Below are positions 1 to 64,000 of a stretch of DNA of 64,000 bases, piece by piece; the first letter of the stretch is position 1, and each line of letters opens with the position of its first letter. The notes beneath the pieces were generated by a model. That model had not been told where the DNA came from. It ran no database searches and worked only from the letters and a program-made list of their open reading frames with translations. The translations under genes and the position numbers were made by a program. Location: positions 558,001-622,000 of the forward strand of contig NZ_CP098514.1 in NCBI RefSeq assembly GCF_023703775.1, given 5' to 3'. This stretch comes from Haloplanus sp. GDY1. GTDB taxonomy: Archaea; Halobacteriota; Halobacteria; Halobacteriales; Haloferacaceae.

Positions 1-1
1 C

Positions 2-820
2 GGCCTCATCCTCGATTTCCCCGACCCGCTCCTGGCGTTCATCGACATGCTCGGCCTCTCGGGCGCCTACGCCGGCCTCGTCGCGTTCGTCGGACGGATC
101 GTGGCGAACAACCCCGAGCCCATCGTCCACAGCCTCGTCTACGGCGTCGTCCTCCTGGGGTTCGTCACCGCCTACTTCTGGCTCCTGAAGCGGACGGGAG
201 AATCGCCTTTCGGCCGCGTGCTGAAGGCGATCCGCGAGGACGAGGACGTGGCCCGCGCCCTCGGGAAGAACACCGACCGCTTCAAGATCACGTCGTTCAT
301 GCTCGGCTGTGCGCTGATGGGGCTTGTCGGCATCCTCTGGCTGATGGGCCAGGGCGCGGTCACGCCCAACTTCTTCCGCCCGCGGCTCACCTTCTTCGTC
401 TGGATCGCCCTCATCATCGGCGGCGCCGGGTCGAACACGGGGAGCGTCATCGGCGGCGCCCTCTTCGCCGCCGTCCTCTATCAGGGGCCGCTCTACTTCC
501 AGAACCTCGTCACGAGCGTCTTCCAGCCCGGCGACGCACCGGGGAGTTTCGGCCCCGCCGTCGCGCCGCTGATCTCGGGGCTCGATCCCGTCCCCTTCCT
601 GCTTTACACGCTCGATTCGGTCCGCCAGCTCCAGCTCGTCGTCATGGGCGTGGTGCTCGTCTGGTTGATGCACAACCGCCCCGAGGGGATGCTCGGCCAC
701 CGCAAGGAGACGGCGGCCGCCATCCCGCTCGTCGGCCGGCCGACCGGCGAGGGGAGCGCGCCCGACCCCGAGACCGGGACCTCCCGAGCCGACGCCGAGG
801 GGGGTGAGGAGGGTGAGTGA
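2..820 (+). CDS. livM: LivM-type branched-chain amino acid ABC permease (5' end outside window)
   Basis: This is the inner-membrane permease of a branched-chain amino acid (HAAT family) importer, and the frame is open at the left edge, so only the last 272 residues are visible. Several hydrophobic segments are evident. The loop 'RVLKAIREDEDVARALGKNT' followed by a long gap and 'IGGAGSNTGSVIGGALF' is typical of LivM/LivH cytoplasmic EAA-like and C-terminal regions. The tail of about 45 residues is acidic and probably cytoplasmic. The stop overlaps the start of livG, which indicates an operon. The substrate may be amino acids or a related compound such as urea, because the family is not resolved by sequence alone. 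Confidence 0.88.
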   Translation, partial: GLILDFPDPLLAFIDMLGLSGAYAGLVAFVGRIVANNPEPIVHSLVYGVVLLGFVTAYFWLLKRTGESPFGRVLKAIREDEDVARALGKNTDRFKITSFMLGCALMGLVGILWLMGQGAVTPNFFRPRLTFFVWIALIIGGAGSNTGSVIGGALFAAVLYQGPLYFQNLVTSVFQPGDAPGSFGPAVAPLISGLDPVPFLLYTLDSVRQLQLVVMGVVLVWLMHNRPEGMLGHRKETAAAIPLVGRPTGEGSAPDPETGTSRADAEGGEEGE

Positions 821-1619
821 CGCCGTCGAGCGGTCGCGTCCCGACGTGACCGACACGCCACTCCGGGTCGAGGGGCTCACCAAGCGCTTCGGCGGTATCA
901 CCGCCGTCGACGGCGCGACCTTCGAGGTCGAGCGCGGCACGCTCACCGGGTTGATCGGCCCGAACGGCGCCGGCAAGTCGACGACGTTCGACCTCGTCAC
1001 CGGCATGCTCACCCCCGACGCCGGGACCGTCACCTTCGACGACGAGGACATCACCGGCCTCGACCCCCACCGGATCGCCGACCGCGGCCTGGTCCGGACC
1101 TTCCAGATCGCCCGCGAACTGAAGGAGATGACCGTCCTGGAGAACATGATGCTCGCGCCGAAGGGCCAGCAAGGCGAGCGGCTCTGGCGGTCGGTCCTCC
1201 CCGGCGTCCGCGGGGGCGTCGTCAGCCAGGAGGAGGAACTGCTGGATCGGGTGTGGGAGACCCTGGAGTTCTTCGAGATCGAACACCTGGCCGAGGAGTA
1301 CGCGGGCAACCTCTCCGGCGGCCAGCGGAAACTCCTGGAGATGGCGCGCGCGCTGTTGACCGACCCCGACGTCCTCCTGCTCGACGAACCCTTCGCCGGC
1401 GTCAACCCGACGCTCGAACGCCGCCTCCTCGAACACGTCCACGAACTCCGGGATCAGGGCTACACCTTCCTGCTCGTCGAACACGACATGGATCTCATCA
1501 TGAACAACTGCCGACACGTGATCGTGATGCATCAGGGGCGGATCCTGACCGAGGGGACGCCCGAGGAGGTCAAGCAGGACGAGGCGGTTCTCGAGGCGTA
1601 TCTGGGTGGTGACGTATGA
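804..1619 (+). CDS. livG: LivG-type ABC transporter ATP-binding protein
   Basis: This 271-aa ATPase powers the branched-chain amino acid importer together with LivF. It shows Walker A (GPNGAGKST), the signature LSGGQRKLLEMARAL, Walker B (VLLLDEPFAGV) and the H-loop LLVEHDMD. The long insert between Walker A and the signature, beginning 'RTFQIARELKEMTVLENMM', is characteristic of LivG rather than LivF. Translation may begin at GTG 804 or at the in-frame GTG 813; both lie inside the end of livM, so translation is coupled. The 3' end overlaps livF by 4 bp. Confidence 0.92.
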   Translation: MRRVSDAVERSRPDVTDTPLRVEGLTKRFGGITAVDGATFEVERGTLTGLIGPNGAGKSTTFDLVTGMLTPDAGTVTFDDEDITGLDPHRIADRGLVRTFQIARELKEMTVLENMMLAPKGQQGERLWRSVLPGVRGGVVSQEEELLDRVWETLEFFEIEHLAEEYAGNLSGGQRKLLEMARALLTDPDVLLLDEPFAGVNPTLERRLLEHVHELRDQGYTFLLVEHDMDLIMNNCRHVIVMHQGRILTEGTPEEVKQDEAVLEAYLGGDV

Positions 1620-2368
1620 GCGCCGACGCGGACGCGGACGCGGACGCCGCCCCCGACGCCGACGGGGACCTCCTCGAAGTCGCGGACCTCGACGCCGGTT
1701 ACGGCGACCTGCAGATCCTCGACGGCGTCGATCTGACCGTCGACGACGGGGAGTACGTCACCATCGTCGGTCCGAACGGCGCCGGCAAGTCGACGGTGAT
1801 GAAGTCCGTGTTCGGGCTCACCACCTACATGGGCGGGACGATCCGGTTCGACGGGGCCGACATCACCGGCCGGTCGCCAGAGGAGATCATCCACGAGGGG
1901 ATCGGATACGTCCCGCAGTCGGACAACGTCTTCGCCTCGCTCTCGGTGCGGGAGAACCTGGAGATGGGGGCGTACATCCTCGACGAGGTCCCGGAGGACC
2001 GACTCGCCGCGGTGTTCGACCGCTTCCCCATCCTCGAGGAGCGACAGGCCCAGACCGCGGGGACGCTGAGCGGCGGGCAACGACAGATGCTCGCGATGGG
2101 CCGGGCGCTCATGCTCGATCCGAGCCTGCTCCTCCTCGACGAACCGAGCGCCGGCCTCGCGCCGGACCTGGTCGACGAGATGTTCGACCGGATCGACGAG
2201 ATCAACGAGGCCGGCACGGCGATCCTGATGGTCGAACAGAACGCCAAGGAGGCGCTCAGGCGGTGCGATCGGGGATACGTCCTCGCGAACGGGGCGAACC
2301 GCTTCGAGGGCGACGGCCGGACGCTCCTCGACGACGACGAGGTCCGGCGGGAGTTCCTCGGCGGTTAG
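1616..2368 (+). CDS. livF: LivF-type ABC transporter ATP-binding protein
   Basis: The 250-aa second ATPase of the Liv importer has Walker A GPNGAGKST, signature LSGGQRQMLAMGRAL and Walker B LLLLDEPSAGL. The phrase 'GYVPQSDNVFASLSVRENLEMGAY' is typical of LivF. The first 15 residues are an Ala/Asp repeat encoded by a short GACGCG-like tandem repeat, a haloarchaeal acidic extension that probably has no catalytic role. It starts 4 bp inside livG. Its stop codon overlaps the stop of the convergent livK, so the binding-protein gene is not transcribed with the other liv genes. Confidence 0.92.
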   Translation: MSADADADADAAPDADGDLLEVADLDAGYGDLQILDGVDLTVDDGEYVTIVGPNGAGKSTVMKSVFGLTTYMGGTIRFDGADITGRSPEEIIHEGIGYVPQSDNVFASLSVRENLEMGAYILDEVPEDRLAAVFDRFPILEERQAQTAGTLSGGQRQMLAMGRALMLDPSLLLLDEPSAGLAPDLVDEMFDRIDEINEAGTAILMVEQNAKEALRRCDRGYVLANGANRFEGDGRTLLDDDEVRREFLGG

Positions 2369-3684
2369 CCCGACAGCGCCGTCTCGATCACCGAGGTGTA
2401 CGACGACTCACCGATGTTGAACGCCACCTGATCCGTGACCGTCCCGTCGAAGGTGTCCTGGAACACCTCGGCGAAGCGGTTCGATAGCTGCTGGCCGTAG
2501 TCGTTGTTGACGTAGAGCGTCGCGGCCGTCGAGTTGCCGAGGCGCTCGGAGGCCACCTGTGCCATCACGCGACCCTGCAGTTGGTCCGAGGGGGCCGTCC
2601 GGAAGATGTAGTCGTCGTCCTCCAGGTTGGTGACCGAGAGCGCGGTGCTGGAGGGCGAACAGCCGACGATCTGATTGGGGATGAACACCTCCTGCGAGAC
2701 GGGGACGTTCACGCCGGAGGACGCCGAGCCACAGACGCTCGGCATGCCGGCGTTGACCAGCGCCTCCGCCGCGGTGACGCCGGCCGACGGCGAGGTCTGT
2801 GTGTCCTCGACCTGAGCGTTGACCTCCAGGTCCAGGTCGGAGTCGTTGACCTGGCGGGCCGGCAACTGGGCGGCCTGGATCATCGGGCCGCCGACTGAGG
2901 CGAGGTCACCCGTCTCCGGCAGGAGGATGCCCACGTCGATGGTCCGACCCATGCCACCCGGACCGCTGTCGGCGCTCGGCCCGCCGCCGTCGGGGTTCTC
3001 GCTCTCGAAGTTCTGGATTTCGATCTGTGTCGTCCCCTGCGTGTCGGCGCCCTGGAACTCCCAGATGGAGTAGGCCGCGGACGCGGGATCGCCCGCCGCG
3101 TTGAAGTTGGTCGTGCTGGAGGCGCCCTGGTAGTTGATGTCCTCCCCGTTGGCGGCCGCCTCGACCGCGTCGAGGAAGTTCTGCGGGCCGTACTCGGTGC
3201 CGCCGGGGTTGGCGATGCGACGCATCTGGTCGCGGACGGCCGTCCCGTCGTTCTCGCCCGCCGCCGCGTTCGCGAGGATCTGGATCGCGACCGAGTCGTA
3301 CGACTGCGAGGTGAAGACGCCGGGCGAGGAGCCGTACTGCTCCTGGAACAGCGAGTTGAACGCCTCCTGGTTCGGCCCGCCGGCGGCGGGCGCCGTCCCG
3401 ATGACGTTCTCCATGTCGTTGCCGACCTGTCCGGGCATGGCGCCGTCGCGGAGGCCGTCCGGGACCAGGATGTCCTGCTCGCCGCTTGTCATCGAGTAGT
3501 AGTCGCGGAACAGCTGGATCCCGCTCTCGGGGTAGCCGATGACGACGAGCATGTCGGGGCCGCCGTCGCCGCCGCCACCGCCGCCGTTGCCACCGCCGCC
3601 GCCACCGATACATCCTGCCAGTCCAACGGCACCGGCCGTTCCGGCACCGACGAGGAATTCACGCCGTCCGATATCACGTACCAT
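2365..3684 (-). CDS. livK: LivK-type substrate-binding lipoprotein of the branched-chain amino acid transporter
   Basis: This extracytoplasmic receptor (439 aa, periplasmic binding protein type 1 fold) delivers substrate to LivMGF. The N-terminus has a twin-arginine motif (GRREFLVG), a short hydrophobic stretch and the lipobox LAGC, followed by a glycine-rich linker. This marks a Tat-exported, lipid-anchored protein. 'ILLPETGDLASVGGPMIQAAQL' segments and 'VNNDYGQQLSNRFAEVF' are typical of the Peripla_BP_6 family. ATG 3684 was chosen over an in-frame GTG at 3693 because an ATTTATAAA box is centred 26 bp before it. Convergent with livF, it has its own promoter and can be regulated separately. 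Confidence 0.9.
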   Translation of the reverse strand: MVRDIGRREFLVGAGTAGAVGLAGCIGGGGGGNGGGGGGDGGPDMLVVIGYPESGIQLFRDYYSMTSGEQDILVPDGLRDGAMPGQVGNDMENVIGTAPAAGGPNQEAFNSLFQEQYGSSPGVFTSQSYDSVAIQILANAAAGENDGTAVRDQMRRIANPGGTEYGPQNFLDAVEAAANGEDINYQGASSTTNFNAAGDPASAAYSIWEFQGADTQGTTQIEIQNFESENPDGGGPSADSGPGGMGRTIDVGILLPETGDLASVGGPMIQAAQLPARQVNDSDLDLEVNAQVEDTQTSPSAGVTAAEALVNAGMPSVCGSASSGVNVPVSQEVFIPNQIVGCSPSSTALSVTNLEDDDYIFRTAPSDQLQGRVMAQVASERLGNSTAATLYVNNDYGQQLSNRFAEVFQDTFDGTVTDQVAFNIGESSYTSVIETALSG

Positions 3685-3705
3685 ACCCGGCACAACGGTC
3701 GGATA

Positions 3706-3714
3706 ATTTATAAA
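3706..3714 (-). promoter_or_regulatory. TATA box of livK
   Basis: ATTTATAAA (read on the plus strand) is centred 26 bp upstream of ATG 3684. That is the spacing expected when transcription begins at the start codon, so livK is probably a leaderless mRNA. Confidence 0.75.
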
Positions 3715-3849
3715 CCCTTCCGCAAATCCGGCCCCCGCGGCCGTCCGGGAACCCCCTCCCCGTCCCGGTAGGTCGCTGGCGGTGGCCCGGACGTTCGAGT
3801 ATCTCGGACGGGATCGGCGGGGGCCGGCAGACGGGGACGACGACCCGCC

Positions 3850-4164
3850 TCAGGCGTCGCCGACGAACGCGTCGGCGCCCTCGTAGAACCAGTAGCCGTT
3901 CTCGCGCATCGCCTCGCCGAGGGCGCGGTGGAGCGCGACGAAGTCGTCGAACTCGTCGCCGTCGACCCCCTCGAAGACGTCGCGCACGGAGACGACCGTC
4001 TCGTGGTCGATCCGGACCGGGTCGTCGCCGTACTCCTCGACGAACGCCGCGACGTCGAGGGGGAAGTCCTCCTCCTCGTCGATCTTCTTCGCGATGACGG
4101 CGTGACCGTATTTGCGCCCGCCCTCGCTCCCCTCCTCGCCGTCGGGGTCGTGTGGCCAGTCCAT
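3850..4164 (-). CDS. DUF5785-type small acidic protein
   Basis: A 104-aa acidic protein starting MDWPHDPDGEEG, which resembles the haloarchaeal family I recall as DUF5785; its function is unknown. It has no signal peptide or membrane segment, so it is probably cytoplasmic. The start at ATG 4164 is preferred over GTG 4173 because conserved relatives begin at MDWP. It is followed by about 130 bp of non-coding DNA before the livK promoter. The family assignment is from memory and should be treated as tentative. Confidence 0.75.
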   Translation of the reverse strand: MDWPHDPDGEEGSEGGRKYGHAVIAKKIDEEEDFPLDVAAFVEEYGDDPVRIDHETVVSVRDVFEGVDGDEFDDFVALHRALGEAMRENGYWFYEGADAFVGDA

Positions 4165-4230
4165 ACCCGACACTCGGACGGGCAGCCCAAAGCCGTTACG
4201 TTCGGGTCGCGAAAAGCGGACGCCGCCGGG

Positions 4231-4350
4231 TCACCACGGCGTGAACCGGTGTACCTCTCGGGCGTGTTCGAGGAGCGCCTCCGTCGAGTCGAAGGACTCA
4301 CCACACCCACACCGGTGCAACGACGCCGGAGTCGACCCTTGTGTCGACAT
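4231..4350 (-). CDS. Zinc-finger microprotein (39 aa)
   Basis: This very small protein reads MSTQGSTPASLHRCGCGESF and then continues to a C-terminal helix ending TPW. It has one zinc-finger-like pattern: CGC followed after about 15 residues by H-x4-H (ALLEHAREVH). Haloarchaea carry many such short zinc-finger proteins, some with roles in regulation or biofilm behaviour; this one has no assigned function. A TATATA box at 4373-4378 is centred 26 bp before ATG 4350, which supports real leaderless expression. The CxC spacing is shorter than the usual CxxC. Confidence 0.8.
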   Translation of the reverse strand: MSTQGSTPASLHRCGCGESFDSTEALLEHAREVHRFTPW

Positions 4351-4372
4351 ATCCGTCCATACGGAGGCCTCG

Positions 4373-4378
4373 TATATA
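4373..4378 (-). promoter_or_regulatory. TATA box of the zinc-finger microprotein gene
   Basis: The sequence ATTATATACG on the minus strand stands out in otherwise GC-rich DNA. Its centre lies 26 bp upstream of ATG 4350, which fits a leaderless transcript. Confidence 0.7.
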
Positions 4379-4501
4379 ATTATTGTTCAGGTCGTTTGGT
4401 GACGTGTATCGAGGTAGCGGTTGGCGTGGATCGGTGCGTCGGCGCCGAACCGAGCGAGGGGGACGTCGGCAACCGAGCGAGACGAGCGAGTCGAGTGCCG
4501 T

Positions 4502-4525
4502 CGGCGGGACTGGAATTCGAACCCG
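4502..4525 (-). repeat. Decayed duplicate of the tRNA-Ser 3' end
   Basis: The 24-bp stretch at 4502-4525 matches the 3' end of the adjacent tRNA-Ser gene (4608-4631) with about three differences, including the shared core ATTCGAACCC of the T arm. No anticodon arm or acceptor partner accompanies it, so it is not a functional tRNA. Duplicated tRNA 3' ends are the usual scar of integrative elements that use a tRNA gene as attachment site. The intervening DNA is only about 80 bp, so any element has been lost. Confidence 0.6.
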
Positions 4526-4607
4526 ATGGCGAGACGCTCGCTCCGCTCGCGACTCGCGTGGGTCGAATCCCAGCGGCCGCTCTCCGCTCACGAGCGTCGC
4601 GAAAAGA

Positions 4608-4691
4608 CGGTGGGACTGGGATTCGAACCCAGGAAGCCGTGAGGCTACCTGCTTTCAAGGCAGGCGCAATAGGCCGCTCTGCCATCCCACC
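4608..4691 (-). tRNA. tRNA-Ser (UGA)
   Basis: The minus strand folds as a class II tRNA. The acceptor is GGTGGGA/TCCCACC and the anticodon arm CCTGC-CTTGAAA-GCAGG, with anticodon TGA. There is a long variable arm, and the T arm is CTGGG-TTCGAAT-CCCAG. The discriminator base is G, as in archaeal serine tRNAs, and CCA is not encoded. A decayed copy of its 3' end lies just downstream. Confidence 0.93.
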
Positions 4692-4740
4692 GCGTGAACG
4701 CGTACCCACCCGCCGGTCAAATGCCTTCTGCTGTGTGTCC

Positions 4741-4827
4741 TATCGTAGCGATTGAAACCATTCACACCGCAGATCGAAGCACGGCGTACGATCTGCTTGC
4801 CATGACGTGCAACCGCTGCGCTACTTG
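4741..4827. repeat. Palindromic intergenic repeat, copy 1 (degenerate)
   Basis: This element of about 87 bp starts TATCGTAGCGATTGAAA, contains GCAGATCG near its left middle and CGATCTGC to the right, and ends GCGCTACTTG. It is a decayed version of the near-perfect palindrome at 45719-45802. The stop codon of the membrane protein gene (TAG at 4823-4821) lies inside its right end. It looks like a MITE-like or REP-like element without coding capacity. Confidence 0.6.
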
Positions 4828-5855
4828 CTGGCGCCCGAGACGGTTTCCAGCGCCCGGGTGACCAGCCGTTCGGAGTAGCCGGCGGCGAACCCGACGACGA
4901 TCATGACGGCGGCCGTGTTCTCCCCCACGGACATGAACGGCGTCTGGAGGGCGAAGTAGACGACGAGCGCGCCGATGGCCCCGAAGAGGCCGCGGGCCCA
5001 CGTGACGGTCAGCCCCGTCAACTGCTGGGCGACCTTCATCGAGAGTCGCTCGTCGCGGAGCGACCGCATTCCGAACAGCGACGCGCCGACGATGCCGGCC
5101 AGGCCGACGAACAGGGCGAAGCCGAGCGACGAGACGTCGGGCTGGGTCCCCGCACCGGGACCGACGACCACCGCGAACGGCGATTCGAGGAACGCGACGA
5201 ACGAACCGAGCCAGGGGACGCCCTCGTCCACGAAGTACGGCAGCGCGGCGAGGAGGACGAACAGTATCGAGCCGACGAGTCCGAGCCGGAACAGCTGCTT
5301 GAACTGGAGCTGGAGGTAGTCGCGCCGCAGGTGGACGCTCTCGTACTGCTCGTTGAGGATGGCGTGGGCCTGTCGCACCGCGGCCCCCGTGACGTCCGCA
5401 TCGAGCCCGTCCCGTCCGAGCAGTTCCTCGACGGCGGTTCGCCGCCAGCCGCCGAGCACCTCCAGTGCCTCCCGTCGGAGCGTCCGCGCCCGCGCTTCGA
5501 GTTCGTTCGACCCGGTCGCCTCGTCGAGCGCCTCCAGACCGTACGTCTCGATCCGGCGGGCGCCGTGGAAGTGTCGCCACCCGTCGGCGATCCGCCCCCG
5601 TTCGAGGGCGTCCTCGACGCGCTCGAACAGGTCCAGCACGTCCTCTTTCCAGAAGAACTCCGTCACGCCCGCGTCCGTGGCCGCCGCGACCAGCGCGTCG
5701 AACTCCTCGCGGAAGGTGTAGTAATCCCCGCGGAGCCGGACGTACCCCATCCGCCGGCGGTTCCGACCGTTCGTCCGGTCCTGCACCGTCTCGCTCGCGT
5801 CGCGGAGGGCGCCGCCCGCCGACCGGTCCGTGAGCGTTCGCAACGTCGAACCCAT
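4821..5855 (-). CDS. Uncharacterised membrane protein with four C-terminal helices
   Basis: A 344-aa protein. Residues 1-180 are charged and helical, with probable cytoplasmic character. Four hydrophobic segments follow at about 188-208, 243-264, 290-308 and 315-335. I do not recognise the family. The helical N-terminal region followed by a membrane domain resembles haloarchaeal sensor or scaffold-like proteins, but no catalytic motif is visible. Its last codons and stop lie within a palindromic repeat element, so its natural C-terminus may have been altered by insertion. ATG 5855 is the only sensible start. Confidence 0.8.
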   Translation of the reverse strand: MGSTLRTLTDRSAGGALRDASETVQDRTNGRNRRRMGYVRLRGDYYTFREEFDALVAAATDAGVTEFFWKEDVLDLFERVEDALERGRIADGWRHFHGARRIETYGLEALDEATGSNELEARARTLRREALEVLGGWRRTAVEELLGRDGLDADVTGAAVRQAHAILNEQYESVHLRRDYLQLQFKQLFRLGLVGSILFVLLAALPYFVDEGVPWLGSFVAFLESPFAVVVGPGAGTQPDVSSLGFALFVGLAGIVGASLFGMRSLRDERLSMKVAQQLTGLTVTWARGLFGAIGALVVYFALQTPFMSVGENTAAVMIVVGFAAGYSERLVTRALETVSGASK

Positions 5856-5930
5856 GCGTACCGTACGCGCCGCGAGGAGAAATACGTGTAGTGTCGCCGA
5901 CGTGTCTGCCGGCGGTGACGCGACTCGGCG

Positions 5931-6686
5931 TCAGTCCCGCACCAGTCGGGGCTCCGCGTCGTCCCGTGCGACCCGGAGGCCGAGCCGGTCCACGAACGCC
6001 GCGGTGTTCGCGGGGACGACCCGCTCGGCGTCGACCCGCGCGTTCAGGAGGGGGAGCACGTCCAGCAGGTCGTCGCCCGTCTCGACGACGGGCTGGATCG
6101 GGAGGAAGTCGACCTCGTGACCGGCGTCGCGGCCGCGGTCAGTGAGCGTCTCCAGCTCCGGCGCCGCGAACGCGTCCGCGAAGTCGACGGGGTCGGTGAA
6201 GCCCGCGTAGTAGGCCCGCCCGCGGGTGGCGGCGCCGAGGACGACCTCGGAGCGTCGGAGCTTCATCGCCGCGTTGTCGACGAGCGGCCGGGTGAGAAAC
6301 GGGGCCGAGCCCTCGACGACGGCCGCCGAGGTGACGCCCTCCTCCCGGAGGAGGTGGGTGATCGTGTTGCCCGCGCGGGCGTCGAACGTCGACCCGACCT
6401 GGGGTTCGAAGCGGACGTCGCTCGGGTCGTCGAGGGCCGCGGTCGCGAGGGCCCGCACCGCCGCCTCGCTGGCGGTGTCGGTGACGTGTTCGTCCGGCAG
6501 GAGGTCGTCCGGTCGGTAGTTGACGAGCAGGTCGCCGCCGGAGCGGGCGACGGCGACGAAGACGTCACGGCACATCGCGGCGTAACACTGCGCGGCCTCC
6601 GACTCGGTCAGCGGACTCGTCGCGGCGAGCTCCGTCGCGACCAGCCCCTCGCGCGGGGGGTCCGCCATGACGGCGATGGTGGTCAT
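5931..6686 (-). CDS. DUF2064-type putative nucleotidyl/glycosyl transferase-fold protein
   Basis: A 251-aa soluble protein that begins MTTIAVMADPPREGLVATEL. The arrangement fits the glycosyltransferase-A-like fold of the DUF2064/CofC-related group: an N-terminal beta strand with P-R-G-K/L-like loop, a central 'NTITHLLREEG' region, and 'VVLGAATRGRAYYAGFTDPVDF'. The precise reaction is unknown. It sits between a membrane protein and a uracil-DNA glycosylase, all on the minus strand but with gaps, so a shared operon is uncertain. Confidence 0.65.
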   Translation of the reverse strand: MTTIAVMADPPREGLVATELAATSPLTESEAAQCYAAMCRDVFVAVARSGGDLLVNYRPDDLLPDEHVTDTASEAAVRALATAALDDPSDVRFEPQVGSTFDARAGNTITHLLREEGVTSAAVVEGSAPFLTRPLVDNAAMKLRRSEVVLGAATRGRAYYAGFTDPVDFADAFAAPELETLTDRGRDAGHEVDFLPIQPVVETGDDLLDVLPLLNARVDAERVVPANTAAFVDRLGLRVARDDAEPRLVRD

Positions 6687-6731
6687 GTGGGTCGGTCGTG
6701 GCGGCGCGGACTTGAACGCGCCGGTCGACGG

Positions 6732-7373
6732 CTAGTCGTGCGCCCCGCTCCGCCCCTTCGTCTGCCGGTAGTCGCGGCCGAGCACCGACTCGGCGACGTG
6801 TTCGACGAAGGCCTCCGTCTCGGCGTCGGTCTGGTCGGCCGGGGCACGCATCGGGACGAGTTCGAACCCGCGCCCGCGGATCGTCGTCGCGTGACACGCC
6901 TCGACGTCGAGCGAGTCGGCGTCGCGGGTCGTGTGTTCGACGGCGACGCCCCGCAGCGCCAGTTCGCCGACCGGGACGATGATCTCCGGGTTGATCATGC
7001 GCACGTCCGCGGTCAGGTAGGCGTCGCAGGTGGCGACCTCCTCGGCGGTCGGATCGCGGTCGGGGTGCCGACAGCGCGTGAGGTAGGTCAGGTAGGCGTT
7101 GTCGAGTTCGGGTTCGTCGGCGTCGGGCGGCGAGTTCGAGAAGCCGAGGTCGCCCAGGATCCGCTGGAGGCGCCGGCCGGCGTCGTCGCCGGTGAAGGGG
7201 ACGCCGGTGCGGTCGGCGCCGGGGCCGGGCCGGCCGCCGACGAACATGAACTCCGCACCCACGTCGCCGTAGCCGTGGACGACGTTCGTCCGGGCGTCGG
7301 CGAGGTCCGGACAGTTCCGACAGTCTTCGTCCATGCCGAACGGGTTGTCGGGGTGTTCCTGTGCTGGGTCCAC
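6732..7373 (-). CDS. Uracil-DNA glycosylase, family 4-like
   Basis: This 213-aa enzyme would remove uracil from DNA at the first step of base-excision repair. The N-terminal CRNC pair, together with later cysteines (TRCRHPD and ATCDAYL), gives four cysteines suitable for the iron-sulfur cluster of family 4/5 enzymes. 'VGGRPGPGADRTGVPFTG' matches motif A, and 'NAYLTYLTRCRHP' follows as usual. The start is taken as GTG 7373 (VDPAQEHPDNPFGMDEDC), because the stretch NPFGMDE is conserved in haloarchaeal relatives; ATG 7334 would give a shorter protein. It lies between a DUF2064-type gene and mrp. Confidence 0.85.
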   Translation of the reverse strand: MDPAQEHPDNPFGMDEDCRNCPDLADARTNVVHGYGDVGAEFMFVGGRPGPGADRTGVPFTGDDAGRRLQRILGDLGFSNSPPDADEPELDNAYLTYLTRCRHPDRDPTAEEVATCDAYLTADVRMINPEIIVPVGELALRGVAVEHTTRDADSLDVEACHATTIRGRGFELVPMRAPADQTDAETEAFVEHVAESVLGRDYRQTKGRSGAHD

Positions 7374-7456
7374 ACTCCCTCTGCACGCCACGGGCACAAA
7401 AGCGGTCGGGAGTCGTGCCGTCGGTCGCCGGTCGATGCGGCCGTTCGTCGCCGGCC

Positions 7457-8485
7457 TCAGGAGTTCGAGACGCGGCGGCGGTTGACCACGCCGACGTTGT
7501 TGGCCACCTCCTCCGTGATGACGCGGAAGGCGTCGGCCGTCGGGTCGTCGTCTTTCAGCACCATCGGCTCCCCGCCCGTTCTGATCTCCGGATCGAGCGG
7601 GACGCCGCCGAGGTAGGGGAGGTTGTTGGCCTCCGCGAGGCCGCGGCCGCCGCCGGAGCCGAACACGTCGTGTTCGCCGCCGCAGTCCGGGCAGACGAAC
7701 GAACTCATGTTTTCGATCAGGCCGAGGACGTTGGTGTCGTGGCGGCCGAACATCCGGATGCCCTTGCGGGCGTCGTCGACGGCCACCTCCTCGGGTGTCG
7801 TGACGATGACGGCGCCGGTCAGCGGGAGCGTCTGGAGGATGGTGAGCTGCGTGTCGCCCGTCCCCGGCGGCAGGTCGAGGACGAGGTAGTCGAGTTCGCC
7901 CCACTCCACGTCCTCGACGAGTTGGGTGAGGACCTGGTGGACCATCGGGCCACGCCAGATCACCGGGTCGTCCTCGCCGACCATGAAGGCCATGCTGATG
8001 AGTTTCACGCCGTAGCGCTCCGGCGGGATGATGGTGTCGTCGTCGGTGGCGGTCGGGGGGTCCTCGGAGTCGAGCATCCGGGGGACGTTCGGGCCGTAGA
8101 CGTCCGTGTCGAACAGGCCGACGCGGGCGCCGAGTTTCGACAGGCCGGCCGCGAGGTTGACGGCGACGGTCGACTTGCCGACGCCGCCCTTGCCGGAGGC
8201 GACGGCGACGACGTTCTTCACGCCCGGCAACACCTCGTCGTCGCGGAGCGTCGCCGGCCGCTTCGCCGTGAGTTCCACGTCCACGCCGGCGTCGGCGAGG
8301 GTCTCCCGCACGTCGGCCGCGATGGCGCTCTCCGTGGGGGCGTAGGGCGCCCCCAGCGCCAGCGACACCTTCGCCGTCCCGTCCTCGACGGCCACGCCGT
8401 TGACCAGTCCCAGCGACACGACGTCGTCGCCGAGGTCGGGGTCCTCCACCCGGCCGAGTAACTCCCGTACGTCGGCTTCGTCCAT
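7457..8485 (-). CDS. mrp: Mrp/ApbC family iron-sulfur cluster carrier ATPase
   Basis: A 342-aa P-loop ATPase that carries or transfers iron-sulfur clusters to client proteins. An N-terminal MIP18-like domain (about residues 1-90, starting MDEADVRELLGRVEDPDLG) is followed by the deviant Walker A GKGGVGKST. The 'DLPPGTGD' switch and the conserved 'CPDCGG' cysteine pair come later and would bind the cluster at the dimer interface. ATG 8485 was chosen because upstream codons do not match the family. Its position next to radical-SAM MoaA and an Fe-S glycosylase fits a maturation role, though no operon links them. Confidence 0.93.
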   Translation of the reverse strand: MDEADVRELLGRVEDPDLGDDVVSLGLVNGVAVEDGTAKVSLALGAPYAPTESAIAADVRETLADAGVDVELTAKRPATLRDDEVLPGVKNVVAVASGKGGVGKSTVAVNLAAGLSKLGARVGLFDTDVYGPNVPRMLDSEDPPTATDDDTIIPPERYGVKLISMAFMVGEDDPVIWRGPMVHQVLTQLVEDVEWGELDYLVLDLPPGTGDTQLTILQTLPLTGAVIVTTPEEVAVDDARKGIRMFGRHDTNVLGLIENMSSFVCPDCGGEHDVFGSGGGRGLAEANNLPYLGGVPLDPEIRTGGEPMVLKDDDPTADAFRVITEEVANNVGVVNRRRVSNS

Positions 8486-8646
8486 GCCGTAGCCTCGGCG
8501 TGAGGGTCGGATAAGGGTTTTGTCGCGGGCGGAGAGAGCGAAACCGCCGCGGAGCACTCGCGCCGCCCGAATGTAACCTCGGGAGGTTACGTGACGGGGT
8601 GTCGATGGCTCCAATTTAAGGCTCTCCGGACGAACGCTCCGATAGC

Positions 8647-9654
8647 ATGCTGGAGGACGACTTCGGGCGAGAGGTGTCGGGCGTGCGTGTCTCGCTCACC
8701 GACCGCTGTAACTTCGACTGTGTCTACTGCCACAACGAGGGGCTCGGTGACACGCGGGGACCGATGGAACCGCAGGACGACGAGATGTCGACCGACGACG
8801 TCGTCCGGTTCCTGGAGGTCGCCGCGGAGTTCGGCGTCGACAGCGTGAAGTTCACCGGCGGGGAGCCGATGCTCCGGGACGACCTCGAGGAGATCATCCG
8901 CCGGACCCCCGACTCCATGGAGGTGTCGATGACGACCAACGGCACGTATCTCCCGGGTCGCGCCGAGGCGCTGGTCGACGCCGGCCTCGAACGCGTCAAC
9001 GTCTCGCAGGACGCCCTCGACCGGGAGGCCTTCGCCGAGATCACGAAGTCCGGCGCCTACGACAAGGTGATGGAGGGCGTCGACGCGGCGCTCGACGCGG
9101 GGCTGGACCCGGTGAAGCTGAACATGGTCGTCTTCGAGCACACCGCGGGCTACGTCGAGGGGATGGTGGAGCACGTCGCCGAGAACGAGGGGCTGCAGCT
9201 CCAGCTGATCGAGTACATGCCCGAACTCACGGGCAAGCCGGAGTGGAACATCGACATCGGGCGGGTCCACGATTGGCTGGCCGACATCGCCGACGAGGTG
9301 GAACACCGGGAGATGCACGACCGCAAGCGCTACTGGGTCAGCAGCACCGACCCGGACGACGCGGCCGCGGACCCCGCCCAGCGGGGCATGGTCGAAATCG
9401 TCGACCCCGTCGAGAACCCGACCTTCTGTGCCAACTGCCACCGGGTTCGGGTCACCCACGAGGGCTACCTGAAGGGCTGTCTCAACCGCAACGACGACCT
9501 CCGGTCGATGGGCGAGATGTCGAAAGCGGAGATCCGCGAGACGTTCCGCGAGACGGTCGCCAACCGCGTCCCCTACTACGGCGAGTACATGATTCGGAAC
9601 GACGAGGGCGAGTGGGAGGTCAACGAGGAGTACCTCGGTGCCCCGACGGCCTGA
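8647..9654 (+). CDS. moaA: GTP 3',8-cyclase MoaA (molybdopterin cofactor biosynthesis)
   Basis: This 335-aa radical-SAM enzyme converts GTP to 3',8-cyclo-GTP in the first step of molybdenum cofactor synthesis. The N-terminal cluster motif is CNFDCVYC (residues about 22-29), and the SAM-binding GGEP motif follows. The C-terminal second cluster site is [18 protein letters not shown], followed by '[10 protein letters not shown]'. This two-cluster layout is diagnostic for MoaA. A TTTAAG box lies about 30 bp upstream, so the leader is very short. The tungstate and molybdate transporters near 48-53 kb supply the metal for the same cofactor. Confidence 0.93.
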
Positions 9655-9836
9655 GTCCCCGCGTCGTCGCTCGCGCCTCCAGCCTCCGGTCGTCGCCGCT
9701 CGTTCTCCCCGTGCGACCCGACCGCACGCCCCCTGCCTTTCGTGATGTTTAAGTATCGCCCCCGGGTTGATCCGAGTGCATACGCTGCAGGGGCGCCCGG
9801 CCCCGAGTCCGAGAGGGCGACGATACGAACGCAGGT

Positions 9837-9921
9837 GTTGCGGTAGCCAAGCCTGGCCCAAGGCGCAGGGTTGCTAACTCTGTGGCGTCAAGCCTCCGGG
9901 GTTCGAATCCCCGCCGCAACG
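9837..9921 (+). tRNA. tRNA-Ser (GCU)
   Basis: A class II tRNA with acceptor GTTGCGG/CCGCAAC and anticodon loop TTGCTAA (anticodon GCT). It has a long variable arm and the T loop GTTCGAATC; the discriminator base is G. It ends only 17 bp before the rps13 start codon, so the two are probably co-transcribed and separated by tRNA processing. Confidence 0.93.
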
Positions 9922-9938
9922 CTCGCACCCAGATATCC

Positions 9939-10460
9939 ATGAGTGCAGAAGAACCACAGGACGGCTCCCCCGAGGACGACGAAGACCTTCGGTACTTCGT
10001 CCGAATCGGCCAGACCGACCTCGACGGGACGAAGGCCGTCGAGCGGAGCCTCACCGACATGAACGGCATCGGCAAGCGCACGGCGCGCATCGTCGCCGAC
10101 GCGGCCGACGTGGATCGAACGGCCACGTTCGGACGCCTCGACGACGACGAAATCGACCGCGTGATCGAGGTCGTGGAGAACTTCGCCGACGAAGTCCCCG
10201 AGTGGATGGTCAACCGGCGGAACGACTTCTACACCGGCGAGAGCGACCACATCGTCGGCTCGAACCTCAGCCAGACGCGCACGCAGGACATCAACCGCAT
10301 GAAGATGATCGACTCCTACCGTGGCGTCCGGCACAAGCGCGGGCAGAAGGTGCGCGGCCAGCGGACGAAGTCCACCGGCCGTACCGAAGGCACCATCGGC
10401 GTCAACGTCGAGGCCATCAAGGAGGACATGGCCGAGGAAGCCGAGGAGGAAGAGGCCTAA
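9939..10460 (+). CDS. rps13: 30S ribosomal protein uS13
   Basis: This 173-aa protein sits in the head of the small subunit. '[23 protein letters not shown]' and the helix-hairpin-helix '[13 protein letters not shown]' are typical. The basic tail '[18 protein letters not shown]' contacts rRNA and tRNA. Short acidic extensions at both ends are usual in haloarchaea. ATG 9939 follows the tRNA directly. It begins the order uS13-uS4-uS11-RpoD, which is conserved across archaea. Confidence 0.96.
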
Positions 10461-10461
10461 T

Positions 10462-10989
10462 ATGACGACCGGCAAGAACACCAAGTTCTACGAGACGCCG
10501 AACCACCCGTATCAGGGCGAACGCATCGCGGAGGAGGCGGACCTCCTCGGTCGGTACGGCCTGAAGAACAAGGAGGAGCTCTGGCGAGCCCAGTCGGAAC
10601 TGCGCGAGATGCGCCGCGAGGCTCGACGACTGCTCGGCGACGCCCAGGGCGACGTCGAGGCCGCGGCGGAGGCCGGCGGCGAGTTCGTCGTGCGCCTCCA
10701 GCGTCTCGGCATCCTCGACGAGCAGGACGACATCAGCGACGTCCTCTCGCTCGAAGTGACGGACCTGCTCGAACGGCGACTGCAGACGGTCGTCTACCGC
10801 AAGGGGCTGGCCCACACGCCCCAGCAGGCCCGCCAGTTCGTCAGCCACGGACACGTCACCGTCGACGGCGCGCGCGTCGAGACGCCGTCGAAGATGGTGG
10901 AGGTCGACGAGCAACCGACCGTCGACTTCGACGGGGCGAGTCCGCTCGCGGACGACCTCCACCCCGAACGCGCGGAGGGTCAAGAATGA
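10462..10989 (+). CDS. rps4: 30S ribosomal protein uS4
   Basis: This 175-aa primary 16S rRNA-binding protein begins [20 protein letters not shown]. It contains the S4 RNA-binding domain near residues 105-150 ('[20 protein letters not shown]' and then '[14 protein letters not shown]'). One base separates it from the rps13 stop, and it overlaps rps11 by 4 bp, so translation is tightly coupled. Confidence 0.96.
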
Positions 10990-11375
10990 GTGCCGAAGAG
11001 CAGGACAAGTGGGGCATCGCCCACGTCCACGCGTCGTTCAACAACACCCTGATCACGGTCACCGACCAGACGGGTGCCGAAACCATCGCCAAGTCGAGCG
11101 GCGGGACGGTCGTGAAACAGAACCGCGACGAGGCGTCGCCGTACGCCGCCATGCAGATGGCGGAGACGGTCGCCGAGGAGGTCCTCGCGGCCGGCGTCGA
11201 GGGCGTCCACGTCCGCGTGCGCGGCCCCGGCGGCAACGGCAACAAATCGCCCGGGCCGGGCGCGCAGGCGACGATCCGAGCGCTCGCCCGCGCCGGCCTG
11301 GAGATCGGTCGCATCGAGGACGTCACGCCGATGCCGCACGACGGCACCCGCGCGCCGAAAAACAGCCGCCTCTAA
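10986..11375 (+). CDS. rps11: 30S ribosomal protein uS11
   Basis: A 129-aa protein of the small-subunit platform. The conserved stretches are '[19 protein letters not shown]', '[20 protein letters not shown]' and '[14 protein letters not shown]', with the basic end RAPKNSRL. The start overlaps rps4 by 4 bp and the stop is 4 bp before rpoD. Confidence 0.97.
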
Positions 11376-11379
11376 CATC

Positions 11380-12129
11380 ATGGTAGCCGACTTCGAAGTC
11401 GAGTTCATCGAACGCGACGACCGGAACGCGCGGTTCCTCGTGAGAGGGGTCACCCCGGCCTTCGCGAACGGGGTTCGGCGGGCGATGGTCGCCGACGTGC
11501 CGACGTTCTCCATCGACACCGTTCGGTTCGTCGAGAACTCGTCGGTGATGTTCGACGAGATGATCGGCCTCCGACTGGGGCTGGTGCCACTCACGACCCC
11601 CCTCGACGACTTCGAGGTGGGCGACGAAGTGACGCTGGCGCTCGACGTCGAGGGGCCGGCGACGGCCTACTCGGGCGACATCGAGACGTCCGAACCGCTG
11701 GTCGAACCCGCCGACGACAACATCCCGATCATCGAACTCAAGGAGCAACAGCGGATCGAACTCGAGGCGGACGCCGTGCTCGACACGGGCCGCGAACACG
11801 CCAAACACCAGGGCGGCGTGGCCGTCGGCTACCGCCATCTCCAGCGCGTCGAGGTCGTCGACGACGCCGGCGAGTTCGACGAACAGGAGCCGAACATCCT
11901 TCGCGGGGTCATCGAGACCGAGGACGGCGAACTCGTCCCCACCGACGAGTTCGATCACGACCTCACCAACCGGTACCCCGGCAAGGAACTCGCGGTCACC
12001 GACGTCTCCGACGCGTTCGTCTTCCACGTGGAGACCGACGGGTCGGTGAGCGTCGAGGAACTGGTCACGCGCGCCGCCGAGACCATCGGCGACCGCGCGG
12101 CGGAACTGGAAACGAAAGTCGCAGTCTGA
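11380..12129 (+). CDS. rpoD: DNA-directed RNA polymerase subunit D (Rpo3)
   Basis: A 249-aa subunit equivalent to bacterial alpha and eukaryotic Rpb3, which forms the assembly platform with subunit L. The alpha-motif '[22 protein letters not shown]' and '[19 protein letters not shown]' are diagnostic. The cysteine-rich cluster insertion found in some archaea is absent, as in other haloarchaea. It closes the first half of the ribosomal-polymerase cluster, before tRNA-Leu. Confidence 0.96.
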
Positions 12130-12256
12130 GACCCCACCATGCCCCGAACACCACCCCCGACACCGACGTCCGCCGCCGACGCAGCGAGCGCCGCGGCCCG
12201 TCGAAGTCGGGGAACCGAAACTGGTTTGAAGGGGCGCCCGATACTGCGACGTGCGT

Positions 12257-12341
12257 GCAGGGATAGCCAAGTCAGGCCAACGGCGCAGCGTTCAGGGCGC
12301 TGTCCCATAGGGGTCCGCAGGTTCAAATCCTGCTCCCTGCA
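12257..12341 (+). tRNA. tRNA-Leu (CAG)
   Basis: A class II tRNA with acceptor GCAGGGA/TCCCTGC and anticodon arm CAGCG-TTCAGGG-CGCTG (anticodon CAG). There is a long variable arm, T loop GTTCAAATC, and discriminator A. It ends 20 bp before rps-linked eL18, an arrangement known from other haloarchaea in which the tRNA heads the enolase operon. Confidence 0.93.
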
Positions 12342-12361
12342 CTCCCTTCTGGAGGTAGACA

Positions 12362-12712
12362 ATGAGTAAGACGAATCCGAGACTCAACAGTCTCATCGCC
12401 GAGTTGAAGGCGGTCTCCCGCGAGTCCGGTGCCGGTGTCTGGCAGGACGTCGCGGACCGCCTGGAGAAGCCACGGCGCACCCACGCGGAGGTCAACCTCG
12501 GGCAGATCGAACGCTACGCCCGCGAAGAGGAGACCGTCGTCGTGCCCGGCAAGGTGCTGGGTAGCGGTGTGCTCGAAAAAGAGGTTACCGTCGCGGCCGT
12601 CGACTTCTCGTCGACGGCGCGACAGAAGATCGAACGGGTCGGGGACGCCGAGCGACTCGAACGCGTCGCCGAGGAGAACCCCGAGGGCTCCAACGTACGG
12701 GTGATCCGATGA
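12362..12712 (+). CDS. rpl18e: 50S ribosomal protein eL18
   Basis: A 116-aa archaeal/eukaryotic-type large-subunit protein beginning [20 protein letters not shown], with '[21 protein letters not shown]' in the middle. It is about the usual archaeal length. It is the first protein gene of the tRNA-Leu-eL18-uL13-uS9-RpoN-RpoK-enolase-uS2 operon and overlaps uL13 by 4 bp. Confidence 0.95.
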
Positions 12713-13146
12713 GCCTCGCCGAGTTCGACGCCGACGTGGTCGTCGACGCCCGCGACTGCATCATGGGCCGGGTCGCCAGCGAGGTGGCCCAGCGCGCCCT
12801 CGACGGCGAGACGGTCGCCGTCGTCAACGCCGAGGACGCGGTCATCACCGGCAACGAGGAGGACACGATGGAGACCTACCGCAAGCGCGCGGAACTCGGC
12901 TCCGACAGCGGGCCGTACTACCCCAAGCGCCCCGACCGCATCTTCAAGCGGTCGATCCGCGGGATGATCCCCTACAAGAAGCCGCGCGGTCGCGAAGCGT
13001 TCGAGAACGTCCGCGTCTACGTCGGCAACCCCCTCGACGAGGACGGCGACGTGCTCGAGGGCACCTCGCTGGACCGTCTCTCGAACATCAAATTCGTCTC
13101 CCTCGGAGACGTCTCCGAACAACTGGGTGCGAACGTCACATGGTAA
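12709..13146 (+). CDS. rpl13: 50S ribosomal protein uL13
   Basis: A 145-aa protein with the family phrases '[21 protein letters not shown]', '[17 protein letters not shown]' and '[21 protein letters not shown]'. It is an early-assembly large-subunit protein. It overlaps eL18 by 4 bp and uS9 by 7 bp. Confidence 0.96.
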
Positions 13147-13538
13147 CCAACACGAGCGGCAAGAAGAAGACGGCCGTCGCCCGCGCCACCGTGCGCGACG
13201 GCGAGGGTCGCGTGCGTATCAACTCCCAACCGGTCGAACTGGTCGAACCGGAGCTGTCGCGCCTGAAGATGCTGGAGCCGTTCCGCATCGCCGGTGACGA
13301 CCTGCGCGAGACGGTCGACATCGACGTGACCGTCTCGGGGGGTGGCTTCGCCGGGCAGGCCGACGCCGTCCGGACGGCCGTCGCCCGCGGACTGGTGCAA
13401 CACCACAACGACGCCGAACTCCGCGACGCGTTCATGGAGTTCGACCGGTCGCTACTGGTCAACGACGTGCGCCAGTCCGAGCCCAAGAAGTGGGGCGGTC
13501 CCGGTGCGCGGGCCCGCTACCAGAAGTCCTACCGCTGA
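13140..13538 (+). CDS. rps9: 30S ribosomal protein uS9
   Basis: A 132-aa head protein of the small subunit. It has '[23 protein letters not shown]', '[20 protein letters not shown]' and the basic C-terminus RARYQKSYR, which reaches the P-site tRNA. It overlaps the uL13 gene by 7 bp and is followed by a GAGGTG ribosome-binding site for rpoN. Confidence 0.96.
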
Positions 13539-13550
13539 GGTGATCCACCC

Positions 13551-13742
13551 ATGATGATCCCGGTCCGGTGTTTCACGTGCGGTAAGGTCATCGGCGAGCA
13601 CTGGGAGGAGTACCAGGCCCGCCTCGAGGCGGGCGAGGACCCCGCCGAGGTGCTCGACGACCTGGGCGTGACCCGGCACTGCTGTCGACGCATGTTCGTC
13701 TCGCACAAGGACCTGGTGGACGTCGTCTCCCCCTACCAATGA
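13551..13742 (+). CDS. rpoN: RNA polymerase subunit N (Rpo10)
   Basis: A 63-aa zinc-binding assembly subunit, homologous to Rpb10. The zinc ligands are visible as CFTCGK near the start and HCCRRM further on. Translation could begin at ATG 13551 or at the adjacent ATG 13554, which gives the usual [20 protein letters not shown], a strong match to the 16S 3' end, lies just upstream. The stop overlaps the start of rpoK (ATGA). Confidence 0.95.
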
Positions 13743-13918
13743 GTCAGGGACGCTACAACCGGTACGAGAAGGCACGCATCCTCGGGGCGCGAGCCCTGCA
13801 GGTGTCCTACGGCGCGCCGGTGTTGGTCGACACCGAGCAGAGCGAACCCATCCTCGTGGCCGCCGAGGAGTACGACGCCGGCGTGCTCCCCTTCACGGTC
13901 AGACGGGAGGGCACATGA
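13739..13918 (+). CDS. rpoK: RNA polymerase subunit K (Rpo6)
   Basis: A 59-aa polymerase subunit, homologous to Rpb6 and bacterial omega, beginning [20 protein letters not shown]. It continues with 'VSYGAPVLV' and ends with the conserved [11 protein letters not shown] plus GT. It is of normal archaeal length. It overlaps rpoN by 4 bp and enolase by 4 bp, so the whole stretch is translationally coupled. The gene is easily missed because of its size. Confidence 0.95.
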
Positions 13919-15120
13919 CGCTGATTCGCTCGGTGAGCCTGCGACGGATCCTCGACTCGCGGGGGAACCCGACCGTCGAGGCGGACGTGCTGACCGACTC
14001 CGGCGGCTTCGGCCGCGCGGCCGCACCGAGCGGTGCGTCGACCGGCGAGTACGAGGCCATCGAACTGCCGCCGGGCGAGGCCATCGCCGCGGCCCGCCAG
14101 CACGCCGTCCCCCGACTCGTGGGCGAGGTGCACGCGGGCAACCAGCGGGAGGTCGACGCGGCGCTCCGCGGCGCGGACGGCACCGACGACTTCTCGGAGA
14201 TCGGCGCCAACAGCGCCGTCGCCATCTCGATGGCGGCCGCGAAGGCCGGCGCCGACGTTCTGGGCGCCCCGCTCTACCAGCATCTCGGGGGCACGTTCCG
14301 CGGCGACAACTTCCCGATCCCGCTGGGGAACGTCGTCGGCGGCGGCGAACACGCCAAGGAGGCCACCCACATCCAGGAGTTCCTGGCCGTCCCGCTGGGG
14401 GCGCCGAGCGTCTCCGAGGCCGTCTTCGCCAACGCGGCGGTCCACGACCGCGTCGGCGAACTGCTCGACGAGCGCGGGGTCGCCGCGGGCAAGGGCGACG
14501 AGGGCGCGTGGGCGCCTCCCGTCGACGACGCGGAGGCGTTCGACCTCGTCGCCGAGGCCACCGACGACGTGGCCGAGGACGTCGGCTTCGACGTGGCGTT
14601 CGGCCTCGACGTGGCGGCGTCGGAGCTCTACGACGCCGACGCCGAGGTGTACCGCTACGGCGACCGCGAGCGGACCCCCGACGAGCAGGTCGAGTACGTC
14701 GCTGACCTCGTCTCCGAGTACGACCTCGCGTACGTCGAGGACCCCGTCGAGGAGGACGACTTCGCCGGCTTCGCCGACCTGACCGACCGGGTCGGCGACC
14801 GGACGGTCCTGTGTGGCGACGACCTGTTCGTCACCAACGTCGAGCGACTGGGCCGTGGCATCGACGAGGGGGCCGGCAACGCCATCCTCGTCAAGCCCAA
14901 CCAGATCGGGACGCTCTCGGACGCCGTCGACGCGGTGGAACTCGCGACCCGGAACGGACTCGACGCCGTCGTCTCCCATCGATCGGGCGAAACCGAGGAC
15001 GCGACCATCGCACACCTCGCCGTGGCGACCGACGCCCCGTTCATCAAGACGGGGACGGTCGGCGGCGAGCGAACCGCCAAGCTCAACGAACTCATCCGCA
15101 TCGCGGAGGACGCTGTATGA
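13915..15120 (+). CDS. eno: Enolase
   Basis: This 401-aa glycolytic enzyme interconverts 2-phosphoglycerate and phosphoenolpyruvate. Conserved parts include '[16 protein letters not shown]', 'GASTGEYEA' and '[10 protein letters not shown]'. The metal and substrate residues appear in '[17 protein letters not shown]' and 'CGDDLFVTN', with '[14 protein letters not shown]' and '[19 protein letters not shown]' towards the end. It is embedded between polymerase and ribosomal genes, as in many archaea. It overlaps both neighbours by 4 bp. Confidence 0.96.
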
Positions 15121-15896
15121 CAGACAACGACATCGAAACCCCGGACGTCGAGGAGGAGGCGGCGGCCGCCGAGGCCGACGACGCCCCCGACCCCGACGCC
15201 GACACCACGGAGGAACCGACCGCCGAGGCGGCCGACGAGGCGGCCGAGGCAGAAGACGCGGGCGCCGAGGCCGACGACGCCTCGCCGTTCGACGAGAACG
15301 TGATGCCCGACGACGAGGCCGACCTCCTCATCCCGGTCGAGGACTACCTCGGGGCAGGCGTCCACATCGGGACCCAGCAGAAGACCGAGGACATGGAGCG
15401 GTTCATCCACCGCGTCCGTGACGACGGCCTCTACGTGCTCGACGTGAGCCAGACCGACCAGCGCATCCGGACGGCCGCCGACTTCCTCGCGAACTACTCG
15501 CCCGAGCAGGTCCTCGTGACCTCCTCCCGGCAGTACGGCCGGTTCCCGGCCGAGAAGTTCGCGGAGGCCATCGGCGCCCGCGCCCGCACCGGCCGTTTCA
15601 TCCCCGGGACGCTCACCAACCCGGACTACGACGGCTACATCGAGCCCGACGTGGTGGTCGTCACCGACCCCATCGGCGATTCGCAGGCGGTCAAGGAGGC
15701 CATCACGGTCGGCATCCCCGTCATCGCCATGTGCGACTCGAACAACCAGCTCAGCAACGTCGACCTCGTCATCCCGACGAACAACAAGGGTCGGCGCGCG
15801 CTGTCGGTCGTCTACTGGCTGCTGGCCAACGAGACGCTCGACCGCCGCGGCGCCGAACCGGCCTACGCCCTCGACGACTTCGAGGCGGGCATCTGA
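15117..15896 (+). CDS. rps2: 30S ribosomal protein uS2 with acidic N-terminal extension
   Basis: A 259-aa protein. The first 65 residues are almost all Asp, Glu and Ala, an acidic extension typical of haloarchaeal S2. The conserved body starts at '[18 protein letters not shown]' and includes '[20 protein letters not shown]' and '[20 protein letters not shown]', resembling the archaeal/eukaryotic SA family. It is the last gene of the enolase operon; about 90 bp follow before the next start. Confidence 0.95.
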
Positions 15897-15986
15897 GCGG
15901 CTCGGCACGCCTTTCCCGAGACTCGTCCCGGTAGCGGCGGCGCCGAAGCGCGGAAACGTTTTCACGCGGTACCGACTCCCTCACGT

Positions 15987-16949
15987 ATGGATCTCTTTCG
16001 GAGCGTCCGCACCGTCGCCGGCGCCTCGGGGACGGGCTACGTCGACTGGGCGGCGGTCGCCGCGGCGGCCAAGGAGTCGACGGCGCCGGGCGATCTGACG
16101 CTCACCGAGGCCGAGCGCGAGGGGTACGCGGCCGACGTCCGCGACGCCCGGGACCGACTCCGGCGACTCGGCGGCGTCGAGTTCGACCTGCCGGACACGG
16201 TCGAGATACAGAACCGCCACCACTGGATCGACGCGAACGTCGACACCTTCCGTCGGGTGATGGCGCCAGTCGAGCGACGGGGGCCGGAGGTCCTGCTCCC
16301 CGGCGTCTCCCGCGTCGTCAACACCGGCACCTGCTCGTTCCTGCTGGCGTTTCTGGGCCGGAACGTCCTCGGGCAGTACGATCCGCTCCTCCTCGCCGAG
16401 GCCGACCCCGCCGACCGGGACCACTGCCTCTACTTCGTCCACCCGAACATCGTCGAGGTGGCGGGAACGCTCGACGTCGACGTCTCCCGGTTCCGGCGCT
16501 GGATCGCCTTCCACGAGGTGTCCCACGCCGCCGAGTTCGGCGCCGCGCCGTGGCTCCCGGAACACTTGGAGGAGCGACTGGAACGCGGCGTCGACGCGCT
16601 CGTCGCCGGCGACCTGGACCGCGAGGCGTTCCACGAACTCGACGCCGCCATGACCGCCGTCGAGGGGTACGCGGAGCTGCTGATGGATCGGGCCTTCGAC
16701 GACGACTACGCCGACCTGCGGGCGAAACTCGACGCCCGCCGGCGGGGCGGCGGCCCGGTCGCACGGCTCGCCCGGCGGCTGCTCGGCCTCGGCCTGAAGC
16801 GCCGGCAGTACGAGCGCGGGGCGGCCTTCTTCCGGACCGTCGCCGACGAACGCGGCCTGGAGGGTGCGAGCGCCGTGTGGGAGCGCCCGGAGAACCTGCC
16901 GACGGACGCGGAACTCGACGCCCCCGAGCGGTGGCTGGCGCGGGTCTGA
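15987..16949 (+). CDS. Zinc-dependent metalloprotease-like protein (DUF2342/TIGR03624 type)
   Basis: A 320-aa protein with the zincin motif HEVSH at residues 176-180 and a possible third ligand in 'EGYAELLMD'. That combination is typical of the DUF2342 group, often described as F420-biosynthesis-associated. Peptidase activity has not been established for the group as far as I know. There is no signal peptide, so it should be cytoplasmic. It is monocistronic by position, after rps2 and facing a membrane protein gene on the other strand. Confidence 0.8.
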   Translation: MDLFRSVRTVAGASGTGYVDWAAVAAAAKESTAPGDLTLTEAEREGYAADVRDARDRLRRLGGVEFDLPDTVEIQNRHHWIDANVDTFRRVMAPVERRGPEVLLPGVSRVVNTGTCSFLLAFLGRNVLGQYDPLLLAEADPADRDHCLYFVHPNIVEVAGTLDVDVSRFRRWIAFHEVSHAAEFGAAPWLPEHLEERLERGVDALVAGDLDREAFHELDAAMTAVEGYAELLMDRAFDDDYADLRAKLDARRRGGGPVARLARRLLGLGLKRRQYERGAAFFRTVADERGLEGASAVWERPENLPTDAELDAPERWLARV

Positions 16950-16978
16950 CCGATCGGGTCGGGAGCTCCGGCCACGGC

Positions 16979-17818
16979 TCAGGGTCGGGAATCCTCGCTC
17001 CGCGCGTCGTCGGACGGGCCGACGTAGGTGATCGCGACGCGCCCCCGAAGCCGTGACAGGACGACCAGCCCCGCGGCGGGCGCCCCGAGGACGAGCAGCG
17101 TCTCGATCCAGTCGCTCCGAATCACGGGCCGGTGCCGGTCGGCGAGGTACACCCGGTAGTACGCGCCGTCGGCGGTCCGGATCGGCGTCCGCGGGACCGA
17201 CAGGTCCTCGTGAGCCACCCCGGTGCCGGTCCTCGCGGCGCGTTCGATGGGGGTCGGAACCCCCTCGGCGTCCCGGGCGACGCCGGCGAGCGCCGTCGAT
17301 GGCGAAACCGGCCGGAGCGAGAGTTCGTTTCGGTACACGTCCCCGCTCGTCGCGACGCCCTCCGGGGCGTCGCCCGCCTCGTAGACGGTACCGTTCGCGA
17401 CGACGTACACCCGCGAGCGATTCGCCAGGGTGGTGGGTTCGTAGACGGCGCCGTCGATCTGCACGTAGTCGTACCGATCGGGCCCGAGGGCGAACGCCCC
17501 CGACCGTTCGCCCGGGGAACCGGCGTAGACGTCCGCGAGGACGGTGTGGTTGCGCGCCAGGTGCCGCTCGAAGGCGCAGGCGCGGGAGCTACCGCCCGAA
17601 CAGACGATTCGGTCGCTCGGCGTCGTGTCCGGCGGGACGGCGGACGCGTTCGCGAAGGCCACGCCGCCCTCGCCGGCGGTGACGCGGACCCGCTCGTATC
17701 GGTAGGTCGGGTCGTCGAGGTGGAGCGCCGGCACCCAGACCGGGCCGGCGAGCAGGAGGACCGCGACCAGCGCACCGAGCGCGTCGCGACGGCGGGGGGA
17801 GAGCGTCGTGGAGGGCAT
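16979..17818 (-). CDS. Uncharacterised membrane-anchored haloarchaeal protein
   Basis: A 279-aa protein with one hydrophobic helix at about residues 13-32 and another near residues 238-256. Between them lies an exported domain of about 200 residues that is rich in Thr, Ser and Tyr and carries two cysteines (IVCSGGSSRACAF) that could pair. The C-terminus returns to the cytoplasm with a charged tail. I do not recognise the family, and no enzyme motif is visible. It is convergent with the metalloprotease-like gene. Confidence 0.75.
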   Translation of the reverse strand: MPSTTLSPRRRDALGALVAVLLLAGPVWVPALHLDDPTYRYERVRVTAGEGGVAFANASAVPPDTTPSDRIVCSGGSSRACAFERHLARNHTVLADVYAGSPGERSGAFALGPDRYDYVQIDGAVYEPTTLANRSRVYVVANGTVYEAGDAPEGVATSGDVYRNELSLRPVSPSTALAGVARDAEGVPTPIERAARTGTGVAHEDLSVPRTPIRTADGAYYRVYLADRHRPVIRSDWIETLLVLGAPAAGLVVLSRLRGRVAITYVGPSDDARSEDSRP

Positions 17819-17896
17819 CGTCGGATGCCTGCTCCGCGCCGCCGATAAGCCTTCGGCCGGGGCGACGGCCGTCCCGGGAGCGGGCCGCCCGCTCCT

Positions 17897-17971
17897 GCGA
17901 CGCCCGCTACCGCGACGCCCGCTACCGCGACGCCCGCTACCGCGACGCCCGCTACCGCGACGCCCGCCACT
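17897..17971. repeat. 15-bp tandem repeat, four perfect units plus one degraded
   Basis: GCGACGCCCGCTACC occurs four times in a row (17897-17956), followed by an imperfect fifth unit to 17971. The array covers the 3' end of the small membrane-protein gene, whose stop lies at 17954-17952 inside the fourth unit. Repeat-number changes would add non-coding copies beyond the stop in the present frame. Confidence 0.9.
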
Positions 17972-18173
17972 CCCGGCCGACGGAGACGAGATAGCGGAGG
18001 AGCAGCCACCCGACGAGGAAGCCGGCGGCGACGGCGAGGAGCCCCTGGACCGCCGTGGCGTCGGCGGCGAGGGCGACGAGGCCGCCGGAGACGCCCACGA
18101 GCGCGACGAACCCGAGTTCGAGTCGTCGTGACGCGACGCGGCGTTCGTCGTCGGAGAGGCTCGGCCCGACCAT
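17952..18173 (-). CDS. Small two-helix membrane protein (73 aa)
   Basis: A 73-aa protein of which most is hydrophobic: 'LGFVALVGVSGGLVALAAD' and 'VQGLLAVAAGFLVGWLLLRYLV' are two membrane helices, followed by a short basic tail WRASR supplied by the tandem repeat. The start ATG 18173 overlaps the stop of the upstream SnoaL-like gene (TGATG), so they form a two-gene operon. Its function is unknown. Confidence 0.7.
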   Translation of the reverse strand: MVGPSLSDDERRVASRRLELGFVALVGVSGGLVALAADATAVQGLLAVAAGFLVGWLLLRYLVSVGREWRASR

Positions 18174-18547
18174 CACTCGACGTACGGCGCACTCACGTGC
18201 ATGCCGACGAACAGCCACTCGTCGGTTCGGGGTTCGAGCGTGCCGCTCCACCGGGTCGAGAGGGCGTACTCGTGGTCCGCCTCGCGGTCGGTCCACGACA
18301 TGAACACGGTATCGGAGAAGTAGGCGTGGTCGTCGCGCTCGGTGACCCGGAGGGCCCGACTCTCGACCGTCCAGTCCTCGGTGGTGCGCGTCTGCTCGCG
18401 CAGGCCCTCGGCGACGGCGTCGTAGCCGACCAGTCGCTCGCCGACGCCGAACTTCACCAGATCCGAGCGCTCCGCGAAGTAGGGGTAGAGCGGTTCGCCG
18501 CGGCGAAGCGCCTCGTAGTAGTCACGAATCGTCTCCTCCGCGTCCAT
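18173..18547 (-). CDS. NTF2/SnoaL-like domain protein
   Basis: A 124-aa single-domain protein: 'MDAEETIRDYYEALRRGEPL' then a beta-rich body ending 'WLFVGMHVSAPYVE'. The pattern of a helical start, a hydrophobic pocket strand order and W-x(2)-GxxHxS fits the nuclear-transport-factor-2 superfamily, which includes small isomerases and binding proteins. No specific substrate can be named. It is translationally coupled to the two-helix membrane protein. Confidence 0.75.
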   Translation of the reverse strand: MDAEETIRDYYEALRRGEPLYPYFAERSDLVKFGVGERLVGYDAVAEGLREQTRTTEDWTVESRALRVTERDDHAYFSDTVFMSWTDREADHEYALSTRWSGTLEPRTDEWLFVGMHVSAPYVE

Positions 18548-18612
18548 GGACGACCCCTCGATCCGCCGCCTGTTAACTCTTTCAGACCCGTGGGCGGCCG
18601 GGCCCGCTCGCG

Positions 18613-20265
18613 TCACCGGTCGACCTCGCCCATGATCGTATCGAGGCTGCCGAGGGAGGCGATCAGGTCCGGCACGTACTCGCCGGTGGCCATCTCCGGC
18701 AGTGCCTGCAGGTTGGAGAACGACGGCCCGCGGATCTTGAATCGGGCGGGCGTCTCTGTGCCGTCGGCGCGCATGTAGATGCCGAGTTCGCCCTTGGCGG
18801 CCTCGACGGCGCGGTAGATTTCGGCGTCGTCGTCCGGGCGGATGGTCCGGGGGACGTTGGACTGGATCGTCCGGTCGTCCTCGGGCCAGTCCTCCAGGAG
18901 GTCGACGCACCCTTCGACGATCCTCGCGGACTCCTCGATCTCGCGCAGGCGGACGAGGAGACGGCTGTAGTTGTCACAGCCGTCCTCGACGGCCACGTTC
19001 CAGTCGAGTTCGTCGTAGTAGCCGTAGGGGTCGTCCCGTCGCAGGTCGTAGTCGATCCCCGACCCGCGGGCGACCGGGCCGGTACAGCCGTACGACTTCG
19101 CCACCTCGGGTGGCAGGACGCCCGTGTCGACGGTTCGAGCCTGCAGGATCTCGTTGGCCGTGAGGAGGTCGTGATACTCCTCCAGGCGCCGGGGCAGGTC
19201 GTCGAGGAACTCCCGAACCATCCCGAAGAACTCGTCGCGGGGTTCGGGCAGATCCCAGACCACCCCGCCGAGGCGGAAGTAGTTGAACATGAGCCGCTGG
19301 CCCGTGAGTTCCTCGAGGATGTTCTGGACCTTCTCGCGGTCCCGGACGGCGTACATGAACGTGGCGGTGAAGTCGCCGATCACGTCGAGGGCGTAGGTGC
19401 CGACCGCGAGCAGGTGCGAGAGGATGCGCGAGAGTTCGGCGCCCATGGTCCGGATCACCTGCGCGTACTCGGGCACCTCGATGTCCGCGAGGTCCTCCGC
19501 CACGCGGGCGTAGGCCCACTCGTTGAGCAGGCCGCCCCCGCCCCAGTCCCAGCGGTCGGGGTAGGGCATGATCTGGTAGCGGTAGGTGCCCGACTGGGCC
19601 ATCTGTTCCTCGCACCGGTGGATGTAGCCGATGTCGGGGTCGACGTCGACGACCTGCTCGCCGTCGAGGACGACTTCGAGGTGGAGGACGCCGTGGGTCG
19701 CCGGGTGGTGCGGGCCGATGTTCAGGAACATCGTCTCCCCGTTCCGGTCGTCCTCGTCGATCGGGTTGGCGTGTTCGCGGAGGGGGACGACCTGGGGTCG
19801 GTCCTGGTCGTAGTCCCGGCCGAGAGGGTGGCCCTGCCAGGTTTCGGGCAGGAGGATGCGCCGCAGGTCGGGGTGGTCCTCGTACTCGATGCCCACCAGG
19901 TCGTAGGCCTCGCGCTCGTGCCAGTCGGCCGTGCGATAGACGGGTTCGGCCGACTCGCTCACGGGATCGTCGGTCGGCGTCGGCACGACGACACTCACCT
20001 CGTCGGTCGGGTCGTCGTACTTCCTGAGGTGGTAGATGGACTCGTAGCGGTCCTCGTACTCCTGTGCCGTGACACAGGAGCAGTGATCGAACCCCGCCTC
20101 GTCGCGCAGGCGGAGGAGCGTCGCCTGCACTTCGTCGGGACGAACGACGAACGCGGGCGCGTTCAGGTGGTCGTCACGGCCGACCGCGTACGGGGCGAGC
20201 AGGTCGGCGAGCGACTCGTCGGTCGTGGTCGATTCGGGTCGTGGGTTCAGGTTTCGTACCGTCAT
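18613..20265 (-). CDS. nuoCD: Stand-alone NuoCD-like subunit of respiratory complex I
   Basis: A 550-aa fusion of NuoC (about residues 1-165, ending 'GHPLGRDYDQD') and NuoD (from about 180, 'NIGPHHPATHGVLHLE'). In complex I these parts lie in the peripheral arm and NuoD forms the quinone site. The quinone-site histidine region GPHHPATHG is kept. However, the RxDY-type motif, in which the tyrosine contacts quinone, reads RWDW followed by four glycines (W241; codon 19545-19543). No other nuo gene lies in the window, whereas haloarchaeal nuo genes normally form one long operon. ATG 20265 was chosen because the open frame upstream lacks similarity. Confidence 0.85.
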   Translation of the reverse strand: MTVRNLNPRPESTTTDESLADLLAPYAVGRDDHLNAPAFVVRPDEVQATLLRLRDEAGFDHCSCVTAQEYEDRYESIYHLRKYDDPTDEVSVVVPTPTDDPVSESAEPVYRTADWHEREAYDLVGIEYEDHPDLRRILLPETWQGHPLGRDYDQDRPQVVPLREHANPIDEDDRNGETMFLNIGPHHPATHGVLHLEVVLDGEQVVDVDPDIGYIHRCEEQMAQSGTYRYQIMPYPDRWDWGGGGLLNEWAYARVAEDLADIEVPEYAQVIRTMGAELSRILSHLLAVGTYALDVIGDFTATFMYAVRDREKVQNILEELTGQRLMFNYFRLGGVVWDLPEPRDEFFGMVREFLDDLPRRLEEYHDLLTANEILQARTVDTGVLPPEVAKSYGCTGPVARGSGIDYDLRRDDPYGYYDELDWNVAVEDGCDNYSRLLVRLREIEESARIVEGCVDLLEDWPEDDRTIQSNVPRTIRPDDDAEIYRAVEAAKGELGIYMRADGTETPARFKIRGPSFSNLQALPEMATGEYVPDLIASLGSLDTIMGEVDR

Positions 20266-20403
20266 GTGAGCGGGAGTGGTCGTGAAGCCGGCGTTGGCCG
20301 CCGGGGTCGGCGGGCCGTTCGCACTGCCGCCGCGAGGGTATGCGGGCCGGGAGGCGACCCCGACGGGGCGATCCGTTCGGCCCACGCGTCCGCGGCGCGG
20401 CCG

Positions 20404-20994
20404 TCAGTGCGGCAGTTGGTCGTCCTCGACGTCGGAGAGCGTCCGGAGGCCGACGAACCGGGGGACCCGTGCCGCGTACCGCTCGTACTCCTCGCCGAAC
20501 TCGGCGCGCAGGTGTGGCTCCTCGGCTCGGGGGAGGAGGAGCACCCAGCCGACGTGGGCGGCGGCGAGCACCGCCACGGCCGCCGAATCGGCCGCCAGCG
20601 CGAAACCGGTGACGCCGACGATCATGCCGACGTACTGCGGATTGCGCGTGTATGCGTACGGGCCGTCGGTGTAGAGGGAGCCAGTCACGCCCATCGTCTC
20701 GGCCGAGCGCATCGTCCGGGCGCCCCGGACGAAGACGGCGGTACCGAGGAGCGCGAGGGCGCCGCCGGCGACCGCCACGGGACCGGGGAGCGACCACGCC
20801 CCCCAGTCGAGGGCGGCGGTCGCGACGAGGGCGACGTCGAAGACGCCCACGAGCGTCCAGTGGCAGTAGTACGCGGGCGTCCGGTCGCCGGGCGGCCACC
20901 ACTCGTGATCGGTCAGCAGCGTTCCGAGCACCAGTCCGTACACGCCGGCGGCCGACAGGAGGCCGGCCCCGAGCGCGAGTTGCGTCGGCGTCAT
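20404..20994 (-). CDS. Isoprenylcysteine/phospholipid methyltransferase-like membrane protein
   Basis: A 196-aa protein with about five hydrophobic segments and the C-terminal signature 'GPYAYTRNPQYVGM' ... 'EEPHLRAEFGEEYERYAARVPRF'. This is characteristic of the ICMT/PEMT family of SAM-dependent membrane methyltransferases. The acceptor (lipid, prenylated protein or other) is unknown. It is separated from nuoCD by about 140 bp and points the same way. Confidence 0.82.
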   Translation of the reverse strand: MTPTQLALGAGLLSAAGVYGLVLGTLLTDHEWWPPGDRTPAYYCHWTLVGVFDVALVATAALDWGAWSLPGPVAVAGGALALLGTAVFVRGARTMRSAETMGVTGSLYTDGPYAYTRNPQYVGMIVGVTGFALAADSAAVAVLAAAHVGWVLLLPRAEEPHLRAEFGEEYERYAARVPRFVGLRTLSDVEDDQLPH

Positions 20995-21077
20995 GTGACC
21001 GCATCTGCGGGTTGGAGCCGGGAGTCAGGATCGCCTCACCTGTGAGGTTTTTACTTCGGGAACGTGACGTGGGGACG

Positions 21078-21728
21078 ATGAAGTACGCTCGCCTCCGCAT
21101 CCACCACGATCCCGACTCCCTCCATCCGATGCACGCCTTCGAGATGGCCCACGACCGGATCGAGTCCGCGGAACTCCTGCACTGGAACACGGTCCTCGAC
21201 GGGACGAACACGTTCGTCTTCCGGATCCGGGGCGACCCGGAGCCGTTCCGTGCGAAACTGGAGTCGCGGGAGGTGACGGTGGACTACAGCCTCACGCCCG
21301 CCGTGGAGGGTGCCTTCTACTGCTGTGTCCGCGACCGTGTGACGTCGGCCGACGAGGGGTACATCGACGCCTTCGCCCGGGGGACGCTCGTGGTGATCCC
21401 GCCGATTCGGTTCGCGCCGGACGGCACGACTGCCCTGACCGTCGTGGGGACGCCGACCGACGTCGAGGCCGCCGTCGAGGGGTTGCCCGACGGGCTGCGG
21501 GCGACGGTGCGGTCGGTCGGGCCGTACCGCCGACGGGTCGGGGAGCCGTCGGCGCGGCTCACCGACAGGCAACGGGAAGCCGTCGCCGCCGCCGTGGCGT
21601 GTGGGTACTACGACTCGCCGCGAGAGGGGAGCGTGGCGGACGTGGCCGCCGCCCTCGACGTCGCGCCGGGGACCGCGGCCGAACACCTCCGGAAGGCGGA
21701 GGCGACGGTGATGGAGTCGGTCGTCTAG
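21078..21728 (+). CDS. Bacterio-opsin-activator-type HTH regulator
   Basis: A 216-aa protein with an N-terminal sensor-like domain (residues 1-155). It ends in the HTH_10 region 'LTDRQREAVAAAVACGYYDSPREG' plus 'VADVAAALDVAPGTAAEHLRKAE', the signature of the Bat-related haloarchaeal regulators. It should bind DNA through the C-terminal winged helix. Its target is unknown. It has its own promoter region and overlaps the end of phoU by 4 bp on the opposite strand. Confidence 0.88.
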   Translation: MKYARLRIHHDPDSLHPMHAFEMAHDRIESAELLHWNTVLDGTNTFVFRIRGDPEPFRAKLESREVTVDYSLTPAVEGAFYCCVRDRVTSADEGYIDAFARGTLVVIPPIRFAPDGTTALTVVGTPTDVEAAVEGLPDGLRATVRSVGPYRRRVGEPSARLTDRQREAVAAAVACGYYDSPREGSVADVAAALDVAPGTAAEHLRKAEATVMESVV

Positions 21729-22399
21729 TACAGCAGTTCGTCGTCGTTCTCGACCATGTAGAGGGTGCGCGCCGCGACGTTGACGGCGTGGTCGCCGACC
21801 CGCTCCAGGTCGCGGATGGTGAGCAGGAGTCGGGAGACGTCCTGCATGAGCGTCTCGAGGTCCTCGTCCTCGGCCAGGTCGTCGCTCTCGATCAGGTCGC
21901 GGACGACGAGTTCGCTCGCCGCCTCGCACATCGCGTCGACCTCCTCGTCGCGTTCGGCGACCCGGTAGCAGAGGTCGGTGTCCTCGTCGGCGTACGCGCT
22001 CATTGCGTCGTCGAGCATGTCCAGCGTCTCCCGGCCGATGCGCTGCATGTCCACGTCCGGAAACATGTCGCGCTCCGCGTCGAGGGTGTAGCCGCCGAGA
22101 TTCACCGCCAGGTCGCCGATGCGTTCGAGGTCCGTGATGATCTTGAACGACGCCGCGATGAAGCGCAGGTCGCTCGCGACGGGTTGCTGGAGGGCGATGA
22201 GGTCGACGCAGGTCCCCTCCAGATCGAGGTACATGTCGTTGACCTCGTCGTCTCCCTCGATGACCTCCCGGGCGAGCCGTTCGTCCTTCCGTTCGAGCGC
22301 GTCGAGTCCCGCCCGGAGCCGCTCCGCTACCACCTCGCTCATGTAGAGCACGTCGTCGCGGAGCTCCTCCAGCGACGACTGGTAATCCGTTCGCGCCAT
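21725..22399 (-). CDS. phoU: PhoU phosphate-uptake regulator
   Basis: A 224-aa all-helical protein made of two PhoU repeats: 'LRDDVLYMSEVVAERLRAGLDAL' with 'DLRFIAASFKIITDLERIGDLAVN', then 'SRLLLTIRDLERVGDHAVNVA'. The two E/D-R-x-G-D metal-binding motifs are intact. PhoU links the Pst transporter to regulation of phosphate genes. It follows pstB after 95 bp that contain repeated ATCTATAG motifs, so it may have a promoter of its own in addition to pst read-through. Confidence 0.92.
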   Translation of the reverse strand: MARTDYQSSLEELRDDVLYMSEVVAERLRAGLDALERKDERLAREVIEGDDEVNDMYLDLEGTCVDLIALQQPVASDLRFIAASFKIITDLERIGDLAVNLGGYTLDAERDMFPDVDMQRIGRETLDMLDDAMSAYADEDTDLCYRVAERDEEVDAMCEAASELVVRDLIESDDLAEDEDLETLMQDVSRLLLTIRDLERVGDHAVNVAARTLYMVENDDELLY

Positions 22400-22447
22400 A
22401 CCACTACACTCGCCTCGATTCCCCTAAGCGTTATCCCCTGTCTACGG

Positions 22448-22491
22448 ATCTCTATGGAGTGATCTATAGGGCTACGGAGGAATATCTATAG
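22448..22491 (-). promoter_or_regulatory. Probable phoU promoter with ATCTATAG repeats
   Basis: ATCTATAG occurs at 22462-22469 and 22484-22491, two helical turns apart, and a related ATCTCTATGG lies at about 22448. These AT-rich repeats sit in the pstB-phoU gap and could serve as a TATA box and regulator-binding site. Confidence 0.45.
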
Positions 22492-22494
22492 CCG

Positions 22495-23367
22495 TCAGCC
22501 GAACTTCCCGGTGATGTAGTCCTCGACGCGCTGGCTCTCGGGGTTCTCGAAGATCTTCTGGGTGTCGTCGAACTCGACGAGTTCGCCGCCGGTGAGGAAG
22601 ACGGCCGTCTTGTTCGAGATGCGTGCGGCCTGTTGCATGTTGTGCGTGACGATGACGACGGTGTACTCCTCGGCGAGTTCGGAGATGAGGTCCTCGATCT
22701 GGGAGGTGGCGACGGGGTCGAGCGCGGACGCCGGTTCGTCCATCAGGAGGACCTCCGGGTCCGGCGCGATGGCGCGGGCGATGCAGAGGCGCTGTTGTTG
22801 CCCCCCGGAGAGTTCGAGGCCGGACTCGTCGAGGCGATCGTTCACCTCGTCCCACAGCGCGGCCCGCTTCAGCGACTCCTCGACGATCTCGTCGTAGTCG
22901 CCCTCCTTGTCCTGGATCTTGAGGCCGTAGGCGACGTTGTCGTAGATGCTCTTGGGGAAGGGGTTGGGCGTCTGGAACACCATCCCCACGCGACGGCGGA
23001 GCGCCACGGGATCGACGTCGTCGTCGTAGACGTTCTTCCCACGCAGGTAGAGGTCGCCCTCGACGCGAGCGGCGTCGATCAGGTCGTTCATCCGGTTGAT
23101 ACACCGGAGGAACGTGGACTTGCCACAGCCGGAGGGGCCGATCATGGCCGTCACCTTGTTCTCCGGAATCTCCAGGCTGATGTCCTGGAGGGCCTGGTCG
23201 TCGTTGTACCAGACGTTGACGTTCTCCGCGCGGACGACCGTGTTCTCGCGCATCGTCGGTCCCGAGTCTGAGACGCTCTCGCTCACGTCGGTCTGGACGA
23301 GCATGTCGTCGGTCGTCGGGTCGTCGGTCGATTCGTCGGCGTACTCCTGCTCCTGGTTGTCTGTCAT
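22495..23367 (-). CDS. pstB: PstB phosphate ABC transporter ATP-binding protein
   Basis: This 290-aa ATPase drives phosphate import. It shows Walker [10 protein letters not shown], the signature [15 protein letters not shown], Walker [14 protein letters not shown], and the PstB-typical '[24 protein letters not shown]'. The first 45 residues are an acidic, Thr-rich extension. The start is 7 bp after the pstA stop. It is part of pstSCAB, transcribed leftward. Confidence 0.95.
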
Positions 23368-23373
23368 GGGTGG

Positions 23374-24972
23374 TTACTGATCGCGCTGGTATTTGTTCCG
23401 CAGGACGATGGCGATGGAGTTCATGCTCAAGAGGACGACGAGCAAGACGACGACGCCGGCCGGGACGGCCGCCTGATAGAAGGGTTCGCTGGCGAAGAGG
23501 CTCGCCCAGGCGTACACCTGCAGGGGCATCGCGCTCACCTTCGAGGAGAGTTCGGTCGGCAGGGAGAACAGCACGTTCGGCGCGCCGATCATGATGAGCG
23601 GCGCCGTCTCGCCGATGGCCCGACCGAGCGCGAGGATGGTGCCGGTCAGGATGCCCGGGAACGCCCGCGGCAGGACGACGTTCTTGATCGTCTGCCACCG
23701 CGTCGCTCCCATGCCGTAGGAGGCCTGACGCATCTCGTCGGGGACGCTCCGCAGCGCCTCCCGCGCGGAGATGATGACGATGGGCAGGATCAGCAGGGCG
23801 AGCGTCGCCCCGCCGATGAGGACGGTCCCGGTCGGCCGGCCGAGGTAGGTGACGAACACGCCGAGGCCGAGCAGCCCGTACACGACCGAGGGGACGCCGG
23901 CCAGATTGGAGATGTTGACGTCGATGAAGCGCGTCAGGCGGTTGTCGGGGGCGTACTCCTCGAGGTACACCGCGGCGCCGACGCCGAGGGGAAAGGAGAG
24001 GGCGGCGACCGTCACCATCAGCAGGATCGACCCGCCGATGGCCGGATAGAGGCCGGCGTCGGCGGCGGTGCCGCTGTGCGCGCTGGTGAGGAAGCCCCAG
24101 TCGACCCATGACTGCGGCCCGGCGAAGCCGAGGGCGTCGACGGCGACGGCCCCGAGCACCGCGCCGCCGAGGATCACCGCGGCGAAGCCGAGACCGGGGC
24201 GCCGGTCCGCGTTGCGGCGGACGTGGCCGACGGCGTAGCCGCCGGTCGGCACCACGGCGACCGCGAGCACCACCGTCGCGGGCACCGGCGTGACGCCGAG
24301 GAGCGGGCCGACGACCCCGCCGAGACCGATGGCGGCGAGGCTGCCGCCGACGGCCAGCAGCCGCCGTCGTCGACCGTCCTCGACGGCGACGTACCGGCCC
24401 ACCACGAGCGCGATCGGGATGCCGAGCGAGAGGGTCAACAGGACGTCGTCGGTCGGGTAGATCGGGAGCGACTGGACGAGGCCGGGAACGACGAGCAGCG
24501 ACCCGGCGATCACCGCCCCCGCACCGACGAAGCGAGCGAGGAAGGGAAGTTCCCGGTCGAAGCGCTCGATGGCCACGACCCCGCCGAACGCGAGACAGAG
24601 CGCGAGGACGTAGGCGAACCAGGTGATCGGGGGGACGATGTCGACGAAGATCATCGCGGCGCCGCCGGCGAACATCGTGCTGACGGCGAGCGTGCCGACG
24701 ATGGCGGCGCCGAACCGGAACGACGCCGGGTCGGTCCGGAGCAGGTAGCCGCCGGTGACCAGCGTCGGGACGACGAGCGTCAGGAAGAAGGTGAGATGCC
24801 AGCCGGGTTCGGCCGTCAGCGGCCGGATCGCGTCGTTCGCGACGTAGATCAGGAGGATCGCCAGCGAGACGATGCCGAACAGCGTGGCCGCGAGCAGGAG
24901 GTATCTGAAGGCGGTGCCGACGGTCCGGCTGACGTGGCCGAAGTCCTCGATCTCTCGGCTCTCCGTCGCCAT
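23374..24972 (-). CDS. pstA: PstA phosphate ABC transporter permease with extra N-terminal membrane domain
   Basis: A 532-aa permease. The last 290 residues are a standard binding-protein-dependent permease domain with the EAA loop 'EALRSVPDEMRQASYGMGATRWQ'. The first 240 residues contain roughly seven further hydrophobic segments; such long PstA proteins occur in haloarchaea. It pairs with PstC to form the channel. One base separates it from pstC and 7 bp from pstB. Confidence 0.93.
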   Translation of the reverse strand: MATESREIEDFGHVSRTVGTAFRYLLLAATLFGIVSLAILLIYVANDAIRPLTAEPGWHLTFFLTLVVPTLVTGGYLLRTDPASFRFGAAIVGTLAVSTMFAGGAAMIFVDIVPPITWFAYVLALCLAFGGVVAIERFDRELPFLARFVGAGAVIAGSLLVVPGLVQSLPIYPTDDVLLTLSLGIPIALVVGRYVAVEDGRRRRLLAVGGSLAAIGLGGVVGPLLGVTPVPATVVLAVAVVPTGGYAVGHVRRNADRRPGLGFAAVILGGAVLGAVAVDALGFAGPQSWVDWGFLTSAHSGTAADAGLYPAIGGSILLMVTVAALSFPLGVGAAVYLEEYAPDNRLTRFIDVNISNLAGVPSVVYGLLGLGVFVTYLGRPTGTVLIGGATLALLILPIVIISAREALRSVPDEMRQASYGMGATRWQTIKNVVLPRAFPGILTGTILALGRAIGETAPLIMIGAPNVLFSLPTELSSKVSAMPLQVYAWASLFASEPFYQAAVPAGVVVLLVVLLSMNSIAIVLRNKYQRDQ

Positions 24973-24973
24973 C

Positions 24974-25933
24974 TCAGTACTCCTCCCGGTATCGCTGTGC
25001 GACTAGGTCGCTGATGACGTTCATGGCGAGCGTGATGACAAAGAGCGTGAGGCCGATGGCGAAGAGGCTGCGGTAGGCGACGCCGCCGCCGGTGATGTCG
25101 CCGGTCAGGAGGTTCACCATCGCGGCGGTCATCGGCAGCGCCCCCTCCAGATACGCGGCGGGGTTCAGCGGGTTGAGGAGGTTCGCCTGCGTTCCGGCCG
25201 CGACGGTGACGGCCATCGTCTCGCCGATGGCCCGCGAGAGCGCGAGGATAAACGAGGAGAAGATGCCGGAGAGCGAGGCGGGGACGACGATGCCGACGGA
25301 GACGTCGAACTTCGTCGCGCCCATCCCGTAGCCGGCCTGTCGGAGCGAGTCCGGAACGGCCGACATGGCGTCCTCGCTGATCGAGGCCACCATCGGGATG
25401 ATCATGATGCCGACGACGATGCTCGCCGAGAGCATGTTGAACGTGCCGATGCTCGGGATGACCGTTCGGATCGCGGGCGTGATGTAGACGACGGCGAAGA
25501 AGCCGTAGACGACCGTCGGGACGCCGGCCAGCACCTCCAGCGCGGGCTTCAGCACCGACCGCGCACGCGGGCTGGCGTACTCGCTGAGGTAGATCGCGGT
25601 CGCGACGCCGAGCGGGAGGGAGACGACCGCCGACCCGATGGTGATCGCGAGCGTCGCCGACACCAGCGGGAGGACGCCGAACTGCTCGTTGTTGATGATC
25701 CACTTCGTTCCAGTGAGGAAGTCGACGACCGACGCCGTCGCCCCCTCGACGCCCATCAGCGGGGCGGTCACGGTGAAGAACTTCGCCGCCTCGGTGGTCA
25801 ACAGGACGATGATGCTGATCGTGGTGACGATGGACAGCACTGCACACAGGAAGAAAAACGAGCGCGTCAGGAGTTCCTGTGGCGCGTTCTCGGTTCGGCG
25901 GGTGAGGTCCCGTGTTATCTCGTCCGTGCTCAT
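24974..25933 (-). CDS. pstC: PstC phosphate ABC transporter permease
   Basis: A 319-aa permease with six main hydrophobic segments, the EAA loop 'DAMSAVPDSLRQAGYGMGATKFD' and 'LEVLAGVPTVVYGFFAVVYI', both typical of PstC. A long extracytoplasmic loop follows the first helix. It is located between pstS and pstA and has a 54-bp spacer after pstS. Confidence 0.94.
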   Translation of the reverse strand: MSTDEITRDLTRRTENAPQELLTRSFFFLCAVLSIVTTISIIVLLTTEAAKFFTVTAPLMGVEGATASVVDFLTGTKWIINNEQFGVLPLVSATLAITIGSAVVSLPLGVATAIYLSEYASPRARSVLKPALEVLAGVPTVVYGFFAVVYITPAIRTVIPSIGTFNMLSASIVVGIMIIPMVASISEDAMSAVPDSLRQAGYGMGATKFDVSVGIVVPASLSGIFSSFILALSRAIGETMAVTVAAGTQANLLNPLNPAAYLEGALPMTAAMVNLLTGDITGGGVAYRSLFAIGLTLFVITLAMNVISDLVAQRYREEY

Positions 25934-25987
25934 CTACTGTGTGGTCGGTTTCACGCTCGGTCGAAAAACCCTTCGTTCGTCCGTCGC

Positions 25988-26992
25988 TCAGCCCTGCGCG
26001 TTCTCGATGGCCGTCTCGAGGCGCTCCAGCTGGGCCTGCTGGTCCTCCTCGTTCAGGGGGACGTAGCCGACCTCGTTGGCGACGATCTCCTGGCTCGTCG
26101 CGTTCTCGAGCCAGAAGCGCGCGAACTCCGCGACGTGTTCCTCGGCCAGCGCCTTCTGTTTGGCGTACGTGAACAGCGGCCGGGAGAGCGGGGTGTACTC
26201 GCCGGTGCGGGCGGTTTCGAGCGACGGCTCGACGCAGCCGTCGCCGTCGTCGATGCCGAGGGCCTTCACGCTGTCCGTGTTCTGCGAGTAGTACGCGAAC
26301 CCGAGGTAGCCGATGGCGTTCTCCGAGCCCTCGACGCCCTGGATGATCGTGCGGTCCTGCTCGGTCGCCGAGTAGTCCTGCCGATGCCCGGGACCCTCCT
26401 CGCCGAGGATGGACTCGATGAAGTAGTCGTACGTCCCGGAGGCGTCGGTGGGCCCGTAGAGTTCGAGCGGCTGGTCGGGCCAGTCGGAGTTCACGTCGCT
26501 CCAGGTCGACGGCGGCGACTCGGCCGACCAGATTTCGGCGAGTTCCTCGACCGTCAGACAGTCCACCCAGTCGTTGTCGTTGTTGACGATGACCGTCAGG
26601 GCGTCCGTGGCGACGGTGAGTTCGATCGGCGTGACGCCGTTCTCCGAACACGTCTCCTCCTCCGCGGGCCGGATCGGACGGGAGGCGTTGTTGAAGTCCG
26701 TCCGACCGGGACAGAAGTGGTTCGCGAAGCCGCCACCGGAGCCGGTCGACTGGAGGTTGATGTTCACCCCGGAGTGTTCCGTCTGGAACCGCTCGGCCAT
26801 CGCCGTCGCCAGGGGGAACACCGTCGAACTGCCCGCGATGTCGATGGTTCCGGAGAGGCCGCCGTTTCCGTCGCCGCCGCCCCCGCTCCCGCTCTGCGTA
26901 CAGCCGGCGAGGCCGACCGCACCGGCCGATCCGGCCGCAGTCAGGAACTGTCGCCGTGATACGGAGCCGCTTGCGGATTCGTCAGTCATCAC
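25988..26992 (-). CDS. pstS: PstS phosphate-binding lipoprotein
   Basis: This 334-aa phosphate receptor has the Tat motif SRRQFLTAAG, the lipobox LAGC and a glycine-rich linker. The phosphate-binding loops 'IAGSSTVFPLATAMAERF' and 'STGSGGGFANHFCPGRTDFNNASR' are clear. It is the first gene of the leftward pst operon. The upstream region carries a 12-bp palindrome in AT-rich DNA. Start is ATG 26992 or the adjacent ATG 26989. Confidence 0.95.
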   Translation of the reverse strand: MMTDESASGSVSRRQFLTAAGSAGAVGLAGCTQSGSGGGGDGNGGLSGTIDIAGSSTVFPLATAMAERFQTEHSGVNINLQSTGSGGGFANHFCPGRTDFNNASRPIRPAEEETCSENGVTPIELTVATDALTVIVNNDNDWVDCLTVEELAEIWSAESPPSTWSDVNSDWPDQPLELYGPTDASGTYDYFIESILGEEGPGHRQDYSATEQDRTIIQGVEGSENAIGYLGFAYYSQNTDSVKALGIDDGDGCVEPSLETARTGEYTPLSRPLFTYAKQKALAEEHVAEFARFWLENATSQEIVANEVGYVPLNEEDQQAQLERLETAIENAQG

Positions 26993-27032
26993 CCGACAGT
27001 GACCGAGTGTGACGTAAGTACCCTTCTATGAT

Positions 27033-27044
27033 AACTATATAGTT
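27033..27044 (-). promoter_or_regulatory. Palindromic TATA region of pstS
   Basis: AACTATATAGTT is a perfect 12-bp palindrome about 45 bp upstream of the pstS start, within an AT-rich island. It can act as the TATA box and as an overlapping regulator site in the phosphate-controlled promoter. The remainder of the roughly 310-bp gap (26993-27302) holds this and the divergent promoter; no gene was seen. Confidence 0.55.
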
Positions 27045-27252
27045 CTAAATACGGCAACCGATCACGAGACTCCCGCCGGTCGGGGTCGGCGGGATCGTTC
27101 ACGAACGTCCGAGTACGTAGGTCTCAGTAGTCCAAATTCGACGATTTAGGGCGTCGTGTGCGGTCGGACGACGGATCCGATGGCTCGCGACTCGCGGCGG
27201 AACCACCGCTCTGTTCCATCGCGCTCGCGGTCGTCGGGCGGACATCTAAAGA

Positions 27253-27283
27253 AGTATATAGATATGGGAGGATTTATTCCTCC
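27253..27283 (+). promoter_or_regulatory. Promoter and candidate operator of the AbrB-PhoU gene
   Basis: A TATATAG box near 27255-27261 is followed by the hairpin GGAGGA-TTTAT-TCCTCC (27267-27283). The inverted repeat lies between the TATA box and the expected transcription start, an ideal place for an autoregulatory repressor. Confidence 0.5.
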
Positions 27284-27302
27284 ACGTCGACACCCTCCGC
27301 GT

Positions 27303-28304
27303 ATGGTCGAGACCCGAAAGGTGCAGGTGACCGGCGGATCGACGTACACGGTGTCGATTCCGAAGGACTGGGCGACCGACAACGGCGTCTCCGCGGGGAG
27401 CGAGGTGGCCTTCTACCCCGAGGGGGACTCGCTGTTCATGACGCCCCGAACCGGCGAGGACCGAACCGAGGGCACCCTCGACGTCGGTGACCTGACCGGC
27501 GAGGAACTCATCCGCGCCGTGATGACGATGTACGTCAGCGGGTTCGACATCATCGCCCTGGAGAGCGCCCGGATCACGACCGACCAGCGCCGGACCATCC
27601 GGAAAGCCACCCAGAGCCTCGTCGGCTTGGAGGTCTTAGAGGAGACCCGCGACCGGGTCGTCATCCGCGATCTGCTGGACTCCTCGGAGCTGTCGATCAA
27701 CAACGCGGTCACCCGGATGCGCCTCATCGCCCTCTCGATGCTCGAGGACGCCGTGACGGCGCTGGTCGACCTCGACGAGGACCTCGCTCGCGACGTCATC
27801 CAGCGCGACGACGACGTGGACCGCCTCTGGATGGTGGTCTCGCGCATCTTCCGGGCGACGCTCCGGAGTCCCCGCGCCGCCGAGGAACTCGGCGTCACCC
27901 GCGAGGTGTGTTTCGACTACCAGTCGGCGGCCCGGCAACTGGAGCGCATCGCCGACCACGCGACGAAGATCGCTCACCTCGCGCTCAACTTCCAGGAACC
28001 GATCCCGGAGGACGTCGCCGACGCCCTCGAGGAACTCCACGACGACGCGGCGTCCGTGACCGACATCGCGATGGACGCGCTCTTCCTCGACGACAGCGAG
28101 GACGCGACCCGCCGGGCCAACGAGGCCCGGGAGTCCGTCCAGGACATCGACAGCCACGCCCGCTCCATCGACGAACTCCTGCGCGAACTCGATCCGACCC
28201 GGGCGCAACTGCTGGGGCTCGTCGTCGACTCGCTGTCGCGGAGCGCCGACTACGGGGGCAACATCGCGGAGACGGCGTTACAGAAGGCGGCGCCGACGCC
28301 CTAG
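27303..28304 (+). CDS. AbrB-PhoU domain regulator
   Basis: A 333-aa protein. Residues 1-45 are a SpoVT/AbrB-type DNA-binding domain ('RKVQVTGGSTYTVSIPKDWATDNG'), followed by two PhoU-like helical repeats with 'QLERIADHATKIAHLAL' and 'LSRSADYGGNIAETAL'. Haloarchaea use this fusion as a phosphate-response regulator. It is divergent from pstS, so both genes share a regulatory region. The 3' end overlaps rps8e on the other strand by 4 bp. Confidence 0.9.
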   Translation: MVETRKVQVTGGSTYTVSIPKDWATDNGVSAGSEVAFYPEGDSLFMTPRTGEDRTEGTLDVGDLTGEELIRAVMTMYVSGFDIIALESARITTDQRRTIRKATQSLVGLEVLEETRDRVVIRDLLDSSELSINNAVTRMRLIALSMLEDAVTALVDLDEDLARDVIQRDDDVDRLWMVVSRIFRATLRSPRAAEELGVTREVCFDYQSAARQLERIADHATKIAHLALNFQEPIPEDVADALEELHDDAASVTDIAMDALFLDDSEDATRRANEARESVQDIDSHARSIDELLRELDPTRAQLLGLVVDSLSRSADYGGNIAETALQKAAPTP

Positions 28305-28672
28305 TCCAGAAGAACCGCGTTGACCTGTCCGGTCTGTCCGGGTCGCGACGTGACGCGGGCACGCCCCGCGCTCGTCTCGATGATCGCACCCTTCGTGATG
28401 ATGTTCCGTCGGGCGTAGTTGGTGTTCGAGGGGTTCTCGGCCACGTTCTCGATCTCCGCCTCGACCGTCTCGCCGCCGTCCGCGACGTGAGCGACGTTCG
28501 TGGCGAGCGCGCGCGTCTTGGTGCCCGTCCCACGGGCGTCGACGGTCTGGAAGCGCGGTTCGCCGACCGTCGTCTCGGCGGGCTGGCGGCCGAGCTGGTA
28601 CCGCTTCTTGTTTCTGAACGGCCGGAGGCGGCCGCCCGTCCGCTTGCGCGTCGAGCGTCCCTGGTCTTTCAT
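28301..28672 (-). CDS. rps8e: 30S ribosomal protein eS8
   Basis: A 123-aa archaeal/eukaryotic-type protein starting MKDQGRSTRKRTGGRLRPFR. 'KKRYQLGRQPAETTVGEPR' and 'ARRNIITKGAIIET' are family-specific. It is monocistronic by position, convergent with the AbrB-PhoU gene. ATG 28672 is supported by the conserved N-terminus. Confidence 0.96.
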   Translation of the reverse strand: MKDQGRSTRKRTGGRLRPFRNKKRYQLGRQPAETTVGEPRFQTVDARGTGTKTRALATNVAHVADGGETVEAEIENVAENPSNTNYARRNIITKGAIIETSAGRARVTSRPGQTGQVNAVLLD

Positions 28673-28764
28673 ACCGCTATCCAATCCCAGCAACTACTTG
28701 AATCGCTCGGAACGCGGAGCCGGAACGGACAGGGTTTAGTGAGCCGCCGCGCGCTCTGTGGGGC

Positions 28765-29256
28765 ATGAGCCTCGAAGCCGCGGTGGCGGCGCCGTTCCGT
28801 GACCGGGGCCGGTCCAGACTCGGCGAGGGGGAGTTCGTGGTCGCCCTCTCGCTCGACCGCGACTGGTTCACGCCCGATCAGGCCAAGCGCCTCGTCGACG
28901 TCGCGGCCGGCCGTGGCCTCGTCTCCCGCGAGGACGACGAACTCGTCGCCGAGTTCGATCCCGCCTCGGTCACCATCCCGGACGGCTTCGTCCCCGACGA
29001 GTCGGTCCTCCGCGAGCAGTCCGTCTTCGAGCGCGTCCTCTCGGCGCTCGTCGACGCCGGCGTCGAGAAACAGGAGGCCGTCGCCGCCATCAACGAGCGC
29101 CAGCGCGAACTCGGCGTCACCGTCGAGGCCGCGGCTATCCTCTACGCCCGCCGTCGGGGCGTCGGCGTCGGCGACGCCGCGGACCGGGCGCTCGCCGACC
29201 TGTGCGAGGGCGAGGTACGCGAGGGGGACGTACGCGAGGGCGACGGCGAGCGTTGA
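28765..29256 (+). CDS. DUF2240 family protein
   Basis: A 163-aa protein beginning MSLEAAVAAPFRDRGRSRLG, which fits the archaeal DUF2240 family. A winged-helix-like stretch 'WFTPDQAKRLVDVAAGRGLV' suggests nucleic-acid binding, but no role is known. The last 15 residues are a repeated GEVREGD-type tail encoded by a short tandem repeat of about 15 bp. It is followed after 25 bp by another unknown gene on the same strand. Confidence 0.8.
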   Translation: MSLEAAVAAPFRDRGRSRLGEGEFVVALSLDRDWFTPDQAKRLVDVAAGRGLVSREDDELVAEFDPASVTIPDGFVPDESVLREQSVFERVLSALVDAGVEKQEAVAAINERQRELGVTVEAAAILYARRRGVGVGDAADRALADLCEGEVREGDVREGDGER

Positions 29257-29281
29257 AACCCCTCCGTCCCCTACCCCGCGC

Positions 29282-29665
29282 ATGGTCGACTCCGGCCTCT
29301 CCGACGGCGTTCGGATCGCGCAGTTGCTCGCCTCGGACCTCGTCGGTCACGAGGACAGACTCGCGGCCGTCACGGTGACCGATTCCGATCCGGACGTGGA
29401 GCCGACGGCCGACGGGCGCCGCGCCTACGTGATCCGCGCCGACGGCGACCCGCTGGCGACGGCGTTCGTCCACCCCGAGCGCGCCCGTCTCGAGTTCCGG
29501 ACGGCCAACGAGGCCGTCGTCGGCGCCGCGGACGACGCCGGCCTCCGCGTCCGGCCGAAGGCGGTCGATCCCCCGCGAACCGTCGTCTTCGTCGAGGACG
29601 GCGCCGAGGTGAAACGCGCGCTCGGCGTCGTCGAGGCGGCGGTCGCGGCCTCCGGGGACCGCTGA
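29282..29665 (+). CDS. Uncharacterised small acidic protein
   Basis: A 127-aa soluble protein, MVDSGLSDGVRIAQLLASDL at the start. No known motif or membrane segment is visible. It probably shares a transcript with the DUF2240 gene upstream (25-bp gap) and converges on a HAD hydrolase gene with 6 bp between stops. Confidence 0.72.
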   Translation: MVDSGLSDGVRIAQLLASDLVGHEDRLAAVTVTDSDPDVEPTADGRRAYVIRADGDPLATAFVHPERARLEFRTANEAVVGAADDAGLRVRPKAVDPPRTVVFVEDGAEVKRALGVVEAAVAASGDR

Positions 29666-29671
29666 ACGCGC

Positions 29672-30331
29672 CTACCGCGAGTCGAGGATCGACGGGAGCC
29701 GCGCCGCCAGTTCGTCGCGCTCGACGTGGGCTATCGCCGCCGGATCGGGGGCGGGACCGCCCGGGAAGGTCACCTGGACCGCGTCGATGCCGGCGGCCGT
29801 CGCGCCGCCGACGTCGGCGTCGACGTCGTCGCCGACGAACACCGTCGCCGCGGCGTCGGTGCCCAGCGCGTCGAGCAGCGTCTCGAACGCCGTCGCGTCG
29901 GGCTTGCCGGCGCTCAGTTCGCCGGTGACCAGGGTGACGTCGAAGGCGTCGGTCCACCCCAGCGCCCGGAGCTTCGACCGCTGGGCGACGACGGGGCCGT
30001 TCGTCAGCAGTCCGAGGCGGTACCGCTCGCGGAGCGTCGCGAGCATCGCCTCCACCCCCTCGACCGGTTCGAGCGAGGCGTTCACCCGCTCGCGGTAGGC
30101 CCGCGCGAGTTCGTCGGCGTCGGCGTCGGTGTCGAGGCCGTCGAGCAGGCGCTCGAACACCGGTTCCCGGCTCCGCGCGGTCAGGTTGTCGGCGTGGGCG
30201 TCGAGATACGCCTCCCGCGAGCGCGGCGGCGCCCCGACGGCACGCATCGCCTCCACCAGCAGCGTCTCGCGGTCGACCGCCGTGACCGCCAGCGTGTCGT
30301 CGAGGTCGAACGCCACCGCGGCCGTTTCCAT
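29672..30331 (-). CDS. HAD-superfamily hydrolase
   Basis: A 219-aa phosphatase-like enzyme. The nucleophile motif is DLDDT (residues 9-13), motif II is LLTNG, the lysine is in 'GELSAGKPDA', and the acidic motif IV reads FVGDDVDADVGG. The helical cap inserted after motif I places it with the phosphoglycolate-phosphatase-like subfamily. The substrate is not predictable. Confidence 0.88.
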   Translation of the reverse strand: METAAVAFDLDDTLAVTAVDRETLLVEAMRAVGAPPRSREAYLDAHADNLTARSREPVFERLLDGLDTDADADELARAYRERVNASLEPVEGVEAMLATLRERYRLGLLTNGPVVAQRSKLRALGWTDAFDVTLVTGELSAGKPDATAFETLLDALGTDAAATVFVGDDVDADVGGATAAGIDAVQVTFPGGPAPDPAAIAHVERDELAARLPSILDSR

Positions 30332-30418
30332 ACGCCCCCTATTCGGGCGACGGGTATGAGCGTGCCGTCTCCCGATGGGACCACGAGGGTATTTGTCTCC
30401 CCGGCCGATGGGTGGGGT

Positions 30419-31657
30419 ATGACGCTCGATCCGGTCCACGTCGACGGTATCGCCGACATCGCCGGATTCCTCGCCCGGCGGGTCGACGACACCGACCACG
30501 ACGACCTGGCGCGGACGGCCTACGAGGAGTGGCTCGACCCGCTCCGTGCCGACGGCCGCACCGTGATCGACCCCCTCGACGACCGCCGCCTGCGGTCCGT
30601 CCCCGTCGACGACGTGGCGCTCTGTGACCCTCCCTTCCCCACCGTCCACGGCCTCGACTCCGGGACGATCAACCCGACGACGTTCAAGAACGGGTTGGTG
30701 CTGGACGTGGCCCACGCCGCGATGGCCGCGGAGCCCTCGGACCTCGACCTCCACCGCGCCCGGAGTCTGGTGACGACCGTCCACGCCAACGACCCGACGC
30801 TCGCGCTCGAGATGGACTGGCAGCGCCGCGACGAGGGGTACCTCCGACGGCGGATCCTCCACGCCCCCCGGGTGAACCGCTACGCCGAGGGGGTGGTCCA
30901 CGCCCTCGCGCTCTACCTCGCGGAGAGCTCCCACGCCCTCGAACACGCCGACGCGGTCGAGGACTGCCTGCTCCTCGACGGCCCGCTCTACCCCAAGGAA
31001 CTCCTCAACTGGCAGGATCGCAACGCGGAACTCGGCGCGCTGACGACGGAGGCCAAACCGCGGGCCATCGTCGAGAACTACGTCCGTCTCGTGGAGCGAC
31101 TCCTCGACCGCGGCGTCGCCGTCGCCGGCTTCGTCAAGAACCCGTCGCCGAAGCTCATCACCCGGACGCTCCGCGAGAAGGGCGTCGACGCGCCCTGGGT
31201 CGACGACACCGCCCTCTTTACGCGCCTGCTGGATCCCGGCGACGGCGACGACCGGCCGACCGACCGGCTCACCTTCACCAACTGGTTCCGCTCGCGCGGC
31301 GGCTCGGACCGCACGCTCGCGGCCGACGGCGACGCCCTCGGCGTGGACCGGCGGCGCGACCCCGCGGACTACGAGGTGACCTTCTTCGTCGTCTACGACC
31401 CACGCGAGGACCTCTGTTACCGGATCGAGGCCCCCGCGGGCCTGACCCGCGACGCCGACGCTCGGGACCGCCTGACGCGACAGGTCCTGCGCGACGTGGC
31501 GACCGCCCGTGGCCCGCCGCCGGTCGTCGAACGGGCGGACGCGCTCGCACGGATCGGCGTCGACGAGAAGGCCGCGTTACGGCGGAAGTTCGAAGAACGG
31601 CTCGACTCGTCGTTCGTCCGCACCTACGACGACCACCGCTGGGGCGAGGAGTTCTAA
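30419..31657 (+). CDS. nurA: NurA-type nuclease
   Basis: This 412-aa nuclease works with the HerA translocase in processing DNA ends for recombination. The first acidic residue of the active site is expected in 'HGLDSGTINPTTFKNGLVLD' and a second in 'LLDGPLYPKELL'. The C-terminal 'RIEAPAGL' region is also typical of haloarchaeal NurA. ATG 30419 was chosen because the open frame upstream belongs to another gene on the opposite strand. HerA lies 8.4 kb downstream rather than adjacent. Confidence 0.82.
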   Translation: MTLDPVHVDGIADIAGFLARRVDDTDHDDLARTAYEEWLDPLRADGRTVIDPLDDRRLRSVPVDDVALCDPPFPTVHGLDSGTINPTTFKNGLVLDVAHAAMAAEPSDLDLHRARSLVTTVHANDPTLALEMDWQRRDEGYLRRRILHAPRVNRYAEGVVHALALYLAESSHALEHADAVEDCLLLDGPLYPKELLNWQDRNAELGALTTEAKPRAIVENYVRLVERLLDRGVAVAGFVKNPSPKLITRTLREKGVDAPWVDDTALFTRLLDPGDGDDRPTDRLTFTNWFRSRGGSDRTLAADGDALGVDRRRDPADYEVTFFVVYDPREDLCYRIEAPAGLTRDADARDRLTRQVLRDVATARGPPPVVERADALARIGVDEKAALRRKFEERLDSSFVRTYDDHRWGEEF

Positions 31658-31992
31658 TCCACCGGATCGGCCTTCTCGACCTCGATTTCGACCGTCGACT
31701 CCGGGACGCCCACCCGCGCGAACTGGGTGCGGAGGTGCTCCTCGGCGGCCTCGATGGCCTGGTCTTTGGTGTCGAACCCGCGGGGCATCGGCGACTCGAA
31801 GGCGACCTGGATCTCCTCGCCGTCGATGGTGGTCGTCGACCCGCCGCTCTCGACCTCGTAGAACTCGTCGCACACCCACACGTAGGGGGCGTCCTCGTCC
31901 GGCGCGCCCTGAAAGCTCGGGGCGCGCTCACCCCGCTCGTACACGGTGCCGGTGAGCGTCGTGTCCCCGCCCCTCCCGCGGATCAGTAACAT
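31654..31992 (-). CDS. Uncharacterised conserved small haloarchaeal protein
   Basis: A 112-aa acidic protein, MLLIRGRGGDTTLTGTVYER at the start. A region 'YVWVCDEFYEVESGGSTTTI' precedes a C-terminal helix. It looks like a single small beta-rich domain with no catalytic pattern that I recognise. It converges on nurA with a 4-bp overlap of the 3' ends. Confidence 0.78.
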   Translation of the reverse strand: MLLIRGRGGDTTLTGTVYERGERAPSFQGAPDEDAPYVWVCDEFYEVESGGSTTTIDGEEIQVAFESPMPRGFDTKDQAIEAAEEHLRTQFARVGVPESTVEIEVEKADPVD

Positions 31993-32074
31993 CGCCTCCG
32001 GGTACGGGTGCCCGACGTAAAAGGCGTGCGTGACGACCGAGAGCGTCGGCCGTCTCCACCCCCGAACCTGCCGC

Positions 32075-33037
32075 TCACTCCCCCCCGAAGGCGTCGCGCA
32101 ATCCGTCGGCGATCACCCGGCGGGCGTCCCGTGCCCGGTCGAGGTCCGGGAACGACGCGAAGACGTGGACCATCCCCGGATAGTTCTCGTGGGTGACCGC
32201 CACGCCCGCCTGGCGGAGGCGGTCGGCGTACGCCGCCCCCTCGTCCCGCAGCGGATCGTACCCCGCCGTGATCACCGTCGCGGACGGCACCCCCGAGAGG
32301 TCCGCCGCCCGGAGCGGCGACGCGTAGGGGTTGGCACCGTCGACCTCGTCGTCGAGGTAGCGGTCCCAGTACCAGCGCATGCTCGCCCGCGAGAGCAGGT
32401 ATCCCGAGGCGTTCTCGGCGTACGACGCCGTGTCGAAGGCGTGGTCCGTCACCGGGTAGAGCAACACCTGGTGGGCTATCTCCGGCCCGCCGCGCTCGCG
32501 GGCGAGGAGCGTCGTGGCGGCCGCGAGGTTGCCGCCGGCGCTGTCGCCACCCACGACGATCCGGTCCGGGTCGCCGCCGGCGACTCCCGCGTGCTCGCTC
32601 GCCCACGCCGTCGCCGCGTAGGCGTCGCGAACGGGCGTCGGGAACGGGTGCTCCGGCGCGCGCCGGTAGTCGACCGAGACGACGACGCAGTCCGCGGCCC
32701 CGGCGAGCAGTCGACAGAGGCCGTCGTGGGTGTCGAGGTCGCCGCGGACCCAGCCGCCGCCGTGGAGGTAGACGAGGACCGGACGACCCACGGCCTCGCC
32801 GCCCTCACCCGGCGGCGTGTAGGTTCGCACCGACAGCGGCGTCTCGGGGTCGCCGCCGGGTCCGGGGATCGAGAGGTTTCGGACCGTGAGGTCGTCGTCC
32901 GGCGGGTCGTCGTCCACCAGGAGGTCCCGGAGCGCCTCGCGGGCGCCCGTCACCGAGAGGGCGTGGGTCGGGGGGAGGTCGACCCGTTCGAGGATCCTCT
33001 CGGCCTCGGGGTGGAGGTCGGGAGCGCGGTCGGTCAC
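32075..33037 (-). CDS. Alpha/beta hydrolase, hormone-sensitive-lipase family
   Basis: A 320-aa esterase-like enzyme. The oxyanion motif is HGGGWVRGD, the nucleophile elbow is GDSAGG, the acid lies in 'GYDPLRDEG' and the histidine in 'GMVHVF'. This is the arrangement of the bacterial HSL (family IV) esterases. No signal peptide is present, so it acts in the cytoplasm. It starts at GTG 33037, since TAA lies just upstream in frame. A 12-codon upstream reading frame overlaps that start. Confidence 0.88.
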   Translation of the reverse strand: MTDRAPDLHPEAERILERVDLPPTHALSVTGAREALRDLLVDDDPPDDDLTVRNLSIPGPGGDPETPLSVRTYTPPGEGGEAVGRPVLVYLHGGGWVRGDLDTHDGLCRLLAGAADCVVVSVDYRRAPEHPFPTPVRDAYAATAWASEHAGVAGGDPDRIVVGGDSAGGNLAAATTLLARERGGPEIAHQVLLYPVTDHAFDTASYAENASGYLLSRASMRWYWDRYLDDEVDGANPYASPLRAADLSGVPSATVITAGYDPLRDEGAAYADRLRQAGVAVTHENYPGMVHVFASFPDLDRARDARRVIADGLRDAFGGE

Positions 33038-33072
33038 ACCTTACCACGCCGCTGCTGGGCCGCTCGGTTCAT
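33034..33072 (-). CDS. Possible 12-aa leaderless upstream reading frame
   Basis: ATG 33072 opens MNRAAQQRRGKV and stops at TGA 33036-33034, overlapping the GTG start of the esterase gene. A TTTATAG box (centre about 33098) lies 26 bp before ATG 33072, so transcription would begin exactly there. The frame may couple translation into the esterase or simply be the 5' end of its transcript. Confidence 0.4.
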   Translation of the reverse strand: MNRAAQQRRGKV

Positions 33073-33161
33073 GTTCCCGAACATCTCCGCTCGTCTATAA
33101 ATCGCCCGCCGCCGACGCTCCGGAGACGGCCGGTCGACACGTCGTCGCTTCGTCGGGACGT

Positions 33162-34106
33162 CTAGTCCGCCTCGATGGTCAGGGTCCCGGTGTCGGTCAC
33201 GTCGCCGTTCACGCCGACGGTGACGGTGTAGTCGCCCTCCCCGGGGTTCTCGACGTCCCCGTACTCGACGACGAGCGTGTCGCCGCCGTCGAGGCCGTGG
33301 TTCCCCGACAGTTCGATCCTGAGCGTGTTGCCGCCGCCGGAGACGATCACGCCGTCACCGGGCGGGCAGCACTCCACGTCGCTCGTCGCGTCGACCTCGA
33401 TGCTGCCGTCGCGGTCCTCGTCGATGCCGACCGTCACGACGTCGGCCCGTTCGTCCACACCGCTCGCGTCTGCCGACCCGCTCGGATACCTGACGACGAC
33501 GCTGTTCAGGGAGTTGCCGGCGGTGTTCGAGTTCGGGGCGACGGTGTATCTCACCACGTGCGACGTGATCCCGTTCGGGTCGTCCTCGCGCGCCTGAACG
33601 AGTCGGCCGCTCTCGTCCGGGTCGTCTTCGGGGTCCTCCGTCCCCGGTCCGTCGGACTTCTCGCAGGCTATCGTTCGGCTGGCGTTCGTCGACACCGAGA
33701 ACCCCTCTCCCTCGATGTCGACGTCGAGTTCGAGCGTGTGTGCGGATCCGTTCGTCTCCCGTGGCTGAAACGTGATCGGCGCACCGGGATCGACGGTTCC
33801 GACCTCGACGGTGAACGACTCCTCGTCGTCGTACCCCCGGGTTTCGATGTCCCCGCCGACGGCATCGACCTCGACCGTCCCGCCCGTGACCGCGCCCGCG
33901 AACCTGTTGTACAGCAGCACGCTCTCGCCTCCGGTACACCTGATCTCGCCGCCCGGAATGCTGAGGAACGCGTTCCCGTCGTCGGCGACGGCAACGTTCA
34001 CGCTCCGGTCGGCCGTCACCGAACTGTATCCCCCGACACCGAGGGCCATGCTCGCCGCTGTACACAGGGCGACCACCGCCACGATGCGCCGAGTTCGTCG
34101 GTTCAT
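33162..34106 (-). CDS. Secreted TasA/camelysin-like surface protein A
   Basis: A 314-aa protein with a signal peptide (residues about 1-25) followed by 'GGYSSVTADRSVNVAV', close to the mature N-terminus motif of the two TasA-like proteins on the other side of the promoter region. The body is beta-rich and acidic, with cysteines in pairs (ECCPPG). The start overlaps the stop of the HTH regulator by 4 bp, so it is co-transcribed with it. I infer an extracellular fibre or matrix role from the signal-peptide type and neighbours; this is not demonstrated. Confidence 0.7.
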   Translation of the reverse strand: MNRRTRRIVAVVALCTAASMALGVGGYSSVTADRSVNVAVADDGNAFLSIPGGEIRCTGGESVLLYNRFAGAVTGGTVEVDAVGGDIETRGYDDEESFTVEVGTVDPGAPITFQPRETNGSAHTLELDVDIEGEGFSVSTNASRTIACEKSDGPGTEDPEDDPDESGRLVQAREDDPNGITSHVVRYTVAPNSNTAGNSLNSVVVRYPSGSADASGVDERADVVTVGIDEDRDGSIEVDATSDVECCPPGDGVIVSGGGNTLRIELSGNHGLDGGDTLVVEYGDVENPGEGDYTVTVGVNGDVTDTGTLTIEAD

Positions 34107-34636
34107 TCGATTTCCGGTGGTGCGTCGTCGGTTCCCAAGCGCATCTTACGGGTGTAGTAGGTGTGGACCAGCGCCAGTGCGGCGATGGCAGTGATCGTGA
34201 AGACCGCACAGCCGGCGTCGGTCAGTCCCGCCAGAATCGGCAGGTCGAGCGCGTGGCCCAGCGTGACGGTGGCCGCCAGCCCGCCGACGCCGAGGTAGTA
34301 GAGGCTCCAGGGGACGTCGTGGCCCTCCACGACCTCCAGGTAGACGTCGACGTCCGCGGCGTCGTCAGTAAGCGTCACCTCGCCCGCGCGACGGTCGAAG
34401 TCGACCAGGTTCAGATCCTCCATCTTCGGCAGGTGGAACTGCTGGAGCGAGGTGTAGACGTTCTTGCGCGCGTCGGAGCCCACCGACGCGACGTCGATGC
34501 CGTTCTCCCAGGCGGCGACGTGTTCCGCGAGCGTCCCCAGCGCCGCCCGCGCCCCGTTCCCGCGCAGGTAGTGGATGACGAACCGGCGCCGTCGGTTGCT
34601 CAACACCTCGTACACGTCGTCTCGTGCTAAACTCAT
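34103..34636 (-). CDS. HTH regulator with C-terminal membrane helices (DUF7344-like)
   Basis: A 177-aa protein. Residues 1-110 form a winged-helix domain ('DDVYEVLSNRRRRFVIHYLR' ... 'LHLPKMEDLNLV'-like stretch). It is followed by two hydrophobic helices at about 122-140 and 145-165 and a short basic tail. Membrane-anchored HTH proteins of this type often regulate adjacent surface-protein genes in haloarchaea. It is the first gene of a leftward operon with protein A and divergent from the TasA-like gene. Confidence 0.78.
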   Translation of the reverse strand: MSLARDDVYEVLSNRRRRFVIHYLRGNGARAALGTLAEHVAAWENGIDVASVGSDARKNVYTSLQQFHLPKMEDLNLVDFDRRAGEVTLTDDAADVDVYLEVVEGHDVPWSLYYLGVGGLAATVTLGHALDLPILAGLTDAGCAVFTITAIAALALVHTYYTRKMRLGTDDAPPEIE

Positions 34637-34669
34637 GTCGTTCGTATCCCCCCAACTGACCGCGTTGGC

Positions 34670-34890
34670 TACGTGGCACCCTCACTGCAGTATCCCACAT
34701 AAGTAACCGCCGCCGTCGGGGTTTTCAGGACCCGCAAGCCCGTTCTCAACCGCGTCCTGAACCGTCTCGGCCATCGTTTGAAACCGGTAAATCACCCTGT
34801 TGAACCGGTTCTACCGACCGTTGTACCTCGTTCAATCGGCTCACTACAAACGGGGTGGGGGTATAGGGACGTGATGTGCTCCGGACGGGG
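34670..34890. promoter_or_regulatory. Divergent promoter region of the surface-protein cluster with repeated AACCGGT-like boxes
   Basis: Between the HTH regulator and the first TasA-like gene lie several related boxes: AACCGGT at 34782-34788, the palindrome GAACCGGTTC at 34802-34811 and weaker CTGAACCG copies nearby. A TATAG box at 34862-34866 is placed for a start near 34890. The repeats are candidates for the HTH regulator's operator. Confidence 0.5.
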
Positions 34891-34902
34891 CACTGACAAC
34901 CA

Positions 34903-35547
34903 ATGCAACGGCGAAAGTTCATCGCAGGTGTGGGATCGCTGGCCGCTGGCGCGGCGGCCGTGACTGGTACTGGTGCGTTCACGAGCGTGCAGGCGGATCG
35001 AAGTCTGACGATCAACACTCGGTACAACTCCGACGCGCTTCTCGGGCTGGGTGCCGAAGACAGCGAGAACGGGGACGAGTACGTGGTCAACCCCGGTGCC
35101 TCGGGTAGCAACGGGATCGCGATCGACCTCGGTGATGCGGACGGAGACAGCGTCGGGGACGGCAGTGGCAATCCGTACGGCGTCAACGGCAACGCGCTCA
35201 CGATCATTCGCGACCTCATCTACGTCAAAAACCAGGGGAGCCAGGAGGTCTACGTCCACTTCGAGGGACTCCCCAACAACGTTCGGGTGTTCCACGACGA
35301 CTCCTCCTTCCCGAAGGGGGAGGACGGTGGCGCTTACACGGGCAACCTGAGCAACCCCGGTACTGGCCGGTTCCAGCCGGACGACCCGGACGCGAGCGAG
35401 TCGAACAACTACTTCAAACTCCCCGATCTGTCGCCCGGTGACACGCTCGAGAACATCGGCCTGCTGATCGACACCACCAGCGGAAACGTCCAGTTCAGCG
35501 GGGACATCACGATCGTCGCCGAGACCCTCGAGGAAGCCGAGAGCTGA
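34903..35547 (+). CDS. Secreted TasA/camelysin-like surface protein B
   Basis: A 214-aa protein with the signal sequence 'RRKFIAGVGSLAAGAAAV' and then TGTGAFTSVQADRSLTIN. The position of GAFTS matches that of SipW-processed camelysin/TasA proteins. The mature part is beta-rich with an Asp/Gly-rich segment (DADGDSVGDGSGN) that could bind calcium or salt. It starts the rightward group B-C-430 aa-SipW-DUF5305. A role as a fibre subunit is inferred from these features and the neighbouring signal peptidase. Confidence 0.72.
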   Translation: MQRRKFIAGVGSLAAGAAAVTGTGAFTSVQADRSLTINTRYNSDALLGLGAEDSENGDEYVVNPGASGSNGIAIDLGDADGDSVGDGSGNPYGVNGNALTIIRDLIYVKNQGSQEVYVHFEGLPNNVRVFHDDSSFPKGEDGGAYTGNLSNPGTGRFQPDDPDASESNNYFKLPDLSPGDTLENIGLLIDTTSGNVQFSGDITIVAETLEEAES

Positions 35548-35593
35548 TCGAGCTCGAGCGGCGTGCTACACGGGCGCCGTCGAGTTCCCTACC

Positions 35594-36157
35594 ATGAAGC
35601 GAAGAGATTACCTCGTCGGTCTGACCGGAATCGCGGCCGGTACCAGCTTCACGCTCGGTACTGGCGCGTTCACCAGCACGACCGCACACCGGAGCCTCGA
35701 AGTGTCGACGGCGGCGGACAGCGAAGCGATGCTGAGACTCACACAGCGGGGCGCCGGTCGTCGCAGTACCGTGAACGGAGGTGACCCGCAGCAAGTGGAG
35801 TTCGAGTTCCCCGGCAGGGACGCGAGCGACGACCTCGGACTGGGGGTCGACTCGGTGTACGAGTTCGACATCGACGCTGGCGAGGCTGGTCGAAGCTCAC
35901 CGATAGCGGGGCTCCTCCGCATCGAGAACCGTGGGAACGAACCCGTCGAGGTCTACTCGACCCACGAGACCGCGTCGGATCTGGAGATCGAGCTGTACGA
36001 CGTGACCGACGACGACGAGACGGCGCTCAGGGACGACCCGGCCGTGCTCGATATCGGCGAGTTCGTCGACGTCGGATTCCGAATCCGCACGCACGGGGCG
36101 GGGATCGGAACGTTCGACGAGACGCTGACGATCGTCGCCGATCCAGTGAGCGACTGA
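35594..36157 (+). CDS. Secreted TasA/camelysin-like surface protein C
   Basis: A 187-aa paralogue of protein B: signal 'RRDYLVGLTGIAAGTSFTL' followed by GTGAFTSTTAHRSLEVST. The mature domain is beta-rich, with 'LLRIENRGNEPVEVY' and an Asp-rich turn, and no cysteines. It lies 46 bp after protein B, probably on the same transcript. Repeated use of the GAFTS...RS start suggests a conserved N-terminal strand. Confidence 0.72.
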   Translation: MKRRDYLVGLTGIAAGTSFTLGTGAFTSTTAHRSLEVSTAADSEAMLRLTQRGAGRRSTVNGGDPQQVEFEFPGRDASDDLGLGVDSVYEFDIDAGEAGRSSPIAGLLRIENRGNEPVEVYSTHETASDLEIELYDVTDDDETALRDDPAVLDIGEFVDVGFRIRTHGAGIGTFDETLTIVADPVSD

Positions 36158-36242
36158 CACGCGGGGTGACGGACCCCCGAAACACCCGTCGTCGATCCGT
36201 GGGAGGAGACGACGCGACCTCGGTTGACTACCGCCCGGACGA

Positions 36243-37535
36243 ATGAGACGAGACGCAGCCCTGCTCGTGGTACTCGCGCTTTTCGGAGCGGCGACCCTCT
36301 CCACGAGTGCGGCACCGCTGACCGCGACCGACGACGTGACCGACGACGTCCACCTCTCGCCGGCGAGCGACTACGCCTACCTCGACCGGGAGGGTGAACT
36401 CGCCATCGACGTGTCGCCGTCCAACCCGGACATCGACGGCGGCGGCGTCAACGGGGACGGCCGGACGGACCTCGGCGGCGTGTTCCGCGTCCGGTACACG
36501 GGAGACGTCCCCGCCCGGATTTGGGCGACCGCCGACTCCGCGGCGGTGACGTTCGTCGTCGACGGTCGCCCCGTGCAGTCGCGGACCGCCGCCGTCGTCC
36601 TCGGCACGAACGAGTCCGCAACGGTCGGCCTCGTCGTCGACACGACCGCTGCCGACGGGCCGATCGACGACTTCGAGGTTCACGCCCGAGTCGCTGAGTC
36701 GGCAGGAGGTGGCGAGCGGGTGCCGAAGACGGCCGGCACCGACGGGGACGTTACGTCAGTTCGCATCGAGCGACCGAGGCCGGATCGGCGCACGGTACTG
36801 ATCCCGGCTGCGTCCACCGGCGAAAGCGTCAGCGTGCGGTTCGACGGGCTGATCCTCGACGAGGCGGGCGGCGGGGCGGTCACGCTCGACGCGCTCCGCG
36901 TCGACCGGGCGGGGGCGGAGCCGATCAGCCTCGCCCTCGAGACGGGGGAGTCGGTACCGACGGTTGCCACACCGGACGGGCGCCCCGTGACCGTTCTGGG
37001 CTCGGTGCGGGTCACGCCCACGCGCGGAGCCACCTCCGTCGGCCCCGCAACCCTCCGGTTCCGCATCGACGACCGGTATCTCGACGGGGTGGGCGTCGAC
37101 GGCGGGAAACTGGTCGTCCACAGGTACAGCGGGACCGAATCGAGTCGCGTCGCCCTCGGAGAACTGCACGAGGGTCGGAGCGTGACGGTCGAGACTCCTG
37201 GGTTCTCGACGTTCGTGGTGGCGGTCGAACCCGTCCCGGAGGGCGGCCCCGTCGAGGGACGGCGAGGGAACTCGAACGACCGCCGGAACGCGGTCGACGG
37301 CGCGGACGAGGGTGGCCTGCCGGCCGAGGCGTCGGAAACGACGCGGGTCGCCGACGACCCGGACGAGACGGCGGGAGTCGCCGGCCGGAGTCACGAGCGA
37401 GCGGCCGGGACGCCGACGCAGTCGAACGGGGTCCTGGCGGGACTGGACGTGGCGGGGGACGGTCCGTGGGTGACTGTCGCCGGCTTCGTCCTGGGGCTGC
37501 TAGTGGTCGGATGGAGGGTCGCCCGTGGAGCGTAG
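36243..37535 (+). CDS. Exported acidic protein with C-terminal membrane anchor
   Basis: A 430-aa protein with a cleavable-looking signal (MRRDAALLVVLALFGAATLS), several beta-sandwich-like segments, a Pro/Asp/Glu-rich linker near residues 340-400, and a single hydrophobic helix close to the C-terminus ('WVTVAGFVLGLLVVGW'). It is likely anchored outside the cell. The adjacent TasA-like genes and signal peptidase suggest an accessory or anchor subunit. I do not recognise the family. Confidence 0.68.
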   Translation: MRRDAALLVVLALFGAATLSTSAAPLTATDDVTDDVHLSPASDYAYLDREGELAIDVSPSNPDIDGGGVNGDGRTDLGGVFRVRYTGDVPARIWATADSAAVTFVVDGRPVQSRTAAVVLGTNESATVGLVVDTTAADGPIDDFEVHARVAESAGGGERVPKTAGTDGDVTSVRIERPRPDRRTVLIPAASTGESVSVRFDGLILDEAGGGAVTLDALRVDRAGAEPISLALETGESVPTVATPDGRPVTVLGSVRVTPTRGATSVGPATLRFRIDDRYLDGVGVDGGKLVVHRYSGTESSRVALGELHEGRSVTVETPGFSTFVVAVEPVPEGGPVEGRRGNSNDRRNAVDGADEGGLPAEASETTRVADDPDETAGVAGRSHERAAGTPTQSNGVLAGLDVAGDGPWVTVAGFVLGLLVVGWRVARGA

Positions 37536-37589
37536 GACACGCGGGGTGTGGGCGTCCCACCATTTTTGTCGGACTGACACGTCCTCCCG

Positions 37590-38750
37590 ATGACCGCCAC
37601 AATGTCGCCCCGACGTATCCTCTCGCTGGCCGTGGAGCTGCTGGTCGTCGTCCTGATCGTCTCCCTTCTGGCGGGCCAGGTGCTCGGGCAGCCGGTGTTG
37701 CTGAGTTACGTCGAGACGGGGAGCATGTCGCCGACGATGGAGCCCGGGGACGGGTTCGTGGCCGTCCCATCGTCGCTCACCGGACCGCCCGAACGAGGGG
37801 ACGTGATCGTCTTCCGTGCCGAACAGATCCAGGGGGGTGGTCTCACGACCCACCGGGTCGTCCGGGAGACGGACCGTGGGTACATCACGCGCGGGGACGG
37901 GAATCCGTTCACCGATCAGGACGGCGACGAGCCGCCGGTGAAAGACGCCCAGATCGTCGCCGAGGCGCTTCAGGTCGGTGGGACCGTCCTCGTGATCCCG
38001 AACCTCGGCACCGCCGTGGTCGGGATTCAGGACGTCGTCGGTGGCGTCCAGCGATGGCTCGCGATCGCGTTCGGTATGCAGTCGTTGCTCGGGTCACAGG
38101 GGCTGATCTATCTCGCGTTCGGCGTCACTGCGATCGCGTACGTACTCGACCTCCTGATCGGGAGCGACCGTACCGGCCGCGAGCGATCACGAAGCCGAGA
38201 CGACGGCCTCTCGTCGCGGCTCCTGCTCGCCGGGATGGCGTTGCTCGTCGTCTCGACGGCGACGGCGGCGATGGTCGTCCCCGCTGGCCCCCAGCAGTTC
38301 GCCATCATCAGCGCCGAATTCGAGTCAGACCGTCCGACGACCATCCCACAGGGGGAGTCGTCGTCGCTCGATTACACCGTCCCCAACACCGGTCTCGTCC
38401 CCGTCTACGTGTACCTGGAGCCCGGAAGCGACGGCGTCGAAATCGATCCCCGGCGGGTGTACGTGGCTGGGCGGGCGAGCGCCGAGGCGACGATGACGAT
38501 CCACGCGCCCCCGGAAACCGGATACTACCGGCGATACATGGTCGAACATCGGTATCTCGCTCTCCTTCCGGGGAACGTCGTCGACGCCCTGTACCGACTC
38601 CATCCGTGGACGCCGATCGTCGCCATCGACCTCCTCCTCGGCGGATCGGTGTACCTCCTCGGCAGGGTACTCGTCGGCTCCGGCCGGATCAGATCGCGGT
38701 CCCGAGAGGGACCGTCGACACTGCACCGACTGGCGAACCGACTGATCTGA
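37590..38750 (+). CDS. SipW-like signal peptidase I with extra C-terminal domain
   Basis: A 386-aa enzyme. The catalytic serine is S45 in 'VETGSMSPTMEPGD'. The second catalytic residue is a histidine (H88 in TTHRVV) rather than lysine, as in ER-type and SipW peptidases, and box D is 'GYITRGDGNPFTDQ'. After the peptidase domain come further membrane helices and a beta domain (about residues 215-330) not found in ordinary SipW. It should process the neighbouring TasA-like proteins. Start may be ATG 37590 or ATG 37602. Confidence 0.85.
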   Translation: MTATMSPRRILSLAVELLVVVLIVSLLAGQVLGQPVLLSYVETGSMSPTMEPGDGFVAVPSSLTGPPERGDVIVFRAEQIQGGGLTTHRVVRETDRGYITRGDGNPFTDQDGDEPPVKDAQIVAEALQVGGTVLVIPNLGTAVVGIQDVVGGVQRWLAIAFGMQSLLGSQGLIYLAFGVTAIAYVLDLLIGSDRTGRERSRSRDDGLSSRLLLAGMALLVVSTATAAMVVPAGPQQFAIISAEFESDRPTTIPQGESSSLDYTVPNTGLVPVYVYLEPGSDGVEIDPRRVYVAGRASAEATMTIHAPPETGYYRRYMVEHRYLALLPGNVVDALYRLHPWTPIVAIDLLLGGSVYLLGRVLVGSGRIRSRSREGPSTLHRLANRLI

Positions 38751-38809
38751 TCCCGGCGGAGGTGTCGGATACTCAAGTTTCTTAACGTCCCGTCAGAAAC
38801 GGGACGGCC

Positions 38810-39991
38810 ATGTCGTCGGGGGGAGACCGAGACCGATTGGAGTTGCGCGGCCGCGTGATACTCGACGAGTGGTTCTGGGTCGTCGTGCTGGTGGCCATCG
38901 TACTGACCGCTGCCGGTGGATACGCGACGTACACGGCCTACGAGGCCCCCGGAACCATCTCGGAGGAGCGACAGGTCGCGAGCTGGGAGGGTAACGGTAG
39001 CTACACTACTGCGGCGACGGTCACCGAACGGAACCCCCTGTTCCCCGTCGGGACGGAACTCACGGATCGTCCGGCGTACTTCCGGACGGTGAGTCCGCGG
39101 TTGGACGGGACGTTCGCCTTCGAGTACGAGGCGAGCGACGGCGGCAGTCTCGACGTCTCCGTCCAGCAGACGCTCGTCCTCCGTTCGATCGAGGAACGCG
39201 AGGACAGGACCATCGAGTACTGGCGCATCGAATCGCCGCTCAACGGTACCGAGACGACTGGCGTCGGTCCGGGCGACGCCGTAACGGTGGCGTTCTCGCG
39301 GGACATCAACCGGTCGGCGGCTCGCTTGGCGGACGTTAGCGATCGGTTCGGTCCAGCGTCGGGGTCGACGCAGATTCTCGTCGTCGCCAGGGTGGCTATC
39401 GAGGGGGAGGTCAACGGTCGGACCGTCGACCGAAACGGGACGTACACGATGCCCATCGGCGTCGGGGGAACGGTCTACGCTCCAGGCGCCGTCAGAGGCG
39501 AGGCCTTCTCCGGTTCGACGACGGAGCTGGTCACCCGCGAGCGAACGTACGGACCCCTCTACCGGATCGGCGGGCCGGTGGCACTCCTGTTCGGGGTCGT
39601 CGGTAGCGTCGGCCTCGGCTACGGACGGTACGACGACCGCTTCGCCGTCTCCGGGGCCGAACGGACGGCCCTCGACTTCGAATCGACCCGCGAGGAGTTC
39701 GACGACTGGATCACGACCGCCAGCCTCCCCCAGGCCGTCCTCGACCGCCCGCGCGTCGACGTCGACTCGCTGGAGGGCCTCGTCGACACCGCCATCGACG
39801 TGGAGGCGCGGGTCTTCGAGACGCCCCGTGGCGACGCGTTCTACGTGCCCCACGAGGACCTCCTGTACGTCTACGAGCCGCCGACGGCGGGCCGCGACGC
39901 GACGCTCGGGGGCGAGGCGGCGACGACCGGTGACGGGGAGTCGGTCGACGGGACGGCGGACGAGGACGCGGACGGGACCGCCGACTCCTGA
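38810..39991 (+). CDS. DUF5305-type membrane protein
   Basis: A 393-aa protein with an N-terminal helix at about residues 20-42 and a second helix at about 248-268. They enclose an exported beta-rich domain of about 200 residues; a cytoplasmic tail of about 120 residues ends in an acidic low-complexity stretch. This shape matches the DUF5305 proteins that accompany signal peptidases in haloarchaeal surface clusters. Function is unknown; a platform or assembly role is possible. Confidence 0.75.
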   Translation: MSSGGDRDRLELRGRVILDEWFWVVVLVAIVLTAAGGYATYTAYEAPGTISEERQVASWEGNGSYTTAATVTERNPLFPVGTELTDRPAYFRTVSPRLDGTFAFEYEASDGGSLDVSVQQTLVLRSIEEREDRTIEYWRIESPLNGTETTGVGPGDAVTVAFSRDINRSAARLADVSDRFGPASGSTQILVVARVAIEGEVNGRTVDRNGTYTMPIGVGGTVYAPGAVRGEAFSGSTTELVTRERTYGPLYRIGGPVALLFGVVGSVGLGYGRYDDRFAVSGAERTALDFESTREEFDDWITTASLPQAVLDRPRVDVDSLEGLVDTAIDVEARVFETPRGDAFYVPHEDLLYVYEPPTAGRDATLGGEAATTGDGESVDGTADEDADGTADS

Positions 39992-40034
39992 TCGCGCCGA
40001 AAGGGGTTTCACGCCCATCTCCGTGGGTGGTGAT

Positions 40035-41858
40035 ATGTCCGACCTCGGCGACTTCACCGAAGTCACGGCCGACGACGGGACGGGCCGGGACGACGACCCG
40101 CCGCCGTCCGATCACGACGGCGACGACACCGACGGCGGAGACGGGACGGCCGCGGACGACTTCGACGCGTACGACGTCTCGCCCGCCGGCAGCGATCGGG
40201 GACTGGGATCCATCTCCGTCTCGCAGGGGCTCCGCGTCGCCGAGGACGGCGACGACACGACGCTCAAGGCGTTCGTCACCAGCGACAACCGCGAGTCGGT
40301 TCGGCTGGGCAAGTACGTCCTCGTTCCCTACCCCGACGACGAGACGCTGTTCTGTCGGATCACCGCCCTGGAGTACGCCCAGGAGTTCGAGGCCGACGAC
40401 GCGACCGAGATCCACGCCCGCCGGGCGATGCGCCGCGACGACTTCGCGGAGCGGGACTACAAGTTCGTCGCGACGCTCGAGCCGGTGGCGGTCCTGTTCT
40501 CGACGGACGGGGAGCTGAAACGCCGGATGACCGATCGCGTGCCCAAACCTGGGGCCGTCGTCGGCGAAGCCACGGACGCGGCGGAGATCAAGACGGGGCT
40601 GGCCATCCCCGCCGAGGGCGTCTTCCTCGGACATCTCTCGGTCGGCGGCGAGACGGTGCGGACGGCCGCCTCGCCCCCGACCATCGACTACCGCCTGAAG
40701 GACGACTACGCCGACGGCGACCCGCTGGTCTTCCGCCACACGCTCGTCGCGGGGGGGACGGGGTCGGGCAAGACCCACGCCTCGAAGAACGTCCTCCGGC
40801 AGTATCTCGACGCGTCGTATCCGATGGGCGACGGGCGCGAGGCACCGACGGCGGTGGTCCAGTTCGACCCGCAGGACGAGTACGCCCAGATGCACGACGA
40901 CAACCCCGCGATGGACGACGAGTTCGCCCGCCGACTGGAGCGGGAGGGCATCGCTCACGGCGGCCACGACGACACCGTCGCGCTCGTCCCCGAGGTGGAG
41001 GGCGCGTCCTACGGCGGCGGCGCCCACCGCGCCGAGCAGGTTCCCTTCACCGTCCCCTTCCGGATGGTCCGGTCGCGGCCGTGGCTGGTCGCCGGCGCGC
41101 GCCTGAACGACAACCAGTACCAGGCGCTCGACTACCTGCTCGACCGGTTCTTCCGCGACTACGGCACCGAGGGCACCTACGCCGAGTTCAAGTCCTACCT
41201 CGACGACCCGGCGCTCCGGGAGGAACTCGACGAGTCGGGCCGGGTCCACGAGGCGACGTTCGACGCCGTGCGGCGGCGAGCGCTCGGGAGTGCCTTCTCC
41301 CGGGTGTTCGACCGGGACGCCAGGCCGGTGACGGACCTCGTTCACGAACTCGTTCGTCCCGGCGGGCTGACCGTCGTTCCCACGTACCACGTCAACGACT
41401 CGCGGGCGACGGAACTGGTCGTCCTCGCCGTCGCGAGCCTGCTGGTCGACGAGAAGCTGTCGAACGACCCCGACTACGAGCGGATCAAGGAGACGCCGCT
41501 GATCCTCGGGATGGACGAGGCGCACAACTTCCTGACCGACGCCGAGAGCGTGCAGGCCCGGAAGGTCATCGGGAAGTTCACCGAGGCGGCAAAGCAGGGC
41601 CGGAAGGAGCGTCTCGGCCTCTTTCTCATCACGCAGGACCCGCAGGACATCGCGGAGTCGGTGTTCAAGCAGGTGAACACGAAACTCGTCCTCAACCTGG
41701 GCGACGAGGACGCCATCAACAGCGTCAACATCCCGCCGACGCTGGAGGACAAGGTGCCCTACATGGAGAAAGGGCAGATGGTCGTCTACTCGCCGGACAA
41801 CTCCGAACCGGTCGAACTGACGGGCCTGTCGACCTGCGTGACGCGACACGGGGAGTGA
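40035..41858 (+). CDS. herA: HerA-type DNA translocase/helicase
   Basis: A 607-aa hexameric ATPase of the FtsK/HerA class. Walker A is GGTGSGKTH and Walker B is LILGMDEAHNF, followed by the arginine-finger region 'TKLVLNLGDEDAI'. An N-terminal HAS-barrel-like domain ('LGKYVLVPYPDDETLFCRI') is preceded by an acidic extension of about 60 residues. It works with NurA in DNA-end resection. ATG 40035 lies 43 bp after the DUF5305 stop. Confidence 0.88.
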   Translation: MSDLGDFTEVTADDGTGRDDDPPPSDHDGDDTDGGDGTAADDFDAYDVSPAGSDRGLGSISVSQGLRVAEDGDDTTLKAFVTSDNRESVRLGKYVLVPYPDDETLFCRITALEYAQEFEADDATEIHARRAMRRDDFAERDYKFVATLEPVAVLFSTDGELKRRMTDRVPKPGAVVGEATDAAEIKTGLAIPAEGVFLGHLSVGGETVRTAASPPTIDYRLKDDYADGDPLVFRHTLVAGGTGSGKTHASKNVLRQYLDASYPMGDGREAPTAVVQFDPQDEYAQMHDDNPAMDDEFARRLEREGIAHGGHDDTVALVPEVEGASYGGGAHRAEQVPFTVPFRMVRSRPWLVAGARLNDNQYQALDYLLDRFFRDYGTEGTYAEFKSYLDDPALREELDESGRVHEATFDAVRRRALGSAFSRVFDRDARPVTDLVHELVRPGGLTVVPTYHVNDSRATELVVLAVASLLVDEKLSNDPDYERIKETPLILGMDEAHNFLTDAESVQARKVIGKFTEAAKQGRKERLGLFLITQDPQDIAESVFKQVNTKLVLNLGDEDAINSVNIPPTLEDKVPYMEKGQMVVYSPDNSEPVELTGLSTCVTRHGE

Positions 41859-41963
41859 CGGCGGGCGTCTCCCGCCCGCTCGGTCGAACTGGGTCGGAGC
41901 CGCCGGCTGGCCGCCCCGCGCAGCCGACGGTCGGTGAGCCGACCGGCGACCGACTTCCGAGCG

Positions 41964-42131
41964 TCATCCACCCAGCCACCGGGACACCGCCCCCACGAGC
42001 AGGACGACCACGCCGGTGACGAACGGTCCGAGAACCGGGAGGGCGAACGGTACCGCACCGAACGGGAGTGCGAGCGTCGAGGCTCTCACGGGGCGAACGA
42101 CGGGCGCCCGCCTCGTACCGGTTGCGCACAC
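41964..42131 (-). CDS. Possible small one-helix membrane protein (55 aa)
   Basis: A GTG-initiated frame of 55 codons encodes a basic start followed by 'LPFGAVPFALPVLGPFVTGV' and 'VVLLVGAVSRWLGG', a plausible membrane helix. It lies in the 298-bp gap between herA and the next gene and is oriented like the latter, starting 25 bp after its stop. No ribosome-binding site was seen, and GC-rich DNA makes chance frames common. Confidence 0.35.
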   Translation of the reverse strand: MCATGTRRAPVVRPVRASTLALPFGAVPFALPVLGPFVTGVVVLLVGAVSRWLGG

Positions 42132-42156
42132 CGGAGGAGAGCCGATCGACTCCGAG

Positions 42157-42627
42157 TCAGCGGTCGTCGGACTCGCTCCCGACGTCGACGTGCCGGGGTT
42201 CCTCTCGCGTGTCGTCGTCGTTCCCGCTCAGCAGGGCCGACTGAACGTCCTGGGCGAACGATTCGACCCGGTTTCGGAGCGTGTCGACCTCCTCCTCGAA
42301 CTGTTCGACGGACCGTTCGACGTAGTGAACCCGCTGGAGGGGGATGCGGCGAACGATGTCGTTGCCCGCCTCGTCCTCGTCGAGTTTGATGATCCAGTGG
42401 TCCTGGAAGTACGCGATGCTCTCGTTGTCGACCGTCCGCTCGACGGTTCCGTCGGCTGGGTCCTCGTACACGATGACCGCGCTGCCGAAGTCAGGTTCTG
42501 CCACGGGGACGCTCGGCGGGGGAGACGGGTAGACCTGTCGTTTCGGTGGGAGAACCCGCTTCGTCGTCGGGGGCGGAGCGGCTCCGCCGGCCGACGGCGA
42601 CGCGTCGCGGCGGACCGCTACCTTCAT
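42157..42627 (-). CDS. Uncharacterised acidic protein with a coiled-coil tail
   Basis: A 156-aa protein. A proline-rich N-terminal segment (about residues 12-45) is followed by 'GSAVIVYEDPADGTVERTVD' and 'YFQDHWIIKLD'. The next part is a helical, coiled-coil-like region ('QFEEEVDTLRNRVESF') and a disordered acidic end. It has no signal or catalytic motif. It is divergent from the M42 peptidase gene with 24 bp between starts, so the promoters must overlap. Confidence 0.72.
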   Translation of the reverse strand: MKVAVRRDASPSAGGAAPPPTTKRVLPPKRQVYPSPPPSVPVAEPDFGSAVIVYEDPADGTVERTVDNESIAYFQDHWIIKLDEDEAGNDIVRRIPLQRVHYVERSVEQFEEEVDTLRNRVESFAQDVQSALLSGNDDDTREEPRHVDVGSESDDR

Positions 42628-42651
42628 TTCCACGCTCCCGTACACGAACGC

Positions 42652-43713
42652 ATGACCCTGGAACCGGAGCGCCGGGACTTTCTGGACCGACTGCTGGAGA
42701 CGCCGAGTCCGTCGGGGTTCGAGACCCGCGGCCAGCGCGTCTGGCTGGAGTACGTGCGCGAGTTCGCCGACGAGGTCCGCACCGACGACTACGGCAACGC
42801 GGTGGCGGTTCACCGCGGCGGCGAGACGGAGTTCGCCGTCGCGGGCCACGCCGACGAGGTGGGGTTCATCGTCCGCCGGATCGACGACGACGGCTACGTC
42901 CGCATCGGCTCCATCGGCGGCGCCGACCGCACCGTCTCGAAGGGACAGCACGTGACGATCCACGGCGACGACCCGGTGGCCGGCGTGGTCGGGCAGACGG
43001 CGATCCACCTGCGCGAGAAAGGCGAGGAGACCTACGACGACATCGGCGAACAGTACGTCGACGTGGGCGCCGAGGACGGCGAGGAGGCCGGCGCCCTCGT
43101 TTCGGTCGGCGACCCCGTCACGTTCTCGACGACCGTCGAGGAACTCCACGGGTCCCGGCTCTCGGCCCGCGGCCTCGACAACCGCGTCGGCGTCTGGGCG
43201 GCCGCCGAGGCCCTCCGTCGGGCCGTCGAGGCCGACGTGGACGCGACGGTGTACGCCGTCAGCACGATTCAGGAGGAGGTGGGCCTGCAGGGCGCGCGGA
43301 TGGTCGGGTTCGACCTGTCGCCGGACGCCGTCGTCGCGGTGGACGTGACCCACGCGACGGACTCGCCCGGTGTCCCCGAGAAGCAGCGCGGTCCCGTCGA
43401 ACTCGGCGGCGGGCCGGTCGTCTCGCGGGGGAGCGCCAACCACCCCGTCCTCGTCGACCTGGCGCGGGACGCCGCGGCCGACGTCGACGTGGGCGTGCAG
43501 TTACAGGCGACGGGGTCGCGAACCGGCACCGACGCCGACGCCTTCTACACGGCCCACGGGGGGACGCCGGCGCTGAACCTGGGGCTCCCGAACCGCTACA
43601 TGCACACGCCGGTCGAGGTGATCGACGAGACCGACCTCCGTGATCTGGCGGCCGTCCTCGGGGCGATGGCCGAACGCGCGGGGACGGTCGAGGACTTCGC
43701 GGTCGACGTGTGA
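42652..43713 (+). CDS. M42-family metallo-aminopeptidase
   Basis: A 353-aa enzyme of the TET/endoglucanase-like M42 family, which trims peptides in large cytoplasmic complexes. Metal ligands are found in 'AGHADEVGF', 'RGLDNRVGVW', 'TIQEEVGLQGA', 'VAVDVTHATD' and the final His in 'RYMHTPVEVI'. All five ligand positions are present, so it should be active. Confidence 0.9.
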   Translation: MTLEPERRDFLDRLLETPSPSGFETRGQRVWLEYVREFADEVRTDDYGNAVAVHRGGETEFAVAGHADEVGFIVRRIDDDGYVRIGSIGGADRTVSKGQHVTIHGDDPVAGVVGQTAIHLREKGEETYDDIGEQYVDVGAEDGEEAGALVSVGDPVTFSTTVEELHGSRLSARGLDNRVGVWAAAEALRRAVEADVDATVYAVSTIQEEVGLQGARMVGFDLSPDAVVAVDVTHATDSPGVPEKQRGPVELGGGPVVSRGSANHPVLVDLARDAAADVDVGVQLQATGSRTGTDADAFYTAHGGTPALNLGLPNRYMHTPVEVIDETDLRDLAAVLGAMAERAGTVEDFAVDV

Positions 43714-43775
43714 GGGGCTGTGACACCGTGAACCGAAAGAAAACCGTTAAAGGTCGCCCCCGGGTGTGATGAGGT

Positions 43776-44264
43776 ATGGCTGGAACCATCGAAGTGCTCG
43801 TTCCCGGCGGCGAGGCCTCTCCCGGCCCGCCGCTCGGGCCGGAACTCGGCCCGACGCCGGTCGACGTGCAGGCCGTCGTACAGCAGATCAACGACGAGAC
43901 GGCCGCGTTCGACGGCATGGAAGTCCCCGTCACCGTCGAGTACGACGACGACGGCTCCTTCACCATCGAGGTGGGCGTCCCGCCGACGGCCGAACTCATC
44001 AAGGACGAGGCCGGCTTCGAGACGGGCAGCGGCGAACCCCAGGAGACCTTCGTCGCCGACCTCACCGTCGAACAGGTGCAGAAGATCGCCGAACAGAAGC
44101 AGTCCGACCTGCTCGCCTACGACCTGAAGAACGCCGCGAAGGAGGTCGTCGGCACCTGCGTCTCCCTCGGCGTCACCATCGAGGGCAACGACCCCCGTCA
44201 GTTCAAGGACCGGATCGACGAGGGCGAGTACGACGACCGGTTCGCCGACGAAGCGGCGGCGTAA
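43776..44264 (+). CDS. rpl11: 50S ribosomal protein uL11
   Basis: A 162-aa stalk-base protein. 'IEVLVPGGEASPGPPLGPEL' and 'VQKIAEQKQSDLLAYDLKNA' are typical, and the C-terminal 'GTCVSLGVTIEG' binds the GTPase-centre rRNA. It has its own promoter region (a TTAAAG box about 30 bp upstream). The rest of the stalk operon (uL1-uL10-P1) is 9.5 kb away. Confidence 0.96.
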   Translation: MAGTIEVLVPGGEASPGPPLGPELGPTPVDVQAVVQQINDETAAFDGMEVPVTVEYDDDGSFTIEVGVPPTAELIKDEAGFETGSGEPQETFVADLTVEQVQKIAEQKQSDLLAYDLKNAAKEVVGTCVSLGVTIEGNDPRQFKDRIDEGEYDDRFADEAAA

Positions 44265-44317
44265 CTCGGCGCGACGATCCGCGGGTTTCTTTTCACCCTC
44301 CGTGCTAGTGACGCGGT

Positions 44318-45646
44318 ATGACAGACTCCCTCGTCGTCCCCGAGGACACCGTCCGGCAGGCCGTCGGCGACGTCGCCGTCCCGCGAATGGGCGTGATCGA
44401 ACAGGTCTGGGAGACCGACCCCATTCCGACCGCCGAAATCGAGAGCCGGGCCACCACGGCCGTCTACGACCTCGACTTCTCGTCGGTCCCCGACGGCGGC
44501 GAGGTGGCCATCGGCGCCGGTAGCCGCGGCATCGCGAACCTCGAGGCCATCGTCCGCGGCGTCGTCGCCGGCGTCCGCGAGCGGGGGTACGAACCCTTCG
44601 TCTTCCCGGCAATGGGGAGCCACGGCGGGGCGACCGCCGAGGGCCAGCGCGAGAAACTGAACACGCTCGGGGTGAGCGAGGAGTCCGTCGGCTGTGAGAT
44701 CCGCGCGACGATGGAGGTGGAGACGGTGGGCGAGACGCCCGAACGCGGCGTGTCGGTGTACGCAGACGCCAACGCCGTCGCCGCCGACGGCATCGTGATG
44801 GCCAACCGGATCAAACCCCACACCGACTTCGGCGGCGAGGTGGAGAGCGGCCTCTCGAAGATGCTCGTCATCGGCATGGGGAAACAGAAGGGGGCGAAGA
44901 TGGCCCACGACTGGGCGGTCGACTGGAGCCTCCGGAACATGCTCCCCGAGATCGCGAGCCAGTTGCTCGAGGAACTCCCCGTCGCCGGCGGCGTCGCCAT
45001 CGTCGAGGACGAACACGACGACACGACGCTGATCGAGGGGGTCCCCGCGTCGGGCTTCCTGGAGCGCGAGCGGGAACTCCTGGAGATGGCCTACGACCGG
45101 ATGCCGAAACTCCCCTTCGACGACCTGGACGTGCTGGTCGTCGACCGGATCGGCAAGGACGTGAGCGGCCAGGGGATGGACACGAACGTCACCGGCCGCC
45201 GGCACTTCACGATCAACGAACCCGAACCGGAGTCGCCCGACGTAAAGCGGATCTACCTCCGCGGGTTCACCGAGAAGACGAAGGGGAACGCGATGGGGAT
45301 GGGGCAGGCCGACTTCGCCCACCGCGACGTGAAGGAGAACCTCGACTGGCCGAAGGCACTCATCAACGCCATCACGGCCAGCACGGTCCGCGGCGTTCGC
45401 CTGCCGCCGGTCGTCGAGAACGACCGCGCCGGGTTGCAGGGCGCCCTCGGCACCATCGGCCCGGTCGCCGGCGACGAGGCGCGCGTCCTGCGGGTCACCG
45501 ACACGATGCGTCTGGAGCGGTGTTACGCCTCGGAGCCCCTGATCGAGGCCGCCCGGGAGCGCGACGACCTGCGCGTCGTCTCCGACCCCGAGGAACTCGC
45601 CTTCGACGACGACGGCGAGTTCGCCGCGCCGTCGCCCGACCTGTAA
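44318..45646 (+). CDS. LarA/DUF2088-like protein
   Basis: A 442-aa protein with 'FVFPAMGSHGGATAEGQREK' and 'ANRIKPHTDFGGEVESGLSK', which recall the lactate-racemase (LarA) and DUF2088 group, followed by 'VIGMGKQKGAKMAHDWAVDW'. Enzyme activity cannot be assigned; LarA itself needs a nickel-pincer cofactor that this protein may or may not use. It stands alone between rpl11 and a palindromic repeat element. Confidence 0.6.
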   Translation: MTDSLVVPEDTVRQAVGDVAVPRMGVIEQVWETDPIPTAEIESRATTAVYDLDFSSVPDGGEVAIGAGSRGIANLEAIVRGVVAGVRERGYEPFVFPAMGSHGGATAEGQREKLNTLGVSEESVGCEIRATMEVETVGETPERGVSVYADANAVAADGIVMANRIKPHTDFGGEVESGLSKMLVIGMGKQKGAKMAHDWAVDWSLRNMLPEIASQLLEELPVAGGVAIVEDEHDDTTLIEGVPASGFLERERELLEMAYDRMPKLPFDDLDVLVVDRIGKDVSGQGMDTNVTGRRHFTINEPEPESPDVKRIYLRGFTEKTKGNAMGMGQADFAHRDVKENLDWPKALINAITASTVRGVRLPPVVENDRAGLQGALGTIGPVAGDEARVLRVTDTMRLERCYASEPLIEAARERDDLRVVSDPEELAFDDDGEFAAPSPDL

Positions 45647-45718
45647 GTCGCGGTCCGTCCGCCGGACGCGGTCGTGCGGTCCGACGGCGCCGTCTCGCGG
45701 GAGGTGGCGGCCGACGGC

Positions 45719-45802
45719 TATAGTAGCGACTGAAACTGTTTGCACAGCAGATCGTACGCAGTACTGCGATCTGCTGTGCAATGACTTTCAATCGCTACTA
45801 TC
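45719..45802. repeat. Palindromic intergenic repeat, copy 2 (near-perfect)
   Basis: Arms 45721-45754 and 45767-45800 are 34 bp each and match at about 30 positions as inverted repeats, with a small inner palindrome between them. The ends read TAGTAGCGA / TCGCTACTA. The element has no coding capacity and resembles a MITE or REP element. The OYE-family gene next to it ends inside it, taking its last residues and stop codon from the element. Confidence 0.75.
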
Positions 45803-46894
45803 GAACGCCCGGTCGTACTGCACCGGCACCTCGATGTCGTCCAGTCGGTCGAGTTCCCGGGCCGCGCGGAGCGCGAAGTACGGATCGCGGAGGTGTTCCC
45901 GGCCGACGATGGCCAGGTCGCCGCGGCCGTTGCGGACGAGGGCGTCGGCCTGCTGGGCGGTGGTGATGCCGCCCACGGCGCCGACGGCGACGTCGGCCTC
46001 GGACTCCTGTCGGATCCGCCGGGCGTAGCGCTCCTGGTACCCCGGCCCGGTCGACGGGATCCGCTGATCGGGGTGGATCCCGCCGGCGCTCACGTCGATC
46101 AGGTCGACGCCGAGGGGGGCCAGGTCGTCGGCCAGCCGGATGGAGTCCTCGACGGTCCACGAGGGGCGGTCGTCGAGCCAGTCGGTCGCCGAGATGCGGA
46201 CGAACAGCGGAGCGTCGTCGGGCCACACCTCGCGAACCTCGCTCGCGACCTCCCGGAGCAGGCGGGTCCGCCCCTCGAAGTCGCCGCCGTAGTCGTCGGT
46301 CCGGCCGTTGGTCACCGGCGAGAGGAACTCGTGGAGGAGGTAGCCGTGGGCGGCGTGAATCTCGGCCACCTCGAAGCCGGCGTCGCGGGCGCGTTCCGCG
46401 GCCGCGACGAACGAGTCGATCACCCCGTCGACGTCCGCGGCGGTCATCGCCCGCGTCGCCGTCTCCCCCTCCTCGTAGGGCCACGGATCGTCCGAGGGGG
46501 CGACCGTCTCCCACCCGTCCTCGCCCGCGAGCGGTCGGCTCCCCTCCCACGGCCGGGTCTTCGAGGCCTTGCGGCCGGCGTGGGCGAGTTGGATGCCGGG
46601 CACGCTCCCGTTCGCCCGGATGGACGCCGTGACGTCGGCGAGGGCGTCGGCGTGGGCGTCGCTCCAGATCCCGAGGTCGTGGGGTGTGATCCGTCCACGG
46701 GGTTCGACGGCCGTCGCCTCCGTCATGACGAGGCCCGCGCCGCCGACGGCGCGGCTGACGAGGTGGGTGTGGTGCCAGTCCGTCGGCAGGCCGTCCCGAC
46801 CCTCACAGGAGTACTGGCACATGGGCGAGACGGTCACGCGGTTCGGGATCTCGGTGCCGCGAAGCTCGAGGGACGTAAAGAGGTCGGCTGTCAC
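45788..46894 (-). CDS. NADH:flavin oxidoreductase, Old Yellow Enzyme family (YqjM-like)
   Basis: This 368-aa FMN enzyme reduces activated alkenes or related substrates. 'RVTVSPMCQYSC' holds the FMN cysteine of the YqjM group, and 'IQLAHAGRKA', 'EIHAAHGYLLHEFLSP' and 'VGAVGGI' are conserved. GTG 46894 gives the standard N-terminus. The last four residues and TGA come from the palindromic repeat element, suggesting that the original C-terminus was changed. Confidence 0.9.
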   Translation of the reverse strand: MTADLFTSLELRGTEIPNRVTVSPMCQYSCEGRDGLPTDWHHTHLVSRAVGGAGLVMTEATAVEPRGRITPHDLGIWSDAHADALADVTASIRANGSVPGIQLAHAGRKASKTRPWEGSRPLAGEDGWETVAPSDDPWPYEEGETATRAMTAADVDGVIDSFVAAAERARDAGFEVAEIHAAHGYLLHEFLSPVTNGRTDDYGGDFEGRTRLLREVASEVREVWPDDAPLFVRISATDWLDDRPSWTVEDSIRLADDLAPLGVDLIDVSAGGIHPDQRIPSTGPGYQERYARRIRQESEADVAVGAVGGITTAQQADALVRNGRGDLAIVGREHLRDPYFALRAARELDRLDDIEVPVQYDRAFDSSD

Positions 46895-47037
46895 GGGCGG
46901 GCGTTCGGCCCGGCGGGCGATACGCCTGTCGGAACCGGCGGAGGCTTCGGGAGCCAATACGGGTCACTGTCAGTCAGTACCGGCGGTTCGCCGAGACGGT
47001 CCGGTGAACCACCGGTAGACAGTTACAATCACCCGCA

Positions 47038-47730
47038 TCAGGCCGACGGCACGCCCCGCGTGGCGGTCGCCTTGAACGAGGCGACGACGGTCGTCCCACG
47101 GTGGAGGTTCAGTTTCTCGACGCTTGCGACCGTCACCAGCGCCGAGACCGACACCTCGTCGCCCACGTCGACGGTGACGAGCGCGACGGCCTCGCCGGCG
47201 TCGACGGTGCGGACCGTCCCCTCCAGTCGGTTGCGGGCGCTGGTGCGGTCCGGATCGGGCGAGCGCGAGGGGTCCTGCAGCGTCACCGCGTCGGCCCGGA
47301 GCGTGAGGCGGACGTCCTCGCCGTCCGCCTCCGGTACGAGCGCCCGGACGGCCCCCGCCGGCGTCTCCACGGTCGCCAGTTCCCCGTCGCGCTCGACGAT
47401 CCGTCCCCGGAGGACGGTCTCGGCCGTCTCGGCGACGCCGCTGAACTCGGCTCGCAACCGGTCGTAGCGCGACAGGAGGTCGCGCGCGCGGTCGGTGAGC
47501 CGACTGCCGCCGCCCCCCGAGCCGCCGCGCTTGCGCTCCACGAGGTCGCCGAAGGCCGTCTCCAGTTCGACGATCCGCTGCTGGGCCCGCGAGTAGGACC
47601 GGCCGAGCGCCGACGCCGCGGCGTTGATCGACCCGTGGTCGTCGATGGCCCGCAGGAGGACGACGTCACGCTCCGTCAGCGTCACGTCGCCCTGCCCGAT
47701 GCGGGCGTCGAACTCGGTCGAGAACTCCAT
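47038..47730 (-). CDS. modE: ModE-like molybdate/tungstate-responsive regulator
   Basis: A 230-aa protein with an N-terminal LysR-type winged helix ('RDVVLLRAIDDHGSINAAAS' and 'SYSRAQQRIVELE'). It is followed by a TOBE-like region ('RNRLEGTVRTVDAGEAVALV' and a second repeat) for oxyanion binding. It is divergent from the tungstate-binding-protein gene, with about 140 bp between starts, and probably regulates both transport systems to its right. Confidence 0.88.
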   Translation of the reverse strand: MEFSTEFDARIGQGDVTLTERDVVLLRAIDDHGSINAAASALGRSYSRAQQRIVELETAFGDLVERKRGGSGGGGSRLTDRARDLLSRYDRLRAEFSGVAETAETVLRGRIVERDGELATVETPAGAVRALVPEADGEDVRLTLRADAVTLQDPSRSPDPDRTSARNRLEGTVRTVDAGEAVALVTVDVGDEVSVSALVTVASVEKLNLHRGTTVVASFKATATRGVPSA

Positions 47731-47841
47731 ACCCGACGTACAGCGGCCGGCGTCAAAGACCTTGCCGCCGGGCTTTCCCCCCGCCGAACGACGCCGGCGG
47801 GAGGCATCGTCCCCCGTCGCGGCCCGCAGACCGTTAATTAT

Positions 47842-47850
47842 TTTATAAAT
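47842..47850 (+). promoter_or_regulatory. TATA box of tupA
   Basis: TTTATAAAT is centred about 24-26 bp before ATG 47870, which supports that start (rather than GTG 47864) and a leaderless transcript. Confidence 0.7.
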
Positions 47851-47869
47851 ACTTCCCAAGGTTGTGTCT

Positions 47870-48799
47870 ATGTCGATACAACGGCGGCAGTTCATCGCGG
47901 CGATCGGCGGCGGAGCGCTCGCAGGCATCGCCGGCTGTTCCGGAACCGACGGCGGCGGCCAGAGCGAGGACGGCGCTGGCGTCGCCGGCGAGACGCTCAC
48001 GCTGACCACGACGACGAGCACCTACGACACGGGACTGCTCGGCGAGATTCACGGCGACTTCGAGGAGATGTACGGTGTGACCGTCGACGCGGTCGCGCAG
48101 GGAACCGGTGCGGCACTGGAGTCAGCCCGCAACGGCGACTCGGACGTCGTGATGGTCCACGCCCGCGGACTCGAGGACGAGTTCATGCGCAACGGCTACG
48201 GGATCAACCGACGGGACCTCATGTTCAACGACTTCGTGATCGTCGGCCCGGAGAGCGATCCGGCCGGCATTCAGGGCATGAGTTCCGCGACGGAGGCGCT
48301 CAACGCCATCGCGGAGTCGGAGTCGACGTTCATCTCCCGCGGCGACAACTCCGGCACCCACACCAAGGAACTCAACCTCTGGGAGGCGGCGGGCACGGAC
48401 CCCGGCGGCGACTGGTACCAGGAGATCGGTGGCGGGATGGGCGAGGCGCTCAACATCGCCAACCAGCAGGGTGCGTACACCCTCTCGGACCGCGGGACCT
48501 TCATCTCACAGCGCTCGGAGATCGACCTGGTCATCCTCGTCCAGGGACCGATCGAGGACGGGCCGGAGATCCTCGCCAACCCGTACGGGGTCATGGCCGT
48601 GAACCCGGGCGTTCACGAGAACGCCAACTACGACCTGGCGATGGCGTACATCGGCTGGATCACCAGCCCCGGTGCGCAGGACGCCATCTCGAACTACACG
48701 ATGAACGGCGAGCAGCTGTTCTTCCCGGAGGCCGTCTCGGAGAATCCCGACTTCCAGCAGTACGTTCCGGAAGGCTGGAGTAGCGACTCCTCCGAGTAG
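47870..48799 (+). CDS. tupA: TupA tungstate-binding lipoprotein
   Basis: A 309-aa receptor with Tat motif [10 protein letters not shown], lipobox IAGC and a short linker. The motif '[17 protein letters not shown]' with consecutive Thr/Ser binds tungstate and distinguishes TupA from ModA. It is the first gene of tupABC and is anchored to the outside of the membrane. Confidence 0.88.
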
Positions 48800-49518
48800 T
48801 GACCGTGCCAGTCGAACCGGTCGCACAGCTTCCGGCCGTCGTCGACTTCCCGTTCAGGGAACAGTACGTCTGGAGCATCATCTACGTCTCGCTGTACGTG
48901 AGCGTCACCGCGGTGGCGCTCAGCACGCTGTTCAGCCTCCCGGTGGCCATCGTGATGGGATTCACCGACTTCCCCGGCAAGCAGTTCGTGAAGTCGGTGA
49001 TCAACACGGGGATGGGCTTTCCGAGCGTCGTCGTCGGGCTGGCCGTCCTCTTCATCGTGTCGAACCAGGGGCCGCTGGGGGCGCTGAACCTCATCTTCAC
49101 CAAGGAGGCGATGATCATGTCGCAGTTCGTGCTGGCGACGCCGCCGATAACGGCAATCGCCCTCGCGGCCATCACGGGCGTGAACGAGAACGTCCGCGAC
49201 GCGGCTCACGTCCTCGGCGGGACGCGTCTCGACGTGGCGCTGGTCGTCCTCAAGGAGGCCCGCTACGGCATCGCGACGGCGGTGCTCGCCGGCTTCGGTC
49301 GCGCCATCAGCGAGGTCGGGTCCGTCTTCATCGTCGGCGGCAACATCGTCAGTTCCGACGGGGTGTCGAGCACGCGGACGCTGACGACGGCGATCCAGTT
49401 GGAAGCACGCCAGGGCCGGTACGACACCGCGATGGTGATCGGTGCGATCCTGCTCGCCATCGTGCTGACGGTCAACGCCATCGTCGTCCGACTCGGTGAC
49501 GAGGGGGCGATGCAGTGA
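48799..49518 (+). CDS. tupB: TupB tungstate ABC transporter permease
   Basis: A 239-aa permease with five or six hydrophobic segments and the EAA loop '[20 protein letters not shown]'. It starts at GTG 48799, overlapping the tupA stop by one base. It forms the membrane channel with the TupC ATPase. Confidence 0.87.
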
Positions 49519-50282
49519 TGGTCCGGCTCTCGAACGTCACCCACGCCTTCGGCGACGAGACGGTGTTCGAGGACCTCTCGCTCTCCATCGACCCCGGCGA
49601 GGTCGTCGGGATCATCGGCCCCTCGGGGGTCGGCAAGACGACGATCCTCCGCATCCTCGCCCTGTTCCTCGAACCGACCGACGGGACCGTCACGCTCGAC
49701 GGGGAGGACGTCTGGTCGCTCTCCGAGGACGAGCGACTGACGCTCCGGCGACGGATCGGCATGGTGTTCCAGGAGGCGAGCCTGTTCGACGCCAGCGTCG
49801 AACGGAACGTCGAGTACGGCCTGCGGGTACGCCAGCCCTGGAGCGACCGGCTCCGCGACGAACTGTGGTCGGTCGTGGGGTCGAACGGGACGCCCGAGGC
49901 GGTCACCGAGGCGCTCGAACTCGTGGGCCTGGACGGGAAGCTTCACCAGGAGGCACGTTCGTTGTCCGGCGGCGAGGCCCAACGCGTCTCCTTCGCGCGG
50001 GCGCTGGCGTACGACCCCGACTACCTCCTGCTCGACGAGCCGACCTCCGACCTCGACCCGCGGAACACGGACCTCATCGAGGACGCGGTCCTCGAGGCCC
50101 GGGACCGCGGCATCGGCGTCGGCATCGCGACCCACGACATGCACCAGGCCGAACGGATCGCCGACCGGGTCGCCGTCGTCCTCGGCGGCGGCATCGCGGA
50201 GTTCGGCCCGGCCGAGCAGGTGTTCGAGAACCCGACCGACGAGCGGACCGCCAAGTTCGTCTCCGGCGAACTGGTGTACTGA
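49518..50282 (+). CDS. tupC: TupC tungstate ABC transporter ATP-binding protein
   Basis: A 254-aa ATPase: Walker A GPSGVGKTT, signature LSGGEAQRVSFARAL, Walker B YLLLDEPTSDLDP. It starts at ATG 49518, overlapping the tupB stop (TGATG), though GTG 49515 is also possible. It has no C-terminal TOBE domain, consistent with Tup rather than Mod ATPases. The 174 bp after it contain the promoter of the second uptake system. Confidence 0.88.
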   Translation: MVRLSNVTHAFGDETVFEDLSLSIDPGEVVGIIGPSGVGKTTILRILALFLEPTDGTVTLDGEDVWSLSEDERLTLRRRIGMVFQEASLFDASVERNVEYGLRVRQPWSDRLRDELWSVVGSNGTPEAVTEALELVGLDGKLHQEARSLSGGEAQRVSFARALAYDPDYLLLDEPTSDLDPRNTDLIEDAVLEARDRGIGVGIATHDMHQAERIADRVAVVLGGGIAEFGPAEQVFENPTDERTAKFVSGELVY

Positions 50283-50456
50283 TCGCTCTCCGTCGGCACC
50301 GGGACCCCTCACTCCGCACCGGCCGGCGTCCAGTACCGTCGACCCCCTCGTCCCCCACTGCAGGGAGGGGTCGGTCGATCGGTAGCGCCCTCGCGACGGG
50401 GCCGCAAAAATCCAAAGACATTATGTCCCACAATAGACAACGCCGTTGTGCTACCA

Positions 50457-51599
50457 ATGAAACAACGAGAGCAGTACGAGCACTGGAAGCAGGTCGTGCG
50501 GAGTCGGTCGCGGCGTGACGTGCTGAAAGGGCTCGGTGCGGCCGGCATGGCGGGGCTCGCTGGCTGTTCCGGTGGCGGTGGCGGCGGTGGCGAGGCGACG
50601 GCCACCGCGACGGCCACCGAGACCGAGGGATCGATGGACTCCGGCGGCGACGCGACGGACACGCCGACGGAGACCAGCAGCAGTTCGGAAGTCGACGGGT
50701 CGATGACCATCTTCCACGCCGGCAGCCTCGCAGCGGCGTTCAGCGAGGCCGAACCGGCGTTCGAGGAGGAGTACGGCGTCGACGTGAACCGCGAGCCGAA
50801 GGGATCGGTCGCCTCGACCCAGAAGATCACCCAGCAGGGTCGGCGGGCGTCCGTCCTCGGCACCTCCGACTTCCGGCTCATCCGCGACCGGATCGTTCCG
50901 GACTACGGTGATTGGTACACGATCTTCACGACCAACTCGATGTCGATCCAGTACCGCGAGGATTCACCGGGCGCCGACGAGATCTCGAAGGACAACTGGT
51001 GGGAGATCCTCTCGCGCGACGACGTGACCATCGGTCACTCGGACCCGGCGGTCGACCCCGGTGGGTACCGCGCGGTCATGACCCAGCAACTCGGCGCCGA
51101 GTCGTTCCAGGGAAGCCAGCTCTACGACCAGTCCACCTACGAGACACTCCGCGAGAACTCGACGGTGCCGACGGGGACGGAGACGAAGCTCCAAGGTCAG
51201 CTTCAGTCAGGTGCGCTGGATTACGCCTTCTACTACCAGTCCATCTCCAGCACCAACGACATGCCCTACATCGACCTCCAGCCCCAGGTCGACCTCTCGC
51301 GGGCGACGAGCGAGTACGCCCAGCACTACGCGAAGGCGGAAGTCGAGACGGAAAGTGGGACCTTCACCGGGGCGCCGATCGCCTACGGAATGACCGTCCC
51401 GAACGTCGCCCCCAATCCCGAAGCGGGCGCGGCGTGGATCGAGTACTTCGGCAGCGACGCCGGCCAGTCGGTGCTCGAAGAGTTGGGTCTCGTCCCGGTC
51501 GACCCCATCGTCGTTCCCCAGAGCGGTCGGGACGCCGTCCCGGATCGCGTGATGGACGTCGCCTCGGCGAAGAGTAACCTCGGCCCGCTGGAACTGTAA
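50457..51599 (+). CDS. wtpA: WtpA/ModA-type molybdate/tungstate-binding lipoprotein
   Basis: A 380-aa receptor. The signal region 'RSRRDVLKGLGAAGMAGLAGC' contains a Tat motif and a lipobox, followed by a Gly- and Thr-rich linker. 'MTIFHAGSLAAAFSEAEPAF' is the archaeal Wtp/ModA start of the binding domain. It begins a second oxyanion importer just after tupABC. ATG 50457 was chosen; GTG 50448 is an alternative. Confidence 0.88.
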   Translation: MKQREQYEHWKQVVRSRSRRDVLKGLGAAGMAGLAGCSGGGGGGGEATATATATETEGSMDSGGDATDTPTETSSSSEVDGSMTIFHAGSLAAAFSEAEPAFEEEYGVDVNREPKGSVASTQKITQQGRRASVLGTSDFRLIRDRIVPDYGDWYTIFTTNSMSIQYREDSPGADEISKDNWWEILSRDDVTIGHSDPAVDPGGYRAVMTQQLGAESFQGSQLYDQSTYETLRENSTVPTGTETKLQGQLQSGALDYAFYYQSISSTNDMPYIDLQPQVDLSRATSEYAQHYAKAEVETESGTFTGAPIAYGMTVPNVAPNPEAGAAWIEYFGSDAGQSVLEELGLVPVDPIVVPQSGRDAVPDRVMDVASAKSNLGPLEL

Positions 51600-51652
51600 C
51601 GGGGCAGACCGCTCCGACACAGATATGTTTCTGAACGGGAATCCCGATTCCA

Positions 51653-52633
51653 ATGGCAACGAGTACTGAGACGCGACTCTCCCTCGACGGGGTCGGGTGG
51701 GGATCACTGGCCGTGGCGTTCGTCGCCGTCCAGGCGCTCGCGTTCACGGGTGCGTACACGACCGGCCGGCCGACGTGGTACGCGTTCTTCATGATCGCGA
51801 GCACTGCGGTCACGGCGTATCTCCTCCACGGCGACTCGTTCGTCGTGGCCGCGGCCACGATGGGGAGCATCCTGATGATCGCCCTGGGCCTACCGCTGTT
51901 CCTGTTCGTCGCCCGCCAGCAGCCGTCGCTGATCGTGGAGCGGGCGCTCGATCCCGACGTCCACCGGATGCTGTATCTCGGCATCTACGGGCCGCTGCTG
52001 GCCGCCATCGTCAGCCTGCTGTTCGGCGTCCCGCTCGCACACCTGTTCGCGGAGGGGTTCACCGGACAACAGCTGGTCGAGAGCCTGGTCGACCTGCCGC
52101 TGGTCGTCCCCCACAGCGTCGCGGGCATCCTCATCCTCTTCGGCTTCGGGTCGGGCGGTGCCTTCCCCAACGTCTCGGTCCTCGGAAGCATGATCGGTAT
52201 CGTGCTGGCGATGACGTTCGTGAGCGCGCCCTACGCCGTCAACGCCACGCGGGAGGCGTTCGAGTCCATCGACGACCGCCTGGAGTACGCCTCGCGCATT
52301 CACGGCGCGAGCCGCTGGGACACGTTCCGCCGGGTGACGGCCCCGCTCGCGGTGCGCGGGATGGTCACCGGGGGCGTCCTCGCGTGGGCGCGGGCCGTCT
52401 CGGAGTTCGGCGCCGTCGCCGTCGTCGCCTACTCCGTCTCCTTCTTCTACCCACCCGCAGGCGAGAAGGTGACCGCCCAGCACGCGCCCGTCTTCGTCTA
52501 CAACACCTACCTGACCGGGGGGCTCGAACAGAGCGGCGCCGTCGCGTTCATCCTGCTCGGCGTGTCGGCGGTCATCTTCTTGGTCATCCGGTATCTCACC
52601 AGCGACAGTTCGGCCACCGGAGGTGTCGTCTGA
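51653..52633 (+). CDS. wtpB: WtpB/ModB-type permease
   Basis: A 326-aa permease, about 60 residues longer at the N-terminus than bacterial ModB, with two extra hydrophobic segments there. The EAA loop is 'EAFESIDDRLEYASRIHGAS'. The end 'VAFILLGVSAVIFLVIRYL' is the last helix. Its stop overlaps the wtpC start (TGATG). Confidence 0.88.
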   Translation: MATSTETRLSLDGVGWGSLAVAFVAVQALAFTGAYTTGRPTWYAFFMIASTAVTAYLLHGDSFVVAAATMGSILMIALGLPLFLFVARQQPSLIVERALDPDVHRMLYLGIYGPLLAAIVSLLFGVPLAHLFAEGFTGQQLVESLVDLPLVVPHSVAGILILFGFGSGGAFPNVSVLGSMIGIVLAMTFVSAPYAVNATREAFESIDDRLEYASRIHGASRWDTFRRVTAPLAVRGMVTGGVLAWARAVSEFGAVAVVAYSVSFFYPPAGEKVTAQHAPVFVYNTYLTGGLEQSGAVAFILLGVSAVIFLVIRYLTSDSSATGGVV

Positions 52634-53607
52634 TGGGGCTCCAGGCCGACGTGTCGGCGACGTTCTCCGCCGACGGCGCGGAGTCGTTCCACGTCGACGC
52701 CGCCTTCGAGGTCGAACGCGGCGAGAGCCTCGTGATCCTCGGGCCGAGCGGGAGCGGCAAGACCCTGCTGCTGGAGACCGTCGCGGGCTTTCACCCCCAC
52801 GACGGTCCCGTCACGCTCGACGGCGAGCAGGTGAGCGGGACGCCGCCGGAGGAGCGGGACTTCGGCTTCGTCTTCCAGGACTACGCGCTCTTTCCCCACA
52901 TGACCGTCCGCGAGAACGTCGACTTCGGGAGCCGCTATCACGACGACACGCGCGACCCCGACCCCCTGCTCGCGGAACTCGGCGTGGCGTCGCTGACCGA
53001 GCGCTACCCGCCGACGCTCTCCGGGGGCGAGAAACAGCGGGTCGCGCTGGCCCGTGCGCTGGCGGTCCGCCCCGAGGTGATGCTGCTCGACGAACCGCTG
53101 GCGGCGCTCGACGTTCCCACGCGGCAGTCGCTCCGCGACGACCTCGCCGACGTGCTCGCGGACGTGACGGCGGTTTACGTCACCCACAACCGGACGACCG
53201 CCCGTGCGCTCGCGGATCGCATCGCCGTGATGAACGACGGGGGGATCGTCCAGGTCGGGACCCCCGAGGAGGTGTTCGAACGGCCGTCGTCCCCGATGGT
53301 CGCCCGGTTCACCGGAGCGAACGTCGTCGACCTCGACGACGTCCCGTCGATCCGGGCGGCCGTCGACGTGGCCGCGAACGGCGTCGTCGCGATCCGACCC
53401 GAGGCGGTGCGGATCGACGACGACGGCGACGTGCGCGGGACCGTCGACCGGGTCGTGCGGGAGGACGCGACCAGCCGCGTCACCGTCTCGGTCGACGACG
53501 GGACGGTCGAGGTCTTCACCGACCGATCCGTCGCCGTCGGCGAGGAGTGCGGGCTCACGTTCCCGGCCGACCGAATCCACGTCTGTGAGGCCCGGTCGCC
53601 GGCGTAG
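52633..53607 (+). CDS. wtpC: WtpC/ModC-type ATP-binding protein
   Basis: A 324-aa ATPase: Walker A GPSGSGKT, signature LSGGEKQRVALARAL, Walker B VMLLDEPLAALDV. A C-terminal TOBE/mop-like domain (about residues 255-320, 'VAIRPEAVRIDDDGDVRGTV') could sense oxyanion. It closes wtpABC; about 125 bp separate it from rpl1. Confidence 0.9.
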   Translation: MGLQADVSATFSADGAESFHVDAAFEVERGESLVILGPSGSGKTLLLETVAGFHPHDGPVTLDGEQVSGTPPEERDFGFVFQDYALFPHMTVRENVDFGSRYHDDTRDPDPLLAELGVASLTERYPPTLSGGEKQRVALARALAVRPEVMLLDEPLAALDVPTRQSLRDDLADVLADVTAVYVTHNRTTARALADRIAVMNDGGIVQVGTPEEVFERPSSPMVARFTGANVVDLDDVPSIRAAVDVAANGVVAIRPEAVRIDDDGDVRGTVDRVVREDATSRVTVSVDDGTVEVFTDRSVAVGEECGLTFPADRIHVCEARSPA

Positions 53608-53644
53608 GCGCCTCGGACCCGCCCTGTCGACGCTTCGACGGGTT

Positions 53645-53733
53645 TAAGTCCGACTTCCTCCACCTTCCGATGAGACAGGCCACCGCCTGTTTCACTGACC
53701 CGTAGGAGCGCAAGCGTACTACGGAGGTGAAAG
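53645..53733 (+). promoter_or_regulatory. rpl1 leader with a possible uL1-binding stem-loop
   Basis: A TTTAAG box near 53642 is followed by a leader containing the stem ACAGGC-CACC-GCCTGT next to GATGA and CACTGA. In archaea uL1 represses its own operon by binding such a stem and internal loop in the mRNA, a mimic of its 23S site. GGAGGTG just before ATG 53734 is the ribosome-binding site. Confidence 0.5.
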
Positions 53734-54372
53734 ATGGCAGATACAATAGAGCAAGCAGTCTCTCGCGCACTCGACGAGGCGCCGCCGCGGAACTTCCGCG
53801 AGACGGTCGACCTCGCCGTGAATCTGCGCGACTTGGATCTCAACGACCCGTCGAATCGCGTCGACGAGAGCGTCGTCCTGCCGGCCGGCACCGGCCAGGA
53901 GACCCAGATCGTCGTCTTCGCAACCGGTGAGACCGCACTCCGCGCCGAAGAGGTGGCGGACGACGTCCTCGGCCCCGACGAACTCGAAGAGCTCGGGGAC
54001 GACGACGACGCCGCGAAGGACCTCGCCGACGAGACCGACTTCTTCGTCGCGGAAGCGCCGATGATGCAGGATATCGGTCGCTATCTCGGGACCGTCCTCG
54101 GGCCGCGCGGCAAGATGCCGACGCCGCTCCAGCCCGACGACGACGTCGTCGAGACGGTCAACCGGATGAAGAACACGGTTCAACTCCGGAGCCGCGACCG
54201 CCGCACGTTCCACACGCGCGTCGGCGCGGAGGACATGTCCGCCGAGGACATCGCGGACAACATCGACGTCATCGTCCGCCGCCTCGAGGCGGCACTGGAG
54301 AAGGGGCCGCTCAACATCGACTCCATCTACGTCAAGACGACCATGGGTCCGTCCGTGGAGGTAGAGGCATGA
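53734..54372 (+). CDS. rpl1: 50S ribosomal protein uL1
   Basis: A 212-aa stalk protein that gates exit of deacylated tRNA and autoregulates its operon. '[20 protein letters not shown]', '[18 protein letters not shown]' and '[18 protein letters not shown]' are conserved. It overlaps the uL10 gene by 4 bp. Confidence 0.96.
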
Positions 54373-55424
54373 GCGAGAGCGAGGCCGTCAGGCGAACCGA
54401 GACGATCCCGCAGTGGAAACGCGAGGAGGTCGACGAACTCGTCGAGTTCATCGACTCCTACGCGAGCGTGGGCGTCGTCGGCGTCGCCGGCATTCCGAGC
54501 CGACAGCTCCAGAACATGCGCCGCGACCTGCACGGGAGCGCCGACGTCCGGATGAGCCGCAACACGCTCCTCCGGCGGGCGCTCGACGAGGTCGATCAGG
54601 GCTACGAGGGCCTCTCCGAGTACGTCTCGGGGCAGGTCGCCCTCATCGGCACCAACGACAACCCGTTCGGGCTGTTCCAGCAACTGGAAGCGTCGAAGAC
54701 GCCCGCCCCGATCAACGCGGGCGAGGTCGCCCCCAACGACATCGTGATCCCGGAGGGCGACACGGGGATCGATCCCGGTCCCTTCGTCGGCGAACTCCAG
54801 CAGGTGGGCGCGGAGGCCCGCATCATGGACGGCTCGATCAAGGTGACCGCCGACTCGACGGTCCTCGAGGCCGGCGAGGAGGTCAGCGACGAACTCGCGA
54901 ACGTCCTGAGCGAACTGGGCATCGAGCCCAAGGAAGTCGGGCTCGACCTCCGTGCGGTCTACTCGGAGGGCGTCCTGTTCGAACCCGACGAACTCGCCAT
55001 CGACGTCGACGAGTACCGCGCCGACGTGGAGTCGGCCGCGGCCGCCGCGCGCAACCTCTCGGTCAACGCGAGCTACCCGACGGCCCGGACGGCGGGCACG
55101 CTGCTGGCCACGGCGGCCGGCCAGGCCAAGTCGGTCGGCCTCTACGCCGCCATCGAGGACCCCGACGTGATGCCGGACCTCGTGGCCAAGGCGGACGGCC
55201 AGGTGCGCGCACTCGCGGCACGGATCGACGACGACGAGGCGCTCCCGGAGGAACTGCGCGGCGTGGAAGCGCCGGCCGAACCGACGGGTGCCGACGACGA
55301 GGACGAGGAATCGAGCGACGATCAAGAAGACGAAGCCGCCGACCCCGACGCGGACGCGGACGCCGACGACGAGGACGACGACGACGGCGACGCGGGCGAG
55401 GGCCTCGGCGCGATGTTCGGATAA
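54369..55424 (+). CDS. rplP0: 50S ribosomal protein uL10 (P0)
   Basis: A 351-aa stalk base. The N-terminal rRNA-binding domain ('[20 protein letters not shown]', '[13 protein letters not shown]') is followed by the archaeal insertion domain. The Asp/Glu-rich hinge from about residue 300 ends in the common stalk peptide GEGLGAMFG. It carries the helices that bind P1 dimers. It sits 9 bp before the P1 gene. Confidence 0.96.
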
Positions 55425-55433
55425 CTCAGAACA

Positions 55434-55784
55434 ATGGAATACGTTTACGCAGCACTCATCCTGAACGAGACCGGCGAAGAGATCAACGAAGACAACGTGA
55501 CCGCGGTCCTCGAAGCCGCCGGCGTCGACGTGGAGCAGTCCCGCGTCAAGGCGCTGGTCGCCGCCCTCGAGGACGTCGACATCGAGGACGCCATCGAGAC
55601 GGCCGCCGCCGCGCCCGCCGCTGGTGGGGGCGCCGCCGGCGCTGCCGCCGGTGGCGACGAGGACGACGACGAGGGCGACGAGGCCGCCGACGAGGCCGCC
55701 GACGAGTCCGAGGAAGAGGACGCCGCCGAGGAAGACGAGGACGAAGAGGCCAGCGGCGAGGGCCTCGGCGAACTCTTCGGCTGA
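55434..55784 (+). CDS. rpl12: 50S ribosomal protein P1 (archaeal L12)
   Basis: A 116-aa stalk protein: N-terminal helices '[19 protein letters not shown]' for dimerisation, an alanine/glycine hinge, a long acidic stretch and the factor-binding end GEGLGELFG, which matches the uL10 C-terminus. It is the last gene of the operon and is followed by a T-tract. Confidence 0.96.
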
Positions 55785-55807
55785 CGTCGGCCACCCCGTT
55801 CGATCCC

Positions 55808-55816
55808 CGTTTTTTG
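55808..55816 (+). terminator. T-tract terminator after the stalk operon
   Basis: CCCCGTTTTTTGCG gives six thymines about 25 bp after the rpl12 stop. Oligo-T runs are the usual intrinsic archaeal termination signal, and such runs are rare in this GC-rich DNA. Confidence 0.6.
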
Positions 55817-55887
55817 CGACGCCGACCGCGTAGCCGCGCGGCCGTCGGCCGAGGGTTGAAACCCGGTGCCGCGGCCACCCCCGCGGG

Positions 55888-56751
55888 ATGGCAACGCCCG
55901 TCGGCGCCACGACGCTCGCGTACGCCCTGGTCGGCGTCGCCCTCGGGACGTGCAGCGGACTGACGCCCGGCCTGCACGCCAACAACTTCGCGCTGCTGCT
56001 CGCCTCCGTCGTCCCCGTCCTGCCGGGCCCGCCGCTCGCGCTCGGGGCCGCCATGCTCGCGGCCGGCGTCGTCCACACCTTCCTCGACGTGGTGCCGGCG
56101 CTCGCCCTCGGCGTCCCGGATCCCGCGACGGCGGCGGTGACGCTGCCGGGTCACCGACTCGTCCTCGACGGGCGCGGGCGGGAGGCGCTCCGGCTCTCGG
56201 CGCTCGGGAGCGGTCTCGCCGTCGTCGTCGCCCTCCCCGTGGCCGTCCCGTTGACCCGCGCCGTCGAACTCGCCTACCCGACGCTCCGCCGACACCTCCC
56301 GGTCCTCCTGACCGTCGTGGGCGTCGTCCTCGTCGCCACCGAACCGACCTGGCGGCGCCGGGTCGCCGCCCTGGCGACGCTCGCCGTCGCCGCGGGCCTC
56401 GGGTGGTTCGTCCTCGACGTCGATCCGACCGGCCCCGTGGCCGTCGGCGGCGTCCTCGCACCCCTCTTTGCCGGCCTGTTCGGGGCGCCGGTGTTGATCG
56501 AGGCGCTGGACGGCGAGGGCGTCCCGCCGCAGTCGGACCCGACGGTGACGCTCGACCGGCGGACGGTCCTCGGCACGGCGGGCGCCGGCGCCGGCGCGGG
56601 GGCGCTCGTGGGCTACCTGCCCGGCGTCTCCGCTGCCGTCGGGACGGTGCTCGTCCTCCCTGCGGTGCCCGGAAAGTCGGGCGCGCGCGGCTTCCTCGTC
56701 GCCTCCAGCGGCGCCAACACGGCCAACACGGTCTTCGGTATTTCACTGTAG
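55888..56751 (+). pseudogene. TctA-like (DUF112) permease, 5' part, interrupted by an integrative element
   Basis: The first 283 codons of a tripartite-tricarboxylate-transporter-like permease, with glycine-rich membrane segments such as 'TCSGLTPGLHANNFALLLAS' and 'LPGVSAAVGTVLVLPAVPG'. After NTVF at the attachment site the frame enters the element and ends with GISL and TAG. The remaining part lies at 63507-63862. Joining the two at the 15-bp repeat gives exactly 401 codons plus a stop, in frame, so the gene should be restored on excision. In the integrated state the protein lacks its last 118 residues or so. Confidence 0.88.
56723..56737 (+). repeat. Left attachment repeat (attL core)
   Basis: CCAACACGGTCTTCG occurs here and again at 63492-63506, flanking the AT-rich element. 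GC content drops sharply right after the left copy and rises right at the right copy. The 15 bp are part of the permease coding sequence (codons for AN-T-V-F). Confidence 0.85.
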
Positions 56752-56756
56752 GTACA
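56744..56756 (+). repeat. Left copy of the element-end repeat CACTGTAGGTACA
   Basis: A 13-bp direct repeat shared by both inner ends of the element (right copy 63470-63482). It lies 6 bp inside the left core and 9 bp inside the right core, so it may be an arm-type binding site for the recombinase. Confidence 0.65.
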
Positions 56757-56889
56757 ACGTTAACAGTCTAATCGACAGACGACGGTGAAATTCGCCAAAA
56801 TATCTATTAGACGCAGGCGTATGCGCGAGGAATAATCTAATATCTACTGGTTATGATTATTTCTACTGGTTATGATGATACCACCGAAT

Positions 56890-56953
56890 AGTGACCTGAG
56901 ACGGGGGTAGTGACTTGGGTAGATCGTAGGTCACTCTACTTCCTCAGGTCACT
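56890..56953. repeat. Nested AGTGACCT/AGGTCACT inverted repeats
   Basis: AGTGACCTGAG (56890-56900) and CTCAGGTCACT (56943-56953) are perfect inverted repeats. Inside them lie AGTGACTT (56909-56916) and AGGTCACT (56928-56935). ACGTCACTGACGT at 56990-57002 is a further palindrome. The motif recurs at the other structured sites in the element and probably binds an element-encoded protein. The remainder of the 56752-57562 gap has no convincing gene. Confidence 0.75.
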
Positions 56954-57370
56954 GGTTGCTTGGAAAATGACTGATCGGCTCGAATAGGTACGTCACTGAC
57001 GTTTATTCCAGACGGATAGTTCTGTAAGTATCTGATTACGCGGTATTCGTCTGTGGTACAACTGGGTTATCAGTACCAGACTCGAAGATAACCGTTCTTA
57101 TTTGGGAACAAAGACTAATCAATTATCTTACATATTTAGTCTACTGTTCGAGTATCCTATTCTGTAGGTAGAAGGCCTGTCACCCTCAAAATTAGCCTCA
57201 TAGGGAAACATGTCAGATATTTGGGGGTGGAGGAACAGAGTGCGAGAGAGACGAACCTGCATGACAGACTCATACCTCACCGTCAAAATACTGAGCCTGA
57301 GAAAGAGTCTAATCGGTGATTCGAGATTTATTTATTATAGAAAATGAGATGGGAAATCAGTCTCGTCTAT

Positions 57371-57506
57371 GTACCAGATTGCTCTGAGACGTATCAGATT
57401 GGTTTCTAAGCCGTTTGAGTTGATTGAAAGTAGGTAGGGTCGTATCTAACTCAAGCCGCTTAGAAACGCACTGAGGGGCTTAGAATAGAAACGCGTTCAG
57501 TGACCT
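57371..57506. repeat. 136-bp structured repeat, left copy
   Basis: Matches 61237-61372 over 136 bp without gaps at about 110 positions. It contains CAGATTG twice, the partial inverted repeat TTTGAGTT/AACTCAA and two CTTAGAA boxes, and ends CGTTCAGTGACCT. Just beyond it, TAGGTCACTGAACG (57547-57560) completes a 14-bp perfect inverted repeat with 57494-57507; a smaller hairpin (ACACGAAC/GTTCGTGT) lies between. It sits directly after the last gene of the leftward operon. Confidence 0.85.
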
Positions 57507-57562
57507 AACAATAGCAACACGAACAACGGGTTCGTGTCGTCTGTAGTAGGTCACTGAACGGC

Positions 57563-57874
57563 CTACGAATGTTCGTATTCATATCGGTGAATCTCGTTCT
57601 CCATTCGAGTTGAATAACGATCTTTAGGACAGGAGTATTCTGATACGAAATGGTCCATACTGGTAGCAACTTCATAGAGGCAGATAGCTCCCTGAGTCTC
57701 ATACTGCTGAATAGCCTGTTGAACGTTCAAGGGCGTCACGCCGACACCAAGCCCCTCTTCGACTAAGCCAGCCATATACTGAATCACCTCTTTGTCACAG
57801 AGAGATTGACGGTCGAACACGTAACTACCGTCATCTAATTTCTCTTTCACCGAGCGTTGTTTCAGTTTAGACAT
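57563..57874 (-). CDS. Element protein of unknown function (103 aa)
   Basis: A 103-aa protein starting MSKLKQRSVKEKLDDGSYVF. A middle part 'QYMAGLVEEGLGVGVTPLNV' and a C-terminal region with two cysteines follow. I do not recognise it. ATG 57874 was chosen because the upstream open frame overlaps the next gene. It is the last gene of the leftward operon, 7 bp after its neighbour's stop, and the 136-bp repeat follows immediately. Confidence 0.72.
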   Translation of the reverse strand: MSKLKQRSVKEKLDDGSYVFDRQSLCDKEVIQYMAGLVEEGLGVGVTPLNVQQAIQQYETQGAICLYEVATSMDHFVSEYSCPKDRYSTRMENEIHRYEYEHS

Positions 57875-57881
57875 AACGGTG

Positions 57882-58640
57882 TTAGTTATAAGGATTATTC
57901 TCTGAACCACCACCGCCGTTATCCCAAGGCGTGGAAGCCGTCTTTCCAGAACCAGCGACGTGGGTATTGTGAGGGCCTTTACGGTCCATCGGTGAGGTAT
58001 AGAGGTTACTATTACTACCAGAGTCGTCGTTAACAGACCCTTCGAGTAAGCCACATTCGACAGACGCCTTACGAATCTCAGACGAACTAACGTCTTCCTC
58101 AAGCTGGTCGGAAAGATACGTAGCTGTTTCGTCAATAGAAAGACCGTCCGTCGCAAGGAGTTGACAGAGAACACGACTGTCTTTCCACGGGGGGTCGGAT
58201 AGGAAACTGTAAGGGATAGACTCGCCCGACGGGAGGACAAGCGACTCCGACTGTGTAGTTTCCTGTTCGCTCGAAGTATCTTCGATTGTAACCCCATGCA
58301 AATCGACGGCCTTGCGAATCAGACTCTCGTCTGTATTCAACTCATTCGAGGCGTCTTCAATCGAGTTGATTAGGTCACTATCGAACAGTTCTGTTAGGAA
58401 GTCACTGGCATCGGGAAGCAACACGTCTTCATTCCTAATATAGTGAGAGTATAGATGCCTAACATCGTCGTTCAGACTAACGTCATTCGGCTCAGATGGG
58501 TGTTCGACTATGGGAAGACCGTTGTTGTACCCGAGACGCTTAGGTTCGGACAAGGCGTCTTCCACGTACTCAGGTCGGTCTTCAGCAGGCTCACCGTTAC
58601 GATTACGGACTTTAGCGATGGATTTGGCAGAGAGATTCAT
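57882..58640 (-). CDS. Element protein with two HTH-like segments (252 aa)
   Basis: A 252-aa acidic protein. Two similar helical segments, 'SNELNTDESLIRKAVDLHGV' and 'QLEEDVSSSEIRKASVECGL', look like duplicated helix-turn-helix units. The last 45 residues are a low-complexity Gly/Ser/Asn tail. A DNA- or protein-binding role is possible but unproven. Its start overlaps the stop of the 93-aa gene. Confidence 0.7.
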   Translation of the reverse strand: MNLSAKSIAKVRNRNGEPAEDRPEYVEDALSEPKRLGYNNGLPIVEHPSEPNDVSLNDDVRHLYSHYIRNEDVLLPDASDFLTELFDSDLINSIEDASNELNTDESLIRKAVDLHGVTIEDTSSEQETTQSESLVLPSGESIPYSFLSDPPWKDSRVLCQLLATDGLSIDETATYLSDQLEEDVSSSEIRKASVECGLLEGSVNDDSGSNSNLYTSPMDRKGPHNTHVAGSGKTASTPWDNGGGGSENNPYN

Positions 58641-58921
58641 CAGCTATCCCCCTCGTAGACGTTCGTCGGGACGAGATAACGCACTACAGGATTGCTCATG
58701 CCATTACCAGAAACTACCTCCACAATTTCAGCCGTCTCGGAAACGTCGATTTCATCCCCGTGAGTGAAACGCCCCTCAAGGTAGACGAACTCGGCTTCAG
58801 GTCCACTGGTAACTGCTTTCAGAATCCGATTTCCCCGATTAACGTCAATCGAGCTTGCTTCAATTTCCTCCCCCATTTCGATTGTACTTCCCGCCGAGAC
58901 CCGTTTATTCACACAGAACAT
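58640..58921 (-). CDS. Element small beta-rich protein (93 aa)
   Basis: A 93-aa protein with alternating hydrophobic strands ('SSIDVNRGNRILKAVTSG', 'AEIVEVVSGNGMSNPVVRYL') and no membrane helix or catalytic motif. It follows a 173-bp gap that contains TAATAATATTCCGA (58951-58964), a motif shared with the 40-bp inverted repeat, and an AT-rich promoter. It could start its own transcript. Confidence 0.7.
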   Translation of the reverse strand: MFCVNKRVSAGSTIEMGEEIEASSIDVNRGNRILKAVTSGPEAEFVYLEGRFTHGDEIDVSETAEIVEVVSGNGMSNPVVRYLVPTNVYEGDS

Positions 58922-59094
58922 CTTCTACTATAGTATAATCATACGCCGAGTCGGAATATTATTACATTCTAATGCGGCGTGGTTTGGACATGCCCGTCGC
59001 ACAGTCCGTACACCCACTTCTAACCAAGTGGGGTTTCAGTAGAATCAGTACATAGGTCTCCTATGTGGAAATCAGTCTTAACTGACTGATTTTC

Positions 59095-60096
59095 TCAATA
59101 AATAGGAGTCATGTTCCGCTCTTCTAATCGCTTGTAACCGTATTCGACTGCTGAACTAATTTCATCGTTACTCATTTCAAAACTGTCAGTGACTTCTAAG
59201 TCTGATTCAAGTTGCTCCATATCAGGCTCATCAATCTCAGGATCATCCGATTCTCGAACCTCTAACTCACTAACGTCAAAATCGTTCATCTGACGCAACT
59301 CGTCAATCAGGCTACTGAGCCGTGACAGGTCGTCCGTATCGACATTCAGTAACGCACCACAGTAGCCTACGAGACGGCCATAGAAACCGCTATGCCACCG
59401 ATTCCAGACATTTACGTAGTTAGACGGTTCACTGAGAATGGTGTCTCTAATCTCTTTTCTGACGTTCTGAGATACATCTAACACGTCTATCAGACTATCG
59501 ACGTATGCTCTTTGCCCACGCTTGAGTTCCTTATTATTCCGAGTCGCAGTTAGTTTGAACTTGTAGACAGGAACCTTCCAGTCAGTAGAGTGAAGTTCTG
59601 GAGCGTCTTCAAGGATTTGAGCATATGACGGTTTAGTACGATAGACGTTAATCGCAGACCAGTCCACCCCACGAAGGTCTTCGTAACTGTCTATCTCAGT
59701 GCTAACTCCCTTCCCAAATTGGTACTTCCACAGACGATTGTATTTAGACTCGTCGTCAGCCTCCTTCGCATAGAGGGTTGTTCTCATCGAATCGTCATCC
59801 GTACCACCAAACTCGAATGTATCATCACCGTCTCGCCACTCAGTAGTCTCATTATGCTCTTCGCTTACAGAAATTTCAGTAGCATGGGGTTCAGATTGTT
59901 CAGACTCTTTCTCGCGTTCCCACCTCTCTCGAACAACTTGGTGAAACCCTTTGGGTAGAGATCGATATTCTACTGCGATGCTAACAGGCTCATCGTCTTC
60001 CTCACCGACGTTTAGATAATCACCATCTATAGGGTGGTCGATGTTACCGCCCTGTCGATTACACCATAGCTCACTCAAAGTGACCACCTCCATCAC
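59095..60096 (-). CDS. Element protein of unknown function (333 aa)
   Basis: The largest cargo protein, 333 aa, acidic. A central region around residues 130-260 ('KYQFGKGVSTEIDSYEDLRG', 'YKFKLTATRNNKELKRGQRAYV') is basic and helical and may contact nucleic acid; the C-terminal 60 residues are very acidic. It could be a replication or partition-type protein by position, but no conserved motif supports that. It overlaps the upstream HTH gene by 26 bp. Confidence 0.68.
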   Translation of the reverse strand: MMEVVTLSELWCNRQGGNIDHPIDGDYLNVGEEDDEPVSIAVEYRSLPKGFHQVVRERWEREKESEQSEPHATEISVSEEHNETTEWRDGDDTFEFGGTDDDSMRTTLYAKEADDESKYNRLWKYQFGKGVSTEIDSYEDLRGVDWSAINVYRTKPSYAQILEDAPELHSTDWKVPVYKFKLTATRNNKELKRGQRAYVDSLIDVLDVSQNVRKEIRDTILSEPSNYVNVWNRWHSGFYGRLVGYCGALLNVDTDDLSRLSSLIDELRQMNDFDVSELEVRESDDPEIDEPDMEQLESDLEVTDSFEMSNDEISSAVEYGYKRLEERNMTPIY

Positions 60097-60283
60097 GGCG
60101 GGGAAGACGGTGCTTCTTCATGTATTTCAGAACAGTCTGTGTGGTAACACCGAAGCCCTCAGCTATTTCACGCATGGATTTCCGCTGGATGTAATAGCAG
60201 ACGATTAACACGTCCCTATCACGGTAAGCAGTAGGGTACTGTTCAGCAATATCCTCGATAGAAACTGATTGGACATCTAACAT
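60071..60283 (-). CDS. Element HTH protein (70 aa)
   Basis: A 70-aa homeodomain-like protein. 'SMREIAEGFGVTTQTVLKYM' is a clear helix-turn-helix followed by the basic 'KKHRLPRRDGG'. Such short proteins are common in haloarchaeal plasmids and viruses. It probably binds DNA within the element. AT-rich DNA upstream (60284-60333) may hold a promoter. Confidence 0.78.
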   Translation of the reverse strand: MLDVQSVSIEDIAEQYPTAYRDRDVLIVCYYIQRKSMREIAEGFGVTTQTVLKYMKKHRLPRRDGGGHFE

Positions 60284-60333
60284 TTTTATTTATTGTAAAC
60301 TTTTATTTGGAAATTGGTTTAGAAACTACAATT

Positions 60334-60480
60334 CTAACTATGGTAGTGGCCTGCGAGGTACGCAATTAGTTCGCCATACGTCTTGTCGTCAGGGTTCTGA
60401 TAGATTTCAGACTTCATTTCATCCAACACCTCTTTACACTCAGATGAAACTCTAAGATGCTTGTCATAGCGACGTGACAT
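60334..60480 (-). CDS. Ribbon-helix-helix-like microprotein (48 aa)
   Basis: A 48-aa protein, MSRRYDKHLRVSSECKEVLD at the start. A beta strand (KHLRVS) followed by two helices fits the ribbon-helix-helix fold of plasmid repressors and antitoxins. It overlaps the stop of the upstream microprotein by one base (TAATG), so the two are translated together. It is too short to be obvious in ordinary gene finding. Confidence 0.68.
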   Translation of the reverse strand: MSRRYDKHLRVSSECKEVLDEMKSEIYQNPDDKTYGELIAYLAGHYHS

Positions 60481-60623
60481 TAGAGTTCACCCTCCTCGAA
60501 CAGTTCCATGAGCTTCGAGACGACTTCACCACGGGGGACAGAACTTGTTCCGTAAAGTGTCTCTTTCAGTTCGTCCAGTCGTTCAATCTCATCTTCGGAA
60601 AGTCGGATTTGTTTTCCTCTCAT
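60480..60623 (-). CDS. Ribbon-helix-helix microprotein (47 aa)
   Basis: A 47-aa protein, MRGKQIRLSEDEIERLDELK at the start, with the strand KQIRLS and two helices. It is a typical DNA-binding RHH domain. An alternative ATG lies at 60629. It heads the cargo operon and is preceded by an 18-bp palindrome, so it may repress its own promoter. Confidence 0.75.
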   Translation of the reverse strand: MRGKQIRLSEDEIERLDELKETLYGTSSVPRGEVVSKLMELFEEGEL

Positions 60624-60646
60624 CTGCATCTAATTGGTAATGTTAA

Positions 60647-60664
60647 TGTCAACGACCGTTGACA
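60647..60664 (-). promoter_or_regulatory. Palindromic operator before the cargo operon
   Basis: TGTCAACG-AC-CGTTGACA is a perfect inverted repeat of 8-bp arms, located 24-41 bp upstream of the first RHH gene and downstream of an AT-rich TATA region (about 60680-60692). RHH dimers usually bind such sites. Confidence 0.65.
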
Positions 60665-60787
60665 CAGGGGATTAGCAAGGAATAGATATATTCTGCAAAT
60701 ATGCTGGTAAACCGCGAGTATAGTAATCTATCTGTTCAGATACCTTAGTCTCGGTAAACCGACTCCTTAACAAATTACTGAGTTACT

Positions 60788-60880
60788 ATGACGCTTTGTG
60801 AAGTCACTACGTCTGTTACAACCAGTATTATCGTCGGCAGTTTTCTGATTGGACTGTATTTGCTACTAACAGCAAAATAA
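60788..60880 (+). CDS. Possible element membrane microprotein (30 aa)
   Basis: A rightward frame MTLCEVTTSVTTS followed by the helix 'IIVGSFLIGLYLLLTAK'. It is divergent from the cargo operon. Two copies of GGTAAACCG (60706-60714 and 60753-60761) lie in front of it. A single membrane helix in a 30-aa protein cannot be excluded as chance. Confidence 0.4.
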   Translation: MTLCEVTTSVTTSIIVGSFLIGLYLLLTAK

Positions 60881-61142
60881 GACTCTCTAAGGCACATTTG
60901 GGGTGTGCGTGTAGCCTTTGAAAATTTGCTGATCGGGATAGTAACAGTCTATGTCAATAGTTACCATGCTCTTAGAACGACAAAGAAGTGGCCTGTTAGA
61001 CCCCCCTCCCTCTTTCAATCATCTGCTACACAGCAAGAGTACGAAGCAAGCGAAATAAATAATAACAAACTACTACGCAAGAGGTTCTATTCTATGAACG
61101 TATTTCTCAAAGGGTCTTCGTCTACAAACCTTCTACTAATAT

Positions 61143-61639
61143 CTAATAATATTCCGAACCACCTGAGACAGACAAGTCTCTCTATACGTATCTGCCTCAG
61201 ACGTATCTCAGAGACGTATATCTCACTCACGCCCATGTGCCAGATTGCTCCGTATCGTATCAGATTGCTCTGTAAGCCGTTTGAGTGATTTGGAAGTGGT
61301 AGGCATCCTATTGAACTGAAGCCTCTTAGAAACGCACTGAGGGCCTTAGAATAGATTCGCGTTCAGTGACCTGTGAAAGAAAACAGAATCACGTATGATT
61401 GTGTCGTTATCTACAGGTCACTATTCGAGTAACTGCCTGTAGGGTGTGATTGAACGCTTTGACCCTTGGGGTAAGACGAACAGAAATATTGACCCTCGTT
61501 AGTAGCAACGTGAGGTATCTAAGACTGTTGTTTTCGACGGGTAGGTAGTTGAGAACCGTGACTGAGAGAGAAAAGTATCTGAGACAATTACCTGTGTTGG
61601 AGAGACTTGTCTGTCTCAGAGTTTTCGGAATATTATTAG
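61143..61639. repeat. 40-bp inverted repeat enclosing 417 bp of structured DNA
   Basis: Arms 61143-61182 and 61600-61639 match at 36 of 40 positions as inverted repeats, each containing TAATAATATTCCGA and GAGACAGACAAGTCTC-type blocks. Between them lies the right 136-bp repeat. No gene fits here. The layout suggests a replication origin, a recombination site or a small non-autonomous element. The larger gap 60881-61950 holds nothing else convincing except palindromic patches near 61840-61919. Confidence 0.8.
61237..61372. repeat. 136-bp structured repeat, right copy
   Basis: Ungapped match of about 110 of 136 positions to 57371-57506. It ends GTTCAGTGACCT, and ACAGGTCACT at 61413-61422 forms a 10-bp perfect inverted repeat with 61365-61374. 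The spacing between the 8-bp AGTGACCT/AGGTCACT boxes is 42 bp here and 41 bp in the left copy. Confidence 0.85.
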
Positions 61640-61950
61640 TGTTATAATGAAGACTTCTGAAATGAAGAAAAGGTTTGAACGAAAGCCCTCAAGGACAGCA
61701 TAGAAGTATTAATTAACAGGCGCAGCGGGCGCATAGAAGCAGAAGGAAATTGGAATGTGGGGGCGGTCTAATAGGTCACTTCTTTGTCGATTTAGAAGTA
61801 TGCTAATGAGTAACAAGGACTGCTACCATACCCCCCCGTGGTTAGTAGCATGGAAATGGATGTGATTACATTCCTCCGCGATTTCCACCGAAATGTAACC
61901 AAATATGGTAACACTAACCTTGTGTTGTAGGAAAATAACGTTAGATAGAC

Positions 61951-62946
61951 TCAGATATGCGGTCCATGTCTCCGAACCGATTTCTGTAAATCCGTATCGG
62001 AATATTTCAGATAATTCTCTTTCGTCGTCTCAATATCATCATGGCCAAGTAGATCGGCAAGCAGTGAAATGTCACCACCGTCGTTAATGAAGTGGACACC
62101 GAACGACTTTCTCAAGGTATGTGCGCCGACTCTCTTGACCTTCTGACCACCCCTATTCTCATAGACGGTTTCCTGTAAACCAGCGTTCTCTGCGGCTGTA
62201 GTAACCACGTCAGTAACAGTCTGTTCGTCCATTCTCACTTGCCTTCGAGTAGGGAACAAGTATTCAGACTCTTCGGCGTAGAACACTTCATTTCTATCAG
62301 CTTCGAGCCACATGGATAGCAGAGAATCCAGTGTTCCATGATACCAAACTGTTCGGGATTCATCTGTCTTCTTTCCGTAGATAGCTATCTTGCGGCTATC
62401 TCTGTCGATGTGAGATATTTTGATACGGACTAATTCACTGCGACGGATACCAGTTTGATAGAGCAACCGAACAATCAGTTCGTTTCTAACTGTCGGCGCA
62501 GGGACGTGGTTTACCAGCCGTCTAACTTCATGAATCTCAAGGGGCTTCTCACCTCCCTCTACCTCTTTCTTAGAATCACTGAACATACCGTCAATTCGCT
62601 CGGGGGTAGCGTGTTCAGTAGGATCGTCACCTACGTCCATCTGAGGGAAACCCCTACGTCCATTCTCACCGAATTTCTCAATCGTACTGTAGAGATCGGA
62701 GATAGCAGCATGAGCAACACGGATAGACGATGGAGCATATCCCTGTTCATTCAGCATATGTTGGTAGAAGTCTTCCACGTGACCACTGTGACAGTCTTCT
62801 ATCCCTACGTCAGTCTCTTCCTCAAGATACTGAACGAAACGACGGATATGCCTACGATACTCCCTTGCAGTATCCGTATTCCCAGCAGCCTTGTAGCTAT
62901 GATGAGCATCAATAGCCTGTTCGACTACAGAAACCTGTTCAGTCAT
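61951..62946 (-). CDS. Tyrosine recombinase (integrase) of the element
   Basis: A 331-aa XerC/D-type integrase. The N-terminal SAM-like core-binding domain covers about residues 1-120. Catalytic residues are R168 (TGIRRSEL), K192 or K193, H276 and R279 (HTLRKSF), H302 (LLGHDD) and the nucleophile Y312 (KENYLKY). All are present, so it should be active. It lies about 0.55 kb inside the right end, with an RHH gene between it and the junction. It most likely integrates and excises the element at the 15-bp core. Confidence 0.93.
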   Translation of the reverse strand: MTEQVSVVEQAIDAHHSYKAAGNTDTAREYRRHIRRFVQYLEEETDVGIEDCHSGHVEDFYQHMLNEQGYAPSSIRVAHAAISDLYSTIEKFGENGRRGFPQMDVGDDPTEHATPERIDGMFSDSKKEVEGGEKPLEIHEVRRLVNHVPAPTVRNELIVRLLYQTGIRRSELVRIKISHIDRDSRKIAIYGKKTDESRTVWYHGTLDSLLSMWLEADRNEVFYAEESEYLFPTRRQVRMDEQTVTDVVTTAAENAGLQETVYENRGGQKVKRVGAHTLRKSFGVHFINDGGDISLLADLLGHDDIETTKENYLKYSDTDLQKSVRRHGPHI

Positions 62947-62947
62947 A

Positions 62948-63433
62948 CTATCCTTCCCTCCAATAACGCGGTTCGTCTTCGTCGGGGATCATATTCACCG
63001 CGTTAGATTGACTAATCTGTGCCAAGGCTATGGAAGCCTCTTGCTTACTCACATTCACCTGTTCAGCAATCTCTTGGGGTGTTACAGCCGTATGAAGTGA
63101 GGTAGGTAGCTCACTGTAGACGGACGTGACAGTAGCGTCTGAGACGGCTGTGTTAGCCATAACAGTAGACTCAACTGATTCCACTATCTCAGTCAAACCG
63201 TCTATCTTGCCGTCGAGACGTGTTAGTAACGACTCTATATCGCCTAGTGAATCTCTATTCCCCGACGTAGTTTCAGCCGAACCAGTTCCGTAGGCATCAC
63301 CCAACTCCCGTGAGACAGAAAGTCGAATCAGATGGGAAAGTGAGTCGTATTCATCTGAGTCGTCTACTGCTGATTCCCATTTCTGTTTCTGAGTCTCATC
63401 TACTCGAAAGGCGATTGTAGGACGTTCACCCAT
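62948..63433 (-). CDS. RHH plus winged-helix protein co-transcribed with the integrase
   Basis: A 161-aa protein. Residues 1-50 (MGERPTIAFRVDETQKQKWE) form a ribbon-helix-helix domain, residues about 65-100 are coiled-coil-like, and the end 'VTPQEIAEQVNVSKQEASIA' is a winged-helix segment. ATG 63433 is preferred because upstream codons belong to the element end. One base separates it from the integrase start. It may regulate the integrase or act as a directionality factor. Confidence 0.8.
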   Translation of the reverse strand: MGERPTIAFRVDETQKQKWESAVDDSDEYDSLSHLIRLSVSRELGDAYGTGSAETTSGNRDSLGDIESLLTRLDGKIDGLTEIVESVESTVMANTAVSDATVTSVYSELPTSLHTAVTPQEIAEQVNVSKQEASIALAQISQSNAVNMIPDEDEPRYWREG

Positions 63434-63469
63434 GCTACTGTCTATTATCTCCCTGTAGTTAGTTGTTTG

Positions 63470-63482
63470 CACTGTAGGTACA
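63470..63482 (+). repeat. Right copy of the element-end repeat CACTGTAGGTACA
   Basis: It has the same orientation as the left copy (56744-56756) and lies 9 bp from the right core. It also marks the inner boundary of the AT-rich DNA. Confidence 0.65.
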
Positions 63483-63491
63483 GACGAATAC

Positions 63492-63506
63492 CCAACACGG
63501 TCTTCG
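63492..63506 (+). repeat. Right attachment repeat (attR core)
   Basis: CCAACACGGTCTTCG is identical to 56723-56737. It is followed directly by GCG CTG TTC GCC, which continues the permease reading frame as NTVF-ALFALVAL. Confidence 0.85.
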
Positions 63507-63862
63507 CGCTGTTCGCCCTCGTCGCCCTCGGAACCCCCCGAACCGGCGTGATGGTCGCGATGGAGCGGGCGGGGGTCACGGAGCCCCTGGGAGCCCTGGT
63601 CGCGACCGCGGGCCTCGCGGCGGCCATCGGCTTCGCGCTCGTCGTCTCCGTCGGCGACGCGTACCTTCGGACGGTCGGCCGCCTCGACTACACCCGCGTG
63701 TCGCTCGCGACGGGCGCCCTGCTGACCGGCGTCGCCTACCTGTTCGCCGGGATCCTCGGCCTCGCGGTGTTCGCGCTCGCGGCGCTCGTGGGCCTCCTCC
63801 CGGCGGTTCTCGGCGTCCGACGGGTTCACCTGATGGCGGTGCTGGCGCCCGCGGTCATGTGA
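63507..63862 (+). pseudogene. TctA-like permease, 3' part
   Basis: It encodes the last 118 residues of the permease, beginning ALFALVALGTPRTGV after the attachment core, with three or four hydrophobic segments and an ending HLMAVLAPAVM. It has no promoter or start of its own apart from chance codons in the element end. Together with 55888-56737 it makes one 401-codon gene. Confidence 0.85.
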
Positions 63863-63939
63863 CGGCGTCTCCCACCTCCCGGGAACCGGCCGGCTAGTTC
63901 TTACTGTTACAAATCCAATGCTATCCCGGGTGAAGACGC

Positions 63940-64000
63940 ATGTCCACGCAGTTACTGACGGCGGCGGATCGAAAGCGGCGGGCCGCCCTCGACGCGATTC
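63940..64000 (+). CDS. Start of an unidentified gene cut by the window edge
   Basis: ATG 63940 opens MSTQLLTAADRKRRAALDAI and runs off the right edge. Only 20 codons are visible, so no family can be named. The codon use is GC-rich and haloarchaeal. Confidence 0.5.
   Translation, partial: MSTQLLTAADRKRRAALDAI

Follow-up and report, generated by a model that had tools for sequence, protein, structure and literature searches.

The analysed window, a stretch of 64,000 nucleotides from Haloplanus sp. GDY1 (contig NZ_CP098514.1), contains a cluster of seven genes between positions 33162 and 39991. The preliminary description of this DNA had listed three secreted proteins (A, B and C below), a regulator, an anchored protein, a Ser/His peptidase and a DUF5305 protein, an inventory borne out by both the coordinates and the Pfam matches (Table 1). 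The genes for protein C and the DUF7344 regulator overlap by 4 bp. A repeat search of the region between the regulator and protein A yielded only weak repeats; the 11-nt inverted repeat found there is a putative operator. The gene for a HerA ATPase (40056-41858) lies downstream of the cluster, as it does in other Haloplanus genomes. It was rejected as a part of the system and is regarded as a mere neighbour, because a HerA profile matched nothing at the other loci.

Table 1. Genes, domains and regulatory region of the cluster, in window coordinates.
Feature	Position	Strand	Match or remark
Protein C, 314 aa; subunit in the TafC position, Taf-type N-terminal domain and C-terminal head domain	33162-34106	-	
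Head domain of protein C, about residues 167-312	33171-33608	-	Homologous domain in six other Haloplanus genomes
DUF7344 regulator; membrane-anchored, winged helix and transmembrane segments	34103-34636	-	PF24035 4.4e-29
Divergent promoter region, regulator / protein A	34637-34902	.	11-nt inverted repeat 34724-34734/34751-34761
Protein A, 214 aa; fimbrial subunit with Tat signal RRKF, candidate major pilin	34903-35547	+	
Protein B, 187 aa; adapter/TafE-like second fimbrial subunit with Tat signal RRDY	35594-36157	+	
Anchored DUF1102 protein, 430 aa; subunit-like domain at the N-terminus, transmembrane segment at the C-terminus	36243-37535	+	PF06510 9.5e-6, over cut-off
Signal peptidase, 386 aa; S26 Ser/His type, Ser45 and His88	37590-38750	+	TIGR02228 54.6 bits; Peptidase_S26 1e-6
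MSP/PapD-like beta-sandwich domain of the peptidase, residues 233-326, extracytoplasmic	38286-38567	+	Predicted model
DUF5305 membrane protein, 393 aa; constant partner of the peptidase	38810-39991	+	PF17231 3.4e-43

The three secreted proteins carry twin-arginine signals (RRKFIAG in A, RRDYLVG in B and a weaker RRTRRIV in C), followed by a start of the GTGAFTS type. A single mature-start motif had been proposed for all three. As written it fits only A and B, and the start of C (GGYSSVTADRS) is one residue out of register with it. When all six translated frames of the window were searched with the corrected pattern, G-[AG]-[FY]-[ST]-S-x-x-A-[DH]-R-S, it occurred three times, once per protein, and not at all in 200 shuffles. 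The shared start is regarded as real because its core (R3 R4, G11, A25 F26 and R33) is invariant in 63 homologues. The invariant A-F pair also agrees with the phenylalanine at P2' of the TasA cleavage site (PMC10269814).

What kind of subunits are these? A profile of 63 sequences, built around protein A, matches PDB entry 9p0a at 3.7e-33 in a search of the PDB, an entry whose record bears the name "Natrinema sp. J7-2 Tafi pilus". The single proteins find it as well: A at 1.2e-7 (phmmer), B at 4.5e-5 and C over residues 1-79 at E=0.0039. In 9p0a, 188 of 215 residues are modelled, as would be expected if about 27 N-terminal residues were absent. Against the Taf family models, A matches TafE and TafA, B matches TafE (5.7e-10) and C is closest to TafC (9.6e-7), all far under the curated cut-offs of these equivalogs; the best scores against the three models are 54/155, 31/190 and 28/410 bits. 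However, the TafA cut-off does not bound the tafi system, since a relative that shares 93% identity with the solved Tafi pilin reaches no more than 55 bits where 190 are required. The anchored DUF1102 protein belongs with the subunits: the profile of protein A matches it at 1.5e-6, and it merges with A and B in an iterative profile.

The layout of the cluster recurs across Halobacteriales, and the peptidase was found in 94 of the 146 genomes sampled, about two thirds. At one locus (L255), in a genome that encodes the 9p0a pilin stretch with 189/189 residues identical, the regulator and a two-domain protein stand on one side, and the pilin, an anchored DUF1102-like protein, the peptidase and DUF5305 on the other, with the gene order found here; relative to the Haloplanus sp. 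GDY1 locus it has one gene more and one small subunit fewer. Another locus, whose TafA, TafC and TafE exceed the cut-offs, agrees with the present cluster in all seven kinds of gene, and there too the regulator gene overlaps that of TafC. The DUF5305 protein adjoins the peptidase in nearly all loci and is a candidate assembly platform, and a DUF7344 family regulator is present at most of them. A gene for a rhomboid-type protease occurs in half of the related loci; none was found at the tafi locus of Haloplanus sp. GDY1 or elsewhere in its genome.

The peptidase is an S26 signal peptidase of the archaeal/SEC11 type, to judge from its sequence: it exceeds the cut-off of the archaeal signal peptidase model TIGR02228, and SEC11A/C are among its PDB matches. 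Ser45 and His88, already named as the catalytic residues, are invariant in 69 homologues, together with Asp103 and Asp109. Its C-terminal domain is flanked by two predicted transmembrane helices. In the predicted model of the enzyme (mean pLDDT 86) the block means of this domain are about 91-98, and Foldseek finds it to resemble MSP domains and the proteins Caf1M, CupB2, YadV and DraB (E-values from 7e-4 to 1e-2, probability close to 1), with TM-scores on the target of about 0.5 for MSP domains, falling to 0.22-0.25 where the target is a two-domain chaperone. The predicted fold is thus an MSP/PapD-like sandwich, as in the pilus chaperones of bacteria. The preliminary description had called this domain unusual. 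It is instead general to tafi loci: it was recognised in 131 of the 153 peptidases of the loci fetched, including all but one of those that adjoin Taf/DUF1102 subunits, and is absent from the peptidases of the TasA-type loci among them.

Why would a signal peptidase carry such a domain? The earlier proposal that it may couple processing to assembly survives, and the predicted fold strengthens it. The domain is best conserved in its last strand (311-323), where R321 is invariant, which hints at strand donation to pilus subunits but is suggestive only. Tentatively, the tafi peptidase may be a fusion of signal peptidase and pilus chaperone, in which the PapD-like domain would cap the open groove of every subunit as the signal is removed and then hand the subunit to the growing fibre; we consider this idea possible but clearly less likely than not. 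If it is true, one membrane enzyme would cover the roles of the bacterial chaperone, usher and peptidase. The testable idea that it raises is that maturation and capping of fibre subunits take place on one enzyme.

Taken together, the most likely product of the cluster is a thin surface fibre of the Tat-fimbria kind, and we are largely confident that it is a tafi-type locus of a Haloplanus species, which would operate as follows. Judging from their twin-arginine signals, A, B and C would be exported by Tat. The membrane-anchored S26 peptidase would then cleave directly ahead of the invariant A-F pair, removing the signal and freeing an N-terminal strand, which, by analogy with solved relatives, would be inserted into the next subunit for polymerisation. 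The anchored DUF1102 protein is a candidate for the base of the fibre, A is likely the main subunit, B may act as an adapter and C may form the tip and bear an exchangeable head. During assembly, the PapD-like domain of the peptidase and the DUF5305 protein may hold or pass on subunits, while the DUF7344 membrane regulator would govern the divergent operons.

Could the products instead be surface proteins that are secreted or associated with the S-layer, are processed by the peptidase and never polymerise? The varied heads of such proteins (laminin-G-like, beta-solenoid-like and pilin-like) would fit many surface displays. However, the subunits are akin in sequence to a solved pilus subunit and the operon is the same, and this reading is improbable. 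Slightly lower still stands a narrowly defined SipW-TasA system of camelysin-type biofilm fibres, which the preliminary description had proposed and which we consider quite unlikely. Its general plan stands, namely a dedicated Ser/His signal peptidase with secreted subunits of the donor-strand group; the family does not, the closest solved relative being the Tafi pilus 9p0a and not TasA. DUF5305 does adjoin the peptidase at those archaeal loci where the TasA-type signature (GTLAYFSDTETS) is present in the subunits, and the model of protein A, of middling quality (mean pLDDT 69), weakly matches donor-strand pilins, the best being FimA (2m5g), 7ueg, 7pnb and 9p0a (Foldseek E 0.01-0.11; 0.01-0.08 for the first three). 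Membership was nevertheless rejected: the SipW model scores 27.2 of 190 bits, and no protein of the cluster has a TasA or camelysin family match in Pfam. The start G-T-x-A-[YF]-F-S-D-x-E of the TasA/camelysin type occurs at other loci but in none of the proteins A, B and C. Loci with this signature are separate in haloarchaea, and Haloplanus sp. GDY1 itself holds one (L223); the peptidases of these loci, L223 included, lack the C-terminal domain and form a separate clade (99/99).

The head domain of protein C bears on a last alternative. Its relatives in six other Haloplanus genomes share 60-70% amino acid identity with it and are located outside the tafi locus; in the four genomes inspected the homologue sits on a type IV pilin-like N-terminus, and Pfam Pilin_N is over cut-off in the two homologues scanned. 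Despite this shared head, a type IV pilus-related or archaellum-related identity can be practically dismissed, as A, B and C begin with Tat/S26-type N-termini that lack a class III signal, and the seven genes include none for a pilus ATPase or platform. The head is a case of a surface domain common to two unrelated pilus types. It differs from the laminin-G-like head of canonical TafC and from the solenoid-like head of the J7-2-type tafi locus.

Among known systems, the bundling pilus of P. calidifontis (7ueg) and the Sulfolobus thread (7pnb) are built from extracellular pilins of the donor-strand type. Their structural similarity to the protein A model is weak (Foldseek E 0.03-0.08 only), and PDB sequence searches with protein A and its profile gave no match to either. 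TasA assembles by donor-strand exchange (PMC9674648). Bacillus SipW-TasA-TapA shares with the present cluster a dedicated Ser/His signal peptidase adjoining secreted fibre subunits; it differs in its Sec signals, whereas the Haloplanus cluster has Tat signals, no TasA-family match and a peptidase of a separate clade. The tafi system is now distinguished from loci of the SipW-TasA type in the same genomes. DUF1102 clusters of non-halophilic archaea (L220-L222) resemble the present one, with a DUF7344-like regulator, DUF1102 subunits, a peptidase with the same C-terminal domain and DUF5305, but with subunit signals that lack the RR motif and are therefore apparently of the Sec type. DUF1102, DUF5305, DUF7344 and one type of peptidase are now linked to fibres whose structure has been solved. 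Tat-fimbriae ("tafi") of haloarchaea have been described (Galeva et al., iScience 2025, 28:111793, as cited in PMC12687288). The kind of cluster is thus not new, since Tafi fibres have been known from 2025. With these Tat-fimbriae, the Natrinema sp. J7-2 pilus 9p0a included, the cluster shares homologous subunits, Tat-type signals and a like gene set that includes the peptidase with its C-terminal domain; its subunits are too divergent for the TafA, TafC and TafE cut-offs and it lacks the rhomboid gene. The present locus adds another tafi locus to a type that is already known and widespread.

All seven genes of the cluster were found where the preliminary description had placed them. The G+C content of the window is about 69%, except in the last 8 kb, where a drop to 43-57% suggests an inserted element. 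Pfam assigns DUF7344, DUF1102, Peptidase_S26 and DUF5305 to four of the seven proteins and gives no solid match for the three secreted subunits, A, B and C. In NCBIfam, A and B match TafE and TafA and C matches TafC, each under the curated cut-off; the peptidase scores over the cut-off of the archaeal signal peptidase I model. A profile of 63 A-type proteins, run against all PDB chains, returned one strong match, the “Pilin” of 9p0a (E = 3.7e-33), named in the structure library as the Tafi (Tat-fimbria) pilus of Natrinema sp. J7-2, and single-sequence searches against this entry gave 1.2e-7 for A, 4.5e-5 for B and 0.0039 for C. By sequence, A, B and C are akin to the solved pilin and their neighbourhood is conserved. 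The locus is best read as a further instance of the known Tat-fimbria system (described in PMC12687288, a paper citing iScience 28:111793), and the underlying observation is sound.

The common start proposed for A, B and C is real, but the pattern as literally written misses C by one position. Once corrected, it matches three times in the six frames of the window, one match each in A, B and C, and never in 200 shuffles. R3, R4, G11, A25, F26 and R33 are invariant among 63 homologues of A, and the signals of all three subunits are of Tat type, judging from their residues.

The assignment to a SipW-TasA system is disfavoured. The peptidase reaches 27/190 bits with the SipW model, and haloarchaea have separate loci with a TasA-type subunit start (e.g. 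GTSAYFSDREHFEGN), whose peptidases are short or differently built. The own genome holds one of these, with a diverged start (SGTAALLSDSARTDARMTAGALDL); the fetched locus around it encodes a TasA-like Tat-type subunit, a peptidase that lacks the PapD-like domain and, nearby, a DUF7344 regulator. In the peptidase tree, tafi-type and TasA-type enzymes are separated by a branch with 99/99 support; finer branching was disregarded because the tree is built on few columns. In other archaea, loci with the TasA signature also place DUF5305 next to the peptidase, so the two systems appear to be related. Three loci from archaea outside Halobacteria (L220, L221 and L222) contain DUF1102 subunit clusters without the RR signal motif, together with a related regulator, a two-domain peptidase and DUF5305, and are perhaps a Sec-dependent ancestral form.

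The S26 peptidase retains its catalytic residues: Ser45 and His88, as first described, are invariant in 69 sequences, and so are Asp103 and Asp109. In its structure model (mean pLDDT 86, good), residues 233-326 are predicted to form a beta-sandwich flanked by two transmembrane helices, and the arginine-rich loop preceding it suggests that it lies outside, like the catalytic part. Foldseek relates this domain to MSP domains and the pilus chaperones Caf1M, CupB2, YadV and DraB, with modest E values (7e-4 to 1e-2); SipA, a pilus-related signal peptidase homologue, is among the matches too. The similarity may be partly generic, since PapD-like ASH domains were weakly matched by the model of A as well, and a chaperone role is offered as a hypothesis. 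Of the 153 peptidases encoded at the fetched loci, 131 contain the C-terminal domain according to a profile of it, which finds it at nearly all Taf/DUF1102-subunit loci, three outside Halobacteria included (the exception, L232, has a DUF1102-type subunit), and at none of the TasA-signature loci. Conservation within the domain peaks in the last strand (311-323), in or close to which R321, P327 and P339 are invariant. One TGA is reported inside the peptidase match in three genomes that belong to a single other genus (g32; loci L006, L007 and L013); it may reflect a pseudogene or a match extending past the gene end.

In 54 of the 108 related loci with sufficient upstream sequence, including loci with an over-cut-off TafA, a rhomboid-type protein is encoded no more than 4 kb from the peptidase. 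Three such genes are tabulated, and 63 further loci have one near the peptidase. One member passes Pfam Rhomboid, and the sequences inspected retain both the serine motif G-F-S-G and a histidine late in the chain. There is none in the window, nor was any found in an own-genome search, run without a positive control. A possible substrate of the rhomboid is the anchored DUF1102 protein.

The N-terminal part of C is Taf-like. A domain with 60-70% identity to the last ~145 residues of C occurs, away from the tafi locus, in six other Haloplanus genomes; in all four of those read (L266, L267, L268 and L269) it comes after an N-terminus resembling that of type IV pilins, and both head-domain proteins scanned with Pfam pass the Pilin_N cut-off. 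The window's genome has no copy other than that on C. The head domain is common to two pilus types. Proteins at the TafC position vary, with a laminin-G-like domain in L164 (the TafA/TafC/TafE reference locus), a stretch of sub-cut-off similarity to beta-solenoids in L255 (the solved-pilin locus) and short proteins in L271 and L274. The combination of a conserved fimbrial start and an interchangeable head would be consistent with an adhesin at the tip.

Coordinates of features discussed in the text
Feature	Position	Remark
Head domain of C	window 33171-33608	homologue carried by a type IV pilin-like protein elsewhere in the genus Haloplanus
Low-G+C segment	window 56001-64000	
Peptidase and subunit of the TasA-type locus, own genome	G000:C1:1426768-1429151	
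Fetched locus L223	G000:C1:1421000-1435000	
Rhomboid-type gene	L107:7419-8351	near peptidase
Rhomboid-type gene	L054:8091-8936	near peptidase
Rhomboid-type gene	L170:3934-4812	near peptidase
902-residue protein	L255:9969-12683	inside solved-Tafi-pilin locus

In the mechanism we propose, the subunits would be exported via Tat and cleaved immediately before A25-F26, a position that agrees with the phenylalanine at P2' of the TasA site (PMC10269814) and with the residues modelled in 9p0a (188 of 215). They would polymerise by donor strand, with the DUF1102 protein as putative base and C as putative tip of the fibre, the extra domain of the peptidase may cap subunits, and DUF7344 would regulate the locus. 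Three features deserve specialist attention: the chaperone-like domain of the peptidase, the accompanying rhomboid and the head that C shares with type IV pilin-like proteins.

The window's layout recurs across Halobacteriales, and the peptidase is present in 94 of 146 sampled genomes, several having more than one. A 189-residue stretch of 9p0a occurs at 100% identity in one of 392 genomes, at L255, where one strand encodes the pilin, an anchored DUF1102-like protein, a peptidase with the C-terminal domain and DUF5305, and the other the regulator and a two-domain protein. This layout matches that of the window, with an additional 902-residue protein in between; the N-terminus of the latter resembles archaeal type IV pilins (GASSIIGILLLFTLVILGAAVVF). 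L164, where TafA, TafC and TafE are over cut-off, shares with the window the regulator, DUF5305, the peptidase and a 4-base overlap between the regulator and TafC genes; its anchored protein has diverged.
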